DNA of 64,000 bases, from the NCBI GenBank assembly GCA_900299145.1, contig OMIN01000121.1:36564-100563 (forward strand), given 5' to 3'. This DNA comes from Betaproteobacteria bacterium (lineage in GTDB: Bacteria > Pseudomonadota > Gammaproteobacteria > Burkholderiales > SG8-41). Under the pieces are notes generated by a model. It did not search any database. It worked only from the letters and a program-made list of their open reading frames with translations, and was not told the DNA's origin. Position numbers and translations under genes: made by a program. Each line of letters begins with the position of its first letter. Within the stretch, counting starts at the first letter, position 1. Positions 1-64,000 of the stretch are shown piece after piece.

Positions 1-31
1 GCCTCGTTGAGTGTTACGAAGGTTCTTTGAA

Positions 32-62
32 AATATATAATAAAAACATACAGTTACTGCAT
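32..62 (+). repeat. AT-rich interspersed repeat (AIR) copy 1
   Basis: aatatataataaaaacatacagttactgcat. Confidence 0.75.
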
Positions 63-695
63 AATTACAGATCACCGGCAACGCCAGCGCTTGACACTTC
101 AGCGGTGCAATCACGCGAAACGGCTATGCGCAAGGTGCCGATGCGTGATTCTGGCTGCGATGCGCTGATTGCGCCAAATGCAATGCTCACGGGCACCCGA
201 TCACACGACTATTCTACCGTGAGAACCCGGGCGAATCACGCGTGAAAGGCACCATCATACTGTTCGGACAATCCAGCATGTGACAGCCGTTGAGTGGTAC
301 AGCATCCTTGTTTGTTGGTGTGCCAATTGGCGCCGACTTTCAGGCTGGTCGAATGTCGCATCACCATTCGCGGCATCAGATCGGGCGCCACGCGGCAACA
401 GTGGTATAGCCTTTCGCGGAATCGTTTCTGCTTTCCCAATGGTTCGATTCACGGACTGATGACGAATTGGCTAATCCTGATGATCGATTGGCCTTTGCCC
501 TTCTCGTTGCCATGGAGCGGAAGCCGCCGACGGACTGGTTCGATAAAAGGCTATTTTCTCTTGCGCACACCACAAAAATCGCCATTGCAGAACTTCGAGA
601 ATCCGGTTGTGCGTCAGCCGAGCTACTCCAACAGCTGTGGCCAGGAGTGGCTCATTGCCTTCCAAAGTTTGCCAGCACCCAAAACGCAGCGCGAA

Positions 696-1163
696 TCAGC
701 CCGCGATTCGTCGATCAATGGTGCGTACGATCCAGTCAAATCCTTCGTCAATACCAAGGTTGAACCCGGCACTCCACCCCAGATAAGCGCCGCCACCGAG
801 CCCGATAAGGACAAAAAGTGCAAAAGCCGCCAGTTTTCTAAGTGCGTAACTGGCTGCGCGGGCGGCGCGTATCTCCGCCAGTCGCGCTGCCTGTTTATAG
901 GCTTGCTCCCGTTGCGACTGAGCCAGCGCTTGCGCCTGCACCCGCACGAGCGTGGTGTGACAACTCACCACGGACGCAGCGATGAGCCGCGCGGCGTTCC
1001 GGTTCACGCCCTTGCGGCGCAGTGCCAAATCCACGATGGGTTCGCCGTAACCGTGGCGGGCAATCTGCGAGGCCACACCGATCAGCGCCCGCAATTCCGT
1101 CCCCGGGCTTGCCGCAGCTGCGGGCCGTGCGGTGGTGTTGTCCATGGCGTATGTCCCTCGCAA
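696..1163 (-). CDS. hypothetical protein with C-terminal transmembrane segment (likely start ~1145)
   Basis: ORF 155 aa; hydrophobic ALFVLIGLGGGAYLGWSAGF near the C-terminus; family not recognised. Confidence 0.45.
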   Translation of the reverse strand: MRGTYAMDNTTARPAAAASPGTELRALIGVASQIARHGYGEPIVDLALRRKGVNRNAARLIAASVVSCHTTLVRVQAQALAQSQREQAYKQAARLAEIRAARAASYALRKLAAFALFVLIGLGGGAYLGWSAGFNLGIDEGFDWIVRTIDRRIAG

Positions 1164-1195
1164 GTTGGCTCATATCATGAAAAACCGGGCAAGTG

Positions 1196-2392
1196 TCACA
1201 TGCGGCCTTCGTCTATCGGCAAACCGAGCCTGTATTTGCCGATCATTTCATAATGCACGCGGCGGCCCTGCATGTGTTGCGTGATAACGTGCACATCCTG
1301 AAAGTAACGCTGGATGGCGTTGCCTTCAAAAATGGCGGTGGCGCCGCAGTCAGCATATATGCTTTCGACGATTTTTGCAGCGACGCGTATGGCGTGCGTA
1401 CCCGAAAGACGCACCGCCACTCGTGATTCCATTGAGGGATCGCCCGTGCGCATCACGTCGTCCCAAATTTTGTCTACCGAATCCATCAGATAGGCGTGCG
1501 CGCTGTTCAGCTGTGCTTCACATTCGCCGACGTTGTATTGCGCAATCGGCTGATCGCGCAAGAGCCCCACCATGCGGTGCGGCGCCTTGGACCCGGCCAA
1601 TTCGCAGAAATCATTGATGCAGTTGCGCGCCACCGCCAGCGCCACGATGCCGTCGCCCGCGGCAAACACCAGCGTTTGCGGAATGTGAAAGCGCTTGCCG
1701 TCGGTGATGCGCGGCGGCTTGGTGGTGTAGACGGTATGCGCTTCGGGCACGAACACGTCCTTCAACTCAAAATGATTGGTGCCGGTGCCGCGCATGCCGC
1801 GCGTGTGCCAGGTGTCGAGCACTTCGACCTGCTCGCGCGGCACGAAGCAAAAGCGCAATTCAGGCTTGCCGTCGCGCAGGCGCGCCTCGCCGTTTTCGAT
1901 CACCTGCGCCTGCGAAGCCACCCAGTTGGCGTGGCGGCTGCCGGTGCTGAAGCCATGACGGCCGCTTACCCGGTATCCGCCCGGCACGACTATGGCCTTG
2001 CCCGAAGGCTCCGGCGTATTTGACACCACGCTGCGCGGCGTGTTGGTCCAGATTTCGCGCGCGGCGTCGGGCTGCATGTAGGCGGAAAACGACGCAAAAG
2101 TCATTCCCTGATCGACCGCCCACGCCGTGCTGGCATCGGCCAACCCCAACACCTCGGCAATTCTGATTTGCGTCGGAAAATCAATTTCTCCGCCGCCCAA
2201 CGATTTCGGCACGCACAACAAAAAAAGTCCTGCGTCCGCTATGGCCTCGAACACCGGGCGTGGCAGCTCGCGCGTTTTCTCGATTTCACCGGCGTTCTCG
2301 CGTACCAGCGGGGCAATCTTGCGCGCGGCTTCCAGTGGGGACAATGTCGACAAGGTGGACGAACTGGACGATTGGGGGGCATTCATGATCAA
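1196..2392 (-). CDS. acyl-CoA dehydrogenase / flavin-dependent monooxygenase-like protein
   Basis: 398 aa; ACAD-like pattern (AADAGLFLLCVPKSLGGGE, STAWAVDQG, RVSGRHGFSTGSRHANWV, CGATAIFEGNAIQRYFQDVHVITQH). Confidence 0.8.
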   Translation of the reverse strand: MIMNAPQSSSSSTLSTLSPLEAARKIAPLVRENAGEIEKTRELPRPVFEAIADAGLFLLCVPKSLGGGEIDFPTQIRIAEVLGLADASTAWAVDQGMTFASFSAYMQPDAAREIWTNTPRSVVSNTPEPSGKAIVVPGGYRVSGRHGFSTGSRHANWVASQAQVIENGEARLRDGKPELRFCFVPREQVEVLDTWHTRGMRGTGTNHFELKDVFVPEAHTVYTTKPPRITDGKRFHIPQTLVFAAGDGIVALAVARNCINDFCELAGSKAPHRMVGLLRDQPIAQYNVGECEAQLNSAHAYLMDSVDKIWDDVMRTGDPSMESRVAVRLSGTHAIRVAAKIVESIYADCGATAIFEGNAIQRYFQDVHVITQHMQGRRVHYEMIGKYRLGLPIDEGRM

Positions 2393-2585
2393 GCGGCTCG
2401 GTATTCAGGAATTTGGAGGGATGCACGAGTGTCCTGAATCGTTGTGCCGCCGTCAATCGACACAATCCACGCGTTGGCCGGGCGCTAAACTTTTGCAGGC
2501 CAGTATATGAAATGCGAGCCTCGACGTCGTTACGCGCAGCCACGTGTCCGTTGCCAGATTCATCTGGCCGCCAACAATACGCTGC

Positions 2586-2615
2586 CGTAACTATTTGTTT
2601 TATTGGTATTTTTTA
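2586..2615 (-). repeat. AIR copy 2
   Basis: cgtaactatttgttttattggtatttttta (reverse orientation). Confidence 0.85.
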
Positions 2616-2621
2616 GGGGCG

Positions 2622-3098
2622 CTATTTAGCGTCGCGTTCTTCCCATGGCGTCGTTACGTCCAGTTGCGGATCGGCGCGCCAGCGCAAGTATTCCGTGTGC
2701 AAACGGTCGGCGCGCACCTGAAATTTCTTGCTTTGGGTGACGTTACGAAAGGTTGCGTTCACCACGTAAGCGCCCGCCGGCAAGCCCGCCAGAAACAACG
2801 GCCCTTCGGCGACAGTTTCTATCAGCTTTTGTCCGCTGGCGGTGGTCAAGGTCACGCGTGCGTCCGCGACAAACGTGCCGCTGCCTTCGAGCGTCATCAC
2901 CAGCTTGAAGTTGTACGACTTTTCGCGCGCGGCAAGGCTTTCGCGCGAATCACTGCCAATGCCGCCCGACACAAAAGTCACGCCGTTCATCTCCTGCACG
3001 CGGTCGGCGGTAGCGGCGTGCGCTTTGTGCGCAATACCCGTCATCGACAGCGCCATCAGCAAGACGGCGCCGTAGGCCCGTGGTTTCACCGGCTTCAT
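2622..3098 (-). CDS. periplasmic protein, carboxypeptidase-regulatory-like (beta-sandwich) fold
   Basis: Signal peptide MKPVKPRAYGAVLLMALSMTGIAHKAHA; AGGAG RBS just upstream; GLPAGAYVVNATF motif; resembles ORF 41083-41499. Confidence 0.65.
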   Translation of the reverse strand: MKPVKPRAYGAVLLMALSMTGIAHKAHAATADRVQEMNGVTFVSGGIGSDSRESLAAREKSYNFKLVMTLEGSGTFVADARVTLTTASGQKLIETVAEGPLFLAGLPAGAYVVNATFRNVTQSKKFQVRADRLHTEYLRWRADPQLDVTTPWEERDAK

Positions 3099-3216
3099 CG
3101 TCATTCTCCTCCAGTATTTTGTTGTCGATTTTCTTTTGACTGCCCGCGCGCGCAATTGTTTCATATCAACGCTGCTTCAGGTAATGTTGCCGTCTTGCCA
3201 CTCTGCGGGAACCGCC

Positions 3217-4188
3217 ATGCGCCCAGCCACTGCCGCCATTGTTTTGAGCTTGCTCGCGTGTGCGGGCGTGCCGGCCTGTTTCGCGCAAACGGCTTACCCG
3301 TCGAAACTGGTGCGCATTGTCAATCCGGTGGCTGCCGGCGGCAATCAGGACGTGGTGGCGCGCGCCTACGCCGAGCAGTTCGCCAGAAACCTGGGGCAGC
3401 AATTTGTGGTGGAAAGCCGCCCCGGCAACAGCGCCATCGTCGGCACACGCTATGTCAAGACCTCGCCCGCCGACGGCTACACGCTGCTCGCGATTTCCAA
3501 CACCTACGCGCGCACGCCGGCCATGATCAAGGATTCCGGCTACGACCCGATCAAGGACTTCGCCGCCATTTCCATGACCAGCGACACCGCGCTGGTGTTT
3601 GTCATCACCCCCACACTGCCGGTGAAAACGGTGAAGGAGTTCATCGCGCTTGCCAAACAGCGGCCCGGTGAAATTTCCAGCGGCTCGTCCGGTAGCGGCT
3701 CTACTGGCCATGTCGCGGCAGAAATGTTCAGCCGCCGCGCCGGCATCAAGCTGCTGCACATTCAATACAAGGGGGCAGCCCCCGCCGTGATTGATCTCGT
3801 GGGCGGGCACGTGATGCTGCGCTTCGATCAGGTGACAACCTCGTTGCCGCACATTCGCGCCGGCAAGCTGCGCGCGCTGGCCGTCACCAGCGGCAAGCGG
3901 TCCGTGCTGATGCCCGAAGTGCCTACCGTGGATGAATCCGGCCTGCCGGGTTTTATCGATACCACGTTCAACGGCCTGCTCGCACCCGCCGGCACGCCGC
4001 CCGCCATCATCGAACGTCTGCGTGCGGAAACCGCAAAGGCAGCCGTCATACCCGAATTGCGCAAACGCTATCAGGATCTGGGCATCGAACTTGTCGCCAG
4101 CAAGACGTCCGAGGAATTCGCGGCGTTTTTGCGCAACCATGTCGAGGAATTCACCAAGCTCGCGCGCGACGCAGGCATGGCCCAGTGA
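3217..4188 (+). CDS. tripartite tricarboxylate transporter substrate-binding protein (Bug/TctC)
   Basis: Signal peptide, YPSKLVRIVNPVAAGG, PADGYTLL, GELRAL-type motifs of the Bug family. Confidence 0.9.
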   Translation: MRPATAAIVLSLLACAGVPACFAQTAYPSKLVRIVNPVAAGGNQDVVARAYAEQFARNLGQQFVVESRPGNSAIVGTRYVKTSPADGYTLLAISNTYARTPAMIKDSGYDPIKDFAAISMTSDTALVFVITPTLPVKTVKEFIALAKQRPGEISSGSSGSGSTGHVAAEMFSRRAGIKLLHIQYKGAAPAVIDLVGGHVMLRFDQVTTSLPHIRAGKLRALAVTSGKRSVLMPEVPTVDESGLPGFIDTTFNGLLAPAGTPPAIIERLRAETAKAAVIPELRKRYQDLGIELVASKTSEEFAAFLRNHVEEFTKLARDAGMAQ

Positions 4189-4310
4189 CCCCTTGGGGGT
4201 TTTAGCCCGGCGCCGGCCCGCGCATGGCTTGACTTCGCCTGCGCGCCGGTACAATCTCTTTCATGCTGCGCGCATCCGCGCAACCGTCCATTCACACAGG
4301 GAGATCCACC

Positions 4311-5063
4311 ATGCCGTTCTACGAAAAGGGCAACGTCCGCATTCACTATCAGGAAGCCGGCTCCGGTTTCCCGCTACTGGTTATCCCCGGCGGTGGCCTG
4401 AATTCGACCATTGCGTGGGTTTCCAGCGGCGCGCCCTTCGACGCCACGGCAGAATTCAAAAACGAGTTTCGCTGCATCACTTCGGATCTTCGAAATGCCT
4501 ACGACGGCCAGTCATCCGGTCCGCTCGAAACCGACCGCCCGTGGGACAGCCACACCGACGATCAGTTGGGATTGATGGATCACCTGGGCATCAAAAAATT
4601 CATGGTGCTGGGCTACTGCATCGGCGGCCCGTTCATCTGGAATTTGTTGAAGCGCGCGCCGGATCGCGTGGTCGCGGCGGTGCTGGCGCAACCCAGCGGC
4701 TTTCGCAAGGAAATGCCCGAGCAATCCTATACCGGCAATATGAAAGGCTGGGGGCCGGAGCTGGTCAAACGCCGCCCCGACCTCAACATGGACATGGTCG
4801 ACCGCTTCCTGACCAAAATGTACCGCACCAACCCGGATTTTGTTTACAGCGTGTCGCGCGACTTCGTGCGTTCCTGCCAGACACCCGTGCTGGTGCTGCC
4901 GGATGATTCGCCGCCGCACCCCTACGTGGTCGCCATGGAATCCGTGATGCTCGCGCCGAAATCCGAAGTAAGCCTGTTTCCGTGGAAGGAACCCAAGGAA
5001 CGCATTCCGCTGGCAGTGCGGCAAACGCGCTCGTTCCTGCGCGCGCACCGCCCGGCGGCCTAG
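4311..5063 (+). CDS. alpha/beta hydrolase
   Basis: IHYQEAGSGFPLLVIPGGG, MVLGYCIGG nucleophile elbow-like motif. Confidence 0.8.
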   Translation: MPFYEKGNVRIHYQEAGSGFPLLVIPGGGLNSTIAWVSSGAPFDATAEFKNEFRCITSDLRNAYDGQSSGPLETDRPWDSHTDDQLGLMDHLGIKKFMVLGYCIGGPFIWNLLKRAPDRVVAAVLAQPSGFRKEMPEQSYTGNMKGWGPELVKRRPDLNMDMVDRFLTKMYRTNPDFVYSVSRDFVRSCQTPVLVLPDDSPPHPYVVAMESVMLAPKSEVSLFPWKEPKERIPLAVRQTRSFLRAHRPAA

Positions 5064-5076
5064 TGCGGGCGGTGAG

Positions 5077-6042
5077 ATGGCTACAGGCATACTTTCGTTG
5101 GTGCGGGTCAACCCGGAACGCACCGCCGCATTCACCGCCGCAGGTTATGTGGTGCGCGAGGCGGCGAATTCCCCGAGCCGCGCCGACGCCATACGCGAAG
5201 CCGGCGGTCACGTTCAGGGGGTGCTCACCAATGGGCGCGGCGGGCTCACTGCCGCTGAAATGGATTTGCTGCCCAATCTGAAGTTGATCTGCGCCGTGGG
5301 CGCCGGTTACGAAATGGTCGATCTGGCGAAAGCCAGGAGCCGCGGCATCGCGGTGGCCAACAACCCCGGCACCAACGCGCCCGCCGTCGCCGACGCCGCC
5401 ATGATGCTGCTGTTGGGGTCCGTGCGGCAGGTCGCACAGGCGGATCGCTTCGTGCGCGCCGGCGGCTGGCAGGATCAGTGGCGCGCCAACACGCCCACCG
5501 TCGTGGGCAAGCGTCTCGGCATATTGGGCATGGGGCGCATCGGCGCGGGCATCGCCCATCGCGCGGCGCATGGCTTCGACATGGAAGTGGGCTATCACAA
5601 CCGCAAGCTGGTGGAAAGTTCCGCCTTCCGATACTTCGGCAATCTGGTCGAACTGGCGAAGTGGGCGGATTTTCTGGTGGCCGCAACCCCCGGCGGCGCG
5701 GGCACGCGGCACCTCATCAACGCCGAAGTCATCGCAGCACTGGGGCCAGCGGGACACATCATCAACGTTGGCCGCGGCACGGTGGTGGATACGGCAGCGC
5801 TGATTGCGGCGCTGAAAGAAAAACGCCTGGCTGGCGCGGGCCTCGATGTCATCGAAGGCGAACCCGCGATACCGCCGCAAACCCTGCAACAGTTGTTTCA
5901 GTTCGAGAACATCGTGCTCACGCCCCACTGCGCCGGCCGCGCGCCGGAATCGCACGTTGCGGCAACGGCGGCGCTACTGGCGAATTTCGAAGCGTTTTTT
6001 GGCGGGAAGCCGTTGATTACGCCGGTGAAGATGGATAACTAA
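5077..6042 (+). CDS. D-2-hydroxyacid dehydrogenase (NAD-binding)
   Basis: LGILGMGRIGAGIAHRA Rossmann motif, INVGRGTVVDTAALIAAL, LTPHCAGR. Confidence 0.9.
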   Translation: MATGILSLVRVNPERTAAFTAAGYVVREAANSPSRADAIREAGGHVQGVLTNGRGGLTAAEMDLLPNLKLICAVGAGYEMVDLAKARSRGIAVANNPGTNAPAVADAAMMLLLGSVRQVAQADRFVRAGGWQDQWRANTPTVVGKRLGILGMGRIGAGIAHRAAHGFDMEVGYHNRKLVESSAFRYFGNLVELAKWADFLVAATPGGAGTRHLINAEVIAALGPAGHIINVGRGTVVDTAALIAALKEKRLAGAGLDVIEGEPAIPPQTLQQLFQFENIVLTPHCAGRAPESHVAATAALLANFEAFFGGKPLITPVKMDN

Positions 6043-6073
6043 ATAATTTAATAAAATCAAATACTTATAAAAA
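6041..6073 (+). repeat. AIR copy 3
   Basis: aaataatttaataaaatcaaatacttataaaaa. Confidence 0.85.
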
Positions 6074-6138
6074 ACCAGCGCTCTGGTGCGTGTAAGTTTT
6101 GTAGCTGAAATAGATACTGGAGATAGGTAACACCATTA

Positions 6139-6468
6139 TCATGCAACCCAATCTTCTGCGTCTGGAATCATGCATTGCTCTATCCATGTCGCCAAAGTAT
6201 CAAACAGCATGGTCTCGGGCCACTCAGGTCGCGTCTCACGTAAATAAGTGAGATGTACAACTGCAAATTGGGGAACGGATTCGCCAAGATAAAAAAGCAC
6301 ATCATCGCAATCTTGCCGATAGCCAATCGGTTGCACATTGCGCCCGAACAAAGCGTGTCCAGCAGGCATCTCCCGATATAACTCAGCAATAGTTCGAGCT
6401 TCTTGCTCTGGCGGAGTCGGCCACCACGGAACGCGCCACTGAATTTTAGATGGCTCGAACTTGGTCAT
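6139..6468 (-). CDS. hypothetical protein
   Basis: ORF with plausible internal start MTKFEPSKIQWRVPWWPTPPEQEA; no family recognised. Confidence 0.45.
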   Translation of the reverse strand: MTKFEPSKIQWRVPWWPTPPEQEARTIAELYREMPAGHALFGRNVQPIGYRQDCDDVLFYLGESVPQFAVVHLTYLRETRPEWPETMLFDTLATWIEQCMIPDAEDWVA

Positions 6469-6527
6469 GACGTGCGTAGTAGGCCGAAATAAAGACCGTG
6501 TGGCTGAACAAAATCGACTACGCCGAA

Positions 6528-7499
6528 TCAATGCAGATTCGGCTTCTTCAAAAAGTCGTCACGATCCGCCGATTTGACGACGATGCGTAGCACTTCGCCG
6601 CCACGCGCCAGCATCAGCGGCACGTCTACGCCCGCCGGGCCCAGGCGCCGCACCGAACGCAGCAGTTCGCCCAGGCTGCGTGAACGATCCGCGCCCACGC
6701 CGAGCACCACGTCGCCCATTTTCACGCCGGCGCGTTCGGCCGGGCCGTTGGCGGCGACGCGCGCGACCACCAGTTTGTCGTCGGCCTCCTGCGTGCGCAT
6801 GCCGAGCCAAGGGCTGGGCGGATGCGGGCTGCGGCCGGTTTGCAGCATGCCATCAAGAATCGGCGCGAGCAGATCAATCGGCACGAACATGTTGACGTGC
6901 GTCTCTTCGCCGCCAACCATTTGCTGCACCAGCAGCGAACCGATGCCGATCAAATCACCTTGCGCATCAAGCAAAGCCGTGCCGCCCCACTGCGGGTGCG
7001 CGGGCGTGGCAAACAGCGCTTCGTCGAGCAGATATTCCCATGGGCCGGCGAATTCGCTTTTGGAAATGAGCTTGGTTTTCAGCGCATGCGCGCGCCCGCC
7101 GTGGCCAAGCACGAAAGCCGCATCGCCCACCTTGATATCGGCCGCCGAGCCGCGTTGCAACGGCGGGGCATTCAGCTTGCCGAGCGGCTGTATCAACGCA
7201 AAGCCGGTGGTGCGGTCGTAGGCGAGCGGAAAGCCTTCCACCACCGCGCCCTTGTTGGTGGTGAGCCAGATTTGCGATGCCTCGGTGACGAGGTATCCGA
7301 TGGTAAGGATCAGGCCGTCTTCGCGGATCACCGCGCCGTAACCGCCGCGCTCAGTGCCCAGATTGGCGGCGGTGTAGCCGTCGGCCGGCACTTCAGCGCG
7401 TATCAGCACCATCGCGTCGAACGCGCGGTCGAGATCGAATTGGGTTTCGTCGGGTTTCGGTTGCAGCGGCTCCCGAAACGCCCATTGTTGTTCAGACAT
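6528..7499 (-). CDS. HtrA/S1C-like trypsin-fold protein with PDZ domain, predicted catalytically inactive
   Basis: Trypsin-like frame (GAVIREDGLILTIGYLV, DRTTGFALIQP, TPAHPQWGGTALLDAQGDLIGIG) plus PDZ (ANGPAERAGVKMGDVVLGVG); H/D/S positions substituted. Confidence 0.75.
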   Translation of the reverse strand: MSEQQWAFREPLQPKPDETQFDLDRAFDAMVLIRAEVPADGYTAANLGTERGGYGAVIREDGLILTIGYLVTEASQIWLTTNKGAVVEGFPLAYDRTTGFALIQPLGKLNAPPLQRGSAADIKVGDAAFVLGHGGRAHALKTKLISKSEFAGPWEYLLDEALFATPAHPQWGGTALLDAQGDLIGIGSLLVQQMVGGEETHVNMFVPIDLLAPILDGMLQTGRSPHPPSPWLGMRTQEADDKLVVARVAANGPAERAGVKMGDVVLGVGADRSRSLGELLRSVRRLGPAGVDVPLMLARGGEVLRIVVKSADRDDFLKKPNLH

Positions 7500-7584
7500 G
7501 ATGTGATTTTGACATGAAGCGCCGCCGCTGTGCGGCCGGCGAGTTTCGTTTATTTTCGCTTATGTGCGATTAAATTAATCTGAC

Positions 7585-8451
7585 TCATTGGCCCGCCGCC
7601 GCGCCGGCCTTGCGCATGTAGCTTTCGTGGCGAAACAGAAAATCCGCGCCGACGATGCGATGCTCGAAGCCATCCGGGCGGAACTGAAAATCGATAAACC
7701 CCACCTCGCGCGCGCCCCAGTGCCGGGACGTGGGCGAGCCATTGACGCAGGCCGTGGAAGGCGCCCAGATATGGTAAATGCCATCCAGCGCGAACGAACG
7801 CGTCTGATGCTTGTGGCCGCAACTGATAAGGCGCACGCCGTGCGCCTTGCAAAGTTCCAGCAAGCGCGCACGGCTTGCGCTGTCGATCACCGACTGGCGC
7901 ACGCTCGGGTCGTCAACATAGTCCGGCTCCGACGGATGATCGAGAAACAGCGGCTTGTGCAAGAACAGCGCCACGGGCTTGCCGGCAAACCCGGCCAGCG
8001 TTTGGCCGAGCCACTGCCACTGTGCGGCTTCAGCAGGATGGCCGTTGCTGCCGAGCCACTGTGAGTTAATGCCGGCGAATCCCCAGCCGGCGGCTTCGAA
8101 CGACCAGCGCTCCTCGCCAAAGTACGACACAAAGCGCGCGCAACGCGCATCGCTGACACGCTTTTCCATGTTGCCGGAAACAATGTTGTCGCCAACGTCG
8201 TGGTTGCCCGGCAGATAGCGGCACGGCACGCCAATCTCGCCCAGCCGCGCGAACGCTTCGCGCGCAAACGCGTAGTCGGTCTCGTCGTCCGGATCGCCCA
8301 TGATGAGATCGCCGTTAGCCACCACCACGTCGGGCCGCTCGCGCTCGATCCAGCCCAGCACCTTGCGCCAGTTGTCGAGGTGAAATTCCCGTCCCGCGCC
8401 GAGGTGAATGTCGGCGACCTGCACCAGCCGGAACGATTTCGGGCTATTCAT
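7585..8451 (-). CDS. calcineurin-like metallophosphoesterase
   Basis: VQVADIHLG, VVANGDLIMGDPDDE, LPGNHDVGD, CGHKHQTRS motifs. Confidence 0.9.
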   Translation of the reverse strand: MNSPKSFRLVQVADIHLGAGREFHLDNWRKVLGWIERERPDVVVANGDLIMGDPDDETDYAFAREAFARLGEIGVPCRYLPGNHDVGDNIVSGNMEKRVSDARCARFVSYFGEERWSFEAAGWGFAGINSQWLGSNGHPAEAAQWQWLGQTLAGFAGKPVALFLHKPLFLDHPSEPDYVDDPSVRQSVIDSASRARLLELCKAHGVRLISCGHKHQTRSFALDGIYHIWAPSTACVNGSPTSRHWGAREVGFIDFQFRPDGFEHRIVGADFLFRHESYMRKAGAAAGQ

Positions 8452-9437
8452 TGCGGCTTTTTACCCATGCCGATGGCGTCGAAAAACTCCGCGTACTGCA
8501 CCATGCGTTTGGCGAGAAACTGCGTGAATTCTGCGTTGCCCATGAATACATCCTGAAAAATATTGCGCCGGGCGATCTCTTTCCACTCCGGCGATTCGTG
8601 GGCCTTTTTGAGCGCGGCCTCCATGATGGTGACCGCCTCTTTTGGCACGCCGGCGGTAAAGGTGAAGCCGCGGATGGTGCCAGCGGTGATCGGGTAACCC
8701 AGTTCCTGCAAAGTCGGCACGTCGGGCGCCTGCGGCAGCCGCTTGTCGGCGGCGATTGCCAGCACGCGCAGCTTCTTGCCTTCGACAAAGCCCTGGCCCT
8801 CGCTCAGATTTTCGGTGGTGAACGTGGTGTGACCGCCAGCTACCGAAGTCGTCGCCTCGCCGCCGCCCTTGAAATTGACGAACTTGATTCGCGTGCCGGG
8901 AATTTGTTTTTCCATCAGGTGTATCACCATGCGCCCGGTGCCCGCGGTGGAGGTGGTCGCTGCCACCACGGAATCGGGATTCTTCTGCAGCGCGGCCATC
9001 AAATCCTTGAAAGTTTTGTATGGCGATTCGGCCTGCACCATGATGGTCTGCGGATCGATCGCGAACAGCGCGAGCGGCGTGTAATTTTCCAGCCCTATCG
9101 CCACATCGGGCCGGTGTGCCATCAGCAGAATGGTGCCGGTGACCGACATCATGGTGTACGGATCGCCGCGCCGCGTCTTGAAATAGGTGTAGCCGACCAC
9201 GCCCGCGCCGCCGACGCGGTTGTTTACCGTAATCAACTGCGGCAGCAACTTATCCTTGCGCACGATTTCCGCCATCGCGCGCGACACCACATCGCCGCCG
9301 CTACCGGCTGAGGTGGTAACGACCAATTCAATGGGTTTGATGGGATAGTTTTGCGCCAGCGCTGTGGTCGGGCTACCCGCAGCCAGAGCCAGCAGGGCAG
9401 CCGCACGAATTAAAACCTCGCGTCTTAACATCTCCAT
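8448..9437 (-). CDS. Bug-family (TctC-like) substrate-binding protein
   Basis: YPIKPIELVVTTSAGSGGDVVSRAMAE; DVPTLQELGYP; overlaps metallophosphoesterase start by a few bases. Confidence 0.85.
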   Translation of the reverse strand: MEMLRREVLIRAAALLALAAGSPTTALAQNYPIKPIELVVTTSAGSGGDVVSRAMAEIVRKDKLLPQLITVNNRVGGAGVVGYTYFKTRRGDPYTMMSVTGTILLMAHRPDVAIGLENYTPLALFAIDPQTIMVQAESPYKTFKDLMAALQKNPDSVVAATTSTAGTGRMVIHLMEKQIPGTRIKFVNFKGGGEATTSVAGGHTTFTTENLSEGQGFVEGKKLRVLAIAADKRLPQAPDVPTLQELGYPITAGTIRGFTFTAGVPKEAVTIMEAALKKAHESPEWKEIARRNIFQDVFMGNAEFTQFLAKRMVQYAEFFDAIGMGKKPQ

Positions 9438-9560
9438 GATCTCCTCCATTGGGTCCGTTGTTGTTGTCAGATGAAAGTGTAGCCGCTTCGCGCTGCCTGT
9501 GTGACACCGTAAGAGTTCGTTGCTTCAAGCGCCGCGTTCGTGCAGGAATCACGCGGAAAG

Positions 9561-9598
9561 ATATTTTTAAGTATTTGTTTTTATTGATATTTTTATAA
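9561..9598 (-). repeat. AIR copy 4
   Basis: atatttttaagtatttgtttttattgatatttttataa. Confidence 0.9.
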
Positions 9599-9721
9599 AC
9601 ACCAGAATCCGCCCTCATTTGCGGTAACGCCTGCCCGCCAGCGAGGTTCAATTCCGCCGAAAGCGCCATTAGTGCTTTAGTATTACGCCTCGCACAACAT
9701 ACCACGGAGCGCGCGCAACAC

Positions 9722-9928
9722 ATGGCAACCGATAACCTGGAACTGGACGATGTCCGGCGCATGGCCGCTGAGGTCGGCATGACGCATCTTAACAACACGC
9801 ATTTGCAGGAGCTGCTGCGCGCCACCAACGCGGCTCGCGCGCGGCGCGACGCATTGCGTACCGACACGCTGACTTACGCCGACGAACCGGCGCATGTCTA
9901 TAGCCTGACGGCCGGGGACGCGCCATGA
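9722..9928 (+). CDS. small protein upstream of amidase, GatC/AtzG-like candidate
   Basis: 68 aa; ATGA overlap with the downstream amidase start (9925-9928). Confidence 0.55.
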   Translation: MATDNLELDDVRRMAAEVGMTHLNNTHLQELLRATNAARARRDALRTDTLTYADEPAHVYSLTAGDAP

Positions 9929-11319
9929 CTGATCTCGCCTGGCTCACCGTCTCCGAAGCCTCGGAGCTGATACGCACGCGGCAACTGTCGCCGGTGGAAT
10001 ACGCAAAAGCGCTGATCGAGCGCGCGCAACAGCACGATAAACATTACAACGCCTATCTGCGCCCCGCGCCCGACATCGCGCTTGAAGACGCTCGCCGCGC
10101 GGAAAGTGAAATTCTGCGCGGTGACTACCGCGGGCCGTTTCACGGTGTGCCTTATGGTTTAAAGGACATCGTCGATTACGCCGGACTGCCCACCACCGCG
10201 CACTCGAAAATTCTGCGTGACAATGTCGCGCGCAACGACGCCGTGGTCACGCAAAAACTGCGCAACGCCGGCGGCGTGTTCATGGGCAAGTTGTCGACCC
10301 ACGAATTCGCCACCGGCGGCCCGTCGTTCGATTTACCGTGGCCACCCGCGCGCAACCCGTGGAACCATGAGCATTTCTGCGGCGGCTCATCCAGCGGCTC
10401 CGGCGCGGCGACGGCGGCGGGCTTTTTGCCCGCGGCCATCGGCACCGACACCGGCGGTTCGGTGAGAAACCCCGCCACCATGTGCGGCGTGGTCGGCATG
10501 AAGCCCACGTACGGGCTGGTCAGCCGGCGCGGCGTGCTGCCGCTCGCCTACTCGCTGGATCACATAGGCACGTTGACGCGCACCGTGCGCGACAACGCGC
10601 TGATGCTCGATGTCATCGCCGGCTACGATGCGCAAGACCCGGGCAGCGCCAACCGCGCCATGGGCGGATACACCGCGCAATTGGGCCGTGATATCACCGG
10701 CATCCGCATCGGCGTGATTCGCCATTTCTACACGCAGGACATGCAGGCCGACGATGAAATGACGGCGAGCATCGACAATGCCGTCAAACAGCTGGCGGCG
10801 CTGGGGGCGGACGTGCGCGAAGTCACCACTGCGCCGCTCACCGAATATCAGGCGTGCAACCGCATCATCCTCGGCAGCGAAGCGTTTGCCGTTCACGAAA
10901 AATGGATGCGCGAGCGGCCGCAGGATTACGGCGCCCTGGCGCGCGAACGTTTGATGGCGGGCGCTTTCGTGCGCGCCGCCGATTACATCAACGCAACGCG
11001 CCTGCGGCGCAAAATGACCGATGCTTTCCACGCGCTGTTCCGGGACGTGGATGTGATTGTCACCGCCAGTGCGATGGATCCGGCGTTCCGCATCGACGAC
11101 GCCAAGGCCATTGAATACACCTACGGCCGGCAGGCGCGCGGCGCGTTTAACGTGACCGGCAGTCCGGCGATGTCGGTGCCCACCGGCTTCACCGAAAGCG
11201 GTTTGCCACTGGGTATGCAAATCGTCGGCAAGCCCTTCAGCGAAGCGCTGATTTACCGCGTCGCGCATGCCTACGAACAGTCGACGGATTGGACGCACCA
11301 GCATCCCACTTTGTTGTGA
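9925..11319 (+). CDS. amidase (amidase signature family)
   Basis: YGLKDIVDYAGLPTTAHS, CGGSSSGSGAATAAGFLPAAIGTDTGGSVRNPA signature. Confidence 0.95.
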   Translation: MTDLAWLTVSEASELIRTRQLSPVEYAKALIERAQQHDKHYNAYLRPAPDIALEDARRAESEILRGDYRGPFHGVPYGLKDIVDYAGLPTTAHSKILRDNVARNDAVVTQKLRNAGGVFMGKLSTHEFATGGPSFDLPWPPARNPWNHEHFCGGSSSGSGAATAAGFLPAAIGTDTGGSVRNPATMCGVVGMKPTYGLVSRRGVLPLAYSLDHIGTLTRTVRDNALMLDVIAGYDAQDPGSANRAMGGYTAQLGRDITGIRIGVIRHFYTQDMQADDEMTASIDNAVKQLAALGADVREVTTAPLTEYQACNRIILGSEAFAVHEKWMRERPQDYGALARERLMAGAFVRAADYINATRLRRKMTDAFHALFRDVDVIVTASAMDPAFRIDDAKAIEYTYGRQARGAFNVTGSPAMSVPTGFTESGLPLGMQIVGKPFSEALIYRVAHAYEQSTDWTHQHPTLL

Positions 11320-11321
11320 GG

Positions 11322-11352
11322 AAAATATGTTTTTAAACAAATATTTACGTAG
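11322..11352 (+). repeat. AIR copy 5, diverged; overlaps lipoprotein start codon
   Basis: aaaatatgtttttaaacaaatatttacgtag. Confidence 0.6.
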
Positions 11353-12472
11353 CCTCGGGTTGTTGGCCGTCGTCCCCGGCATGATGCTCGGCGGCTGCGC
11401 GGGCACGGGAGGCAGCACGGGTGGAAGCGCAAACGAAGGCCCGATCACCATCGCCAGTCAGGGCAGTTTCTTTGTTGGCGGCCGGCAAGTGACGGCAGCG
11501 GGCAAGTTCGACGCCACTGCCTCACCCAACCCGCCGACAGCGGGGCAAACGTATTGGGTCGATCAGATGTACGTGCAATATCAGATCCCCGTCAACGCGC
11601 GAAAATATCCACTGATATTCGTGCATGGTGGTAGCGGCACCGGGCGCGTGTGGGAAACCACACCGGATGGGCGCGAAGGGTTTCAGACGATTTTCCTGCG
11701 GCGCGGCTTTCCGGTTTATATCGTCGATTTTCCGCGCCGTGGCCGCGCCGGATATCCGAGTTTCGGTGGCCCGTTCGGCCAGCTCGACGACAAACAGCAG
11801 ATCGTCGCCAATCGCACGGGACAGGCCGGACGCGAGTACGCGTGGTCGCGCTGGCGCCTAGGGCCGAAGTATCCCGATGTGTTCCCGGTGCAGGCGTTCC
11901 CGATGAACGCAGTGGACTCGTTCCTGCAACATCTGGTGCCGACGGTGTCGGACAACGCCGAGATCATCAGCGGCGCACTGGTGAAACTACTCGACAAAAT
12001 CGGCCCCGCGGTGGTAGTGACGCATTCGCAATCGGGCCTTTTCGGCTGGCTTGCCGGAGCGCGTTCGCCCAACGTGAAAGGTATCGTCGCTTACGAACCG
12101 GGCTTCGTATTCAAGCAGGGCGAAGTGCCGCCGCCGATTCCCATGTATAAAGGCTCGCAGCCTTCAGGCACGCCGGTAACGCCGTCGGAGTTTGCCAAAC
12201 TCGCCACGATTCCGTTGCAAGTAGTCTACGGCGACAACATTCCCAGACAGCCGATCCCTGATCTCATCGCCGACGGCCGCCGCGCGCAAGTGGTGACATC
12301 GGTAATGTTCGCTGATGCACTCAACAAACAAGGTGGCCAGGCCAGCGTGCTGCATCTACCCGACGTAGGCCTGCGCGGCAACTCGCATTTCATGTTCTCC
12401 GACCTGAACAATATTCAGGTCGCGGATGAATTGTCGAAGTTTTTGAATGCGAAGGGGCTGGATGGGCGATAG
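11327..12472 (+). CDS. alpha/beta-hydrolase-fold lipoprotein
   Basis: Lipobox-like GMMLGGCAG; PLIFVHGGSGTGRVWE; VVVTHSQSG elbow. Confidence 0.8.
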   Translation: MFLNKYLRSLGLLAVVPGMMLGGCAGTGGSTGGSANEGPITIASQGSFFVGGRQVTAAGKFDATASPNPPTAGQTYWVDQMYVQYQIPVNARKYPLIFVHGGSGTGRVWETTPDGREGFQTIFLRRGFPVYIVDFPRRGRAGYPSFGGPFGQLDDKQQIVANRTGQAGREYAWSRWRLGPKYPDVFPVQAFPMNAVDSFLQHLVPTVSDNAEIISGALVKLLDKIGPAVVVTHSQSGLFGWLAGARSPNVKGIVAYEPGFVFKQGEVPPPIPMYKGSQPSGTPVTPSEFAKLATIPLQVVYGDNIPRQPIPDLIADGRRAQVVTSVMFADALNKQGGQASVLHLPDVGLRGNSHFMFSDLNNIQVADELSKFLNAKGLDGR

Positions 12473-12540
12473 CAAATCATCGGCCGGGGCAAGCGTTACT
12501 TTGCCGCGGCCATTGTTGGCCGCTGCGGCGATTTCGCTGC

Positions 12541-13542
12541 TCACTCCAATGATTTAATATTAGCAGCCTTGATCAGCTTGCCGGTGATCGCCATGTCTTC
12601 CTTGCGGATCTGTGCCATCTCCGTGGCGCCGGCCGTAAAGCTGTCCAGCCCCTGACGGCTGATTGCCGCGCGCACATCAGGCATGGCCGAGATTTTTTGC
12701 GTGGCGGCCGACAGTTTGTCGACAACCGTTTTCGGCGGGTTGGCGGGCGCGGCAATCGCATACCAGTTGCGCAGCACCAGCCCCGGCAGGCCGGATTCCG
12801 TAAACGTCGGCAATTGCGGCAAAACCTCCAGCCGCTTGTCGCCGGTGATGGCAATGCCGCGCAAACGGCCCGACTTCACCATCGGCACGGCACCTGACGG
12901 ATTGGCGAAAGCCAGTTGCACTTGACCGCCAACCAGGTCCGTCATGGCAGGGCCCCCGCCCTTGTACGGCACCTGCTGCATTTTGATGCCGGCCAGCATT
13001 TCAAAATAAAGCGGCCCCAGATGCGTCGGCCCGCCCGTGCTTGAGGTGGCATAGTTGAGTTCGCCCGGCTTCTTTTTGGCGAGATCAATGAGCTCGCGCA
13101 CCGTGGTGACCGGCAGGCCGGGATGCACCACGAGCATAAACTCGCTGCGCGCGATGCCGGCAATCGGCGTGAAATCCTTGATCACGTCGAACGGCACGTT
13201 GCGGTAAATTTGTGAAATCGCGATTGAGCTGCTGCCCGCGAGCAGCAACGTATAGCCGTCGGGCGGCGCTTTCGCCACGAGGTCGGTACCGATGATGGTG
13301 TTGCCGCCGCCTCGGTTGTCGACCACCACCTGTTTACCAAAAATATCGGTGAGCTTGGGACCAAACAATCTCGCCAGAAAATCATTAGATCCACCCGGCG
13401 GATAGGCGACGACGATGCGGATGGGCCGGGTGGGGTAATCGGCCTGTGCTAATGCCACATTGGCCACACCAGCATGTGGCAGCCCGCCCGCTGCCAACAT
13501 TGCAGCCGCCATGAAACGGTGAACATGGGGCGATGGCTTCAT
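12541..13542 (-). CDS. Bug-family substrate-binding protein
   Basis: YPTRPIRIVVAYPPGGSNDFLARLF, PPDGYTLL, VPYKGGGPAMTDLVGGQV. Confidence 0.95.
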   Translation of the reverse strand: MKPSPHVHRFMAAAMLAAGGLPHAGVANVALAQADYPTRPIRIVVAYPPGGSNDFLARLFGPKLTDIFGKQVVVDNRGGGNTIIGTDLVAKAPPDGYTLLLAGSSSIAISQIYRNVPFDVIKDFTPIAGIARSEFMLVVHPGLPVTTVRELIDLAKKKPGELNYATSSTGGPTHLGPLYFEMLAGIKMQQVPYKGGGPAMTDLVGGQVQLAFANPSGAVPMVKSGRLRGIAITGDKRLEVLPQLPTFTESGLPGLVLRNWYAIAAPANPPKTVVDKLSAATQKISAMPDVRAAISRQGLDSFTAGATEMAQIRKEDMAITGKLIKAANIKSLE

Positions 13543-13576
13543 GGCGTCTCCCGGCAGTGGTGCAGCGTCACGACAT

Positions 13577-14587
13577 TCAACTCAACGGCGGCAATGTCCC
13601 GCGTGGCACTGCCAGTAGAGCATCGTAGATCTGACGGTCGATTTCGAGGCCTGCTTTAACCAAGCGCGCGCGTTCACGCACCGAGCGTTCGCCCGGCAAA
13701 CGGATTTCATCCACGCCGGGCTGGCGCGGAGCGGCTTTCACCGTTGCCAGCATGTCGCTCATATGCTGCCGGAAATCACCCGCCGGCAGCATGCGTTCGG
13801 GGTCGATGGCCATGATGAAGTAGCCGTAGATTTTATCGTCGCCAAAACCCGACCCCGCCAGCACGCCCAGCGCCTGCATGGCCATCGACAGCGCGAAACC
13901 CTTGTAACCCCCGAATGGCAGTATCGTCGCCACTTTCAGCGGATCCGTCGTGATCTTACCCTCGGCATCCATCGCCACGCCTTCGGGCAGCGGCGTGCCC
14001 ATGCGTTCACGCAATTGCAGATCGGTGCCCATGAAGGCCGAAGTGCCCAAGTCGATTACAAACGGATCGGAGAGGGTGGGGAACCCAAAGGCCACCGGGT
14101 TGGTGCCAGTCACCGGCCCCATTGAACCGGGTGCGGCCACGTGCGCGCGGCTCGACACGGTGTGCAGGGCCACCAGCCCGGCGCGCGCGACGAGATCAAC
14201 GTAATAAGCGCTACGGCCGCTCATCCACGAGTTATTGATGCCAACCATCGCCATGCCCTGCCCGCGCGCCATCGCGATCACTTTCTGCGCGGCGTGATAC
14301 ATGGTGACCATGCCGCTGTTGTTGCCGCCGTCGTAAAGCACCGAATTCGGCGTTTCACGAATGACGCGCATGCGGCTGCGCGGCTGACGCAACGCCGGAT
14401 ACTCAATCACGTTGAGAATTTTTGGCAGGCCTGAATATTCGTAGCCGCACAGCGCCGCATCCATCACGTGATTGGCAATGATGCGCGCCTCTTCGGCGTC
14501 GTAACCTGCGCGACAGAGCACGTCCTCAGAAAGATTCTGCGCCTCGTCGACGGTCAGTCGGACTCTGCCGGGTGAGAGAATTTCCAT
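13577..14587 (-). CDS. Ldh/malate dehydrogenase-type (LDH2 family) oxidoreductase
   Basis: GVNNSW-like GINNSWMSGRSAYYVDLVARAGLVALHTV, GTNPVAFGFPT, PFGGYKGFALSMAMQAL. Confidence 0.85.
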   Translation of the reverse strand: MEILSPGRVRLTVDEAQNLSEDVLCRAGYDAEEARIIANHVMDAALCGYEYSGLPKILNVIEYPALRQPRSRMRVIRETPNSVLYDGGNNSGMVTMYHAAQKVIAMARGQGMAMVGINNSWMSGRSAYYVDLVARAGLVALHTVSSRAHVAAPGSMGPVTGTNPVAFGFPTLSDPFVIDLGTSAFMGTDLQLRERMGTPLPEGVAMDAEGKITTDPLKVATILPFGGYKGFALSMAMQALGVLAGSGFGDDKIYGYFIMAIDPERMLPAGDFRQHMSDMLATVKAAPRQPGVDEIRLPGERSVRERARLVKAGLEIDRQIYDALLAVPRGTLPPLS

Positions 14588-14631
14588 GCGGAATTATCTA
14601 TTTTCAAATCGCCAACCAGAGCGGCGGATGT

Positions 14632-14668
14632 AACGTAACTATTTGTTTTTATTATTATTTTTTAATAC
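14632..14668 (-). repeat. AIR copy 6
   Basis: aacgtaactatttgtttttattattattttttaatac. Confidence 0.9.
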
Positions 14669-14686
14669 CAAGCATCTTCCCCTTCA

Positions 14687-14710
14687 CCCTCTCCCGATTG
14701 CGGGAGAGGG
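14687..14710. repeat. REP-like palindrome
   Basis: CCCTCTCCC-GATTGC-GGGAGAGGG. Confidence 0.8.
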
Positions 14711-14756
14711 ATCGTGAGAAGAGCCTGAACCAGCAACAGCGCAATCTTGCCCTGCA

Positions 14757-15734
14757 CTACGCCGTCTTTTCCTTCTTCGCCGCTGTCGAGCTCACCGCAT
14801 CCGCCGGTTTCACCACCGGCGTCACCGGCATTACGCCGCTCATCAACGCATTGGGCACCGATTCGATCAACTCATCAATGGTGAACATGCCTTCGTCGCT
14901 CCACTTGTGCAGGAAGCGCGAATCGTCACCGAAGAGTTCGGTGTTGATGCGGCCGCGCTCGACGTGGATTACCTGGCCGTTGATGTAATACGCGTCGTCA
15001 GTGGCAAGAAAGGCCACCATCGGTGCAATGTATTCCGGCCCGCGATTTTGCAGCGTGAGGTCATATTGCTCCTTGGTCATCAGGCCCGCTTCAAACTTGC
15101 GGCGGCGGTTTTCCTTCACTTCCGGCGTCAGTGTCATGCGCGTGTCCGCCGACGGGCATATCGCGTTGGCGGTGATGCCGTTCTTGTAAGCCTCTTTTGC
15201 AATCGAGCGTGTCAAACCAATGATGCCGGCCTTCGCCGCGCTGTAGTTACACTGGCCGACCGAGCCTTTGAAGGCGTCCGACGAGAAATTGATAATGCGG
15301 CCATGGCCCGCCGCGCGCATGTACTTGATCGCGTGATGGCAGGTGTTCCAGTTCCCTTTCAGATGCACCGAAATCACCGAGTCAAAATCATCTTCCGACA
15401 TGTTCCAGATCATGCGCTCGCGCAGATTGCCGGCGACGTTTACCATGATGTCGATCTTGCCGTACGTATCGACGCACTGTTTGATCATCAGGCCGGCCTT
15501 CAGATAATCGGCCACCGAATCGCGATTGGCTTCGGCCTTGCCGCCCATTTTGCGAATTTCCGCAACAACCTCGCCCGCCGGATCTTCATCCGTCGCCTGT
15601 CCGCCACGGCCCACGCCCGGATCAACCACAATCACGCTGGCCCCTTCTTCCGCGAGTTTTAGCGCAATCGCGCGCCCAATGCCGCGGCCCGCGCCGGTGA
15701 CTACTGCTGCCTTACCCTCCAAATGCTTGGCCAT
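14757..15734 (-). CDS. short-chain dehydrogenase/reductase (SDR)
   Basis: AAVVTGAGRGIGRAIALKLAEEGA, YSAAKAGIIGLTRSIAKEA; start chosen at MAKHLEGK. Confidence 0.9.
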   Translation of the reverse strand: MAKHLEGKAAVVTGAGRGIGRAIALKLAEEGASVIVVDPGVGRGGQATDEDPAGEVVAEIRKMGGKAEANRDSVADYLKAGLMIKQCVDTYGKIDIMVNVAGNLRERMIWNMSEDDFDSVISVHLKGNWNTCHHAIKYMRAAGHGRIINFSSDAFKGSVGQCNYSAAKAGIIGLTRSIAKEAYKNGITANAICPSADTRMTLTPEVKENRRRKFEAGLMTKEQYDLTLQNRGPEYIAPMVAFLATDDAYYINGQVIHVERGRINTELFGDDSRFLHKWSDEGMFTIDELIESVPNALMSGVMPVTPVVKPADAVSSTAAKKEKTA

Positions 15735-15789
15735 CTTCCTCTCCTTCGTGGTTGTCGATGTGTAAAACCGCAGTATACCGGGACGGCAC

Positions 15790-16851
15790 GTGTTGCGACC
15801 GTTCGCAAAACGCGACAGACTAACAGCCGTGAAAAGCCCACTATTTGCAATTGTTCGCAGCGGCCCGCCCAGCGGTCCCAAGGTTGCTGTTGCCGCCATC
15901 GTTGCCGTTGCGGCGTTGTCACCATGGAACGCACTGGCAGCGGACGCAACCCCCACGTTTCCCACCAAGCCGATACGCATGGTGTCGGCCACCGCACCGG
16001 GCAGCCAGCCCGACTACATTGCCCGCCTGTTGATCCAGAAAATGAGCGACGCCTGGGGCAAGCCGGTGATCATGGACAACCGCACGGGCGGCGGTGGATT
16101 ACTTGCCTCATCGCTTGTGGCCAAGGCCGCGCCCGATGGGCACACGCTGCTCTATGTGCTGCCCAACTTCGTCATCAGCCCGGCATTGCAGCCGACAGTT
16201 ACATTCCCGGCGGTAAGCGAATTTGTGGGCATTGGCCAAATTGGATTCAGCACCAACATTCTGGTTGCGTCGCCTTCCATCGGCGTGAAAGGCATCAAGG
16301 ACTTTATCGCGCTGGCCAAGTCACAGCAGGGCAAGCTGATCATCGCCTCCACTGGCGCTGGCACTGCGGGCCATCTGAGCGGCACGCGCTTTAACCTGCT
16401 GGCCGGCATCAAGGCAGTACAAGTGGCCTACAAAGGCGGCCCCGAGGTGATGATTGAACTGATTTCCGGGCGCAGCCACTACGCGGTGACGACCATGGGT
16501 TCGGCGCTGCCGTTTATCACCGAAGGCAAGCTCACCGCGCTTGCGGTAACCACGCCCAGACGCGCGCCGGTGTTGCCCGACGTGCCGTCACTCGGCGAAA
16601 TACAACCCGAATTCCGCCAATCCGAAACCTCGCACGGCCTGCTTGCGCCGGTGGGCACACCGCGCGCCATCCTGCATCAGATCAGCCGCGAGGTGGCGCG
16701 CGAACTCGAACTGCCCGACATCCGCGAAAAGCTGAACGCCATCAGCTTCGTCATCGCACCGAGCACGCCGGAGGCCTACGACAAAATCGTGCGCGAACAG
16801 ATGAACCTGATTTCCACGTTGGTCGTGGCCGCCGGATTGCGGGGAAAATAG
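15790..16851 (+). CDS. Bug-family substrate-binding protein (start uncertain, possibly 15829 GTG)
   Basis: FPTKPIRMVSATAPGSQPDYIARL, APDGHTLLYV, VAYKGGPEVM. Confidence 0.9.
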   Translation: MLRPFAKRDRLTAVKSPLFAIVRSGPPSGPKVAVAAIVAVAALSPWNALAADATPTFPTKPIRMVSATAPGSQPDYIARLLIQKMSDAWGKPVIMDNRTGGGGLLASSLVAKAAPDGHTLLYVLPNFVISPALQPTVTFPAVSEFVGIGQIGFSTNILVASPSIGVKGIKDFIALAKSQQGKLIIASTGAGTAGHLSGTRFNLLAGIKAVQVAYKGGPEVMIELISGRSHYAVTTMGSALPFITEGKLTALAVTTPRRAPVLPDVPSLGEIQPEFRQSETSHGLLAPVGTPRAILHQISREVARELELPDIREKLNAISFVIAPSTPEAYDKIVREQMNLISTLVVAAGLRGK

Positions 16852-16861
16852 AAAGCAGAAA

Positions 16862-17890
16862 ATGAAAAATGAAAGCAGGCGAATTTTGAAAATACTCCCG
16901 CTACACGGCATCGTACCGTGGCTGACGGCACTCATCACTGCAGCGCCCGTTTGTGCGCAGACAGCATCGACCAGCGGAGCGCAATCCTTCCCCACCAAAC
17001 CGATCCGTCTCATCGTGCCTTATCCGCCCGCGGGTTCCACCGATTTCGTCGCGCGCGAGGTCGGTGCAAAAATGGGCGAGTACATGGGGCATCAGGTGAT
17101 AATCGACAACCGCCCCGGCGCGGGCACGCTGCTCGGTCTGCAACTGGGCGCAACGGCACGGCCCGATGGTTACACCATCACCTTCGCCACCTCTTCAGGC
17201 CTTGCGGTTAACCCCGCACTGGGCGTGAAAATGCCTTTCGAGCCGTTGCGCGATTTCATACCGATCGGGCTGCTGGTTTACGTGCCGTACTTCATTGTCA
17301 TCAATCCCGCTCTGCCCGCGCGCAACATCAAGGAGCTGATCGATTACGCCAGGACCCAGCCCGGCAAACTCAACTTTGCCTCGCCGGGTGTCGGCACCCC
17401 CAATCATCTGGGCATCGAAATGCTGAACCAGATGGCTGGTGTGAAATTCGTACACGTGCCGTACAAGGGCGGCGCGCAGGCCATCACCGATCTGGTGGCA
17501 GGCCAGGTGCAACTGATGTTCTCCGGCATTCCGCAGTTCTCGGCGTTCACCAAAGTCGGCCGGCTGCGGGTGCTTGCTGCCTCCACCACCAAACCCACGC
17601 GCGTGGCGCCCGACATGCCGCTGGTGGCAGATGTTTTCCCCGGCTTTGATTGCAACACCTGGTTCAGTCTGGTCGCCCCCACGGGCACGCCGCAGCAAGT
17701 GATCACGCGATTGAACAACGAAATGAATCGCGCGCTGGTAGAGCCCAGCGTGGTTCAGCGTCTGCTTGATCAGGGCGTCGAGGCGACACCCGGCACGCCA
17801 GCGGCGTTGCGTAACCTCATCGTCAGCGAAACCGAACGCTGGCGTAAAGTCATCAAGGCCGCCGGGATCACCGCGGAGTCGGTGAAGTAG
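16862..17890 (+). CDS. Bug-family substrate-binding protein
   Basis: FPTKPIRLIVPYPPAGSTDFVAREV, VPYKGGAQAITDLVAGQVQLMF. Confidence 0.95.
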   Translation: MKNESRRILKILPLHGIVPWLTALITAAPVCAQTASTSGAQSFPTKPIRLIVPYPPAGSTDFVAREVGAKMGEYMGHQVIIDNRPGAGTLLGLQLGATARPDGYTITFATSSGLAVNPALGVKMPFEPLRDFIPIGLLVYVPYFIVINPALPARNIKELIDYARTQPGKLNFASPGVGTPNHLGIEMLNQMAGVKFVHVPYKGGAQAITDLVAGQVQLMFSGIPQFSAFTKVGRLRVLAASTTKPTRVAPDMPLVADVFPGFDCNTWFSLVAPTGTPQQVITRLNNEMNRALVEPSVVQRLLDQGVEATPGTPAALRNLIVSETERWRKVIKAAGITAESVK

Positions 17891-17989
17891 CTTCGCTGAA
17901 CAGTTCCGCCGCGCAACCGGACTCGAGTTCGGTTATGCTTTGCGTCCTTCTTAATTCCTTGTTTCCTCTCAACTTCCGGGATTGACACC

Positions 17990-19429
17990 ATGCCAGCCTA
18001 TCAAGACACCCAACTTTTCATCAACGGCGTTTGGGGCCCCGCCGCCTCGGGCCGCACGCTGCCGGTGGTCAACCCGGCCACGCATGCCGAGATCGGCAAA
18101 GTGGCCTACGCCGAAAAAGCCGATCTCGATCGCGCGCTGGAGGCCGCCGACGCCGGCTTCAAGGTGTGGAAAAAGGTATCCGCGTTTGAGCGCTGCAAGA
18201 TCATGCGCAAGGCGGCGGATATTTTCCGTTCACGCGCCGACCGCGTGGCGGAGCTGATGACGCTCGAACAGGGCAAGCCTGTCGGCGAAGCCAAGCTGGA
18301 AGCCCTGGCCGGCGGCGATATCATCGACTGGTTTGCCGAAGAGGGCCGCCGCGCGTATGGCCGCGTCATTCCCGCGCGCGCCGAGGGCGTGTATCAACTG
18401 GTGGTGAAAGAACCCGTCGGCCCGGTGGCGGCCTTTACGCCGTGGAACTTCCCGATCAATCAGGCGGTGCGTAAACTGTCGGCGGCGCTCTCCACCGGCT
18501 GCTCGATCATCCTGAAAGCGCCGGAAGAAACACCGGCCTCGCCCGCCGAACTGGTGCGCGCATTTCATGATGCCGGCGTGCCCGCGGGCGTGATCAATTT
18601 GGTCTACGGCAGCCCATCGGAAATTTCGAGCTATCTGATCCCCCACCCGGTGATTCGCAAAATGACCTTCACGGGTTCGACCCCGGTGGGCAAGCTGCTC
18701 GCCGGCATGGCAGGCCAGCACATGAAGCGGGCCACCATGGAGCTCGGCGGTCACGCGCCGGTGATTATTTTCGACGACGCCGATGTCGAGCTCGCCGCGA
18801 AAACCATGACCTTCATGAAGTACCGCAACGCGGGCCAGGTGTGCGTGTCGCCCACGCGCTTTCTGGTGCAGGAAGGCATTTACAAACAGTTTGTCGACAA
18901 ATTCGTCGAGGGCACGAAAGCCGTGAAAGTCGGTGACGGCTTCGACAAAGACACCAAAATGGCCACCATGGCCAACCCGCGCCGGCAGACCGCGATGATC
19001 AGCAACGTCGAAGATGCGAAACAACATGGCGGCAAAATTCAAACCGGCGGCTTCCCCATCGGCGAGAAAGGCAACTTCTTCGAGCCGACGGTCATCACCG
19101 AACTCGACAAGAGCGCGCAAGCGATGAACACCGAACCCTTCGGCCCGCTGGCGATCATCAACCCGTTCAAAACGTTTGATGACGCCGTCACCGAAGCCAA
19201 CCGCCTGCCCTACGGTCTCGCCGCGTACGCGTGGACCCGCTCGGCAAAAACCGCCAACAACATCGCCGCGCAAGTCGAAACCGGCATGGTCACCATCAAC
19301 CACCTGGGCCTCGCGCTACCCGAAGTGCCGTTCGGCGGCGTGAAGGATTCAGGCTATGGCTCTGAAGGTGGCACGGAAGCGCTGGAGCCCTATCTGGTGG
19401 GTAAGTTTGTGACGCAGGCGGGATTATAA
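17990..19429 (+). CDS. NAD(P)-dependent aldehyde dehydrogenase, succinate-semialdehyde dehydrogenase-like
   Basis: [49 protein letters not shown]. Confidence 0.9.
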
Positions 19430-19456
19430 AAATTCAATAAAAACAGACAGTTATAG
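19426..19456 (+). repeat. AIR copy 7
   Basis: ataaaaattcaataaaaacagacagttatag. Confidence 0.9.
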
Positions 19457-19492
19457 CAACAAGGCGCACAGCGATTTGCGCCCTGTTTTATT

Positions 19493-19831
19493 TCACCCCG
19501 GCGGCCAGCCAAACGGCCGCCCGGCGAGGATGTGCAGATGCAAATGAAACACGCTCTGCCCTGCATCCGCGCCGTTGTTCACCACCAGCCGAAACGCGTC
19601 GCCCACGCCGAGTTGCCTCGCAATTTTGCCGGCGGCGAGCATCAGGTGGCCGAGTAACGCTGCGTCCTCTGGCTGGCCATCGACCAAACGCGGGATTTCC
19701 TTTTTGGGGATGAGTTGCACGTGCGTGGGTGCTTGCGGGTTGATATCGCGGAAGGCGATGCACAAATCGTCTTCGTAAACGATGGTGGCGGGGATTTCGC
19801 GGTTGATGATTTTGGTGAAGATGGTGGGCAT
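19493..19831 (-). CDS. HIT-family histidine triad protein
   Basis: MPTIFTKIINREIPATIVYEDD...SVFHLHLHILAGRPFGWPPG. Confidence 0.95.
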   Translation of the reverse strand: MPTIFTKIINREIPATIVYEDDLCIAFRDINPQAPTHVQLIPKKEIPRLVDGQPEDAALLGHLMLAAGKIARQLGVGDAFRLVVNNGADAGQSVFHLHLHILAGRPFGWPPG

Positions 19832-19847
19832 GAATTGCTCCGCTCGG

Positions 19848-20465
19848 CTATTTTTTGATGTTCTGCACAGCCCACGCAACCAGCTCCTCAACCAGCGCAT
19901 CGCTCGCGCCGGCCAGCGCCTGCGCGGCCCCCGGCGCATTGGGTGCAGCGGGGCGTTCGGCGCTAAAGCTGCGTTGCGCATGCAGGGCGCGCGTATTCTG
20001 ATCGATGAGTGAGGCGCGCAGCCGCGCAGTGGCCTTACTCGCCTGTGCGGATTCAAACTGCTGACTGAAATCCTCCAAATCGATGCGCAGCGTGTAATCG
20101 GCGCGCGCGCCATCCTGCGCGGTGACCACGCCACGCGATGCCGCTGCGAAGCGCGCACGCACGCGTTCGGTCAGCATCAGCGCGGGCGACATGGCCCAGC
20201 GGTTTTGCGCGTAGGCGTCCGGCTGGCTCGCGTTCTGATAGATCAGCCGGTATTGAATGTTCGCGTTGTCGAGCAAAGGGCTTGCGGCCACGGGTGGAAT
20301 CAGCAGCGTGGCATTGATGACGGGCTTCGCGGCGGACTGCGCGCGCTGCGGGCCGAGGTCGAATACGGCGGGCGCATCACGTTTTTCCGGACCGAGGGCA
20401 CAGGCACTCAGCAAGAAAAAAATACTCAATAAAAACAGATACTTATGGATTTTCATGCGGACCAT
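19848..20465 (-). CDS. ABC-type transport auxiliary lipoprotein (PqiC/YmbA-like)
   Basis: Lipobox LLSACALG; follows the MCE gene in the cluster; YRLIYQNASQPDAYAQNRWAMSPALMLTERVR. Confidence 0.8.
   Translation of the reverse strand: MVRMKIHKYLFLLSIFFLLSACALGPEKRDAPAVFDLGPQRAQSAAKPVINATLLIPPVAASPLLDNANIQYRLIYQNASQPDAYAQNRWAMSPALMLTERVRARFAAASRGVVTAQDGARADYTLRIDLEDFSQQFESAQASKATARLRASLIDQNTRALHAQRSFSAERPAAPNAPGAAQALAGASDALVEELVAWAVQNIKK
20417..20447 (+). repeat. AIR copy 8, inside lipoprotein signal-peptide coding region
   Basis: aaaaaatactcaataaaaacagatacttatg. Confidence 0.9.
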
Positions 20466-20471
20466 CCTTGA

Positions 20472-21455
20472 TTATCGTTTCTGCGGCTCCACAGACCCCG
20501 ACTCCCCCGGCCCCGGCCGGCCGCTGGGGCGGCCAAACACCAATCCTGCGGGCTGCTCGTTCAACTCCGACAACAGCCGATCCAGATTCCGCGAGTTGCG
20601 TGCAAGCTCTTCTAGCAGCGTGTTGACGCGCGGTGCGATGTCACCGGAAAGACTGGAGGCCGCGCCCTGCGATGCCGCGCCCACCTGCTCCACACCTTTC
20701 GCCGCGCGATCCAGCGCATCCGCACGTTGCGCGTATTCGCGCGCGAGTTTGTCGATGCTGGCAAGCGTGGTCTTCGCTTCTTTCAGCGCGGGTGCAAGAT
20801 CACGTATCGCCACATCGGCATTCGCGATCATTTTGCGCGTATCGGCGGTGAGCGCCGGCACGTTTTTCATGCCCGGCTCCAGCGTCTGCGCCAATGAGCC
20901 GATGCGTTTGGAGGCGCCTTCCAGCTCGGCGATGGTCTTGATGAGTTGCACCTGATTCTTGTCTTCCAGCAGCTTGTTCACCCGCTGCGCGACTTCGCCA
21001 AACTGAGTAATTAAATCCTTGCCTGAACCGGTGAGTTCATCGAAGAATGATTTTTGCACGACGATGCGCTTATCCTTGTCATCGGACGGCGGCAGGAAAG
21101 TCTGATTCTTGCCGTCGTCGTCCAGCACAATGTACGCGAGCCCTGTTATGCCCTGCGTGCCCAACTGCGCAGTCGTACCTTTGGTGATGCGCGTGCCGCC
21201 CTTGACGTTGATCTTGATGAGAATGTTACGCGGGTCGTCATTGTCGAAATCGATGCTCTCGACCTTGCCGACCTCCACGCCGCGCAGCCGCACCGCCGCC
21301 TGCACGTTAAGCCCCGATACCGAATGGTTCGACACCAGCGTGTATTGCACTTTTTCGTAGTTGTCGCGGCTGAACCATTGAGCGGCCAGCAGAACGCCGA
21401 TGCCGAGCAATAATGTGAACAATCCGGCCGCCAGCGCGTGTGCGCGATTCTCCAT
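20472..21455 (-). CDS. MCE-family (MlaD-like) protein
   Basis: MENRAHALAAGLFTLLLGIGVLLA, VSGLNVQAAVRLRGVEVGKVESIDFD. Confidence 0.9.
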   Translation of the reverse strand: MENRAHALAAGLFTLLLGIGVLLAAQWFSRDNYEKVQYTLVSNHSVSGLNVQAAVRLRGVEVGKVESIDFDNDDPRNILIKINVKGGTRITKGTTAQLGTQGITGLAYIVLDDDGKNQTFLPPSDDKDKRIVVQKSFFDELTGSGKDLITQFGEVAQRVNKLLEDKNQVQLIKTIAELEGASKRIGSLAQTLEPGMKNVPALTADTRKMIANADVAIRDLAPALKEAKTTLASIDKLAREYAQRADALDRAAKGVEQVGAASQGAASSLSGDIAPRVNTLLEELARNSRNLDRLLSELNEQPAGLVFGRPSGRPGPGESGSVEPQKR

Positions 21456-21458
21456 GGC

Positions 21459-22331
21459 TTAATGTCCTTGCGCTGCTGTAATGTTGGTAACAGGTGCGGG
21501 CGTCTCCACGCCTTCCGGCGTACCCCCTGCCGCTCCGATATCCTTGATCGCTTCGAGCGCGCGTTTGCCGCGCTCGCCCTGAAAAAAATTGGCAATAAAC
21601 TGGTGCGTGGCGCTGGCAATTTGCTGCACCGAGCCGATGGCCACGATCTGCTGATCGGCGAGCACCGCCACGCGGTCCGATAACGACACCAGTGTATCAA
21701 GATCGTGCGTCACCATGACCACGGTCAACCCCAGTTCGCGGCGAATTTCCGCGATCAGCGTGACAAAACTTTCGCTGCGGTCGGGGTCGAGACCTGCCGT
21801 CGGTTCATCCAGAAACAGCAACTCCGGCTCCAGCGCCAGCGCGCGTGCGAGGCCAATGCGCTTGATCATGCCGCCCGACAGCGCCGAGGGCATTTTCTCC
21901 GCATGCCTGGCTTCGATGCCGACCATTTCGAGCTTCAAAATCACCAGGTCACGAATCAGCCCTTCGTCCAGTGCCTTCAATTCGCGCAGCGGTGTCGCCA
22001 CGTTTTCAAACACCGATAGCGCCGAATAGAGCGCACCTTCCTGAAACAGCACACCCCAGCGGTTGCGCAGCCGTCGCAGTTCCGCCGGATCGCCGGTAAT
22101 CAGCGAATGCCCGAACACCAGCACGTCGCCGCGTGTGGGGCTCTCCAGCCCCAGCATCTGCCGCAGCATGGTACTTTTGCCGCTGCCGGAACCGCCCACC
22201 AGTGACAAAATTTCACCGCGCTTTACACACAGGCTGATATCGCGATGCACCACCTGCGGGCCGAACACCGTCCAAAGCTTGCGCAATTCAATCACGCAAT
22301 CCGTTGCATCACAGGTTGCAGCATCGGCCAT
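21459..22331 (-). CDS. ABC transporter ATP-binding protein (MlaF-like)
   Basis: Walker A GGSGSGKST, LSGGMIKRIGLARALALEPELLFLDEPTAGLDP. Confidence 0.95.
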   Translation of the reverse strand: MADAATCDATDCVIELRKLWTVFGPQVVHRDISLCVKRGEILSLVGGSGSGKSTMLRQMLGLESPTRGDVLVFGHSLITGDPAELRRLRNRWGVLFQEGALYSALSVFENVATPLRELKALDEGLIRDLVILKLEMVGIEARHAEKMPSALSGGMIKRIGLARALALEPELLFLDEPTAGLDPDRSESFVTLIAEIRRELGLTVVMVTHDLDTLVSLSDRVAVLADQQIVAIGSVQQIASATHQFIANFFQGERGKRALEAIKDIGAAGGTPEGVETPAPVTNITAAQGH

Positions 22332-23488
22332 CAGCTGATCCCCACGTGCGAGAACATCACCGCGAACACCGCGTCAACCACGATCACCGTGGTAATCGCC
22401 GCCACCACCGAGCGCGTGGTGCCCGCGCCGAGGCTTTCTGTGTTCGGTTCAATGCGCAGCCCGTAATGGCAGGCCAGCAACGCGATCAGCACGCCGAACA
22501 CCACGCCTTTGCACAAGCCCAACCACAGGTTTGCAACCGGCACGGCCTGCGGCAGCGCACTCAGGAAATACTTCATCCCCAGGCCCAGTTCGATTTGCGC
22601 CGCAACCATGCCGCCAAGCAGCGCAATGGCATTGGTCCACAGCACGACCAGCGGCATGGCGATCGCCAGCGCCAGCATTTTCGGCAATACCAGCCGCAAC
22701 GTGTGCGGAATCCCCATGACCGCCATGGCGTCGATTTCCTCGGTGACGCGCATCACGCCCAACTGCGCCGTCATCGCCGAGCCGGAACGCCCCGCAATTA
22801 AAATGGCTGCCAGCACCGGCCCCAGCTCGCGGATTACCGCGACCCCCTGCAGGTTGACGATAAAAATATCTGCGCCGAACGTTTTCAACTGCTGCCCGGT
22901 GAGATACGACAGCACAATGCCCACCAGAAACCCCACCAGCGCGGTAATGCCCAGCGCCTGCGTGCCCGTGCGGTACACATTGGCGGAAATTTCCTTCCAT
23001 GGTATGCGTGACGGGTGGCGCACGATCTCGCATAAATTCAGCATCACCGCGCCCAGCAGCCGCATCACGCCCAAGGCATGATCCCACAGCGCCAACACCT
23101 GCGCGCCGACGGCGACAACGAACGCCAGCTTGTCGCGCGCCACCGTGTCCACCGGCTTCGCCGACACCAGCTTCAGATGCGTGAAAATGATTTCGTGTTC
23201 AGGCCGCAGCTCAAGATTCACCACGCGCTGATAGCCCCACACGCGCCACAGCATCATTGCACCGGCATGGTCAAGCCGTGTGATGCCGCTTAAATCCCAT
23301 TGCGCATTCCGCGGCACTTGCGCAAGACGCGCCGTCATGTCCGCCATCAGCGGCTCCAGCGAGCGCAGATTCCATGCGCCCACCACAGAAACCGTCGCAG
23401 CGCCATCACGCGCCGGCGCGACATGAAACTCGGGGGGCACCCACGCAGGCGCGGAAGATGAAGGCAGGGTAGCTGCGGAATCGGACAT
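22331..23488 (-). CDS. ABC transporter permease (MlaE-like) with N-terminal STAS-like domain
   Basis: ELGPVLAAILIAGRSGSAMTAQLGVMRVTEEIDAMAVMGI; N-terminal VVGAWNLRSLEP...WDLSGITRLDHAGAMML. Confidence 0.9.
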   Translation of the reverse strand: MSDSAATLPSSSAPAWVPPEFHVAPARDGAATVSVVGAWNLRSLEPLMADMTARLAQVPRNAQWDLSGITRLDHAGAMMLWRVWGYQRVVNLELRPEHEIIFTHLKLVSAKPVDTVARDKLAFVVAVGAQVLALWDHALGVMRLLGAVMLNLCEIVRHPSRIPWKEISANVYRTGTQALGITALVGFLVGIVLSYLTGQQLKTFGADIFIVNLQGVAVIRELGPVLAAILIAGRSGSAMTAQLGVMRVTEEIDAMAVMGIPHTLRLVLPKMLALAIAMPLVVLWTNAIALLGGMVAAQIELGLGMKYFLSALPQAVPVANLWLGLCKGVVFGVLIALLACHYGLRIEPNTESLGAGTTRSVVAAITTVIVVDAVFAVMFSHVGIS

Positions 23489-23696
23489 TGCGCCAGCGGC
23501 GTTGGAAATTCAGGACTACGGAAATGCAGGAAATATACGGGGGCTGCAAAAAGATCAGGGTTGGCGCGTGGCAGCTCCAGGCCCCTGATTGTTAAAGTTT
23601 TTTTAGTGAAATGTGCTCGTTTGATGCTAATCGCTGGGCGTCAGGAAGTCAAAACCATGCAGCTCAAACGCTGTCGATACACCACCAATTCCCACG

Positions 23697-23760
23697 TTTT
23701 GCTGCAATGCAAAAAATATTTTAGAGAACCCCTTGACATTGCATTTCGCAACCTTATAAT
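23697..23760 (+). promoter_or_regulatory. sigma70 promoter and candidate TGC-rich operator upstream of phasin
   Basis: TTGACA (23733-23738), 16-nt spacer, TATAAT (23755-23760); inverted repeat TTTTGC-TGCAAT-GCAAAA (23697-23714). Confidence 0.75.
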
Positions 23761-23850
23761 TGAAGTTGTGCGTCGCAGCAATTTAAGAGAATTCCGCGAC
23801 AATAAGAACACTGTAAAAATTTAACTATTTGAATTTAAAGGAGATTTAAA

Positions 23851-24396
23851 ATGTATCAAGCTCCGGAACACTTCGCCGCGCTGAACAAAGCCAATCTCGA
23901 AGCCGCTGCACGTTTTGCCAATGTTGCCTTTGGCGGTGCGGAACGCCTGATCGAAATCCAGTTGAAAGCGACCAAGGCCGCACTCGCCGATGGCGCCGAT
24001 ACGGCCAAGGCACTCGCCTCGATCAAGGACTTTCAGCAATTTGCCAACGTCAAGGACACCGTAGCACAACCGGTACTGGAAAAAGCCGCCGACTACGTGA
24101 AAAACGTTTACGACGTTGCCAGCGAAACGCAAGCCGAACTGGGCAAGCTGATCGAGCAGCAAGTCGCGGATTTCAACAAGCAAGTCGTGGTTGCGCTGGA
24201 TAAGTTCGCGGAAACCGCCCCGGCGGGCTCCGAAGCCGGCATCAACGCGTTCAAATCGGCGCTCGTTTCCGGCAACGCCGCCTACGAAACGCTGTCGAAA
24301 GCCGCCAAGCAGTTTAACGACAACGCCAAGAGCAACTTCGAAGCCGCAGCCAAACGCGCAACTGCCGCGCCGGCCCCGAAGAAAGCCAAGCACTAA
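23851..24396 (+). CDS. phasin family protein
   Basis: MYQAPEHFAALNKANLEAAARFANVAFGGAERLIEIQLKATKAAL; RBS aaaggag. Confidence 0.95.
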   Translation: MYQAPEHFAALNKANLEAAARFANVAFGGAERLIEIQLKATKAALADGADTAKALASIKDFQQFANVKDTVAQPVLEKAADYVKNVYDVASETQAELGKLIEQQVADFNKQVVVALDKFAETAPAGSEAGINAFKSALVSGNAAYETLSKAAKQFNDNAKSNFEAAAKRATAAPAPKKAKH

Positions 24397-24426
24397 GCGT
24401 TTACTAACGCTTCACTACCCGCTTTG

Positions 24427-24462
24427 AACGCCCCAAGGTTTGCGCCTTGGGGCGTTTTTCTT
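24427..24462 (+). terminator. Rho-independent terminator downstream of phasin
   Basis: AACGCCCCAAGG-TTTGCG-CCTTGGGGCGTTTTTC: perfect stem followed by T-run. Confidence 0.9.
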
Positions 24463-24644
24463 TGGTAAAGGCCATACCGAAAGAATCGCCTACCCATGCC
24501 GCACGTGATCTGTGCGGTAAAGAAAGTAACCGCGACACGAAAGGCCCGCCCCGATAACCTGGTTACTCATGTCTTAATGCTGTGGAAGTTTGCAGCTGGG
24601 TAGAATTGGCAGCGAATTGCCAAAGGCGCTCATTGCCCTTACAC

Positions 24645-24665
24645 TATACACATTTGATGTGTATA
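24645..24665. promoter_or_regulatory. candidate VapBC autoregulatory operator
   Basis: Perfect inverted repeat TATACACA-TTTGA-TGTGTATA just upstream of the antitoxin ATG (24677). Confidence 0.7.
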
Positions 24666-24676
24666 AACTCACAATC

Positions 24677-24916
24677 ATGAAAACCGCCAAAACTTCCCTG
24701 ACGCGTACCGGTGAACGTACAAACGTAGTGCTTGATGTCAAACTGGTGCGGGCCGTCAAGCGCTTGGCCAAGGTGCGCACCACACGCGATGCTCTGCATA
24801 TCGCGCTGGATCACTATGTCCGCAGCCGTGATTATTCTGAGGTGTTGAAATTGCGTGGCAGCGGCGGCGTTACCCCGGGCTATGACCCCAAGACCGCCAG
24901 TCCATCGCGCCTATAG
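24677..24916 (+). CDS. vapB: VapB-type antitoxin
   Basis: 79 aa, TRTGERTNVVLDVKLVRAVKRLAKVRTTRDALHIALDHYV; directly abuts PIN toxin. Confidence 0.8.
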   Translation: MKTAKTSLTRTGERTNVVLDVKLVRAVKRLAKVRTTRDALHIALDHYVRSRDYSEVLKLRGSGGVTPGYDPKTASPSRL

Positions 24917-25321
24917 ATGCTTGTCGACTCCTCGGTTTGGGTGAGGTATCTGCGTGGTGATTCCACGCCCGAAGTGGAGCTGCTGACTCGAGCCTTGACA
25001 CAATCAAGGGCGATTTGGCTAGCGCCACCAATCTTGCAAGAGGTTTTGCAGGGCGCTGACCGGCAAGACCGCTTGAACCGTTGGGATCGTATATTGGGCG
25101 AATTACCCATGCTGCTGCCGGGAGACTTGCGTGAAACGACACGTGCAGCCGCTCGGCTCTATGCGCATTGCCGCTGGAGAGGTGTAACGCCACGATCCGC
25201 CAATGATTGCTTAATTGCCATGTACGCCATCGAACATGGCGTACCGCTGCTGCATTGTGATCGCGATTTCGATCACATCGCGCGGGTTGATCGGCGATTG
25301 GAAATTGTGGCTGTCGCGTGA
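24917..25321 (+). CDS. vapC: VapC-type PIN-domain ribonuclease toxin
   Basis: MLVDSSVWVRYLRG, ANDCLIAMYAIEHGVPLLHCDRDFDHIA; acidic PIN residues present. Confidence 0.9.
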   Translation: MLVDSSVWVRYLRGDSTPEVELLTRALTQSRAIWLAPPILQEVLQGADRQDRLNRWDRILGELPMLLPGDLRETTRAAARLYAHCRWRGVTPRSANDCLIAMYAIEHGVPLLHCDRDFDHIARVDRRLEIVAVA

Positions 25322-25364
25322 TGCGGCTTTGAATGCAAGATCAAGCCTAACCTCGTTGGCTCAG

Positions 25365-25396
25365 ATAAATTAATAAAATCAGAGACTTACGATTTA
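25365..25396 (+). repeat. AIR copy 9
   Basis: ataaattaataaaatcagagacttacgattta. Confidence 0.8.
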
Positions 25397-25599
25397 TCGA
25401 AATCAAATCGTCGTCGCCCTTTTGATATTAAAGAAGCAGGGGTCGCAGTCGTGGCCCTTTTGTTCAATGTGCGCGGGCAGGTTGTCCAGGTAGATGGCGT
25501 GGGCGGCGGGGCTTGTTCTGGAAATATGTGCCTGGCTTTTTCCTTTCATTTAGCGGCTAAAATGGATGGCACTTTACCTGTTCATGCCCAGCAGTGGGG

Positions 25600-26217
25600 T
25601 TAAATAGAGCCTGACCCCTTTGATTCAACGTACACACTGAAGTCATTTGCACATGTCTGGTAAATAAATGCAATACCAACCGAAACGGTGCTATTGAATC
25701 TATAACTTACGTTATGAAACGGGTGATCCTGGCGTGCAGGTAGGTGCGTGGAACGGCGTTCACGCACCCCTTCACCATAGCGCACACTCAAATCATCGAG
25801 CGTGATACAGACCCGCGTTGCGTCAAGCGACACGACGAGTTGTTGTTGTATCCGCGCCTCAAAGGGAATGATGAACCAGCTTGCGGTAGCACTGCCATTC
25901 ATTGGCGATATGGCAGCGGCAGGGTAAAGAACATAGAGCACTCTCGCCTTATCCCCTGCTTGCTTGTAGGATCCAACCTTGAGCGCCTTCGTCAGCATCT
26001 CCAAATCCGACAAATCCCGCCGCGCCACAATCGTATCGATCAACTCAAATATTGCAGCCTTCGCCGCATCGTCAGCGGGCTTAACCTCGGATGCCGGCGC
26101 GCGCTCCCGCACGGCTTCGGCGGCAGAGGCGTCCATCGCCCCAAACATCAAAAACAAACCCAACGGCCAATACAGCCAGCTTCGCCGATCTTGTTTAAAC
26201 ATTGTGCTCTCCTTCAA
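25600..26217 (-). CDS. hypothetical exported protein (alternative start ~26202)
   Basis: Signal-peptide-like MFKQDRRSWLYWPLGLFLMFGAMDASAAEA. Confidence 0.5.
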   Translation of the reverse strand: MKESTMFKQDRRSWLYWPLGLFLMFGAMDASAAEAVRERAPASEVKPADDAAKAAIFELIDTIVARRDLSDLEMLTKALKVGSYKQAGDKARVLYVLYPAAAISPMNGSATASWFIIPFEARIQQQLVVSLDATRVCITLDDLSVRYGEGVRERRSTHLPARQDHPFHNVSYRFNSTVSVGIAFIYQTCANDFSVYVESKGSGSI

Positions 26218-26521
26218 TCATTGCACTCATCCGCTCGCTTGATTCTGGCGACGACTGAGTTTTCCTTCTAACTCAACATCAATAATCTTGTTCCTCGTCG
26301 CTAGACTTGGCCAATTTGAAACCCATCAAGCTATCGGTAAATAATTGTTTTAAAACCATTGGTTACAGATGTGTCCCGCTGCGTGCGCTGACACTGCGAT
26401 TTGAAATCCCGCGTTGCAAGTGAATCGTCTCCCCCGCCTGCGACACCCCATCACTATTGGCATCCTGCCAAACCCCAAAGCGGCTAAAGAGGGCATCGCC
26501 CGCGTCCAGCCTCAAGGCTGA

Positions 26522-27283
26522 CTAGCCCCCAAACTTCGGCGCATCCACCCAAGGAAAATTCATCGCCGTCACGCCGGCCTTCAATTCAGCAATTGCCTGC
26601 TCAACTTGTGCGGGATTCCCGCGCGCACCCAGCTCGATAAACCGCTCCGGCGACACACGCGGCAGGCTGAACACTTTCACCGCCGCGTATTTGCCCTGCA
26701 CGGCTTTCATCAAATCAATCAGCAGGCTCTCACCCGCCTCGCGCACGATGATGGCGGATTCGCCGATGCGATTGGCGTCGAACAGGTGCTTGTAGTGCGT
26801 ATCGAGCACCCAGTCGATCATCGGCCACGCCATTTGCGGAAAGCCCGGCACGAAGTAAACGTTTTTGTAGTTAAAGCCGGGGATGCGGTTGAACGAATTG
26901 GGAATGATGTTCGAGCCTTCGGGGTACGTGCCCATTTCCAGCCGCTGCGGCGTGACGCCCTTGGGGTCGTCGATGAAGCGCGCGCGGATTTCCGCTTCGG
27001 CATCCGGGTGCAGTTTTAGCCCGACGCCCGCGGCGTTGGCGGCGCACTGGCGCGTGTGATCGTCGGGGGTTGCACCGATGCCGCCGAAGCTGAACACGAT
27101 GTCTTCCATGGTGAACACGCGCTTTAACGTGGCGGTAATCAGCGGCGTGTCGTCGCCAAGGTATTGCGCCCACGCCAGTTCCAGCCCGCGCGCGGACAGC
27201 GCCCCGATCAATTTCGCCATGTGTTTATCCTGCCGCTTGCCCGACAGGATTTCGTCACCGATGATGATTGCGCCAAATTTCAT
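26522..27283 (-). CDS. molybdopterin-binding / CinA N-terminal-like protein
   Basis: MKFGAIIIGDEILSGKRQDKH, FSFGGIGATPDDHTR. Confidence 0.9.
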   Translation of the reverse strand: MKFGAIIIGDEILSGKRQDKHMAKLIGALSARGLELAWAQYLGDDTPLITATLKRVFTMEDIVFSFGGIGATPDDHTRQCAANAAGVGLKLHPDAEAEIRARFIDDPKGVTPQRLEMGTYPEGSNIIPNSFNRIPGFNYKNVYFVPGFPQMAWPMIDWVLDTHYKHLFDANRIGESAIIVREAGESLLIDLMKAVQGKYAAVKVFSLPRVSPERFIELGARGNPAQVEQAIAELKAGVTAMNFPWVDAPKFGG

Positions 27284-27344
27284 TGCTGCTCCAATTCATG
27301 CCTGGTTTAGCGTTGGCGCAAGGCGCCGGTGGCCCGGCTTGCGC

Positions 27345-27773
27345 TCAACTGTGGATGTAACTCTCCAACTGCCGGATGGTTTCCTCGCGGTCGGCGATCA
27401 CTTCCTTGATCAAATCGCCGATCGACAGCACGCCCGCGAGTTTGCCGGCGTCGACCACCGGCAGATGACGAATGCGGTGCTGCGTCATCAACGCCATGCA
27501 GTCTTCGACGGATTGCGAGGATTGTACCGTGATTACCCGCGCCGTCATGATGTCACGCACCGGCGTATCCTGCGACGAGCGGCCCAGCAGAATCACCTTG
27601 CGCGCGTAATCGCGCTCGGACACCATGCCTGCCAATCGCCCGTCTTCCAGCACCACCAGCGCGCCGATGCCTTTTTCCGCCATCACGCGTATGGCCGCCA
27701 GCACGCTGTCGCCCGGCGCCACCGCAAACACCGCGCCGCCCTTCGTCTGCAATAACTGTTTCACTGTTTTCAT
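27345..27773 (-). CDS. CBS-domain protein
   Basis: Two CBS units: DSVLAAIRVMAEKGIGALVVLEDGRLAGMVSERDYARK and QSVEDCMALMTQHRIRHLPVVDAGKLAGVLSIGDLIKEVI. Confidence 0.95.
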   Translation of the reverse strand: MKTVKQLLQTKGGAVFAVAPGDSVLAAIRVMAEKGIGALVVLEDGRLAGMVSERDYARKVILLGRSSQDTPVRDIMTARVITVQSSQSVEDCMALMTQHRIRHLPVVDAGKLAGVLSIGDLIKEVIADREETIRQLESYIHS

Positions 27774-27939
27774 CGCTGCCTCCGTTAAAGTTGGCCTGCC
27801 ACGAAACGCCTTTGAAACCAGAAGCTACCGCACGTTCAGTGTAGTCCCGTTTTCATCACGCGAAAAGCGGCGGTGTGAATGTGGCGGAATTTACGGGTAC
27901 CATCACGCCCATCCAATCAGCCCGCAAAGGAATGGCGCC

Positions 27940-29661
27940 ATGGCGAAGGTCAACAGTTTTCTCAAGGATCTGTGGCGGCTCACCAAACCCTACTGGTTCT
28001 CCGACGAAAAGGTGCAGGCGCGCGCGCTGCTGGCGCTGATCATCGCCATCAATCTGGGGCTGGTTTATCTGGAAGTGCAATTTAACCAGTGGAACAACGG
28101 TTTCTATAATTCTCTACAAAACAAAGACTTACCAGAATTCTACCGATTGCTTTGGCAATTCACCGGGCTGGCGGTCATTTTCATCATCGCCTCGGTCTAT
28201 CAGCTTTATTTCAACCAGATGCTGCAAATCCGCTGGCGGCGCTGGCTCACAGATCACTACCTTAACGACTGGATCGCGGGCCGCACCTACTATCGGCTGC
28301 AACTCGCGGGCGACACCGATAACCCCGATCAACGCATCGCCGATGACCTTGCACAATTCGTCGACCGCACGCTGAATCTCACGCTGGGCTTCATGTCGGC
28401 AGTAGTGACGCTCGGTTCATTCCTGACGATTTTGTGGGGCCTGTCCGGCGCGGTGAGCTTCACGCTGGGCGGCCATGACATCGAGATTCAAGGCTATATG
28501 GTGTGGGTCGCGCTGATCTACGCTGTGGTGGGCACGTGGCTCATGCATTTGATTGGCCGGCCGCTGATTCCGCTCAATTTCGAGCAACAAAAGGTCGAAG
28601 CCAACTTTCGTTTTTCGCTGATTCGCTTTCGCGAAAACGCCGAGGGCATTGCCCTGCACCGGGGCGAGGCCGGAGAGATACGCGGCTTGCGCGAGCGCTT
28701 TGGCGCAGTAGCCACCAACTGGTGGGACATCATGAAGCGGCAGAAGAAGCTCACGTGGTTTCGCGCGGGCTATTCACAGATCGCGATCATTTTCCCCTTC
28801 GTGGTGGCGGCGCCACGCTACTTTTCAGGCCAGATCAAACTCGGTGATTTGATGCAGACCGCCTCTGCTTTTGGTCAGGTACAAGGAGCGCTGTCGTGGT
28901 TTGTTACGGCCTACACGCAACTTGCCTCATGGAAAGCCACGGTAGACCGGCTCACAGGCTTTAAGGCCGCGATGCAACACGCTCAGGAGGCTCGCGCCAG
29001 CGAACCGGGCATTGTCACTGCCACCAGCAACGATACCAGCGTCAGCGGCGACAACATCGAATTACGTCTGCCCAACGGCTCGACGCTGGTCACTCCGTTC
29101 ACCGTGAAATTCGACGCCGGACAATCGGTACTGATCACCGGCGCGTCGGGCAGCGGCAAGAGCACCGTGTTCCGCGCGCTGGCTGGCCTGTGGCCATGGG
29201 GCCGTGGCACGGTGCATCTGCCGGCGGGCAAACGCGTAATGTTCCTGCCGCAAAAGCCGTATCTGATTATTGGCACACTGCGCACGCAGCTCGCCTACCC
29301 ATCGCCGCCCGACGCCTACACGGACGCCGATTTTGTGCGCGTGCTCACCGACTGCGACCTGCCACACCTCGCAAAACGCCTTGATGAAGAACAGCACTGG
29401 GCGCAACAACTCTCCGGCGGCGAACAGCAACGTGTCGCCTTCGCCCGCGCCCTGCTCGCCAAACCCGACTGGCTGTTCATGGACGAAGGCACGGCATCAC
29501 TGGATGAAGCCACCGAAGCCCGGCTCTACGGGCTGCTGCGCGAACAGTTGCCGAGCACCACCGTGGTCAGCATCGGGCACCGCCCGGCGCTGGCACAATA
29601 CCACCAGCGGCGGCTTTCATTGGTGAAGGAAAATGGCGTGGGGCGGTTGGTGCTGGCGTAA
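27940..29661 (+). CDS. ABC transporter fused permease/ATPase, SbmA/BacA (YddA)-like
   Basis: FNQWNNGFYNSLQNKDLPEF, ITGASGSGKSTVFRALAGLWPWGRG, LSGGEQQRVAFARALL. Confidence 0.9.
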   Translation: MAKVNSFLKDLWRLTKPYWFSDEKVQARALLALIIAINLGLVYLEVQFNQWNNGFYNSLQNKDLPEFYRLLWQFTGLAVIFIIASVYQLYFNQMLQIRWRRWLTDHYLNDWIAGRTYYRLQLAGDTDNPDQRIADDLAQFVDRTLNLTLGFMSAVVTLGSFLTILWGLSGAVSFTLGGHDIEIQGYMVWVALIYAVVGTWLMHLIGRPLIPLNFEQQKVEANFRFSLIRFRENAEGIALHRGEAGEIRGLRERFGAVATNWWDIMKRQKKLTWFRAGYSQIAIIFPFVVAAPRYFSGQIKLGDLMQTASAFGQVQGALSWFVTAYTQLASWKATVDRLTGFKAAMQHAQEARASEPGIVTATSNDTSVSGDNIELRLPNGSTLVTPFTVKFDAGQSVLITGASGSGKSTVFRALAGLWPWGRGTVHLPAGKRVMFLPQKPYLIIGTLRTQLAYPSPPDAYTDADFVRVLTDCDLPHLAKRLDEEQHWAQQLSGGEQQRVAFARALLAKPDWLFMDEGTASLDEATEARLYGLLREQLPSTTVVSIGHRPALAQYHQRRLSLVKENGVGRLVLA

Positions 29662-29725
29662 TCGCCGGATATCCGGTGACCAAATTCACGCCACGTCACG
29701 CCATGCCAAGCACGCAAAGAGATCC

Positions 29726-29756
29726 AAAAAACATCAATAAAACAAATACTTAAATT
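29726..29756 (+). repeat. AIR copy 10
   Basis: aaaaaacatcaataaaacaaatacttaaatt. Confidence 0.9.
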
Positions 29757-30627
29757 ACTTCCGGCCAAGCCCCTCCAGCACCTCGATCAGCACCGCAAGA
29801 TCGCTCGTGCCCTCGCCGCGCCCGATCGCCGCGTTGATGTGCTGCATGGTGACGGCGGCCGCCGGAGCCGCCGCGCCGAGTTCATGCACAAGGCCCAGCG
29901 CGATGTTCATGTCCTTGTGATAGAGCCGCGTGTCGATGCCGTTGGCGAAGTTGCGCTCGACCATGCGCTTGCCGAAAACATCCAGCACGCGGCTTGATGC
30001 GATGCCGCCCATCAGCACCTCGCGCACCGTCGCCGGATCCACACCGCAGCGTTTGGCCAGCGCCAGCGCTTCCGCCGCGCCCTGCGCCGTCACCAGCAGC
30101 AGCAGCTGATTACACGCCTTGGTGATTTGCCCGGCGCCACTGTCGCCGACACGAATGATGGTTTTGCCCATGCAGGCGAAGAGTGGCTTTACGCGCTCGA
30201 AAACCTCTGGCTTGCCGCCGGCCATGATCGCCAGCGTAGCCGCTTCCGCACCCGCGGGGCCGCCGGAGACCGGCGCGTCGAGCATGTCCACGCCCTGCTT
30301 AGCCAGTTCCGCCGCCACGCGCCGCGCTACCGTCGGCGAAATGGTTTCCATGTCCACCAGCACACTGCCGCGCTTCAAGCCGTGTGCAATGCCTTCCTCA
30401 CCAAGCACGACGCTTTCAACGTCCTGCGAGCTTGTCACCATGGTGAATATCACTTCGCACTGCGCGGCCAGCGCTGCCGGCGTGTCATAGAGTGTGGCGC
30501 CAGCCGCCACCAGAGGCGCAGCCGATTCCGCGCGCCGCGCATAAACGCCCATGGCGTGCCCGTGCTTCATCAAATGCAGCGCCATCGGGCGCCCCATCGC
30601 GCCCAAACCTACGAAACCTAACTTCAT
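29755..30627 (-). CDS. NAD-binding beta-hydroxyacid dehydrogenase (3-hydroxyisobutyrate dehydrogenase-like)
   Basis: MKLGFVGLGAMGRPMALHLMKHGH, DAPVSGGPAGAEAATLAIMAGG. Confidence 0.95.
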   Translation of the reverse strand: MKLGFVGLGAMGRPMALHLMKHGHAMGVYARRAESAAPLVAAGATLYDTPAALAAQCEVIFTMVTSSQDVESVVLGEEGIAHGLKRGSVLVDMETISPTVARRVAAELAKQGVDMLDAPVSGGPAGAEAATLAIMAGGKPEVFERVKPLFACMGKTIIRVGDSGAGQITKACNQLLLLVTAQGAAEALALAKRCGVDPATVREVLMGGIASSRVLDVFGKRMVERNFANGIDTRLYHKDMNIALGLVHELGAAAPAAAVTMQHINAAIGRGEGTSDLAVLIEVLEGLGRK

Positions 30628-30638
30628 GATTTTATTAA

Positions 30639-33428
<2,790 letters not shown>

Positions 33429-34585
33429 TCAGGCGCGCCAACGTAGGGGCTGATTTCGCCGTTGGAGTAAAAGCCTGTCAACACGGTGTGTTCGCCGAAT
33501 ACCTTTGCAACTGCTTCGACTTCCTCATCCACGCGCCCGCCCATCACGAGCTTGCGTCCGACGCAGCTGACCAGCAGCGCGAGGCCGCGCGCGCCACTCT
33601 TTTGCGCATTGCGCGCCGCTGCCGCCGCCGCATTGGCCGCAGCTTCCGCGCCGTCGACCAGCGCGTCGGTGCTCGCGCTCATCAGCCGCAGATAGCCGCC
33701 CTCGACGATATCGCCGGCGAGTGTCAGGCTGCCGGCCTTTTCATCCACGCCCAGTATGGTGCGGATCAATCCCGTCTCGCTATGATCCTTGCCCAGCATG
33801 GCAAATGGGAACAGCAGCCCGGAACCCGGCAGGTCGCGCGCATAGTCGCCGAGATAGCGTTTGTAAATACGCAGCGCCGGTTCGCCATCAAGTTCATACA
33901 ACACATTGGCTTTCGCACGTGTCACCAGACGCGTCGCGCCAAACGGCTGCCAGCCACCAAACGAGCCGTGCGACAACGTGATCGATGAACCGTAAAAACC
34001 CACGCCCAATACGCATTTATCCGTCACCCTGCCGCCGCACAACACCCATGTGTGCTGAAATTTGCCACCGTCTCCGGCAAGCCCGCCGGTGAGCGTGACA
34101 CCCGCGCCCACAGCTTGCACAATGCCTTCGATCAGCGCGCTGCCATTGATGTTCACGCCCTGCCCCAGCACCAGAATCGAGTGCAACGCCTTCCCCTCGT
34201 GCGTCCCCGCGAGCTTTTCGCCCAAACGCCGGCCCGCCTCCGCGGAGTCTTCCATGCCATTGATTTCGACACACCCCACGCGAAAATCCGGCTGCCTGAA
34301 ACGCACCGCCGTCATCACCACGCTGTCATCAAACACATTGCTGCCAACAATTTCACCGGCAGTACTGCAGCCGACGAGTTGTGCGCGTGGAAACTGTTCA
34401 CGCAGCAGGGCGGGCAAGGCCGCATCCGTCATTCGGCTCACCGAGCCGAACACCAGCACCAGATGCGGATCAAGCCGTGTCAGCGACGCCAACTCGCCAG
34501 CATTGGGCGCCGCCTGACAATGGGCTTGTGCGATTTCCATAATTTATCTCCAGCCGTTTGCAGGCACGGAACAACAGCGCGCCCC

Positions 34586-34616
34586 ACAAAATCAATAAAA
34601 ACAGATACTTATATTC
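34586..34616 (+). repeat. AIR copy 12
   Basis: acaaaatcaataaaaacagatacttatattc. Confidence 0.95.
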
Positions 34617-35596
34617 TATTTTCCGGGCAACAATTCCCGGTTCACCAGATTCGGCGGAGCGCCGCCGATGAGCGCCGCGACCAGATTTTTCGCCGCCAGC
34701 ATCGCCATCGCGCGGCGCGTCGCCTCGGTGGAGCTACCGATATGTGGCGCCAGCACCACGTTTTTCAATTCCAGAAATCCGGGATTGAGTTTGGGCTCGC
34801 CCTCGAATACGTCGAGCCCGGCCGCGCGGATCACGCCGTTTTTCAGCGCTTCGATCAGCGCCGCGTCATCAATCACGCCGCCTCGCGTGGAGTTAATCAA
34901 AATCGCGCCGGGCTTCATTTTTGCCAACGCTTTCGCGTCGATCAGGTGATGCGTATCCGGCGAATACGGCATTTGCAGCACCACGAAATCCGACTGTGCG
35001 AGCAATTCATCCATGCTGCGGTACGCCGCATCCAGCCGCTGTTCGATTTCTGCCGCCACGCGTGAACGGTTGTGATAAATCACCTTCATGTCGAAACCGC
35101 GCGCGCGTTTGGCAATAGCTTGCCCGATGCGGCCCATGCCGATGATGCCGAGCGTGGCGTGATGCACGTCCACCCCAAGCCATTGCTTCAGCTTCCAGCC
35201 CGTCCACTCGCCCTTGCGGATGTACGCCTCGACTTCCGTTACGCGCCGCGCGGTGGCGAGCATCAGCGCAAACGCAAGATCAGCCGTACTGTCGTCGAGC
35301 ACGCCGGGCGTGTTCGTCACCTGTATGCCTCGTGCCGTGCACGCCGTGACATCAATGTTGTTATAGCCAACGGCAATATTGGCCACGGCCTTCAGGCGCG
35401 GCGCAGCGCCGAGCAGCGCGGCATCCACCTTGTCTGTCAGCGCGCACATCAGGCCGTCCTGTCCGGCGAGGCGCTCGGCCAGCGCCTGTGGCGTGTAGGG
35501 CTGATCGGCCTGATTGGCGTCAACTTCGCAGTGTTGCTGGAGAAAATCAATAGTGTCGTCGAACACTTCTCGGGTAATGGTGATGCGGGGTTTCAT
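34616..35596 (-). CDS. D-glycerate dehydrogenase / 2-hydroxyacid dehydrogenase
   Basis: LGIIGMGRIGQAIAKRARGFDMKVIYHNRSR, LINSTRGGVIDDAALIEAL, LAPHIGSST. Confidence 0.95.
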   Translation of the reverse strand: MKPRITITREVFDDTIDFLQQHCEVDANQADQPYTPQALAERLAGQDGLMCALTDKVDAALLGAAPRLKAVANIAVGYNNIDVTACTARGIQVTNTPGVLDDSTADLAFALMLATARRVTEVEAYIRKGEWTGWKLKQWLGVDVHHATLGIIGMGRIGQAIAKRARGFDMKVIYHNRSRVAAEIEQRLDAAYRSMDELLAQSDFVVLQMPYSPDTHHLIDAKALAKMKPGAILINSTRGGVIDDAALIEALKNGVIRAAGLDVFEGEPKLNPGFLELKNVVLAPHIGSSTEATRRAMAMLAAKNLVAALIGGAPPNLVNRELLPGK

Positions 35597-36802
35597 GTTG
35601 GCTTGCCTGAATTTCGAGGTGCCCAGATGTTACGGCAATTGGTCTCGTGCACAAAGAGCGCACCGATGAATCCGATAACGGCAAAACACGCCACCGCCGA
35701 TAGCGCAAAGCGAAAATCCGCCATTGTGCCGACGTTCGCGCCTGCCTTGTGCCAGTCGAGCAGCGCGCCCGCCAGCGGCTGCAAAATGCCCGCCGCCAGA
35801 AATCCACCAGTGTTGGCCACACTGATCGCCATGCCGGCATGCGCGGGCGGGTTCACCTCTTTCGCCAGCGACCACGCAAACATGAATCCCGGCGCCACCG
35901 TGCCCGTCAGCACGCAAAGAGCAAACGTGCAGTCGGCCGGCACACCAATCAGCCATGTCGCCCACAAACCCAGATACAGGCCCGCAACTACCAGCAATAC
36001 GGGTTTACGTTGACGGCAACGGTCTGAAATGCGCGCCACGACCACACTCGATATCGCCAACGCGGCAATGATTACTGCGGCATGCTGGCTGGCTGCCGAC
36101 GCTGATTTCCCGTAGCCCTGCGTCAACAACGGCGCGAGCCACAGCCCGACAAAGCTCATATAACTGCCGGACAGCCCGAAGTTGACCCAGAACGCCGGCC
36201 ATGTCGCGCGGTTTTTCATCACTGCGACGAGATCGGCGCGCCAGTTGCGTGCGGCACTGTTTTGCGCGGCGGTGGACGGATGATCCGCCGCCAGCCAACC
36301 GGTCAGCGCGGCAACCAGCAACGACGCCGCGCCAACACCCACGAACACATCCCGCCACGACACCAGCGCCAGCAGCCACGCCAGCGGCACCGTTGCCGAC
36401 AGCGCACCGAGCAAACCGATGAAATTGACACCGCTCGTCAAACCACTGCGCGCAGACTTTCAGCAGGGCGACAAATGCTACTGACACGCCCAACCCGGCC
36501 AACGTGCGCCCGCAGGCCGCCGCCCAGAATGAATCTGACAGCCCGAACAAAATGGAACCGACGCCAGCGGCAAAACCGCCAGCGGTAAGCACGCGCTTGG
36601 GCCCCAGCGTATCCACCAACACGCCGGTGGGGATCTGCATCAACGTATAGACATAAAAATACGTCGCCGCCAGCGCACCCAGCGCTGCGCCGCTGACCGA
36701 GAACGCGCTCGTCAACTCACCCGCAATGGAGACCGGCGCGACACGGTGGAAAAACGACAAACTGAAGGCCGCACCACCGAGGGCGAAGACGAGCCAGCGC
36801 AT
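35593..36802 (-). pseudogene. MFS transporter, reading frame broken near 36440
   Basis: N-terminal half in frame of ORF 36005-36802 (MRWLVFALGGAAFSLSFFHRVAP...), C-terminal half in ORF 35593-36441 (SGVNFIGLLGALSATVPLAWLLALVSWRDVF...). Confidence 0.75.
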
Positions 36803-36813
36803 GCTTTAGTGGC

Positions 36814-36936
36814 GTGAGGCGTGAGACGTGAGACTTGAGAGGAAAGGTGTGAGGCGTGAGTCGCAGGCTAAGCGGGTTAACTACATTGCTTCAGCGACAC
36901 GCTTTGAGCCTCATGCCCCCCCCTCATGCCTCACGC
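36814..36936. repeat. heptanucleotide array GTGAGRC with inverted counterpart
   Basis: gtgaggc gtgagac gtgagac ttgagag ... gtgaggc gtgagtc; reverse-complement units cctcatg ... ctcatgc ctcacgc on the right. Confidence 0.75.
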
Positions 36937-36937
36937 T

Positions 36938-39034
36938 TTACTTATACAGCGTCTGCGGCAACCACAATCCGATGCCGGGGAACAGGTACAACAACACCAC
37001 TGCTATCACTTGTATCGCCATAAAGGGCATCATGCCAAAGAAAATCTGATTCAGCGTGACATGCGGCGGCGATACGCCTTTAAGATAAAACGCCGCCATC
37101 GCCACCGGTGGCGAGAGGAACGCGGTTTGCAGGTTCAACGCCACCAGCAGGCCGAAGAACAGCGGATCGATCTGAAAATGCGGCAACAGCGGGATGAAGA
37201 TCGGCATGAAGATGACGATGATTTCCGTCCATTCCAGCGGCCAGCCAAGCAAAAAGATGATGACTTGCGACAGCACCATGAACTGCAACGGCGTGAGGTT
37301 CATCGAGAGCACCCATTTTTCGATCAGCTCCTGCCCGCCGAGCAGCGCAAAAGCGGCCGAGAAGATCGACGAACCGACGAACAGCCAGCAAACCATGGCG
37401 CTGGTTTTCGCGGTAAGGAACGAGGACTCCTTGAGTATCGGCCCCAAGTCCCGCACGGCGGACGCGGTGGAAGCCGCCGCGCGGCCGGGCGTATCCACGC
37501 CCAGCGTTTGCCATTTGGCATGAAAGCGGTACGCCAACGCGAGCAAAACCCCCCCCAGCGAGCCGATGGCCGCGGCTTCAGTGGGCGTGGCCCAGCCGAA
37601 GACGATCGTGCCCAACACCGCCAGGATCAACACCGCCAGCGGGAAAAAAGACCCCAGCAGCATTTTAAAAATTTCCAACCGGGCAACACTGAAAATATAA
37701 TAAAAACAAATAGTTAGAACAGTCGAGACGGCAATGGTTAGCCACAACCAGGTGGGCGTCGGCAAGCGCTCGGCTGCCTTGGCTGGCGCGGCCTTCGCTG
37801 CAGCCTTGGCTGCGTCTTTGGCAGCGGCATCTTTAGCGGCGGCCCCCTTCGCTGCTGCGTCAGCGGCCAACTTGGCAGCCTCCTGCGCGACCGCAGCTTC
37901 CTGCGCGGGCCCGGCAGCGTCGCCCAACGCCTGTGGGGGTTCCTGCACACCTAACTCTTTTGGCGGCTCCTGAACGCCCATGTCTTTCGGCGGCTCCTGC
38001 AATCCGCCCGTTTCCTGCTGCGTGTCGCTGGCATTGGTCGCGCCGCCCATTTCCACCAGACCTTCGGTCGAGGCAACCTGTTCGGGCACGGTGGTGTAAT
38101 GCCAGGTAACGGCCAGCGTCACAGCAATAGTCAGCGCGGGCAACAACGACACCAGAAAATTACCCATGGCCAAACCGCGTGGCGCTGCCGGCACGGTGCC
38201 ACGCGCGGCCGCCAGAAACCCCGCCACCGCGTTGCGGCTGCCGTCCGGCGACACCGCCTTCGCTGTCTCCGGCAGCGGCACAACACGATCTGCAGCCGCG
38301 AGCGGTGGCGCCAGCGATGGCTTGATTTTCGCCATCACGATTACATAACCGAGATACAAACCCGCCAGCATGATGCCGGGGAAGAATGCGCCGGCATAGA
38401 GCTGCACCACTGACACGCCCGCCGTCGCGCCATACACGATCAGCAGCACCGAGGGCGGAATCAGAATGCCCAGACAGCCGCCCGCCGTCACAGCGCCTGC
38501 CGCCATTTGCGTGTTATATCCCGCGCGCAGCATCGCAGGAAACGCGAGCAACCCCATCAGCGTAACCACCGCGCCGACGATGCCGGTAGCCGTGGCGAAA
38601 ATCGCGCAGGTAACGATTGTCGCCACCGCCAGCGAACCCGGCACGCGCGCCGCCGCCAGATGCAGGCTCTTGAAAAGCTTCTCGATCAGGTTGGCGCGCT
38701 CGACCAGATAGCCCATGAACACAAACAATGGAATCGAAATCAGCACATCGTTGGCCATCACGCCGTACGTGCGCTGCACCATCAGATCGAGCGTTTTGGT
38801 GAAGGGGTCGGCCGCCTTCGCGCCCCACGCGTAATACGCAAAGGCGAACATCATCCCCATGCCCATCAGCGTGAACGCCGTGGGGAACCCGAGCATGATC
38901 GCCACGACGATCAACGACAACATCAGCAAGCCCAGATGGCCCATGGTCATCTGCGACACGGGCGGCAGCAATATGAACGTCGCCAGAACCACCAGCGCCA
39001 TAATGGACAGGCCGAACCATACGCCTTTGTTCAT
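36938..39034 (-). CDS. TRAP transporter large permease (DctM) with low-complexity insertion
   Basis: IPPSVLLIVYGATAGVSVVQLYAGAFFPGIMLAGLYLGYVIVMAK; FGWATPTEAAAIGSLGG; insertion rich in Ala/Lys and QEPPK repeats. Confidence 0.9.
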   Translation of the reverse strand: MNKGVWFGLSIMALVVLATFILLPPVSQMTMGHLGLLMLSLIVVAIMLGFPTAFTLMGMGMMFAFAYYAWGAKAADPFTKTLDLMVQRTYGVMANDVLISIPLFVFMGYLVERANLIEKLFKSLHLAAARVPGSLAVATIVTCAIFATATGIVGAVVTLMGLLAFPAMLRAGYNTQMAAGAVTAGGCLGILIPPSVLLIVYGATAGVSVVQLYAGAFFPGIMLAGLYLGYVIVMAKIKPSLAPPLAAADRVVPLPETAKAVSPDGSRNAVAGFLAAARGTVPAAPRGLAMGNFLVSLLPALTIAVTLAVTWHYTTVPEQVASTEGLVEMGGATNASDTQQETGGLQEPPKDMGVQEPPKELGVQEPPQALGDAAGPAQEAAVAQEAAKLAADAAAKGAAAKDAAAKDAAKAAAKAAPAKAAERLPTPTWLWLTIAVSTVLTICFYYIFSVARLEIFKMLLGSFFPLAVLILAVLGTIVFGWATPTEAAAIGSLGGVLLALAYRFHAKWQTLGVDTPGRAAASTASAVRDLGPILKESSFLTAKTSAMVCWLFVGSSIFSAAFALLGGQELIEKWVLSMNLTPLQFMVLSQVIIFLLGWPLEWTEIIVIFMPIFIPLLPHFQIDPLFFGLLVALNLQTAFLSPPVAMAAFYLKGVSPPHVTLNQIFFGMMPFMAIQVIAVVLLYLFPGIGLWLPQTLYK
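37690..37718 (+). repeat. AIR copy 13, inside dctM coding sequence
   Basis: tgaaaatataataaaaacaaatagttaga. Confidence 0.9.
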
Positions 39035-39639
39035 TTCGCTGCTCCTTTGCTGAGCGAAGCGATATCTTCATCCTTAACGTGCACCATTTCCTTCAGCTTC
39101 TCCACATCGACTTCCTCGACGTCTTCCAGCCGCGACGGCCACTCACCGGTTTTCAGGCACATCACGCAGCGCACGATTTCCACCAGCCCCTGCGCGAGGA
39201 TCAGCGCACCGGCCAGCGGAATCACCGTCTTGAAATGATAGAGCGGCGGCCCGTCGGCGGTGACGGAAGAATGCTCCTTGATGGCCCACGAATCGGCAGC
39301 AAAGTTGTAGCCCGCCCATACCAGCGCGATGATGCCGGGAATGAAAAACAACAGGTACAGCGCGAGATCAAGCCCCGCCTGTACGCGCGGCGTAAAGAAT
39401 CCATACAGCACGTCGCCGCGGACATGGCCGTTTTTCGACAACGTGTAAGCCCCCGCCATCATGAACAATGTGCCGTACATCATGATCATGGCGTCGAAGG
39501 TAAAGGCGTGCGGGCTGTCGAAAAAACGCCGCGAGAACACTTCCCACGATACCAGCACGGTCAATCCGATAATCAGCCACGAAAACGCCTGGCCGACCCA
39601 GGTGCTCACCCGGTCGATAGACAGCAGCAACTTTTGCAT
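39031..39639 (-). CDS. TRAP transporter small permease (DctQ)
   Basis: Four hydrophobic segments; overlaps DctM start; TLFMMAGAYTLSKNGHVRGDVLYGFF. Confidence 0.9.
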   Translation of the reverse strand: MQKLLLSIDRVSTWVGQAFSWLIIGLTVLVSWEVFSRRFFDSPHAFTFDAMIMMYGTLFMMAGAYTLSKNGHVRGDVLYGFFTPRVQAGLDLALYLLFFIPGIIALVWAGYNFAADSWAIKEHSSVTADGPPLYHFKTVIPLAGALILAQGLVEIVRCVMCLKTGEWPSRLEDVEEVDVEKLKEMVHVKDEDIASLSKGAAK

Positions 39640-39654
39640 TCGGTTTCTCCAACA

Positions 39655-39687
39655 ACAAAAAAGCCATCCGGGAACCCCGGATGGCTT
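39655..39687 (-). terminator. hairpin between dctP and dctQ
   Basis: On minus strand AAGCCATCCGG-GGTT-CCCGGATGGCTTTTTTG: perfect stem with T-run. Confidence 0.8.
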
Positions 39688-39706
39688 ATAACCTTACAGC
39701 CTTGCT

Positions 39707-40879
39707 TCAGCCTTTCTTGCCGGCGAAGAAATGGTTGAACGCCATGCGCGAACCGACCATGGTGTCCTGCTGCCAGCGCACGGCGCGCGACGCAAACTCG
39801 CGCTGAGAATCATAAATGCGCTTGAACAGCGGGTTTTCACCAGCCTTCTTGGCGGCAACGCCGTCCCACACTTTAAGCTGCGTTTGCAGCACCGAATCCG
39901 GCGTTTTGTAGAACTTGACGTTGTTCTTGGTTTGCAGATCGATGTAATCCTGCGAATAGCGGTGCACCGCTTTCCACGACATATCAGCGGAGGCCGCTTC
40001 AACCGCGTGTTGCAGAATAGCCTTCAGCTCACCCGGCAGCGAGTCATATTTCTTCTTGTTGAAGAGAATCTCGAATTGCTCGCCGGACTGATGGTAGCTT
40101 TGCAGCATGCACACCTTGGAGACATCGGGGAAGCCGAGGATGCGGTCCGACGTGGCATTGTTGAATTCGGCGGCATCCAGCAGGCCCTTGTCCATGGCGG
40201 GCACGATTTCGCCGCCGGGCAGCGCGTTCACCGCCGCGCCCATGCCGTTGAAAATATCCACCGACAGGCCCACGGTGCGGTACTTCAGGCCCTTGAAATC
40301 GCCCGGCTGGGTAATCGGCTTTTTGAACCAGCCCAGCGGCTGCGTGGGCATCGGGCCGTAGAGGAAGGACACCACGTCCAGATTCAAGCCCTTGTAGATT
40401 TCTTCGAGCAGCGCCTTGCCGCCGCCATAGTAGTGCCACGCCAGCACGAGGTTGGCATCCATACCGAAGGCCGGGCCGGAACCCCACAGCGCCATCGCCG
40501 CATTTTTACCGTACCAATACGCCGTCACGCCGTGGCCGCCGTCGAGCGTGCCCTTGGACACTGCATCGATCAGATCAAACGCCTTGACCACCGCACCGGC
40601 GGGCAGCACCTCGATGCGCAGCTTGCCGCCCGACATGTCATTGACCTTCTTCGCGTAGTCGAGCGCGTATTCGTGGAAGATGTCTTTCGCCGGCCACGTG
40701 CTTTGCCAGCGCAGATTGATCGGGCCGCTGCTGACGGCGGGCGCCTGCGCCTTGGCCATCATCGGCACTGCCGTCACCGCAGCACCCGTGGCTGCAACGA
40801 ACTTGGTCAGAAATTTACGTCGATTCGCGGGCGCTTCGGTTTTCGCGGGCGCTGCGGTCTTGCTCAACTTCTTCAACAT
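39707..40879 (-). CDS. TRAP transporter substrate-binding protein (DctP)
   Basis: FHEYALDYAKKVNDMSGGKLRIEVLPAGAVV, GLKYRTVGLSVDIFNGMGAAVNALPGGEI. Confidence 0.95.
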   Translation of the reverse strand: MLKKLSKTAAPAKTEAPANRRKFLTKFVAATGAAVTAVPMMAKAQAPAVSSGPINLRWQSTWPAKDIFHEYALDYAKKVNDMSGGKLRIEVLPAGAVVKAFDLIDAVSKGTLDGGHGVTAYWYGKNAAMALWGSGPAFGMDANLVLAWHYYGGGKALLEEIYKGLNLDVVSFLYGPMPTQPLGWFKKPITQPGDFKGLKYRTVGLSVDIFNGMGAAVNALPGGEIVPAMDKGLLDAAEFNNATSDRILGFPDVSKVCMLQSYHQSGEQFEILFNKKKYDSLPGELKAILQHAVEAASADMSWKAVHRYSQDYIDLQTKNNVKFYKTPDSVLQTQLKVWDGVAAKKAGENPLFKRIYDSQREFASRAVRWQQDTMVGSRMAFNHFFAGKKG

Positions 40880-40960
40880 GGTTCCTCCGATGGACGGTTA
40901 TGGGATGACAGCGTGGATGACAATTAATGAAAACATCAGAAACGGCCGAGAGCCGGAATC

Positions 40961-40990
40961 GTAATGCTTTGTTTTTATTGATTTTTTAAA
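40961..40990 (-). repeat. AIR copy 14
   Basis: gtaatgctttgtttttattgattttttaaa. Confidence 0.8.
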
Positions 40991-41082
40991 ACCGCCGATT
41001 CATGCGGGCGACTGCCGGATGCTATACCCGCCCTGCCGCCAAATCAAGAAAACTGTCAGAACCCTGACTGATGCCGCCATGC

Positions 41083-41499
41083 CTACAGCATCGGCGGACC
41101 GTCGGCCTCGCTGCGCTTCCAGCGCACCTGTTCCGTGCGCAGGCCGCGTGCGCCCAACGCAAACTTGCGGGTCTGGGCAACGCCTTCGTAGGTCAGCGTT
41201 GCCACATAATTGCCCGCCGGCAACAACGCCAGCAGGATCGGACCATCCACGTTTTGCTCCAGCACCACCTTGCCGCTGGCATCAGCAACCTTCACGGCCA
41301 CATCGGCGATGTAGTCGCCTTCCATGAAGGTGAACAGAAACTTGAGATTGAACTTGCCCTGCTGCGGCCGCAACACGGCGTTTTCCTCAATGCCGATACC
41401 GCCGGAGAGCGTGGGCGCCTGCGCGTTTTGCGCCTGGGCGCCCTGCGTCAGGGACAACAAAAAACTCAATAAAAACAAATATTTATAAAATTTCGTCAT
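41083..41499 (-). CDS. exported carboxypeptidase-regulatory-like protein
   Basis: MTKFYKYLFLLSFLLSLTQGAQAQ signal peptide; ILLALLPAGNYVATLTYEGVAQTRKFALGARGLRTEQVRW. Confidence 0.7.
   Translation of the reverse strand: MTKFYKYLFLLSFLLSLTQGAQAQNAQAPTLSGGIGIEENAVLRPQQGKFNLKFLFTFMEGDYIADVAVKVADASGKVVLEQNVDGPILLALLPAGNYVATLTYEGVAQTRKFALGARGLRTEQVRWKRSEADGPPML
41461..41491 (+). repeat. AIR copy 15, inside signal-peptide coding region
   Basis: aaaactcaataaaaacaaatatttataaaat. Confidence 0.9.
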
Positions 41500-41500
41500 G

Positions 41501-42169
41501 TCAATCTCCCTCTGCAACCATGATGATGTGCACCCGGTACGGCCCGTGCGCGCCGAGCGTCAATGTCTGCTCAATATCGGCCGTGCGCGATGGGCCGGAA
41601 ACGAAATTCACCGCGCGCGGCATAAACGGCCCCGGCCCGTAAGTGTAACGCAAGCGCTGCCACGCTTCCTCCATCGACGGCACGATCTGCGACAAATTCA
41701 GAACGGCGATATGCGTTTCGGGCAGCAGGCTCGTGGCGGGCGGCGTGTTCCCGCTGGAGCGCATCATCATCGTCCCGGTCTCGGCAATCGCGCAAAACAC
41801 GCCAGTCACCCCCACCAGATCGCTATCGTAACTACGGCGCGCGGGACGGCTTTCCATCCGCACGCCGCTGGCGGCCCAATCGAGCGCCGCGATTTCAGGC
41901 CAACACACCGCCTGCATCGGCAGGTTGTGCGCGCGCAAATACGCCGCCACCGTGGCGGGCACTTCGCACAGGTGCGTGACTTCCGCGACCGTGCTCAACA
42001 GTTTTACGGCATTGGTGCGAAACAGCGCAGCCAAATCGCCCTTGACGCTGGGACGCGGGCTTAACGCATGTGCATCAATGCGCGCGCGTGCCCGCGCTGC
42101 CGCACCGTCGCTGTCAGTGCGCCGCAGCGACGCGCGGATGCGCCCCAGAATATTCTCGCGTGCGCTCAT
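41501..42169 (-). CDS. lutC: LUD-domain lactate utilization protein C
   Basis: ENILGRIRASLRR; GVTGVFCAIAETGTMMM; LPETHIAVL. Confidence 0.85.
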   Translation of the reverse strand: MSARENILGRIRASLRRTDSDGAAARARARIDAHALSPRPSVKGDLAALFRTNAVKLLSTVAEVTHLCEVPATVAAYLRAHNLPMQAVCWPEIAALDWAASGVRMESRPARRSYDSDLVGVTGVFCAIAETGTMMMRSSGNTPPATSLLPETHIAVLNLSQIVPSMEEAWQRLRYTYGPGPFMPRAVNFVSGPSRTADIEQTLTLGAHGPYRVHIIMVAEGD

Positions 42170-42456
42170 ACCAAGACTTCGTAGCGATGCACTTGTTTAG
42201 CGTAGATCATCGTCTCCTGCCACGCATGCGAGTGTCCCGGCTTGTTGCGATGCGCTTCAATGGCTGCGTCGTCGCGCCACAATTCCGACAGCACGAGCTT
42301 GCCCGCGTTGCCTTCATCGCCACCACTCGGTTTCAAAATTTCCATACGAAAACAACCATCGTCACGCAGGGTTTCAGCGGCATCAGCGCGAAGCTTTGCC
42401 TCGAATGCCTCATGGCATTCGAGTTTCACCTCAAACTCGATAAGAATAGCCTGCAT
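42166..42456 (-). CDS. antibiotic biosynthesis monooxygenase (ABM)-like quinol monooxygenase
   Basis: LIEFEVKLECHEAFEAKLRADAAETLRDDGCFRMEIL; LSELWRDDAAIEAH. Confidence 0.8.
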   Translation of the reverse strand: MQAILIEFEVKLECHEAFEAKLRADAAETLRDDGCFRMEILKPSGGDEGNAGKLVLSELWRDDAAIEAHRNKPGHSHAWQETMIYAKQVHRYEVLV

Positions 42457-42462
42457 AAATCA

Positions 42463-42578
42463 AGTGAACAGTGAACCGTTAACAGTGAACAGCAACTGCA
42501 GTCCGTGGCATGCAGCGAATCGGGGTAACGGTTCACCGTTCACTGTTCACGATTCACATTTCACGTTTCACGTTTCAC
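42463..42578. repeat. heptanucleotide array GTGAACN with inverted counterpart
   Basis: gtgaaca gtgaacc gttaaca gtgaaca (left) and gttcacc gttcact gttcacg attcaca tttcacg tttcacg tttcac (right). Confidence 0.8.
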
Positions 42579-42584
42579 AAACCC

Positions 42585-44120
42585 TCACCCCAATGTCGGC
42601 ATGTTAAACCCGGTCGGCACCGCGTTCGCGTCCGGCCAGCGTGTGCTCACCACCTTGCCGCGCGTATAGAAACGTACGCCTTCCATGCCGTGCACGTGCG
42701 TATCGCCGAATAGCGAGGCACGCCAGCCGCCGAACGAGAAAAACGCCACCGGCACTGGAATGGGCACGTTGATGCCGACCATGCCGACTTCAATTTCGCG
42801 CTCGAACTTGCGCGCGGCGCCTCCGGAGCGTGTAAACACCGCTGTGCCGTTGGCGTACGGGTTGGCGTTGATCAGCGCTATCGCTTCTTCCAGCGTTTTC
42901 ACGCGCACGACGGAGAGCACCGGCCCGAAAATCTCGTCCTTGTAAATGCTCATCGATGGCTTTACGTGGTCGAACAGCGACGCACCGAGGAAGAAACCTT
43001 CCTTCGAATTACACGTGCGGCCGTCCAGCGCGAGAGTTGCGCCCTCGGCCACACCTTTGTCGACGTAACCCGCCACCTTGTCACGATGCGCCTGCGTCAC
43101 CAGCGGCCCCATGTCGGGCTCCTTGCCATCGACCTTGCCGGCGCCCGGGCCGATGCGCAGCGACGACGCTTTTTTCTTGATGGTCGCCACCAGCGCGTCG
43201 CCAATATCGCCCACCGCCACCACCGCGGAAATCGCCATGCAGCGCTCACCCGCCGAACCGTAGCCCGCGCCAATCAACGAGTCCGCGACGAAATCCAGAT
43301 CCGCCGCGCTGTTCATATCCGGCAACACCACGGCGTGATTCTTTGCACCGCCCAGCGCCTGCACGCGCTTGCCATTCCTGGCGCAGGTTTCGTAAATGTA
43401 TTTGGCAATCGGCGTCGAACCGACAAACGAAATCGCCTTGATGTCCGGATGAGTCAGTATGGCATCGACAGCCTGCTTGTCGCCGTGCACAACGTTGAAC
43501 ACGCCATCGGGCAAACCGGCTTCCTTGAACAATTCAGCCAGACGCATGGCGGTCGACGGCACTTTTTCCGACGGCTTCAGCACGAACGTATTACCGCAGG
43601 CAATCGCCACCGGATACATCCATAGCGGCACCATCGCCGGGAAATTAAACGGCGTGATGCCCGCACACACGCCGATGGGCTGACGCAATGAATGGCAATC
43701 CACGCCGGTGCCGACTTCCTCGCTATGCTCTCCCTTGATTAGATGCGGGATGCCCATCGCAAACTCGACGACTTCCAGCCCGCGTTGCACCGAGCCGCCG
43801 GCGTCGGTGATTGTCTTGCCGTGCTCCGCCGTGATCAGCGCCGCGAGTTCATCACGATGCGCATCGATCAACTCGCGATACTTCATCAAAATGCGTGCGC
43901 GCCGCAGCGGCGGCGTATCGCGCCAGGCCGGAAACGCCGCCTGCGCCGCCTTTACCGCCGTATCGACATCCGCCTCGTTGCACAGCGGCACCTTGCCGGT
44001 GACCGCGCCTGTCGCCGGATTGGTGACCTCGCCCATGCGCGTGCTCGTGGCCTGCGCGGGCTTGTTGTTGACCCACAGCGGGATATTTCTAACCATTTGA
44101 TTTTCAACGGGTTTATTCAT
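42585..44120 (-). CDS. mmsA: CoA-acylating methylmalonate-semialdehyde dehydrogenase
   Basis: GITPFNFPAMVPLWMYPVAIACGNTFVLKPSEKVPS; QALGGAKNHAVVLPD; SAGERCMAISAVVAVG; GEHSEEVGTGVDCHSLRQPIGV. Confidence 0.95.
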   Translation of the reverse strand: MNKPVENQMVRNIPLWVNNKPAQATSTRMGEVTNPATGAVTGKVPLCNEADVDTAVKAAQAAFPAWRDTPPLRRARILMKYRELIDAHRDELAALITAEHGKTITDAGGSVQRGLEVVEFAMGIPHLIKGEHSEEVGTGVDCHSLRQPIGVCAGITPFNFPAMVPLWMYPVAIACGNTFVLKPSEKVPSTAMRLAELFKEAGLPDGVFNVVHGDKQAVDAILTHPDIKAISFVGSTPIAKYIYETCARNGKRVQALGGAKNHAVVLPDMNSAADLDFVADSLIGAGYGSAGERCMAISAVVAVGDIGDALVATIKKKASSLRIGPGAGKVDGKEPDMGPLVTQAHRDKVAGYVDKGVAEGATLALDGRTCNSKEGFFLGASLFDHVKPSMSIYKDEIFGPVLSVVRVKTLEEAIALINANPYANGTAVFTRSGGAARKFEREIEVGMVGINVPIPVPVAFFSFGGWRASLFGDTHVHGMEGVRFYTRGKVVSTRWPDANAVPTGFNMPTLG

Positions 44121-45547
44121 TGCCTATTCTGCCTTGCCTGATAAAGTTCCCTAAAAGTTTTTCCATTGGTACCAGTTGGCGCGGGCATGTCGCGCCCGTC
44201 CGTCCAGCCACCGCCCATGGGCAGCGCGTGGATGAGTCTCTTGCCGCCATCATGTTTCGTCGCCATCGTCGCTAACACTCGAGCTCCCACCTTCGCCAGC
44301 ATGGCATAAATCGCCGGCCGTTGCGCCGCCCAGCGCCACAGCGCCAGCCCCCACGCTTCCATCGCTGGCTTCAAGCCCTGCTCGAACTGCCGTTCGCGCA
44401 ATTTGCGCAGCAAATCCGGCAGCGGAATTTTCACTGGGCAGGCCACGCTGCATTGCCCGCACAGCGTCGCCGCATTCGGCAAATCGCGGGCGTTTTCCAG
44501 CCCCGCGTAAGTCGGCGTGAGCACCGACCCCATCGGTCCCGGATACACCCAGCCGTAGGCATGCCCACCGACGCTTTGATACACGGGGCAGTGATTCATG
44601 CACGCGCCGCAGCGGATGCAACGCAGCATGTCCTGCATGTCGCCACCGAGCAATTTGGTGCGCCCGCCGTCGAGCAGGATGATGTGAAAGTGTTGCGGCC
44701 CGTCAGAATCACCCTCGCGTTGCGGGCCAGTGGTCACTGACACATAGTTGCTGATGGTTTGCCCCGTGGCATGACGCGGCAGGAGGCGAATCAGCGTCGA
44801 TAAATCCTCCAGCGTGGGCACCACTTTTTCGATGCCGGTAATCGCCACGTGCACGCGCGGCAGCGTCGTCACCATGCGCCCGTTGCCTTCGTTGGTCACA
44901 ATCAGCGTCGAGCCGGTTTCGGCGACGATAAAGTTCGCACCTGATATGCCCATGTCGGCCGTGACAAAATGCCCGCGCAGCATTTCACGCGCTTCCTGAC
45001 ACATGCCGGGGATATCCGTGCGTCGCGGGCGCTCGTGTTTCACCTCGAACACGTCCGACACCTGTTCCTTCGTCAGATGAATCGCCGGCGCGATGATATG
45101 CGATGGCGGATCATTGGCGAGTTGCAGGATGTATTCACCCAGATCAGTTTCTACGACCTTCACGCCGGCGGCTTCGAGTGCTTCGTTCAGAGCACACTCC
45201 TCGGTAACCATCGACTTCGACTTCACGGCTTTTTTCACGCTGTAGCGCGCGGCCAGTTCGCAGACAATGCGATTCACTTCGCCGGTGGTTTCCGCCCAGT
45301 GCACCGTTGCACCCGCCGCCGTGGCATTGCGCTCGAACTCCTCCAGATACGCATCCAGATTTTCCAGCGTGCGCGAACGAATGTCCGCCGCCGCATCGCG
45401 TATCGCCGGAAAGTTTTCCAGCTCCGCCACGCGATCGGCGCGGCCCTTGACGAAGTTACCCTGCAGCTTTTTTAAAGCGGCCTGCAGATTGGCATCGGCG
45501 AGCTTTTCGCGCGAGCGGGTTTTGAATTGGGGGGAGGTGAGTTGCAC
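44117..45547 (-). CDS. lutB: LUD/4Fe-4S lactate utilization protein B
   Basis: CIRCGACMNHCPVYQSVGGHAYGWVYPGPMGSVLTP; CGQCSVACPVKIPLPDLLRKLR. Confidence 0.95.
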   Translation of the reverse strand: MQLTSPQFKTRSREKLADANLQAALKKLQGNFVKGRADRVAELENFPAIRDAAADIRSRTLENLDAYLEEFERNATAAGATVHWAETTGEVNRIVCELAARYSVKKAVKSKSMVTEECALNEALEAAGVKVVETDLGEYILQLANDPPSHIIAPAIHLTKEQVSDVFEVKHERPRRTDIPGMCQEAREMLRGHFVTADMGISGANFIVAETGSTLIVTNEGNGRMVTTLPRVHVAITGIEKVVPTLEDLSTLIRLLPRHATGQTISNYVSVTTGPQREGDSDGPQHFHIILLDGGRTKLLGGDMQDMLRCIRCGACMNHCPVYQSVGGHAYGWVYPGPMGSVLTPTYAGLENARDLPNAATLCGQCSVACPVKIPLPDLLRKLRERQFEQGLKPAMEAWGLALWRWAAQRPAIYAMLAKVGARVLATMATKHDGGKRLIHALPMGGGWTDGRDMPAPTGTNGKTFRELYQARQNRQ

Positions 45548-45637
45548 GTAGTCGAGCTAGTGAGAAAAGCCAAATTGTTTATCGATTAACGAGCCTGACG
45601 AGCGCGGTGAGCTTGATGAGCACGACAAACTACAACT

Positions 45638-45717
45638 GTCGTTCCCGCGCAGGCGGGAACCCATAACACACGTGGCATCGCAATCACCCTATGGATTCCC
45701 GCCTGCGCGGGAATGAC
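45638..45717. repeat. inverted pair of REP-like palindromes
   Basis: TGTCGTTCCCGCGCAGGCGGGAACCCAT ... ATGGATTCCCGCCTGCGCGGGAATGACA. Confidence 0.85.
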
Positions 45718-45805
45718 ATGGATAATTTTGCGTGCTTTTCCAAAGAACACAGTGGCATGCACATTCCTATCCGATGTCATACGTGATTGCTATTAACACG
45801 CCCCC

Positions 45806-46555
45806 TCACCCCACCACCGGCCAAATCCGCGCCGCCAAATTAGGCGAACCAGGCGCATGCACGAGTTTGCGCACCACGTCATCCGTCCACTGCTCCATTT
45901 TCGGATTGACTTTTTCGTGTTCGACGAAGCTGCCGTCGCGCGCGCGCGTTGACGTAAATTCATACAGAATCATGTGCTTGGCCCAGCCCGACACGGAAGC
46001 ATATTTGCGCACGCGCACGCAGCCCGGCAGTTTTTGCATACATGGCAGGCGCCACTGCGCGTACCACGCGGCAAGTTCGTCCTCGTCTTGCCCCGGCCCG
46101 GCGTTAAAGCTGCCGAGCTGAATGCCGGGGGCGAGGCCCGGCCCCATCGCGGCTTTCGCCGATTCAAACTCCGGCCCGTAAATACGCGCTTCTTCGGTGG
46201 CAATGTTGTAGCGCTCGCCGATGCGCATGGCGAGCATTTTTTTGTCGGTATCCGACAGGCGCGCGCGCATTTGCGCCGGCGTGGGGTTGACGAACACATG
46301 CGCGTCTTTCGCGCCGAACAGCAATATGTAACGGTCGCCGGTGGGAATCGACGGGTCGTTGACATGCCCCAGCCGGTTCGGCGCGCCGGTCATTTTGACA
46401 TTGCTTTCCGAGGCAAAATGCGCGCCCCACAAGTAACCCGGCAGCTTCAGCATATTCGGGATGTAATGGCCGTGCAGCCACGCGAGGTAATCGTCTCGCC
46501 CCGCTTCAGGCAGGTTGTACCAAGTCATCCATATTCCGCGATCGGTGCCTTCCAC
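45806..46555 (-). CDS. hypothetical protein, EthD/dimeric alpha-beta barrel-like
   Basis: GIWMTWYNLPEAGRDDYLAWLHGHYIPNMLKLPGYLWGAHF; second similar module EDELAAWYAQWRLPCMQKLPGCVRVRKYA. Confidence 0.65.
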   Translation of the reverse strand: MEGTDRGIWMTWYNLPEAGRDDYLAWLHGHYIPNMLKLPGYLWGAHFASESNVKMTGAPNRLGHVNDPSIPTGDRYILLFGAKDAHVFVNPTPAQMRARLSDTDKKMLAMRIGERYNIATEEARIYGPEFESAKAAMGPGLAPGIQLGSFNAGPGQDEDELAAWYAQWRLPCMQKLPGCVRVRKYASVSGWAKHMILYEFTSTRARDGSFVEHEKVNPKMEQWTDDVVRKLVHAPGSPNLAARIWPVVG

Positions 46556-46846
46556 TATGCTCTCCCAAGCTCGAGTTTGAACGCGAGATTATACGGCTAC
46601 GACGTTTTCACGCCGCGACTGCCAACAATGCTGGCGGCGAAGCTTGTTCTCGATTGGCACATTGATTACGAAACGAGACGCGTGGCGGCGAATAATGGTG
46701 GCTACAGTGACGCAATCACTCAAGAAAGACGGACGCAAATCTGGAGAACATCATGCATCCGATTTTTCCCGCGTGCACACAAAGCAGATAACTTGGGAGC
46801 GGCAGAATCCGCTGCGGGCCTACTTCTTGCAGCTCCCCCTAAAAGC

Positions 46847-46888
46847 CAAAATTTTTCAAAAACCTGTTTAAAAACAGATGTTTAAAAA
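46847..46888 (+). repeat. AIR copy 16, diverged
   Basis: caaaatttttcaaaaacctgtttaaaaacagatgtttaaaaa. Confidence 0.5.
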
Positions 46889-46890
46889 AT

Positions 46891-47850
46891 CTACCGTGGC
46901 TTGATTCCCGCCGCCTGTGCAATTTTGCGGTAGCGGTCGGCATCCGCATTCACAAAAGCACGTATTTCCTGTGGCGTGTAATTCACGACCAGCGCGGTGC
47001 GCGTCGCCTGGTAGGCACGCCCTTCCGGGCTGGCCATCGCGGCCTTAAAACCCTCATACAGCTTGTTGACAATGGCGTCGGGCGTTTCCGTGCGCGCGAA
47101 AATCGAACTCCACGAATAACTCACAAAATCCGGAAAGCCGCTTTCCTTCATCGTCGGCACGTCGGGCAAAATCGGCGCGCGCGCTTCACCCGTCAGCACA
47201 AGCCCGCGCATGCGGCCCTCGCGGATCAACGGTGCTGCGCCGCCGCTGTCGATCATGCCGGAAGGTATCTGCCCACCGATGACATCGGTCATCACGGGAG
47301 AGCCGCCCTTGTAGGGCACCGGCGTAATTGCCAACCCGTTGACCAGACCAAACCAGTGACTGAGCAATTCGTACCCGGCGGAATAATTGCCCACGGCCAG
47401 GGGGTTGCCGGATTTTTTCATCGCCGCGGCGAATTCCTTGACCGTTTTGCCGGGCACATTAGGGCCGACCACAAACACCGTGGGCGAAAGACCAAACAGA
47501 ATCACCGGGCGAAACTCCTTGATCGGATCATGCGGCAAATCCTTCATCACCACCGGGTTCACCGAAATCGTCGACGTGGTGCCGGTGAGCAGCGTATAGC
47601 CATCCGCCGCCGCGCCCTTCACCGTTTGCACGGCGATGATGCCGCTGCCGCCGGGGCGGTTATCCACCACGATGCTTTGGCCCCACAGCTTCGCCACCCA
47701 CTCGCCGTAAAAACGCGGATTGGCGTCGGAGCCACTGCCGGCGGCGAATGGCACGACAATGCGGATGGATTTGGCGGGATAGACCTGCTGAGCTTGCACG
47801 GCCGGCGCAACTGCACTTGTGAGGCTTATCGCAAGCAGAATGCGCTTCAT
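46891..47850 (-). CDS. Bug-family substrate-binding protein
   Basis: YPAKSIRIVVPFAAGSGSDANPRFYGE, AADGYTLL, VPYKGGSPVMTDVIGGQI. Confidence 0.95.
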   Translation of the reverse strand: MKRILLAISLTSAVAPAVQAQQVYPAKSIRIVVPFAAGSGSDANPRFYGEWVAKLWGQSIVVDNRPGGSGIIAVQTVKGAAADGYTLLTGTTSTISVNPVVMKDLPHDPIKEFRPVILFGLSPTVFVVGPNVPGKTVKEFAAAMKKSGNPLAVGNYSAGYELLSHWFGLVNGLAITPVPYKGGSPVMTDVIGGQIPSGMIDSGGAAPLIREGRMRGLVLTGEARAPILPDVPTMKESGFPDFVSYSWSSIFARTETPDAIVNKLYEGFKAAMASPEGRAYQATRTALVVNYTPQEIRAFVNADADRYRKIAQAAGIKPR

Positions 47851-47957
47851 GATTTTCTCCAGCGAATCAATATGATTTGTAACGCAGTGTGCTGCCGCGT
47901 GTCGTGGGCGTCAAGTTTCAGCGTCCTGCCCGGCGATTTTGTGGCAAAGTCGCGCCC

Positions 47958-48929
47958 ATGGTGACTCGAATTCTGGCAACGGTGCTTGGCTGCGCCTCGA
48001 CGCTCGGCGTGCACGCAGCCCAGCTTCTGCCCTATCCTGTCAAACCACTGCGCATCCTCGTCGGCTTTTCGCCAGGCGGTGCTTCCGACATCACCACGCG
48101 CATTATCGGCCAAAAGTTGAGCGAGGCATTCGGCCAGCCCGTCGTCACCGATAACCGCGCCGGCGCCAGCGGCGCCATCGCCGCGCGCATCGTCAAGGAT
48201 GCCCCGCCCGACGGTTACACGCTGCTCTCCGGCGCAACCAGCATCCTCGCCATCAACCCGGCGATGATGGCAAAGCTCGGCTACAACTCGATCAGGGATT
48301 TCACGCCTGTGTCGCAAACGGTGTCGATGCCGCAGGTGCTGGTGGTGCACCCCGCCGTCAAGGCCGCCTCACTGAAAGAGTTGATCGCGTTGGCGAAAGC
48401 GCGGCCCGGCGAACTGAATTACTCGTCTTCCGGCAGTGGCAGCTCCAGCCATCTGGCGATCGAGCTGCTGAAATTCATAACCGGCATCAACCTCGTGCAT
48501 GTGCCGTTCAAAGGCAGCGGGCAATCGATGCCGGCGCTGCTGGCGGGACAAGTGCAAATGATTTTTGATCCACTACCAACCTCGCTGCCGCACGTGAAAA
48601 GCGGCAAACTTCGCGCGCTGGCGATCTCTACACTGAAACGCTCGCCCGCCATGCCGGATTTGCCCACCGCCGCTGAAGCGGGCGTGCCGGGTTTCGACAG
48701 CAGCTTGTGGTACGGCCTGCTGCTGCCGGCGGACGCCCCGCTTGCACTAGTGGAACGGCTAAATAAAGCCACGAACGATGCGTTGGCTGCACCCGATTTA
48801 CGCGAACGTTTTGCGGCGTTGGGGGCGGATGCGGTGGGTGGCACGGCGGCAAACTTTGGCCAGTTCATTGCGGAAGAAATCGGTAAATGGGGCAAGGTCA
48901 TCAAGGCAGCGGGGATCAAGGGTGAATAA
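47958..48929 (+). CDS. Bug-family substrate-binding protein
   Basis: YPVKPLRILVGFSPGGASDITTRIIGQKLSE, PPDGYTLLSGA. Confidence 0.95.
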   Translation: MVTRILATVLGCASTLGVHAAQLLPYPVKPLRILVGFSPGGASDITTRIIGQKLSEAFGQPVVTDNRAGASGAIAARIVKDAPPDGYTLLSGATSILAINPAMMAKLGYNSIRDFTPVSQTVSMPQVLVVHPAVKAASLKELIALAKARPGELNYSSSGSGSSSHLAIELLKFITGINLVHVPFKGSGQSMPALLAGQVQMIFDPLPTSLPHVKSGKLRALAISTLKRSPAMPDLPTAAEAGVPGFDSSLWYGLLLPADAPLALVERLNKATNDALAAPDLRERFAALGADAVGGTAANFGQFIAEEIGKWGKVIKAAGIKGE

Positions 48930-49881
48930 AATTTTCTTCATGGCTGCAATCAGTACGCTTTGCAGCCATGCGGCGTATGCACAACCCTACCCCGCCAAAC
49001 CCGTCAAGCTGATGGTGGGTTTTGCGGCTGGTGGCGCTGCCGACGTCACGGCACGCGTACTCGCCCCCAGGCTCGCGGAAGCATTCGGCCAGCAGTTCGT
49101 GATTGAAAACCGTGGCGGGTCAGGCGGGCTGCTCGCCACCGACGCGGTGTCGAAATCACCCGCTGACGGCTACACGCTGCTGTTGATGCCCGCTGCGGAC
49201 ACCATTCAGCCGGCCATGCGGCGTAAGCTGCCGTATGACCTTGAGCGCGATTTTGTGCCGGTGACGCGCATTGTGTTCGGGCCGTGGTTCATGATCGTGC
49301 ATCCGTCCGTGCCGGCGAAAAACCTCAAGGAATTTATTGCCATTGCGCGCGCGAGCCCGGGTAAGCTCAACTACGCATCTTCGGGTGTCGGCAGTTCCGC
49401 GCAAATGGTGGCTGAATTACTGAATCCGCTGGGCGGCATCAAACTCACGCACGTGCCGTACAAGGGCATATCGGACGGGGTTACGGCCACCGCCAGCGGC
49501 GAAGTCGACATGATCATCGCCAGCATTCCCGCGTCAACGCCGCTGCTCAATGCCAAACGCGTGCGCTCGCTGGGCGTCACCACCGGGCAGCGCACGCCAC
49601 TGGCACCCCACATGCCCACGCTGGCCGAGCAGGGCTTGACCGGCTTTGACCGCTCCGGCTGGTACGGGCTGCTCGCGCCCGCAGGGACGCCTCGCGATAT
49701 TGTCGCGCGGCTCAATGCCGCCATCGTGAAAATCGTCAACACGCCGGAAATGCGCGACACCTATATGAAGCAGGGCCTTGATCCGGCGACCAGTACGCCG
49801 GAGGAATTCGCCGCGTTTATCCGCAGCGAGATCGCACAAAATGTGAAGCTGGTGAAGAGCGCGGGCATCCGCGTGGAGTAG
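48922..49881 (+). CDS. Bug-family substrate-binding protein (GTG start overlapping previous stop)
   Basis: YPAKPVKLMVGFAAGGAADVTARVLAPRLAE, VPYKGISDGVTATASGEVDMII. Confidence 0.95.
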   Translation: MNKIFFMAAISTLCSHAAYAQPYPAKPVKLMVGFAAGGAADVTARVLAPRLAEAFGQQFVIENRGGSGGLLATDAVSKSPADGYTLLLMPAADTIQPAMRRKLPYDLERDFVPVTRIVFGPWFMIVHPSVPAKNLKEFIAIARASPGKLNYASSGVGSSAQMVAELLNPLGGIKLTHVPYKGISDGVTATASGEVDMIIASIPASTPLLNAKRVRSLGVTTGQRTPLAPHMPTLAEQGLTGFDRSGWYGLLAPAGTPRDIVARLNAAIVKIVNTPEMRDTYMKQGLDPATSTPEEFAAFIRSEIAQNVKLVKSAGIRVE

Positions 49882-49901
49882 CGCAACGCCCTTGCTACAT
49901 A

Positions 49902-49933
49902 TTCATAACTATTTGATTTTGTTGAATATTTAA
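49902..49933 (-). repeat. AIR copy 17
   Basis: ttcataactatttgattttgttgaatatttaa. Confidence 0.85.
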
Positions 49934-51057
49934 TCAATCGCCGAATGCACCAGATTCGCCACGATATCCAGCCGGCGGCTATGCCAAGGGTCCGGCTGGC
50001 GGCTGTTGCTGATGTAGGCGAACGACACGCCGGAATCCGGATCGGCCCAGCAGTACGAGGTGCCGACGCCGCCGTGACCAAACGTGCGCGGTGAACCGAT
50101 GGCGCCGAGACCGCGAATTTTGTCACTCACGCCGCGCGTGTGCACCCCAAGGCCACGATGCATTGGCAGGCCCATGCCGTGATCGAACATGTCGCCCGTG
50201 TGGTTGCGCGTGACGAACTCGACCAGCCGCCGCGAGAAAATACGCGTGCCGTTCAATTTGCCGAAATTCGCCATCATTTGATAGAGCGCCGCCATGCCGC
50301 GCGCGGTGGCATAGCCGCCGCTGCTGGGCACACCCGCGCGGCGAAACGGCGCGGTGTTTTCGTCTTTTAACGCAACCTGTTTGCCTTCGACCGGTTCATA
50401 CATCGAAGCGGCGCGCGCATGCTCGGCGTCTGGCATGCCAACAAAAATATCGCCACCAAGACCCAGCGGTTCGATAATGCGCTGGCGCAAGAAATCGCGG
50501 TAATCCATGCCGCTTGCGATTTCAATCAGCGCTGCCGCCACCCACAGCGCCGAGCGGCCGTGATATTGCAGGCGCGAGCCGGGTGTCCATTCGAGCGTAA
50601 AGTTGCACACCTGCTTGCGCATTTCGGCGTGATCGGTCCACACCGCCGGGGTGACGTTTTGGCTGGGAAAGCCGCCGCGGTGGCTCAACACCTGCGCGAT
50701 GGTGATGTCGCCCTTGCCGTGCTGCGCGAACTCCGGCATGTGCTCGGCGACGCGGTCGTTAAACGTCAACAAGCCGTCTTCCACCAGCGCCCATATCCCC
50801 ATGGCGGTGATCACCTTGGTGTTGGAAAACAGCAGCCACAGCGTGTCGTCCCGCGCGGCCTTGTTGCCTTCGATGGTGGCGTTGCCGAAGGTTTCAAACA
50901 ATGCGAGTTGCCCGTGCCGCGCCAGTGCAATTTGCGCGCCGGGGTAACGGCCCTCGGCGATGTGCTTGCGAATCACGCCGCGCAGCTTTTCCAGCGCGGG
51001 CGCATGAAAACCCAGTTTAATGAGGTCTGACTGAGGCAAAGGGTAAGTGCTGCTCAT
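49930..51057 (-). CDS. serine hydrolase, beta-lactamase/esterase family (class C-like fold)
   Basis: LWLLFSNTKVITAMGIWALVEDGLLTFND (SxxK), YHGRSALWVAAALIE (YxG/S), FGHGGVGTSYCWADP. Confidence 0.95.
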   Translation of the reverse strand: MSSTYPLPQSDLIKLGFHAPALEKLRGVIRKHIAEGRYPGAQIALARHGQLALFETFGNATIEGNKAARDDTLWLLFSNTKVITAMGIWALVEDGLLTFNDRVAEHMPEFAQHGKGDITIAQVLSHRGGFPSQNVTPAVWTDHAEMRKQVCNFTLEWTPGSRLQYHGRSALWVAAALIEIASGMDYRDFLRQRIIEPLGLGGDIFVGMPDAEHARAASMYEPVEGKQVALKDENTAPFRRAGVPSSGGYATARGMAALYQMMANFGKLNGTRIFSRRLVEFVTRNHTGDMFDHGMGLPMHRGLGVHTRGVSDKIRGLGAIGSPRTFGHGGVGTSYCWADPDSGVSFAYISNSRQPDPWHSRRLDIVANLVHSAID

Positions 51058-51073
51058 GCACCGCTCCGGAAAT

Positions 51074-51104
51074 TGTAAGTATTTGTTTTAATTCAATATT
51101 TTAT
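51074..51104 (-). repeat. AIR copy 18
   Basis: tgtaagtatttgttttaattcaatattttat. Confidence 0.9.
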
Positions 51105-51712
51105 CACTGCCCTCGCATCGCCTTGGCCTTTTGCGCGGCGGGCCGATCCCAGCAGCGCTTTAGCCACGCCTGCACTTTCGGCCACTGGCCCAAGTCCATC
51201 GACAGCCCGCGGAACAGCGCACCGGCAACATTCAGATCGCCCACCGAAAATGCCGGCCCGGCGAGCCATTCGGATTTCGTCAGCGCGGCTTCCAGCACGT
51301 TGAACGAATCCACGCATTCATCCCACGCCGCTTTGGCGACACTGGCGTTGCGTTCAGCTTCGGGCAGATCTTTAGTGTGGCGCTGATAGTTGACGACTTG
51401 CCGGTCGAGACGATCGGTCTCCCACAGGCTCCATTGCATGGCGAGCGCTTCGTGCTTCGGGTCCGCAGGCATCAGCGCGCTTTTGTGCTTTTTGGCGAGG
51501 TAAAAATTGATCGCCATCGATTCCGACAGAATGAAGCCGTCGTCGTCGATGGTGGGCACGCGGCCGTTGCCGTTCAATGCGCGATATTCCGGCGTGCGCG
51601 TTTCAGGCGAACGCGGCAGCCAGTCTTTGTGATCGTAGGTGAGGCCCAGCTCTTGGGCCATCCACAGGGTGCGCAGGGCGCGCGATTTGGCGGAACCGTA
51701 AATGCGTAGCAT
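51104..51712 (-). CDS. glutathione S-transferase
   Basis: NGNGRVPTIDDDGFILSESMAINFYLA; GPAFSVGDLNVAGAL. Confidence 0.95.
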   Translation of the reverse strand: MLRIYGSAKSRALRTLWMAQELGLTYDHKDWLPRSPETRTPEYRALNGNGRVPTIDDDGFILSESMAINFYLAKKHKSALMPADPKHEALAMQWSLWETDRLDRQVVNYQRHTKDLPEAERNASVAKAAWDECVDSFNVLEAALTKSEWLAGPAFSVGDLNVAGALFRGLSMDLGQWPKVQAWLKRCWDRPAAQKAKAMRGQ

Positions 51713-51787
51713 GTCATCCTCCGGGTGGGTAAAACCCGGAGTCTACGCGAGGTCAGCCTGCCGTGGGAATGTCAGCCGCGCCCGAGA

Positions 51788-51817
51788 GGAACGGAAACGG
51801 GAACGGGAACAGGAACG
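51788..51817. repeat. short hexanucleotide tandem array (GGAACG)n
   Basis: ggaacg gaaacg ggaacg ggaaca ggaacg read directly. Confidence 0.7.
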
Positions 51818-51858
51818 AACCGCGGCGTTCGTACTGCGGATACTGCCAATAACGCCGG

Positions 51859-52131
51859 TCAGTCGTGATGCATTTCGCTTTTCGGCGCCGAGTGCGACTT
51901 CGGCTTGCGGCCGGGCGCGGCCTGCGGAATGTAGCCGGAAATGCGGCACAGCAAACCATCAATTTCCTTGCCATCCTGATAACGTATGGAGCGGCACACC
52001 ATGATGGCGCCTTTGGCTTTTAACTCGTTGACGCCGCTGCGCACATTGGCGAGCGAAAGCCCGGTGGCGGTGGCGATTTCGGTATCCAGACGTTCGCCGG
52101 TGTTCTTCAAATAATCCAGGATAGCTTGCAT
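51859..52131 (-). CDS. small winged-helix-like regulator candidate
   Basis: MQAILDYLKNTGERLDTEIATATGLSLANVRSGVNELKAKGAIMVCRSIRY. Confidence 0.6.
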   Translation of the reverse strand: MQAILDYLKNTGERLDTEIATATGLSLANVRSGVNELKAKGAIMVCRSIRYQDGKEIDGLLCRISGYIPQAAPGRKPKSHSAPKSEMHHD

Positions 52132-52295
52132 GTCGAATATTTTCAGGGGAGTCAATCGGATGTGCGCAGGTAGTCTGAGGTGACCTGATGCTGCCGCCTA
52201 CGCGGTGGGGGGTCGATGATACCTGAAATCGCTCCAATTGCCTAAAATTTCATCATTTGGATAACGTGGCCGTGCCAGCAGCAGAACTCGGAACG

Positions 52296-52329
52296 CAAAT
52301 AGATATTCAATAAAAACAGATACTTACGA
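52296..52329 (+). repeat. AIR copy 19
   Basis: caaatagatattcaataaaaacagatacttacga. Confidence 0.95.
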
Positions 52330-52463
52330 ACCAGGCACTTTTGGCCTTAAGATGGATTCTGAATCATTCGGCGCACCAAAAATCCCCAGTGTAGACCCGG
52401 TGAAACCCAGCGCACGACCACAATATGGCTGGGCTATTTTTCGCCGGCAGGTGCAACCCACAG

Positions 52464-53252
52464 TCAGCGCCCCGGCACCATACCCAGCGATCGATAAATG
52501 TCCGCGACTTCAGGCGACGCCAGAAAACTCAGCAGCGCCCGCGCGGCCTCTGCTACTTGGCTTTTCGTGTGCACGTAACCCACCAGCGCAGTCGGCGTGC
52601 AAATTTCACGCGGCAATGCGCCGACGATATCCACGCCGTCGTTGTGAATCTCGCTCAGGAAAGTGAGTCCGATGTCGGATTCACCGCGAGCAAGCACCGC
52701 AATGGCGTTGGCGCCACCCTGCACTTTTAACAGCCTCGGTTGCATTGCATCGGCAATGCCGAGCTTGCGCAGCGTTTCCTCAAAGCTCACCCCGGCAGCG
52801 GCCCCGCGCGCACCGTCGGGAAACGATACACGTTGTGCGGCCAGCAGCATTTTTTTCACCGCCTCCGGCGTTGATATATCAGGCTTTGCCGCGCCTTTGC
52901 GCACCGCCACTGCCACCGGCACCCCCGCCAGCGTCGTTTCGGTGGCCGGCATCACGTGGCCCGTGGCGATCACGGGCGCCAGCGGCGGTTGAACCACGGG
53001 CACATCAAACAATTCGCCGCTCATCACCTGTTTCTTGGTGCCGCCGCCAGAACCGAACGTGGCTTTCACCCGGTGGCCGGTCTTGCGTTCGAATTCCGGA
53101 ATGATTTTCTGAATGGCATCGCGAATGCCGCCGGGCGCAATCAGTGTGATTTCGGCGGCAAGCGCCACGTTCATGGGCAGCATTGTCAGAGTTGGCAAAA
53201 GGGATGCAATAATAGACCGCGCAAGATGCATGGCAGACCCCGATTGCGGCAC
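52464..53252 (-). CDS. solitary ModA-like molybdate/sulfate-type ABC substrate-binding protein
   Basis: AEITLIAPGGIRDAIQKIIPEFERKTGHRVKATFGSGG; FLASPEVADIYRSLGMVPG. Confidence 0.85.
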   Translation of the reverse strand: MPQSGSAMHLARSIIASLLPTLTMLPMNVALAAEITLIAPGGIRDAIQKIIPEFERKTGHRVKATFGSGGGTKKQVMSGELFDVPVVQPPLAPVIATGHVMPATETTLAGVPVAVAVRKGAAKPDISTPEAVKKMLLAAQRVSFPDGARGAAAGVSFEETLRKLGIADAMQPRLLKVQGGANAIAVLARGESDIGLTFLSEIHNDGVDIVGALPREICTPTALVGYVHTKSQVAEAARALLSFLASPEVADIYRSLGMVPGR

Positions 53253-53355
53253 GCGCCGCGTTGAGTGTCAGGAACCAGAATAAGCAAAACAACCGAAGCA
53301 ACCAGCACACCCCAAAAAAACCGCGCCGGTCAGCGGCGCAACGAGGAGCCGCCGT

Positions 53356-54357
53356 ATGATACCGCCGATACGCTTGAGGTTACGTGTGTTTTTTGCGCTG
53401 CTTGCCGGCGCTGTCACTGCCACGTCGGGACAAGCACAACCCTCAACCTGGCGCCCCGACAAGCCCGTCGAAATCATTCTGCCCACGGCGCCCGGCGGCG
53501 GCAATGACACCGTGGCGCGGCTGATGCAGAAAATGCTGCAGGATTCCAAAGCGGTCACCACGCCGATAAACGTGATGAACAAATCCGGCGGCAACCAAGC
53601 GGTGTCGGTGGCGTATCTCGCGCAGCATCGCGCCGACGCACATTATTTGCTGCTGGCGACCTCGACGATTATCACCAATCACCTGCAAGGTTTGTCGCCC
53701 CACAGCTACAAGGATTTTCCCGCGCTGGCGCTGGCGTTTGTCGATTACAGCGCGTTCATGGTGCCGGCCAATTCACCGTTCAAAACCTTTGGCGATCTGG
53801 TGGCGGGCCTGAAAAGCAATCCTGAATCGATAGCGTTCAGCGTCGTGTCACGCGGCGGCACCTCGCATGCGGTCATCGCCATCGCCGCTCGCGCGGCAGG
53901 CATCGACGCCAAGCGCCTCAAAATCGTGGTCTACAAAACCAGTGCCGAAGCCACCACTGCGATGATGGGCGGCCACATACAGGCGGCGGTGTCATCGGCC
54001 GCGGGCTCCACGCCGCCGGTGGTTGCCGGCCAGTTGCGCATGCTCGCCATCGCCGCGCCGCAACGCCGCCCCGGCGCACTGGCGGAAGTGCCGACGTTGA
54101 TCGAGTTAGGCTTAAAGGCGCCGACACTCGCCACCTGGCGCGCGATTTTCGGCGCACGCGATATCACGCCCGCACAAATTGCATTCTGGGAGGAAGCGCT
54201 CGCGCGCGGCTTTCAGGGCGAGGATTGGAAAGCATGGATGTCCAAAAACGATGTCTCCGCACCGCCGTTGCGCGGCGCGGAACTCAACAAGTATCTTGAG
54301 TCGCAATACAACAATACGCGCGGCGTGCTGGTGGAGCTGGGGTTGGCGAAGCAGTAG
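53356..54357 (+). CDS. Bug-family substrate-binding protein
   Basis: WRPDKPVEIILPTAPGGGNDTVARLMQKM; VYKTSAEATTAMMGGHI. Confidence 0.9.
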   Translation: MIPPIRLRLRVFFALLAGAVTATSGQAQPSTWRPDKPVEIILPTAPGGGNDTVARLMQKMLQDSKAVTTPINVMNKSGGNQAVSVAYLAQHRADAHYLLLATSTIITNHLQGLSPHSYKDFPALALAFVDYSAFMVPANSPFKTFGDLVAGLKSNPESIAFSVVSRGGTSHAVIAIAARAAGIDAKRLKIVVYKTSAEATTAMMGGHIQAAVSSAAGSTPPVVAGQLRMLAIAAPQRRPGALAEVPTLIELGLKAPTLATWRAIFGARDITPAQIAFWEEALARGFQGEDWKAWMSKNDVSAPPLRGAELNKYLESQYNNTRGVLVELGLAKQ

Positions 54358-54360
54358 GCC

Positions 54361-54396
54361 TTAAAACTTCAACAAAAACAAAGACTTATAAAAACT
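54361..54396 (+). repeat. AIR copy 20
   Basis: ttaaaacttcaacaaaaacaaagacttataaaaact. Confidence 0.85.
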
Positions 54397-54399
54397 TCG

Positions 54400-55296
54400 C
54401 TACGCCACCACCCGCAACTTCTCCTGCAAGAACGCCGGATCGAACACCTTGTCGGCCATCACCTGACAACGTTTCATCAAGCGGTATTCATTCGGCGCGT
54501 AATCCGCCAGCGCGCAATGCCAAGTGCCGAGGTGATCCCACAGCAGCACATCACCCACCGACCAGTGGTGCGTGTAAGCATACTTCGGCTGCATCACGTG
54601 AGCGTAAAGCATTTTCAGCGTGGCGTCGCTTTCCTCGGGCGACAGTTCGTTGATGCGCGCGGTAAAACCGGGGTTGACATAAATCACCTTGCGCCCGCTG
54701 ATCGGGTGCGTGAGAAACACCGGGTGCGACACCGGCGGCCGTGAGCGCTTTTGTGCCTCGGTTTGCGCCGGGCGAGTGCTGCCCTTGCTGCGCATGAGCT
54801 CCTGAAACTGATTGTGATCATGCAACGCCGTGGCGTTGGTAAGTCTCGTTTTGACGTCAGACGGCAAATCGTCATACGCCGCCTGCGTGTTGGTGAACGC
54901 CGTGCCGCCGAGCGGCTTGCCGTCGCGCATGGGCACCTTGTGCGCCACCAGCACGTTCACGAAACCCGGCACGCGGTTATACGTCATGTCGGTGTGCCAA
55001 TCCTGCCCGGCGTCGGGCGTGCCGATGTAATCGCCGTTTTCAACCACGTTGGAGAGAATCGACACTTCAGGCGCGTTCGCATCCGCCAGCCGAGAAATCA
55101 TTTGCAGCGACCCGAAGTTAATCGAAAAATCGCGCAGCGCAGGCGCCTCGATCAGCTGATTGGGAAAACACAGCACGCCGTATTGGCCCAGCGCGCGCAG
55201 CAGGCCGCCAAAATCCGCGGCGGATAGTGGCTGATTGAGATCGACGCCGGTGACCGTGGCGCCGAGTATCGCGTTGGCGGGTTTGATGGTTAACAT
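54400..55296 (-). CDS. TauD/TfdA-family Fe(II)/2-oxoglutarate dioxygenase
   Basis: WHTDMTYNRVPGFVNVL, GGTAFTNTQAAYDDLP, HHWSVGDVLLWDHLGTWHCALADY. Confidence 0.95.
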   Translation of the reverse strand: MLTIKPANAILGATVTGVDLNQPLSAADFGGLLRALGQYGVLCFPNQLIEAPALRDFSINFGSLQMISRLADANAPEVSILSNVVENGDYIGTPDAGQDWHTDMTYNRVPGFVNVLVAHKVPMRDGKPLGGTAFTNTQAAYDDLPSDVKTRLTNATALHDHNQFQELMRSKGSTRPAQTEAQKRSRPPVSHPVFLTHPISGRKVIYVNPGFTARINELSPEESDATLKMLYAHVMQPKYAYTHHWSVGDVLLWDHLGTWHCALADYAPNEYRLMKRCQVMADKVFDPAFLQEKLRVVA

Positions 55297-55406
55297 GATT
55301 TCATCCTCGCGCGCTGCCCGTTGAAAACATCGGATTACCTGATTGACGTAATATTATCAGACACCTGTTGTTATCCGCCTCGCACCGTTCCAGTGGAGTT
55401 CAAGCC

Positions 55407-56387
55407 ATGGCGTCATGCCCTCGCCTGCCCGTTTTCATCAGCTGGGCCACGCTGCCACTGGCAGCGGCCTTTTGCGCCGCCGCGCCCGCACAAACTTATC
55501 CTGCAAAGCCCGTGCGCATCCTTATCGGCTTCACACCGGGCGCGGGCGTGGATATCGCCGTGCGTCTTGTCACGCCCAAAATGAGCGAGCTGCTCGGCCA
55601 ATCCATCATTGTAGACAACCGGCCCGGCGCGGGCGGCAACATCGCCAGCGAACTGGTCGCGCGCGCGCCCGCCGACGGCTACACCCTGCTCGCCAACGGC
55701 GCGCCCGCCGCCATCAGCCAGACACTTTACGCGAAGCTCAACTACGACTTGATGAAAGACCTTGAAGCCGCCGCGTTGATCGCCACCGTGTGCCAGATTC
55801 TCGCGATTCACCCCTCGCTGCCGGCGAAAAGCATCAGGGAATTCGTCACCTTCGCTAGGTCTCGCCGCGAAGAACTGACCTATGCCACCACCGGCGCGGG
55901 GAGCACGCCGCATCTCACCACCGAAATGTTCCGCATGCAGACGGGACTCAAGCTGCTGCACGTGCCCTACAAAGGCACGCCACTGGCGCTAAACGATTTG
56001 ATCGCTGGCAATATCTCGTTCATGTTCGTGAATATTCTGACGGTGATGCAGCACGTCAGCAGCGGACGCCTGCGTGCACTCGGCATCACCAGCGCCAAAC
56101 GCAGCCCCATCGCCCCGCAAATCCCTACCGTCGCGGAAACCTACGCAGGCTTTGAATCCGGCACCTGGTTTGCCCTGTTCGCGCCCACCGGCACCCCAAA
56201 GGAAGCCGTCGCGCGCATCAACGACGCGGTCAACCGCGCCCTGCAAACATCGGACGTTCGGGAAAAGTTTGTCGCGCAAGGCGCAGAACTGCTTGGCGGC
56301 ACCCCAACGGATGCCGCCAATTATACGAAAGCAGAAGTGGTGAAATGGGCCAAGGTGGTGAAGGCTTCAGGGGCGCGGGTTGATTGA
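55407..56387 (+). CDS. Bug-family substrate-binding protein
   Basis: YPAKPVRILIGFTPGAGVDIAVRLVTPKMSE, PADGYTLLANGA, VPYKGTPLALNDLIAGNI. Confidence 0.95.
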   Translation: MASCPRLPVFISWATLPLAAAFCAAAPAQTYPAKPVRILIGFTPGAGVDIAVRLVTPKMSELLGQSIIVDNRPGAGGNIASELVARAPADGYTLLANGAPAAISQTLYAKLNYDLMKDLEAAALIATVCQILAIHPSLPAKSIREFVTFARSRREELTYATTGAGSTPHLTTEMFRMQTGLKLLHVPYKGTPLALNDLIAGNISFMFVNILTVMQHVSSGRLRALGITSAKRSPIAPQIPTVAETYAGFESGTWFALFAPTGTPKEAVARINDAVNRALQTSDVREKFVAQGAELLGGTPTDAANYTKAEVVKWAKVVKASGARVD

Positions 56388-56417
56388 GTCCCGCGCTCCC
56401 CACTTGCGTCCGCACCC

Positions 56418-57524
56418 CTACAAAACCACCTTCTGCCTCACCCCGGTCTCCGAAGCCTTCCGGATCGCATCCAACATCCGATGCCGCCGCACGGCGTGTT
56501 CGAAATCCGCCTCAACCGGCGCGCCGCCGCGTATCGCTTCGGCGAATTTAACCCACATCTGGCCGACGTCGTAGGCCGGGCCGCCGTTGCGAATGTCTTC
56601 GGGCACGCATTTGAAGCGCTCGGGCACGGGCAACTCCTGTAAAGCCTTGTCGCCTTTTTTGCCGCCCATGATTTTGCGTTTGAGTTCCATTCCGGCTTCG
56701 CCGCCGCCGATCATCATCAGCGTGCCTTCGGTGCCGTAAATCTCGAAGCGGTAGCCGCTGCCGTGATAGGGGTGCACGCCAAGGTTGGCGCTGACCACCG
56801 CGCCGTTGTCGAGCTTGCCGCTTAACATGATGTTGTCGGGGGAGGTCACGTCGACGTATTTTTTGGTGTCGGTTTCGAGCCACTGCGGCACTTGCGTGCT
56901 GACCACGGCGGACACTTCGGCGAGTTCGCCCGCCACCATGCACAGCGCATCCATCGAATGGCCAAAGGTGATGGTCAGCGTATTCGCGCCGAGGTTCACG
57001 TCTTTTTGCCATGTGCGATCCGAGGTGCGTGTCAGCACGCCGCTGCCCATGTGCGTCATGTTCACCGACAGCATTTTGCCAACGTAGCCCTGCTGGATCA
57101 GCTCGCGCATATACAAGTACGCAGGCGAGGCGCGCCGTTGCAGGCCGACCATGGTACGCACGTTTTTCTTTTTGGCCACCGCCGCCATTTCCTCGGCTTC
57201 CTTGGTGTTGGCTCCGAGCGGCCATTCGCAATAAACGTGTTTGCCCGCCTCAAGTGCCGCCATGGTGATTTTGTAATGCGCGGGCACACGCACCGCCACC
57301 AACGCGGCTTCGACTTGCGCATCCGCGCCCATGGTCTGCAAATCACTGTAAGCCTTTTTCACGCCATATTTTTCGGCGGCGGCCTGCGCCGTGTCTGCGT
57401 GGGCCGTGCACACCGCGTCGAGCTTCACCTCCGGCACTTTTTGCAGCACCGGGCCATGCGCATTCGGCCCCCAGCGCCCGCCCGCGCCGATGAATGCCAC
57501 TCTTAACGGATCAATATTCGCCAT
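56418..57524 (-). CDS. Gfo/Idh/MocA-family oxidoreductase
   Basis: RVAFIGAGGRWGPNAHG, AGKHVYCEWPLGANTKEAEEMAAVA; GGAGG RBS before MANIDPL. Confidence 0.9.
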   Translation of the reverse strand: MANIDPLRVAFIGAGGRWGPNAHGPVLQKVPEVKLDAVCTAHADTAQAAAEKYGVKKAYSDLQTMGADAQVEAALVAVRVPAHYKITMAALEAGKHVYCEWPLGANTKEAEEMAAVAKKKNVRTMVGLQRRASPAYLYMRELIQQGYVGKMLSVNMTHMGSGVLTRTSDRTWQKDVNLGANTLTITFGHSMDALCMVAGELAEVSAVVSTQVPQWLETDTKKYVDVTSPDNIMLSGKLDNGAVVSANLGVHPYHGSGYRFEIYGTEGTLMMIGGGEAGMELKRKIMGGKKGDKALQELPVPERFKCVPEDIRNGGPAYDVGQMWVKFAEAIRGGAPVEADFEHAVRRHRMLDAIRKASETGVRQKVVL

Positions 57525-57532
57525 GCCGCCTC

Positions 57533-57567
57533 CAAAAATAATCAATTAAAACAGAAGGTTACGATTT
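57533..57567 (+). repeat. AIR copy 21
   Basis: caaaaataatcaattaaaacagaaggttacgattt. Confidence 0.75.
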
Positions 57568-57923
57568 CACTTCATTTCGATGAATTCGAGCTGCACGCCG
57601 TCCGGCCCTTCAAAGAAGCACACGCGGCGGTTACCGGTGACGACCGTCTCTTCAAGAATCTTCGCGCCGCTGGCTTTCAACTTCGCAACCAGTTCGTCGA
57701 GTTTGTCGGTGTCCATCGCGATGTGCTCCATACCGTACAGCTGATCGCGCTTTTGCGTCGGATGCAGATCGGTGATGTTGAGCGACAGCCCGTCAAGATC
57801 AACGCGATAGCCGCCGGTGGGCGACTGGCTGGTAATCGTTGCGCCGAAGGTGTCGACGTAAAACTTGGCGGTCTTCTCGGGATTCTTGGTTTTGATATGC
57901 AGATGATTGAGTTTGATGGTCAT
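57567..57923 (-). CDS. VOC (glyoxalase-like) family protein
   Basis: MTIKLNHLHIKTKNPEKTAKFYVDTFGA; EHIAMDTDKLDELVAKLKASGAKI; FEGPDGVQLEFIE. Confidence 0.95.
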   Translation of the reverse strand: MTIKLNHLHIKTKNPEKTAKFYVDTFGATITSQSPTGGYRVDLDGLSLNITDLHPTQKRDQLYGMEHIAMDTDKLDELVAKLKASGAKILEETVVTGNRRVCFFEGPDGVQLEFIEMK

Positions 57924-58106
57924 GTCAGTCTCCTTGAAAAATTAAAACCACTTGACGAATTCAAAACGCCGGTTGCGGCCCGCGCGAAACATGTTGAAAT
58001 CGCTTACGTCCACCGTCAGTATGACACGGCTATCCCTTTCCCGCGCAAACCACCCCAAGGCCGCGCCGGCGAAAACCGGGTCAATTGCCGGCATTGATTC
58101 TTCGGG

Positions 58107-59111
58107 TCACTCAGGCTTGATACTGCCCACCTTGATGATCGACTGAAAGCGCAGATACTCCTCCTGCATGTGGCGCATAAAGCCTTCGGGCGAAGTATCC
58201 GGCGTGGATTCCGCGCCCTGATTCACGAAGCGCGCGCGCAGCGAGCCCTTGCGCAGCACGCGCGCGATGTCACTGTGCAATTGCTCAACCACGCGCCGTG
58301 GCGTGCCTCTGGGCGCAACTATCCCCGACCAACTGTCAAACTGGGCTTCGGGCAATCCGACTTCGGCGATCGCCGGCACGTTAGGCAACGTCGGGCTGCG
58401 CTGCGGCGTCATCACCGCCAGCGCGCGCAGCCTGCCCTCGCGCACCGGCCCAAGCGCCGCGGGCAATGTATAGATGGCGTAATGCACGCGGCCCAGCGCC
58501 ATTTCAACGAAAGAATCGGTTGCCACGCGAAACGGTATATGCACCGCGTCGATGCCGAGCGCGCGCGAAAACACTTCCGCCGCCAGATGCGACGCCGAGC
58601 CGATGCCCAGCGACGCATAGTTCAGTTCGCCCGGCCGCACACGTGCATAGGTGACGAATTCGCGTGCCGTCGACACCGGCAGCGTGCGTGTGACCGCCAG
58701 CACATTGGTGATCGAAGCGACATGCGCCACGCCGACGATGTCGCCCAGCGCCTTGTACGGCGGCGCTTCACGCATCAGCTCGGTAATCAAACGCGTGACG
58801 CCGATCATGCCCAGCGTGTAACCGTCAGCGGTGGCGCGCGATACCTTAGTGTTACCGATCAGCCCGCCCGCGCCGGGACGGTTTTCGATCAACACGCGCC
58901 GCTGGTAAAAATTTTCGAGTTCGTCAGCCAGCAGGCGCGCGAAAAAATCATCCGCCGCGCCCACGGACGAAGCGACAATGATGCGTATGGGCTTCACCGG
59001 GTAATCGGCCAAAGCATCCGGCGTATTGGCCATGCCACGCCCTGCCGCGAGCAACAGACACGCGGCCATCAGCGTGGCATAGCACAAACGTGCAATCGGA
59101 TTCTGGGGCAT
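58107..59111 (-). CDS. Bug-family substrate-binding protein (start chosen at MPQNPIARL)
   Basis: YPVKPIRIIVASSVGAADDFFARLLADELE, TADGYTLGMIGV. Confidence 0.9.
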   Translation of the reverse strand: MPQNPIARLCYATLMAACLLLAAGRGMANTPDALADYPVKPIRIIVASSVGAADDFFARLLADELENFYQRRVLIENRPGAGGLIGNTKVSRATADGYTLGMIGVTRLITELMREAPPYKALGDIVGVAHVASITNVLAVTRTLPVSTAREFVTYARVRPGELNYASLGIGSASHLAAEVFSRALGIDAVHIPFRVATDSFVEMALGRVHYAIYTLPAALGPVREGRLRALAVMTPQRSPTLPNVPAIAEVGLPEAQFDSWSGIVAPRGTPRRVVEQLHSDIARVLRKGSLRARFVNQGAESTPDTSPEGFMRHMQEEYLRFQSIIKVGSIKPE

Positions 59112-59208
59112 TTGGAAACGCGAATATTTAATGCGGCGGGCCAATGCATTTAGCACCAATTGCATGCCCACTGCAACAGCGCGGTTTGGCCCAAATCGTT
59201 CGATTGAT

Positions 59209-59238
59209 TTTTTTATTAATAAAAACAAATACTTACAA
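59209..59238 (+). repeat. AIR copy 22
   Basis: ttttttattaataaaaacaaatacttacaa. Confidence 0.9.
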
Positions 59239-59375
59239 CCCTTCTGTTTCATGGCTCGACGGCAGCACCTTGCAAGGTAACCGGTTCGCCCCGCCATACA
59301 CACACGTCGCGCACCGGTCTACACTGCCGTCAACGCAAAAGGCAACGCCAAGGCCATCACAACACGGAGACTCGC

Positions 59376-60194
59376 ATGGAAATCGCACCCGGCATCCACA
59401 ACATCGTCACCGATCTTGAGCACGCCACCGGTGTCACCAACACGTACCTCATCGTCGGCAGCGGTGGCGCGCTGTTCGTCGACGCGGGCTGGGATCGTCC
59501 GGGCGAAGCCCGGGCACGCATCGATTACTGGACGAAGCTCGGCAAACCTCCGGTGAAAGGCATCGCCATCACCCACCGTCACGCGCCGCACTGGCAGAAC
59601 GCGCCGGCCCTCCAGCAAGCGTGCGGCCATCCGCCGATCATCGCTTCATTCGCCGAGAAGCCGGAAATCGAAGCGCGCATGGCAAAAGCCAAAGTAGACA
59701 AACCCGTGCGCGACGGCGACACGCTAAGCCTTGGCAATCTGACAGTGGAGTTTCTCGACGCGCCCGGCCACACCTACGGCAGCCTTGCGATTTTCATTCG
59801 CGAAAAACGTGCGCTGTTCACCGGCGATAATGTAATGGGCACCGGCAGTTCAGTAGTCAATCCGGGCGAAGGCGAAATCGTGCTGTATCTGCAAACCATG
59901 GAAAAATTTCTGCGCTACGACCCGGCGGTGATTTATCCCGGGCAGGGGCCGGTGGTGGCCGACCCACGTGGCAAAATCCAGTCGCTCATCGAACATCGCC
60001 GCTCGCGCGAGCGGCAGATCGTCGCCCTGCTGCAAAAAGCGCCACAGTCTGTCGAGCAGCTGACCGCCGCGCTCTACAAAGACGTCAAACCCGGTGTGGC
60101 GCATCTTGCACGCAATCAGGTGAAAAGCCATTTAATCAAACTGGAACAGGAACACCGCGCCGCCGCTGCGGGAGAAGAATACCGGCTGCTCTGA
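59376..60194 (+). CDS. MBL-fold metallo-hydrolase (divergent)
   Basis: TNTYLIVGSGGALFVDAGWDRPGEARARI; ITHRHAPHW; DAPGHTYGSLAIFIREKRALFTGDNVMGTG. Confidence 0.9.
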   Translation: MEIAPGIHNIVTDLEHATGVTNTYLIVGSGGALFVDAGWDRPGEARARIDYWTKLGKPPVKGIAITHRHAPHWQNAPALQQACGHPPIIASFAEKPEIEARMAKAKVDKPVRDGDTLSLGNLTVEFLDAPGHTYGSLAIFIREKRALFTGDNVMGTGSSVVNPGEGEIVLYLQTMEKFLRYDPAVIYPGQGPVVADPRGKIQSLIEHRRSRERQIVALLQKAPQSVEQLTAALYKDVKPGVAHLARNQVKSHLIKLEQEHRAAAAGEEYRLL

Positions 60195-60223
60195 CACGTA
60201 AACGATCCGGTGAATCCTGCGCA

Positions 60224-61267
60224 TTACTCCGACACGTAACCGGCGATTTTCACCACCGCGGCCCAGCGCGCGATCTCGCGCCGGATGTGCTCGGCAAACG
60301 CGTCGGGCGCAATGCCGCCCGGCTCGGAGCCTTCGGCAATCAGACGACTTTGCACCTCGCGCGTGGCGAGAATGTCTTTCACCTCGGCATGCAGCCGCCG
60401 CACGATGTCAGCCGGCGTGCCCGCCGGCGCCACCAGCCCCTGCCATGAGGCCACGTCGAATTTCGGCAGCCCCACTTCGCTCATAGTGGGCACCTCGGCG
60501 GCAGTGCTGATGCGCCGCTTTGAGGTCACCGCGTGCGCGCGCAATTTGCCGCTGCCCAAATACGGTATTGCGCCCGGCGGCTGTTGCAGACTCATCTGCA
60601 CCTGCCCCGCCAGCAAGTCGGTCAGTGCCGGCCCCGCGCCCTTGTACGGCACGTGCGTGACCTTGAGATTCGTCATCGACAAAAACAGCTCCATCATCAG
60701 GTGCGACGCACCGCCGGTGCCCGACGAGGCGTAGTTCAGCGCGCCCGGCTTTGCCTTAGCCAGTGCAATCAACTCGTTGTAGGACGTTGCCGGCACCGAC
60801 GGCACGGTCACCAGAAACATCGGCGAAATCGCGGTGGTGGTCACCGGCGCGAAATCCTTTTGCGGATCGTACGGCAGCTTGCGAAACGTGCTGACGTTGG
60901 TGGCCAGCGTGCTGATGGTGCCATAGAAAATGGTGTAACCATCGGGCGCTGACCGCGCGGCCATTTGTGCGGCAATATTGCCGCCGCCCCCGCCGCGATT
61001 ATCGACCACCACCTGCTGCCCCAGCCGCTCGGACAGCTTCGCGCTGATGGTGCGCGCCATGATGTCGGTGGCGCCGCCCGGCGCGAAGGGTACCAATGCG
61101 CGAATCGGTCGCGAAGGATATGACGATGAGCGATCAGCAGCGTGCGCGTTCATGGCCTGTGTGGCGCCTATCATGGTCATCGCACCTGCCAGCAATCCCA
61201 ACATCCGATCACGCCCTTTCGCAAAAATCACCCGCCAATAATAGTCAGCCAATAGCATCCGATTCAT
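60224..61267 (-). CDS. Bug-family substrate-binding protein (start uncertain)
   Basis: YPSRPIRALVPFAPGGATDIMARTISAKLSERLGQQVVVDNRGGGGGNIAAQ. Confidence 0.95.
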   Translation of the reverse strand: MNRMLLADYYWRVIFAKGRDRMLGLLAGAMTMIGATQAMNAHAADRSSSYPSRPIRALVPFAPGGATDIMARTISAKLSERLGQQVVVDNRGGGGGNIAAQMAARSAPDGYTIFYGTISTLATNVSTFRKLPYDPQKDFAPVTTTAISPMFLVTVPSVPATSYNELIALAKAKPGALNYASSGTGGASHLMMELFLSMTNLKVTHVPYKGAGPALTDLLAGQVQMSLQQPPGAIPYLGSGKLRAHAVTSKRRISTAAEVPTMSEVGLPKFDVASWQGLVAPAGTPADIVRRLHAEVKDILATREVQSRLIAEGSEPGGIAPDAFAEHIRREIARWAAVVKIAGYVSE

Positions 61268-61316
61268 CAACACTCCTTCACGCCAAGAGTCAGCATCGGG
61301 CCACCATGCTAACATT

Positions 61317-62339
61317 TTGACTTCACGATTCAACTGGAGTGAAGTGTTGTTCGCCATCTTGTTGCCCCGTTCGTGCCAGGCAGCTGCAGCATTGGCCTGC
61401 GTGGCCTGGAGTGCCACCGCCGGCGCGCAGCCCGCACAGAATTACCCCGCGCGCCCGGTACGCGTGGTGGTGCCTTATCCCGCCGGCGGCAGCCTCGATC
61501 TCATCGGCCGCGTTTACGCGCGGGGGCTTTCCGACGGCCTGGGCCAGCCGTTCGTGGTGGACAATCGCGGCGGCGCCAACGGCAATGTCGGCACCGAAGC
61601 CGTGGCCAATGCCGCGCCGGATGGTTACACGCTGGTGGTGACTTCGAGCTCCAACCTCACCATCAACCCCAACGTGTATCGCAAAATGGCCTATGACGTG
61701 CAGCGAGATCTCGCGCCGGTAAGCCTCGTCGCGGTTCAACGCAACATTCTGGTGGTGAATCCTTCGCTGCCGGTGAAATCGGTGAAGGAACTGGTGGCGC
61801 TGGCACAAGCGCGGCCCGGCAGCATCAACTACGGTTCGTCGGGCATCGGCTCGTCGGCACACATGTCCGCAGAGCTGTTTCGCCTGGTCACCCGTGCGCA
61901 AATGACGCACGTGCCTTACAAGGGTGTGGGGCCGGCCACCAACGATTTGCTCGCCGGGCAGATTCCGTTGATGTTCAACAACCTTGCGGTGTCGACCCCC
62001 TTCGTCAAAAATGGCCGGCTGCGCGCGCTGGCGGTCACCGGCAACGGCCGTCATCCGACGTTGCCGGATGTGCCGTCGATGAACGAAGCGGGTTTTCCCG
62101 GCGTGGATGTGTCGCTGTGGGAGGCGCTGCTCGCGCCTGCCGCCACGCCGCCCGACATCATCAGCAAGCTCAACGCTGAAGTCATCAAGGCCGCGCAAAC
62201 CCCGGACGCCAGGCAACGCCTCGCAGGTGCGGGCGCAGACCCAGCCACAGGTACGCCACAACAACTCGCGCAAATGATCCGCACCGAAACCGCGAAATGG
62301 GCGAAGGTGGTGAAAGACGCGAAAATAGTGCAGGAGTAG
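61317..62339 (+). CDS. Bug-family substrate-binding protein
   Basis: YPARPVRVVVPYPAGGSLDLIGRVYARGLSDGLGQPFVVDNRGGANGNVGTE. Confidence 0.95.
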   Translation: MTSRFNWSEVLFAILLPRSCQAAAALACVAWSATAGAQPAQNYPARPVRVVVPYPAGGSLDLIGRVYARGLSDGLGQPFVVDNRGGANGNVGTEAVANAAPDGYTLVVTSSSNLTINPNVYRKMAYDVQRDLAPVSLVAVQRNILVVNPSLPVKSVKELVALAQARPGSINYGSSGIGSSAHMSAELFRLVTRAQMTHVPYKGVGPATNDLLAGQIPLMFNNLAVSTPFVKNGRLRALAVTGNGRHPTLPDVPSMNEAGFPGVDVSLWEALLAPAATPPDIISKLNAEVIKAAQTPDARQRLAGAGADPATGTPQQLAQMIRTETAKWAKVVKDAKIVQE

Positions 62340-62497
62340 CGCGAACCGTCAGGTCTCACGTATAGACGTTCTCCATAGAACACCAGCCCATACGAAAAGC
62401 GATGCTCTTCTCCAGCTGCGCTCGGCACAAATTACGGGCAGCCACAGGCCACGCGAATCCCCTGTGAACTGTAGACATTAATTGCGGTGTGCGCCAA

Positions 62498-63550
62498 TTA
62501 AAACACCGAGCGTTGCGACAATTTTGCGAGCTTTGCCACGCGTGCCCATTTGGCGAGCTCAGCCGTGAGGTGCGCTGCCATCTGGTCGGGCGTGTTGGCG
62601 ATCGGCTCCATGCCCATGGCGAGCAGCCGCGTGCGCGCTTCAGGCGAGTTGAGAAATTTCACCATTTCACCGTTCAGCCGATCCACGGCCGAACGCGGTG
62701 TGCCACCCGGCGCGATCACGCCGTACCAGCCGGTCACCGCGTAACCGGGCACGCCGGCCTCGGCCACCGTCGGCGTATTGGGCATGGTGGGCCAGCGTGC
62801 GGGGCCGGTCACCGCCAGCGCACGCAAGCGCCCGGTTTGGATGTGCGGCGCGGCAAGGCCCATGGGGCTGAACATCATTTCGACTTGCCCGCCGACAACT
62901 TCGGTCATCGCCGGCGCGCCGCCTTTATACGCAACGAGTTGCATCTCGATGCCGGCCATCGCTTTGAACAACTCGCCCGCCAGATGGATGGTGTCACCCA
63001 CGCCCGACCCGGCGAAATTCAACTGCCCCGGCCGCGCCTTCGCCAGCGCGATCAGCTCCTTGATGTCACGCGCTGGCACGCGGGCATTGACCACTACCAC
63101 GAAGTTGCTCGCCGCCATCACGGTGACCGGTGCGAAATCCCTGCCGATGGCGTACGGCAGATTGCTGTAAACGTTGGGATGTATCGTGGCGCCCGAGCTG
63201 ATCATGCCGATGGTGTGACCATCAGCAGGCGCGCGCGCGACGATTTCGGTGCCGACGATGCTGTCTGCACCGGGCCGGTTATCCACCGTCACCGGCACGC
63301 CGAGCGTTTCCGTGAGCCGCGCGCCCCCCAGCCGCGCCAGTGTGTCGTTGGGGCCGCCCGCGGCAAACCCCACGACAAAGCGGATGGCCTTGGCGGGAAA
63401 GGGCGCGGAGACTGATTGCGCGGCTGCGGGCATCGCGCCCCCCGTCAGCGTGGCGAGCAGCAACGAGTTGCGAGTGAGACGGGCGCAACATACAAGACGT
63501 GGGACGCGGTTCATAGAAGCACTCAATTTTCGATTTTTCCTCAAGGCCAT
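62498..63550 (-). CDS. Bug-family substrate-binding protein
   Basis: FPAKAIRFVVGFAAGGPNDTLARLGGARLTETLGVPVTVDNRPGADSIVGTE. Confidence 0.95.
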   Translation of the reverse strand: MALRKNRKLSASMNRVPRLVCCARLTRNSLLLATLTGGAMPAAAQSVSAPFPAKAIRFVVGFAAGGPNDTLARLGGARLTETLGVPVTVDNRPGADSIVGTEIVARAPADGHTIGMISSGATIHPNVYSNLPYAIGRDFAPVTVMAASNFVVVVNARVPARDIKELIALAKARPGQLNFAGSGVGDTIHLAGELFKAMAGIEMQLVAYKGGAPAMTEVVGGQVEMMFSPMGLAAPHIQTGRLRALAVTGPARWPTMPNTPTVAEAGVPGYAVTGWYGVIAPGGTPRSAVDRLNGEMVKFLNSPEARTRLLAMGMEPIANTPDQMAAHLTAELAKWARVAKLAKLSQRSVF

Positions 63551-64000
63551 TGCTTCATCCGCTGTGCCAGCGTGGCCGCAAAATTAGTGGTTACTTCGGT
63601 GGCCCAGTCCAGCGTGTGCCGCCGCTCGCTGATACGCCATTCGCCGGTTGCCTTGTCTACTTTTCGCAATCGATCCAGGTATCGCAGGCTGCGCATTGCC
63701 ACCCGCTCGCCCGGCAACACGAGAAACGCCATGGCGTAGGTCTCGGTCTCCGCAACGTCGCCTTCAATCCGCTGGATGTTCAGATTGCCCATGAAATGCG
63801 TGGACGCCAGCCGCTCGCCCGACGCGAGTTTCTGAAACGTATTCATTTTCGCCAGCATGGTCTCGAGACCCTGAGTCGGTTCGCGGCCGTCGTAATCGGC
63901 CTTGAGGTCCTCGGTGAAACAACTGCGCACCTGCTCCGGCAACGCGCGATCGAGCGCCTGAAAGTAGCGCGTGATGACTTCTTCGATGGCGGCTTTGTCG
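63541..64000 (-). CDS. SnoaL/NTF2-like protein, 5' end beyond the window
   Basis: Open frame to window edge: DKAAIEEVITRYFQALDRALPEQVRSCFTEDLKADYDGRE. Confidence 0.75.
   Translation of the reverse strand, partial: DKAAIEEVITRYFQALDRALPEQVRSCFTEDLKADYDGREPTQGLETMLAKMNTFQKLASGERLASTHFMGNLNIQRIEGDVAETETYAMAFLVLPGERVAMRSLRYLDRLRKVDKATGEWRISERRHTLDWATEVTTNFAATLAQRMKQWP

Follow-up and report, generated by a model that had tools for sequence, protein, structure and literature searches.

An AT-rich DNA motif in the signal peptide of an Mla-operon lipoprotein: a candidate uptake-signal-like sequence in an uncultured member of the Burkholderiales

The motif copy in the lipoprotein gene

The window, the whole 64,000-nucleotide stretch of DNA analyzed here, derives from an uncultured Burkholderiales genome of 5.5 Mb and 60% GC, and raises the question of how one copy of a dispersed AT-rich motif came to lie within the signal peptide of a lipoprotein. 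The reverse complement of this copy (Table 1) is ATAAGTATCTGTTTTTATTGAGTATTT, and in the frame of the gene it reads AAG TAT CTG TTT TTA TTG AGT, or K Y L F L L S, followed by the lipobox LSAC. KYLFLLS forms the hydrophobic core of the signal peptide of a lipoprotein encoded in an MlaE/F/D cluster, and the enclosing ORF (19848-20465, minus strand) is an ABC_trans_aux protein (PF03886). The original prediction had given the sequence of the copy and had placed it at the signal-peptide core just before the lipobox; it was exact on the first point and correct on the second.

As judged from the sequences, translation of the lipoprotein likely starts at the ATG at 20456 (M-K-I-H-K-Y-L-F...) rather than at the ATG at 20465, because most close orthologues retain the internal ATG, whereas the upstream one is not conserved. 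A start downstream of the motif can be excluded, as no usable start codon is left between it and the lipobox. In most members of the genus the motif occupies these codons too, with some copies degenerate, and in genera without the motif the signal peptide of the orthologue is an ordinary GC-rich one (e.g., SAALALVALLGAC). Because these motif-free orthologues lack KYLFLL, the comparison leaves standing the proposal that the repeat supplies this part of the protein. The distance from the start to the lipobox cysteine is 19-20 residues in orthologues with the motif versus about 16 to 24 in those without it; since these ranges overlap, there is no clear insertion of nine residues in the lipoprotein.

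Table 1. Motif copies and genes of the lipoprotein operon, with further motif copies in the window
Feature	Positions	Strand	Score (bits)	Description
Motif copy in lipoprotein	20418..20445	-	48.6	Motif core TAAGTATCTGTTTTTATTGAGTATTTTT on the minus strand; encodes K-Y-L-F-L-L-S-I-F
Lipoprotein gene	19848..20456	-		202 aa, MKIHKYLFLLSIFFLLSAC...; PF03886, ABC-type transport auxiliary lipoprotein; start assigned to ATG 20456 (likely)
MlaD/MCE-domain protein	20472..21455	-		PF02470; operon of the lipoprotein, upstream of its gene
ABC transporter ATPase	21459..22331	-		PF00005; operon of the lipoprotein
MlaE permease	22331..23488	-		PF02405; operon of the lipoprotein
Intergenic motif copy	19426..19453	-		Neighbor of the lipoprotein copy, in the aldehyde dehydrogenase / HIT gap; place and orientation kept in G008
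Weaker motif copy	23822..23848	+	30.8	Overlaps the ribosome-binding site of the gene downstream; conserved in eight relatives
Intergenic motif copy	14636..14662	+	48.1	Kept in G007
Intergenic motif copy	9568..9594	+	52.1	Near consensus; kept in G007, weaker in G002
Intergenic motif copy	34585..34611	-		Kept in G002
Intergenic motif copy	52300..52326	-	43.7	
Second motif copy at a signal-peptide core	41458..41485	-		In ORF 41083-41499 (MTKFYKYLFLLSFLLSLTQGAQAQ...)

Abundance, layout and conservation of the motif

Base counts over 87 sites in 450 kb gave the consensus RTAASTATYTGWTTTWATTRAWWWTTTTT, an AT-rich and asymmetric sequence of ~30 bp with one invariant G, T-tracts about 12 bp apart, an information content of ~40 bits and nothing conserved outside it; it has no inverted-repeat arms, is not palindromic and forms no hairpin. 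An 18-mer (TAASTATYTGWTTTTATT, at most two mismatches) matched 1,098 sites in the 5.5-Mb genome versus one for the reversed pattern, and a position matrix detected 230 sites in the 816 kb of genome stretches on which our matrix counts, spacing and gene context are based, which scales to about 1,550; depending on the type of search, the genome-wide estimate is about 1,100 to 1,550 copies. The matrix threshold was fixed at 20 bits because iteration at low thresholds drifted to generic AT-rich DNA, and at this threshold the reversed control yielded 3 sites per 450 kb. The matrix found 24 copies in the window, where a 25-mer search gave one exact match (the lipoprotein copy) and three with 2-3 mismatches, with 0 expected in shuffled sequence. 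Matches to a degenerate 20-mer comprised 56 perfect, 63 single-mismatch and 39 double-mismatch sites, a very strong signal in which perfect matches do not outnumber single mismatches. An Rfam scan of the window returned no match, and a literature search for exact 18-mers of the motif found none. In viral contigs, a 22-mer had 19 exact matches, compared with 3 for its reversed control, and each contig carried a single match rather than multiple copies.

The copies are regularly spaced, with a mean gap of 3.4 kb and a coefficient of variation of 0.59 (230 sites, 816 kb), versus simulated values of 1.21 for random intergenic placement and 0.96 for uniform placement; comparable evenness was reached in none of the 500 intergenic simulations. 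Gaps under 1 kb numbered 15 versus 78 expected, and two copies occurred together in 2 of 588 intergenic regions. Based on genes called by a simple codon-usage script, 157 of the 230 copies are intergenic, although intergenic sequence makes up only 11% of the DNA. There is no strand bias (118 of 230 on the plus strand) and no relation between motif orientation and GC skew (p = 0.64). Replication polarity of the Chi or KOPS type was rejected on this lack of correlation; the motif resembles these sequences in being dispersed, over-represented and present roughly once per few kb, but they are polar with respect to replication and it is not. The largest motif-free stretches (maximum 13.6 kb), which were screened for foreign islands, contain mostly ordinary genes.

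The positions of the motif are kept among close relatives. Its presence in syntenic gaps agreed with this genome in five of five motif-bearing gaps in both G008 and G007, with no copy where it is absent here, and at seven of eight in G002; orientation was identical in every strong syntenic match, and some copies were lost in more distant members of the genus. The number of copies per genome ranged from 154 to 1,098 in 13 genus members and from 22 to 493 in genera g6, g7 and g8, and genera g2, g3, g4, g5 and g9 had essentially none, except for 19 matches in one g2 genome (G014). The g8 copies, few in number in the 100 kb searched, look like a variant, TAACNNRTTGTTTTTATT, which is possibly a dialect of the motif. 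A strong tandem repeat of the TAAACACTAAACACT type was also observed in one g8 genome (G020 C44, L094-L098). Three close relatives (L041, L043 and L046) were deposited as 'Bordetella parapertussis' MAGs, yet they group with uncultured Burkholderiales and their names look wrong.

ComEC and DprA are encoded in all 13 motif-bearing members of the genus. Neither gene was found in G009 (97% completeness), the sole genus member without motif excess (16 matches versus 6 in the control), and no excess of decayed motif copies was seen in 134 kb of this genome. In a TsaD tree, the single-gene basis for its placement, G009 formed a long branch nested within the genus (95/88). This link between motif and competence is support rather than proof, because it consists of one loss event in a fast-evolving genome of 49% GC. 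Moreover, competence genes do not predict the motif, because most motif-free relatives in the family also carry ComEC. In the motif-bearing g7 genome G051 (91% complete), no ComEC was seen; pilin-like genes are present in all genus members. The lipoprotein orthologue was also not found in G009 (L154-L163) and, together with its GC content, the absence of ComEC and DprA and its long branch, this would be consistent with an altered lifestyle.

Uptake signal, architectural site or inserted element

To our knowledge, uptake signal sequences have been described in Neisseriaceae and Pasteurellaceae only. Our analysis suggests that the motif is probably a DNA word of this kind, accumulated by substitution where proteins tolerate change, and we infer a function in DNA uptake and reading by a pilin-type receptor. 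Uptake sequences (USS and DUS) are described in the literature as regularly spaced, free of orientation bias, preferentially non-coding, derived by substitution and containing AT-rich segments at a distance of about 12 bp (PMC1626085, PMC7811141, PMC1939737). With the Pasteurellaceae USS, the motif shares a number of copies of ~1,000 or more, spacing more regular than random without orientation bias, a preference for non-coding DNA, copies at gene termini, origin by substitution instead of insertion, and an extended motif of ~30 bp whose AT-rich segments are spaced about 12 bp from each other (PMC1626085, PMC2346458, PMC7811141). It differs in being AT-rich throughout, without the GC-containing 9-bp core (AAGTGCGGT), and as an uptake signal it is a candidate. 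Relative to known DUS and USS in general, it is longer, more AT-rich and sparser (about one per 3.4 kb versus about one per 1 kb), and the inverted pairs near terminators that are seen in USS and DUS genomes are almost absent. The DUS of Neisseriaceae, the receptor of which is ComP, are likewise hosted by Betaproteobacteria, but they are unrelated in sequence and measure 10-12 bp versus ~30 bp. As with the motif, DUS are short and genome-wide, have genus-level variants, and occur in some genera of the family and are missing from others (PMC3630211).

Under the uptake-signal explanation, the natural-transformation machinery of this Burkholderiales genus and of several related genera (type IV pilus, ComEC and DprA) would preferentially bind and import DNA containing the ~30-bp AT-rich motif; imported fragments would recombine, so that base changes improving the match would spread, and copies would build up by substitution at harmless sites to about one per 3.4 kb. 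We put at slightly better than even the chance that the motif, ~30 bp long, AT-rich and read by a putative receptor, represents a third family of DNA uptake sequences that evolved independently of those of Neisseriaceae and Pasteurellaceae, and that it has spread so widely through the genome that perhaps 100 to 200 exported proteins owe their signal peptides to it. If so, this motif of environmental Burkholderiales, unrelated to the two known ones, would make it possible to ask whether molecular drive generates such signals wherever the uptake machinery is biased; its regular spacing would provide data for tract-length models, and its receptor could be sought by comparison of minor pilins.

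The regular spacing and kept positions would also be compatible with the binding site of a chromosome-architecture or segregation protein, the main rival explanation, which we consider unlikely but deserving of attention. Such a protein, bound every few kb, would organize the nucleoid, and selection would keep its sites evenly spaced with few of them coding; the asymmetric, AT-rich form of the motif and its paired T-tracts would suit a site of this type. However, nucleoid protein sites are usually far less strict than the ~40 bits per site observed here, the motif has no strand polarity relative to replication, and the joint absence of motif, ComEC and DprA in G009 is not predicted by an architectural role. 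Even spacing of uptake sequences was itself once taken as a sign of an architectural or segregation role by Karlin and colleagues, as cited in PMC1939737.

The origin of the copies was assessed by a gap test as for the Haemophilus USS (PMC1626085), in which motif-coded protein stretches were aligned to homologues with solved structures. None of the four proteins (TsaD, PyrC, AnmK and oligopeptidase A) had a gap at the motif-coded stretch, and TsaD codons across the genus pass from the GC-rich CTG AAT CAA CTG GTC to the motif sequence TTA AAT CAA ATA GTT with intermediates present; stepwise base substitutions were also observed in the lipoprotein orthologues. The gap-free alignments and the TsaD intermediates indicate that the motif arose by substitution, which argues against an inserted repeat. 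A MITE- or REP-like short mobile element showing target immunity, inserting intergenically and near gene starts and exapted as signal peptide, might explain the high copy number, the wide differences in counts among species (16 to 1,098) and, through the immunity, the even spacing. This explanation is largely refuted by the gap test and has become very improbable: the motif has no conserved ends or palindromic structure, substitution intermediates occur at orthologous sites, and hardly any species-specific gains or losses are found in syntenic gaps of close relatives.

These results also bear on the exaptation of a repeat as coding sequence put forward in the original prediction, of which the reality of the repeat and its contribution to the signal-peptide core are supported, but not the exaptation of an inserted element. 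The likeness drawn there to Rickettsia palindromic elements is confined to repetitive DNA that is translated in frame as part of a protein; the rickettsial elements are palindromes of 100-150 bp that have been inserted, whereas the motif is about 30 bp long, non-palindromic, without flanks, and derived by substitution, with no gap in any of the four proteins aligned. It is more plausible that the signal peptide tolerates a DNA signal found throughout the genome than that it explains why the repeat exists.

A transcription signal, namely a terminator, a promoter or the regulator site of a large regulon, would account for the 80% of copies in or straddling intergenic DNA and for the T-rich strand. 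It is as improbable as the mobile element: tandem, convergent and divergent gaps carry similar shares of the motif (31%, 34% and 27%), so that it marks neither promoters nor terminators, there is no preference for either orientation relative to flanking tandem genes (53 versus 63, p = 0.40), and copies occur inside genes and have no stem.

Motif copies inside genes

Coding copies are biased in both position and frame. In the 816 kb, 16 of the 27 sense-orientation coding copies lie within the first 60 nt of a gene (expected 6%, p = 4e-13), and 14 of these 16 use the single stop-free frame, encoding (K/N)YLFLL and then a hydrophobic run. As judged by eye, nearly all 16 are signal-peptide-like, with KYLFLL or similar; the repeat-derived signal peptide proposed for the lipoprotein is thus more than a one-off, as the other N-termini use the motif in the same way. 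About 11 reverse-orientation copies at gene starts provide the start itself, ATG AAT AAA AAC AAA TAC TTA (MNKNKYL), and other coding copies terminate genes (...KK followed by the stop). Although signal-peptide cores are Leu/Phe-rich and of low complexity, ordinary convergence of KYLFLL on hydrophobic residues with incidental DNA similarity can be practically dismissed, being refuted by the intergenic copies of the identical DNA word. This word, with a chance expectation of 0, also occurs in reverse orientation, the genome has 60% GC, and motif-free genera encode the same part with GC-rich codons.

According to the uptake-signal explanation, tolerated sites within genes would be few; in the sense orientation the one stop-free frame, (K/N)YLFLLxxF, would make an ideal signal-peptide core, the antisense orientation would yield the MNKNKYL start, and the lipoprotein signal peptide would be one such tolerated copy. 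Extrapolation from the 816 kb suggests that a signal at the DNA level would have written protein sequence at perhaps 100 to 200 sites. Many genes with a motif-coded N-terminus are Bug/TctC-type receptors (family judged by eye), and a DNA-level signal would in this way shape protein sequence on a large scale, in the signal peptides of many solute-binding proteins.

The window itself contains many similar genes resembling Bug/TctC-type solute-binding receptors (e.g., at 3217-4188, 12541-14587, 15979-17890, 46891-49881 and 58107-62339), and in other parts of the genome the motif encodes the signal peptides of several receptors of this type. At 24590-25321 on the plus strand, two short neighboring ORFs (108 and 134 aa) resemble, by eye only, a VapB-VapC-type toxin-antitoxin pair. 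A long inverted repeat at 45619-45736, with arms of 47 nt that are 81% complementary, 24 nt between them and the core GTTCCCGCGCAGGCGGGAAC, is palindromic and is separate from and unlike the AT-rich motif.
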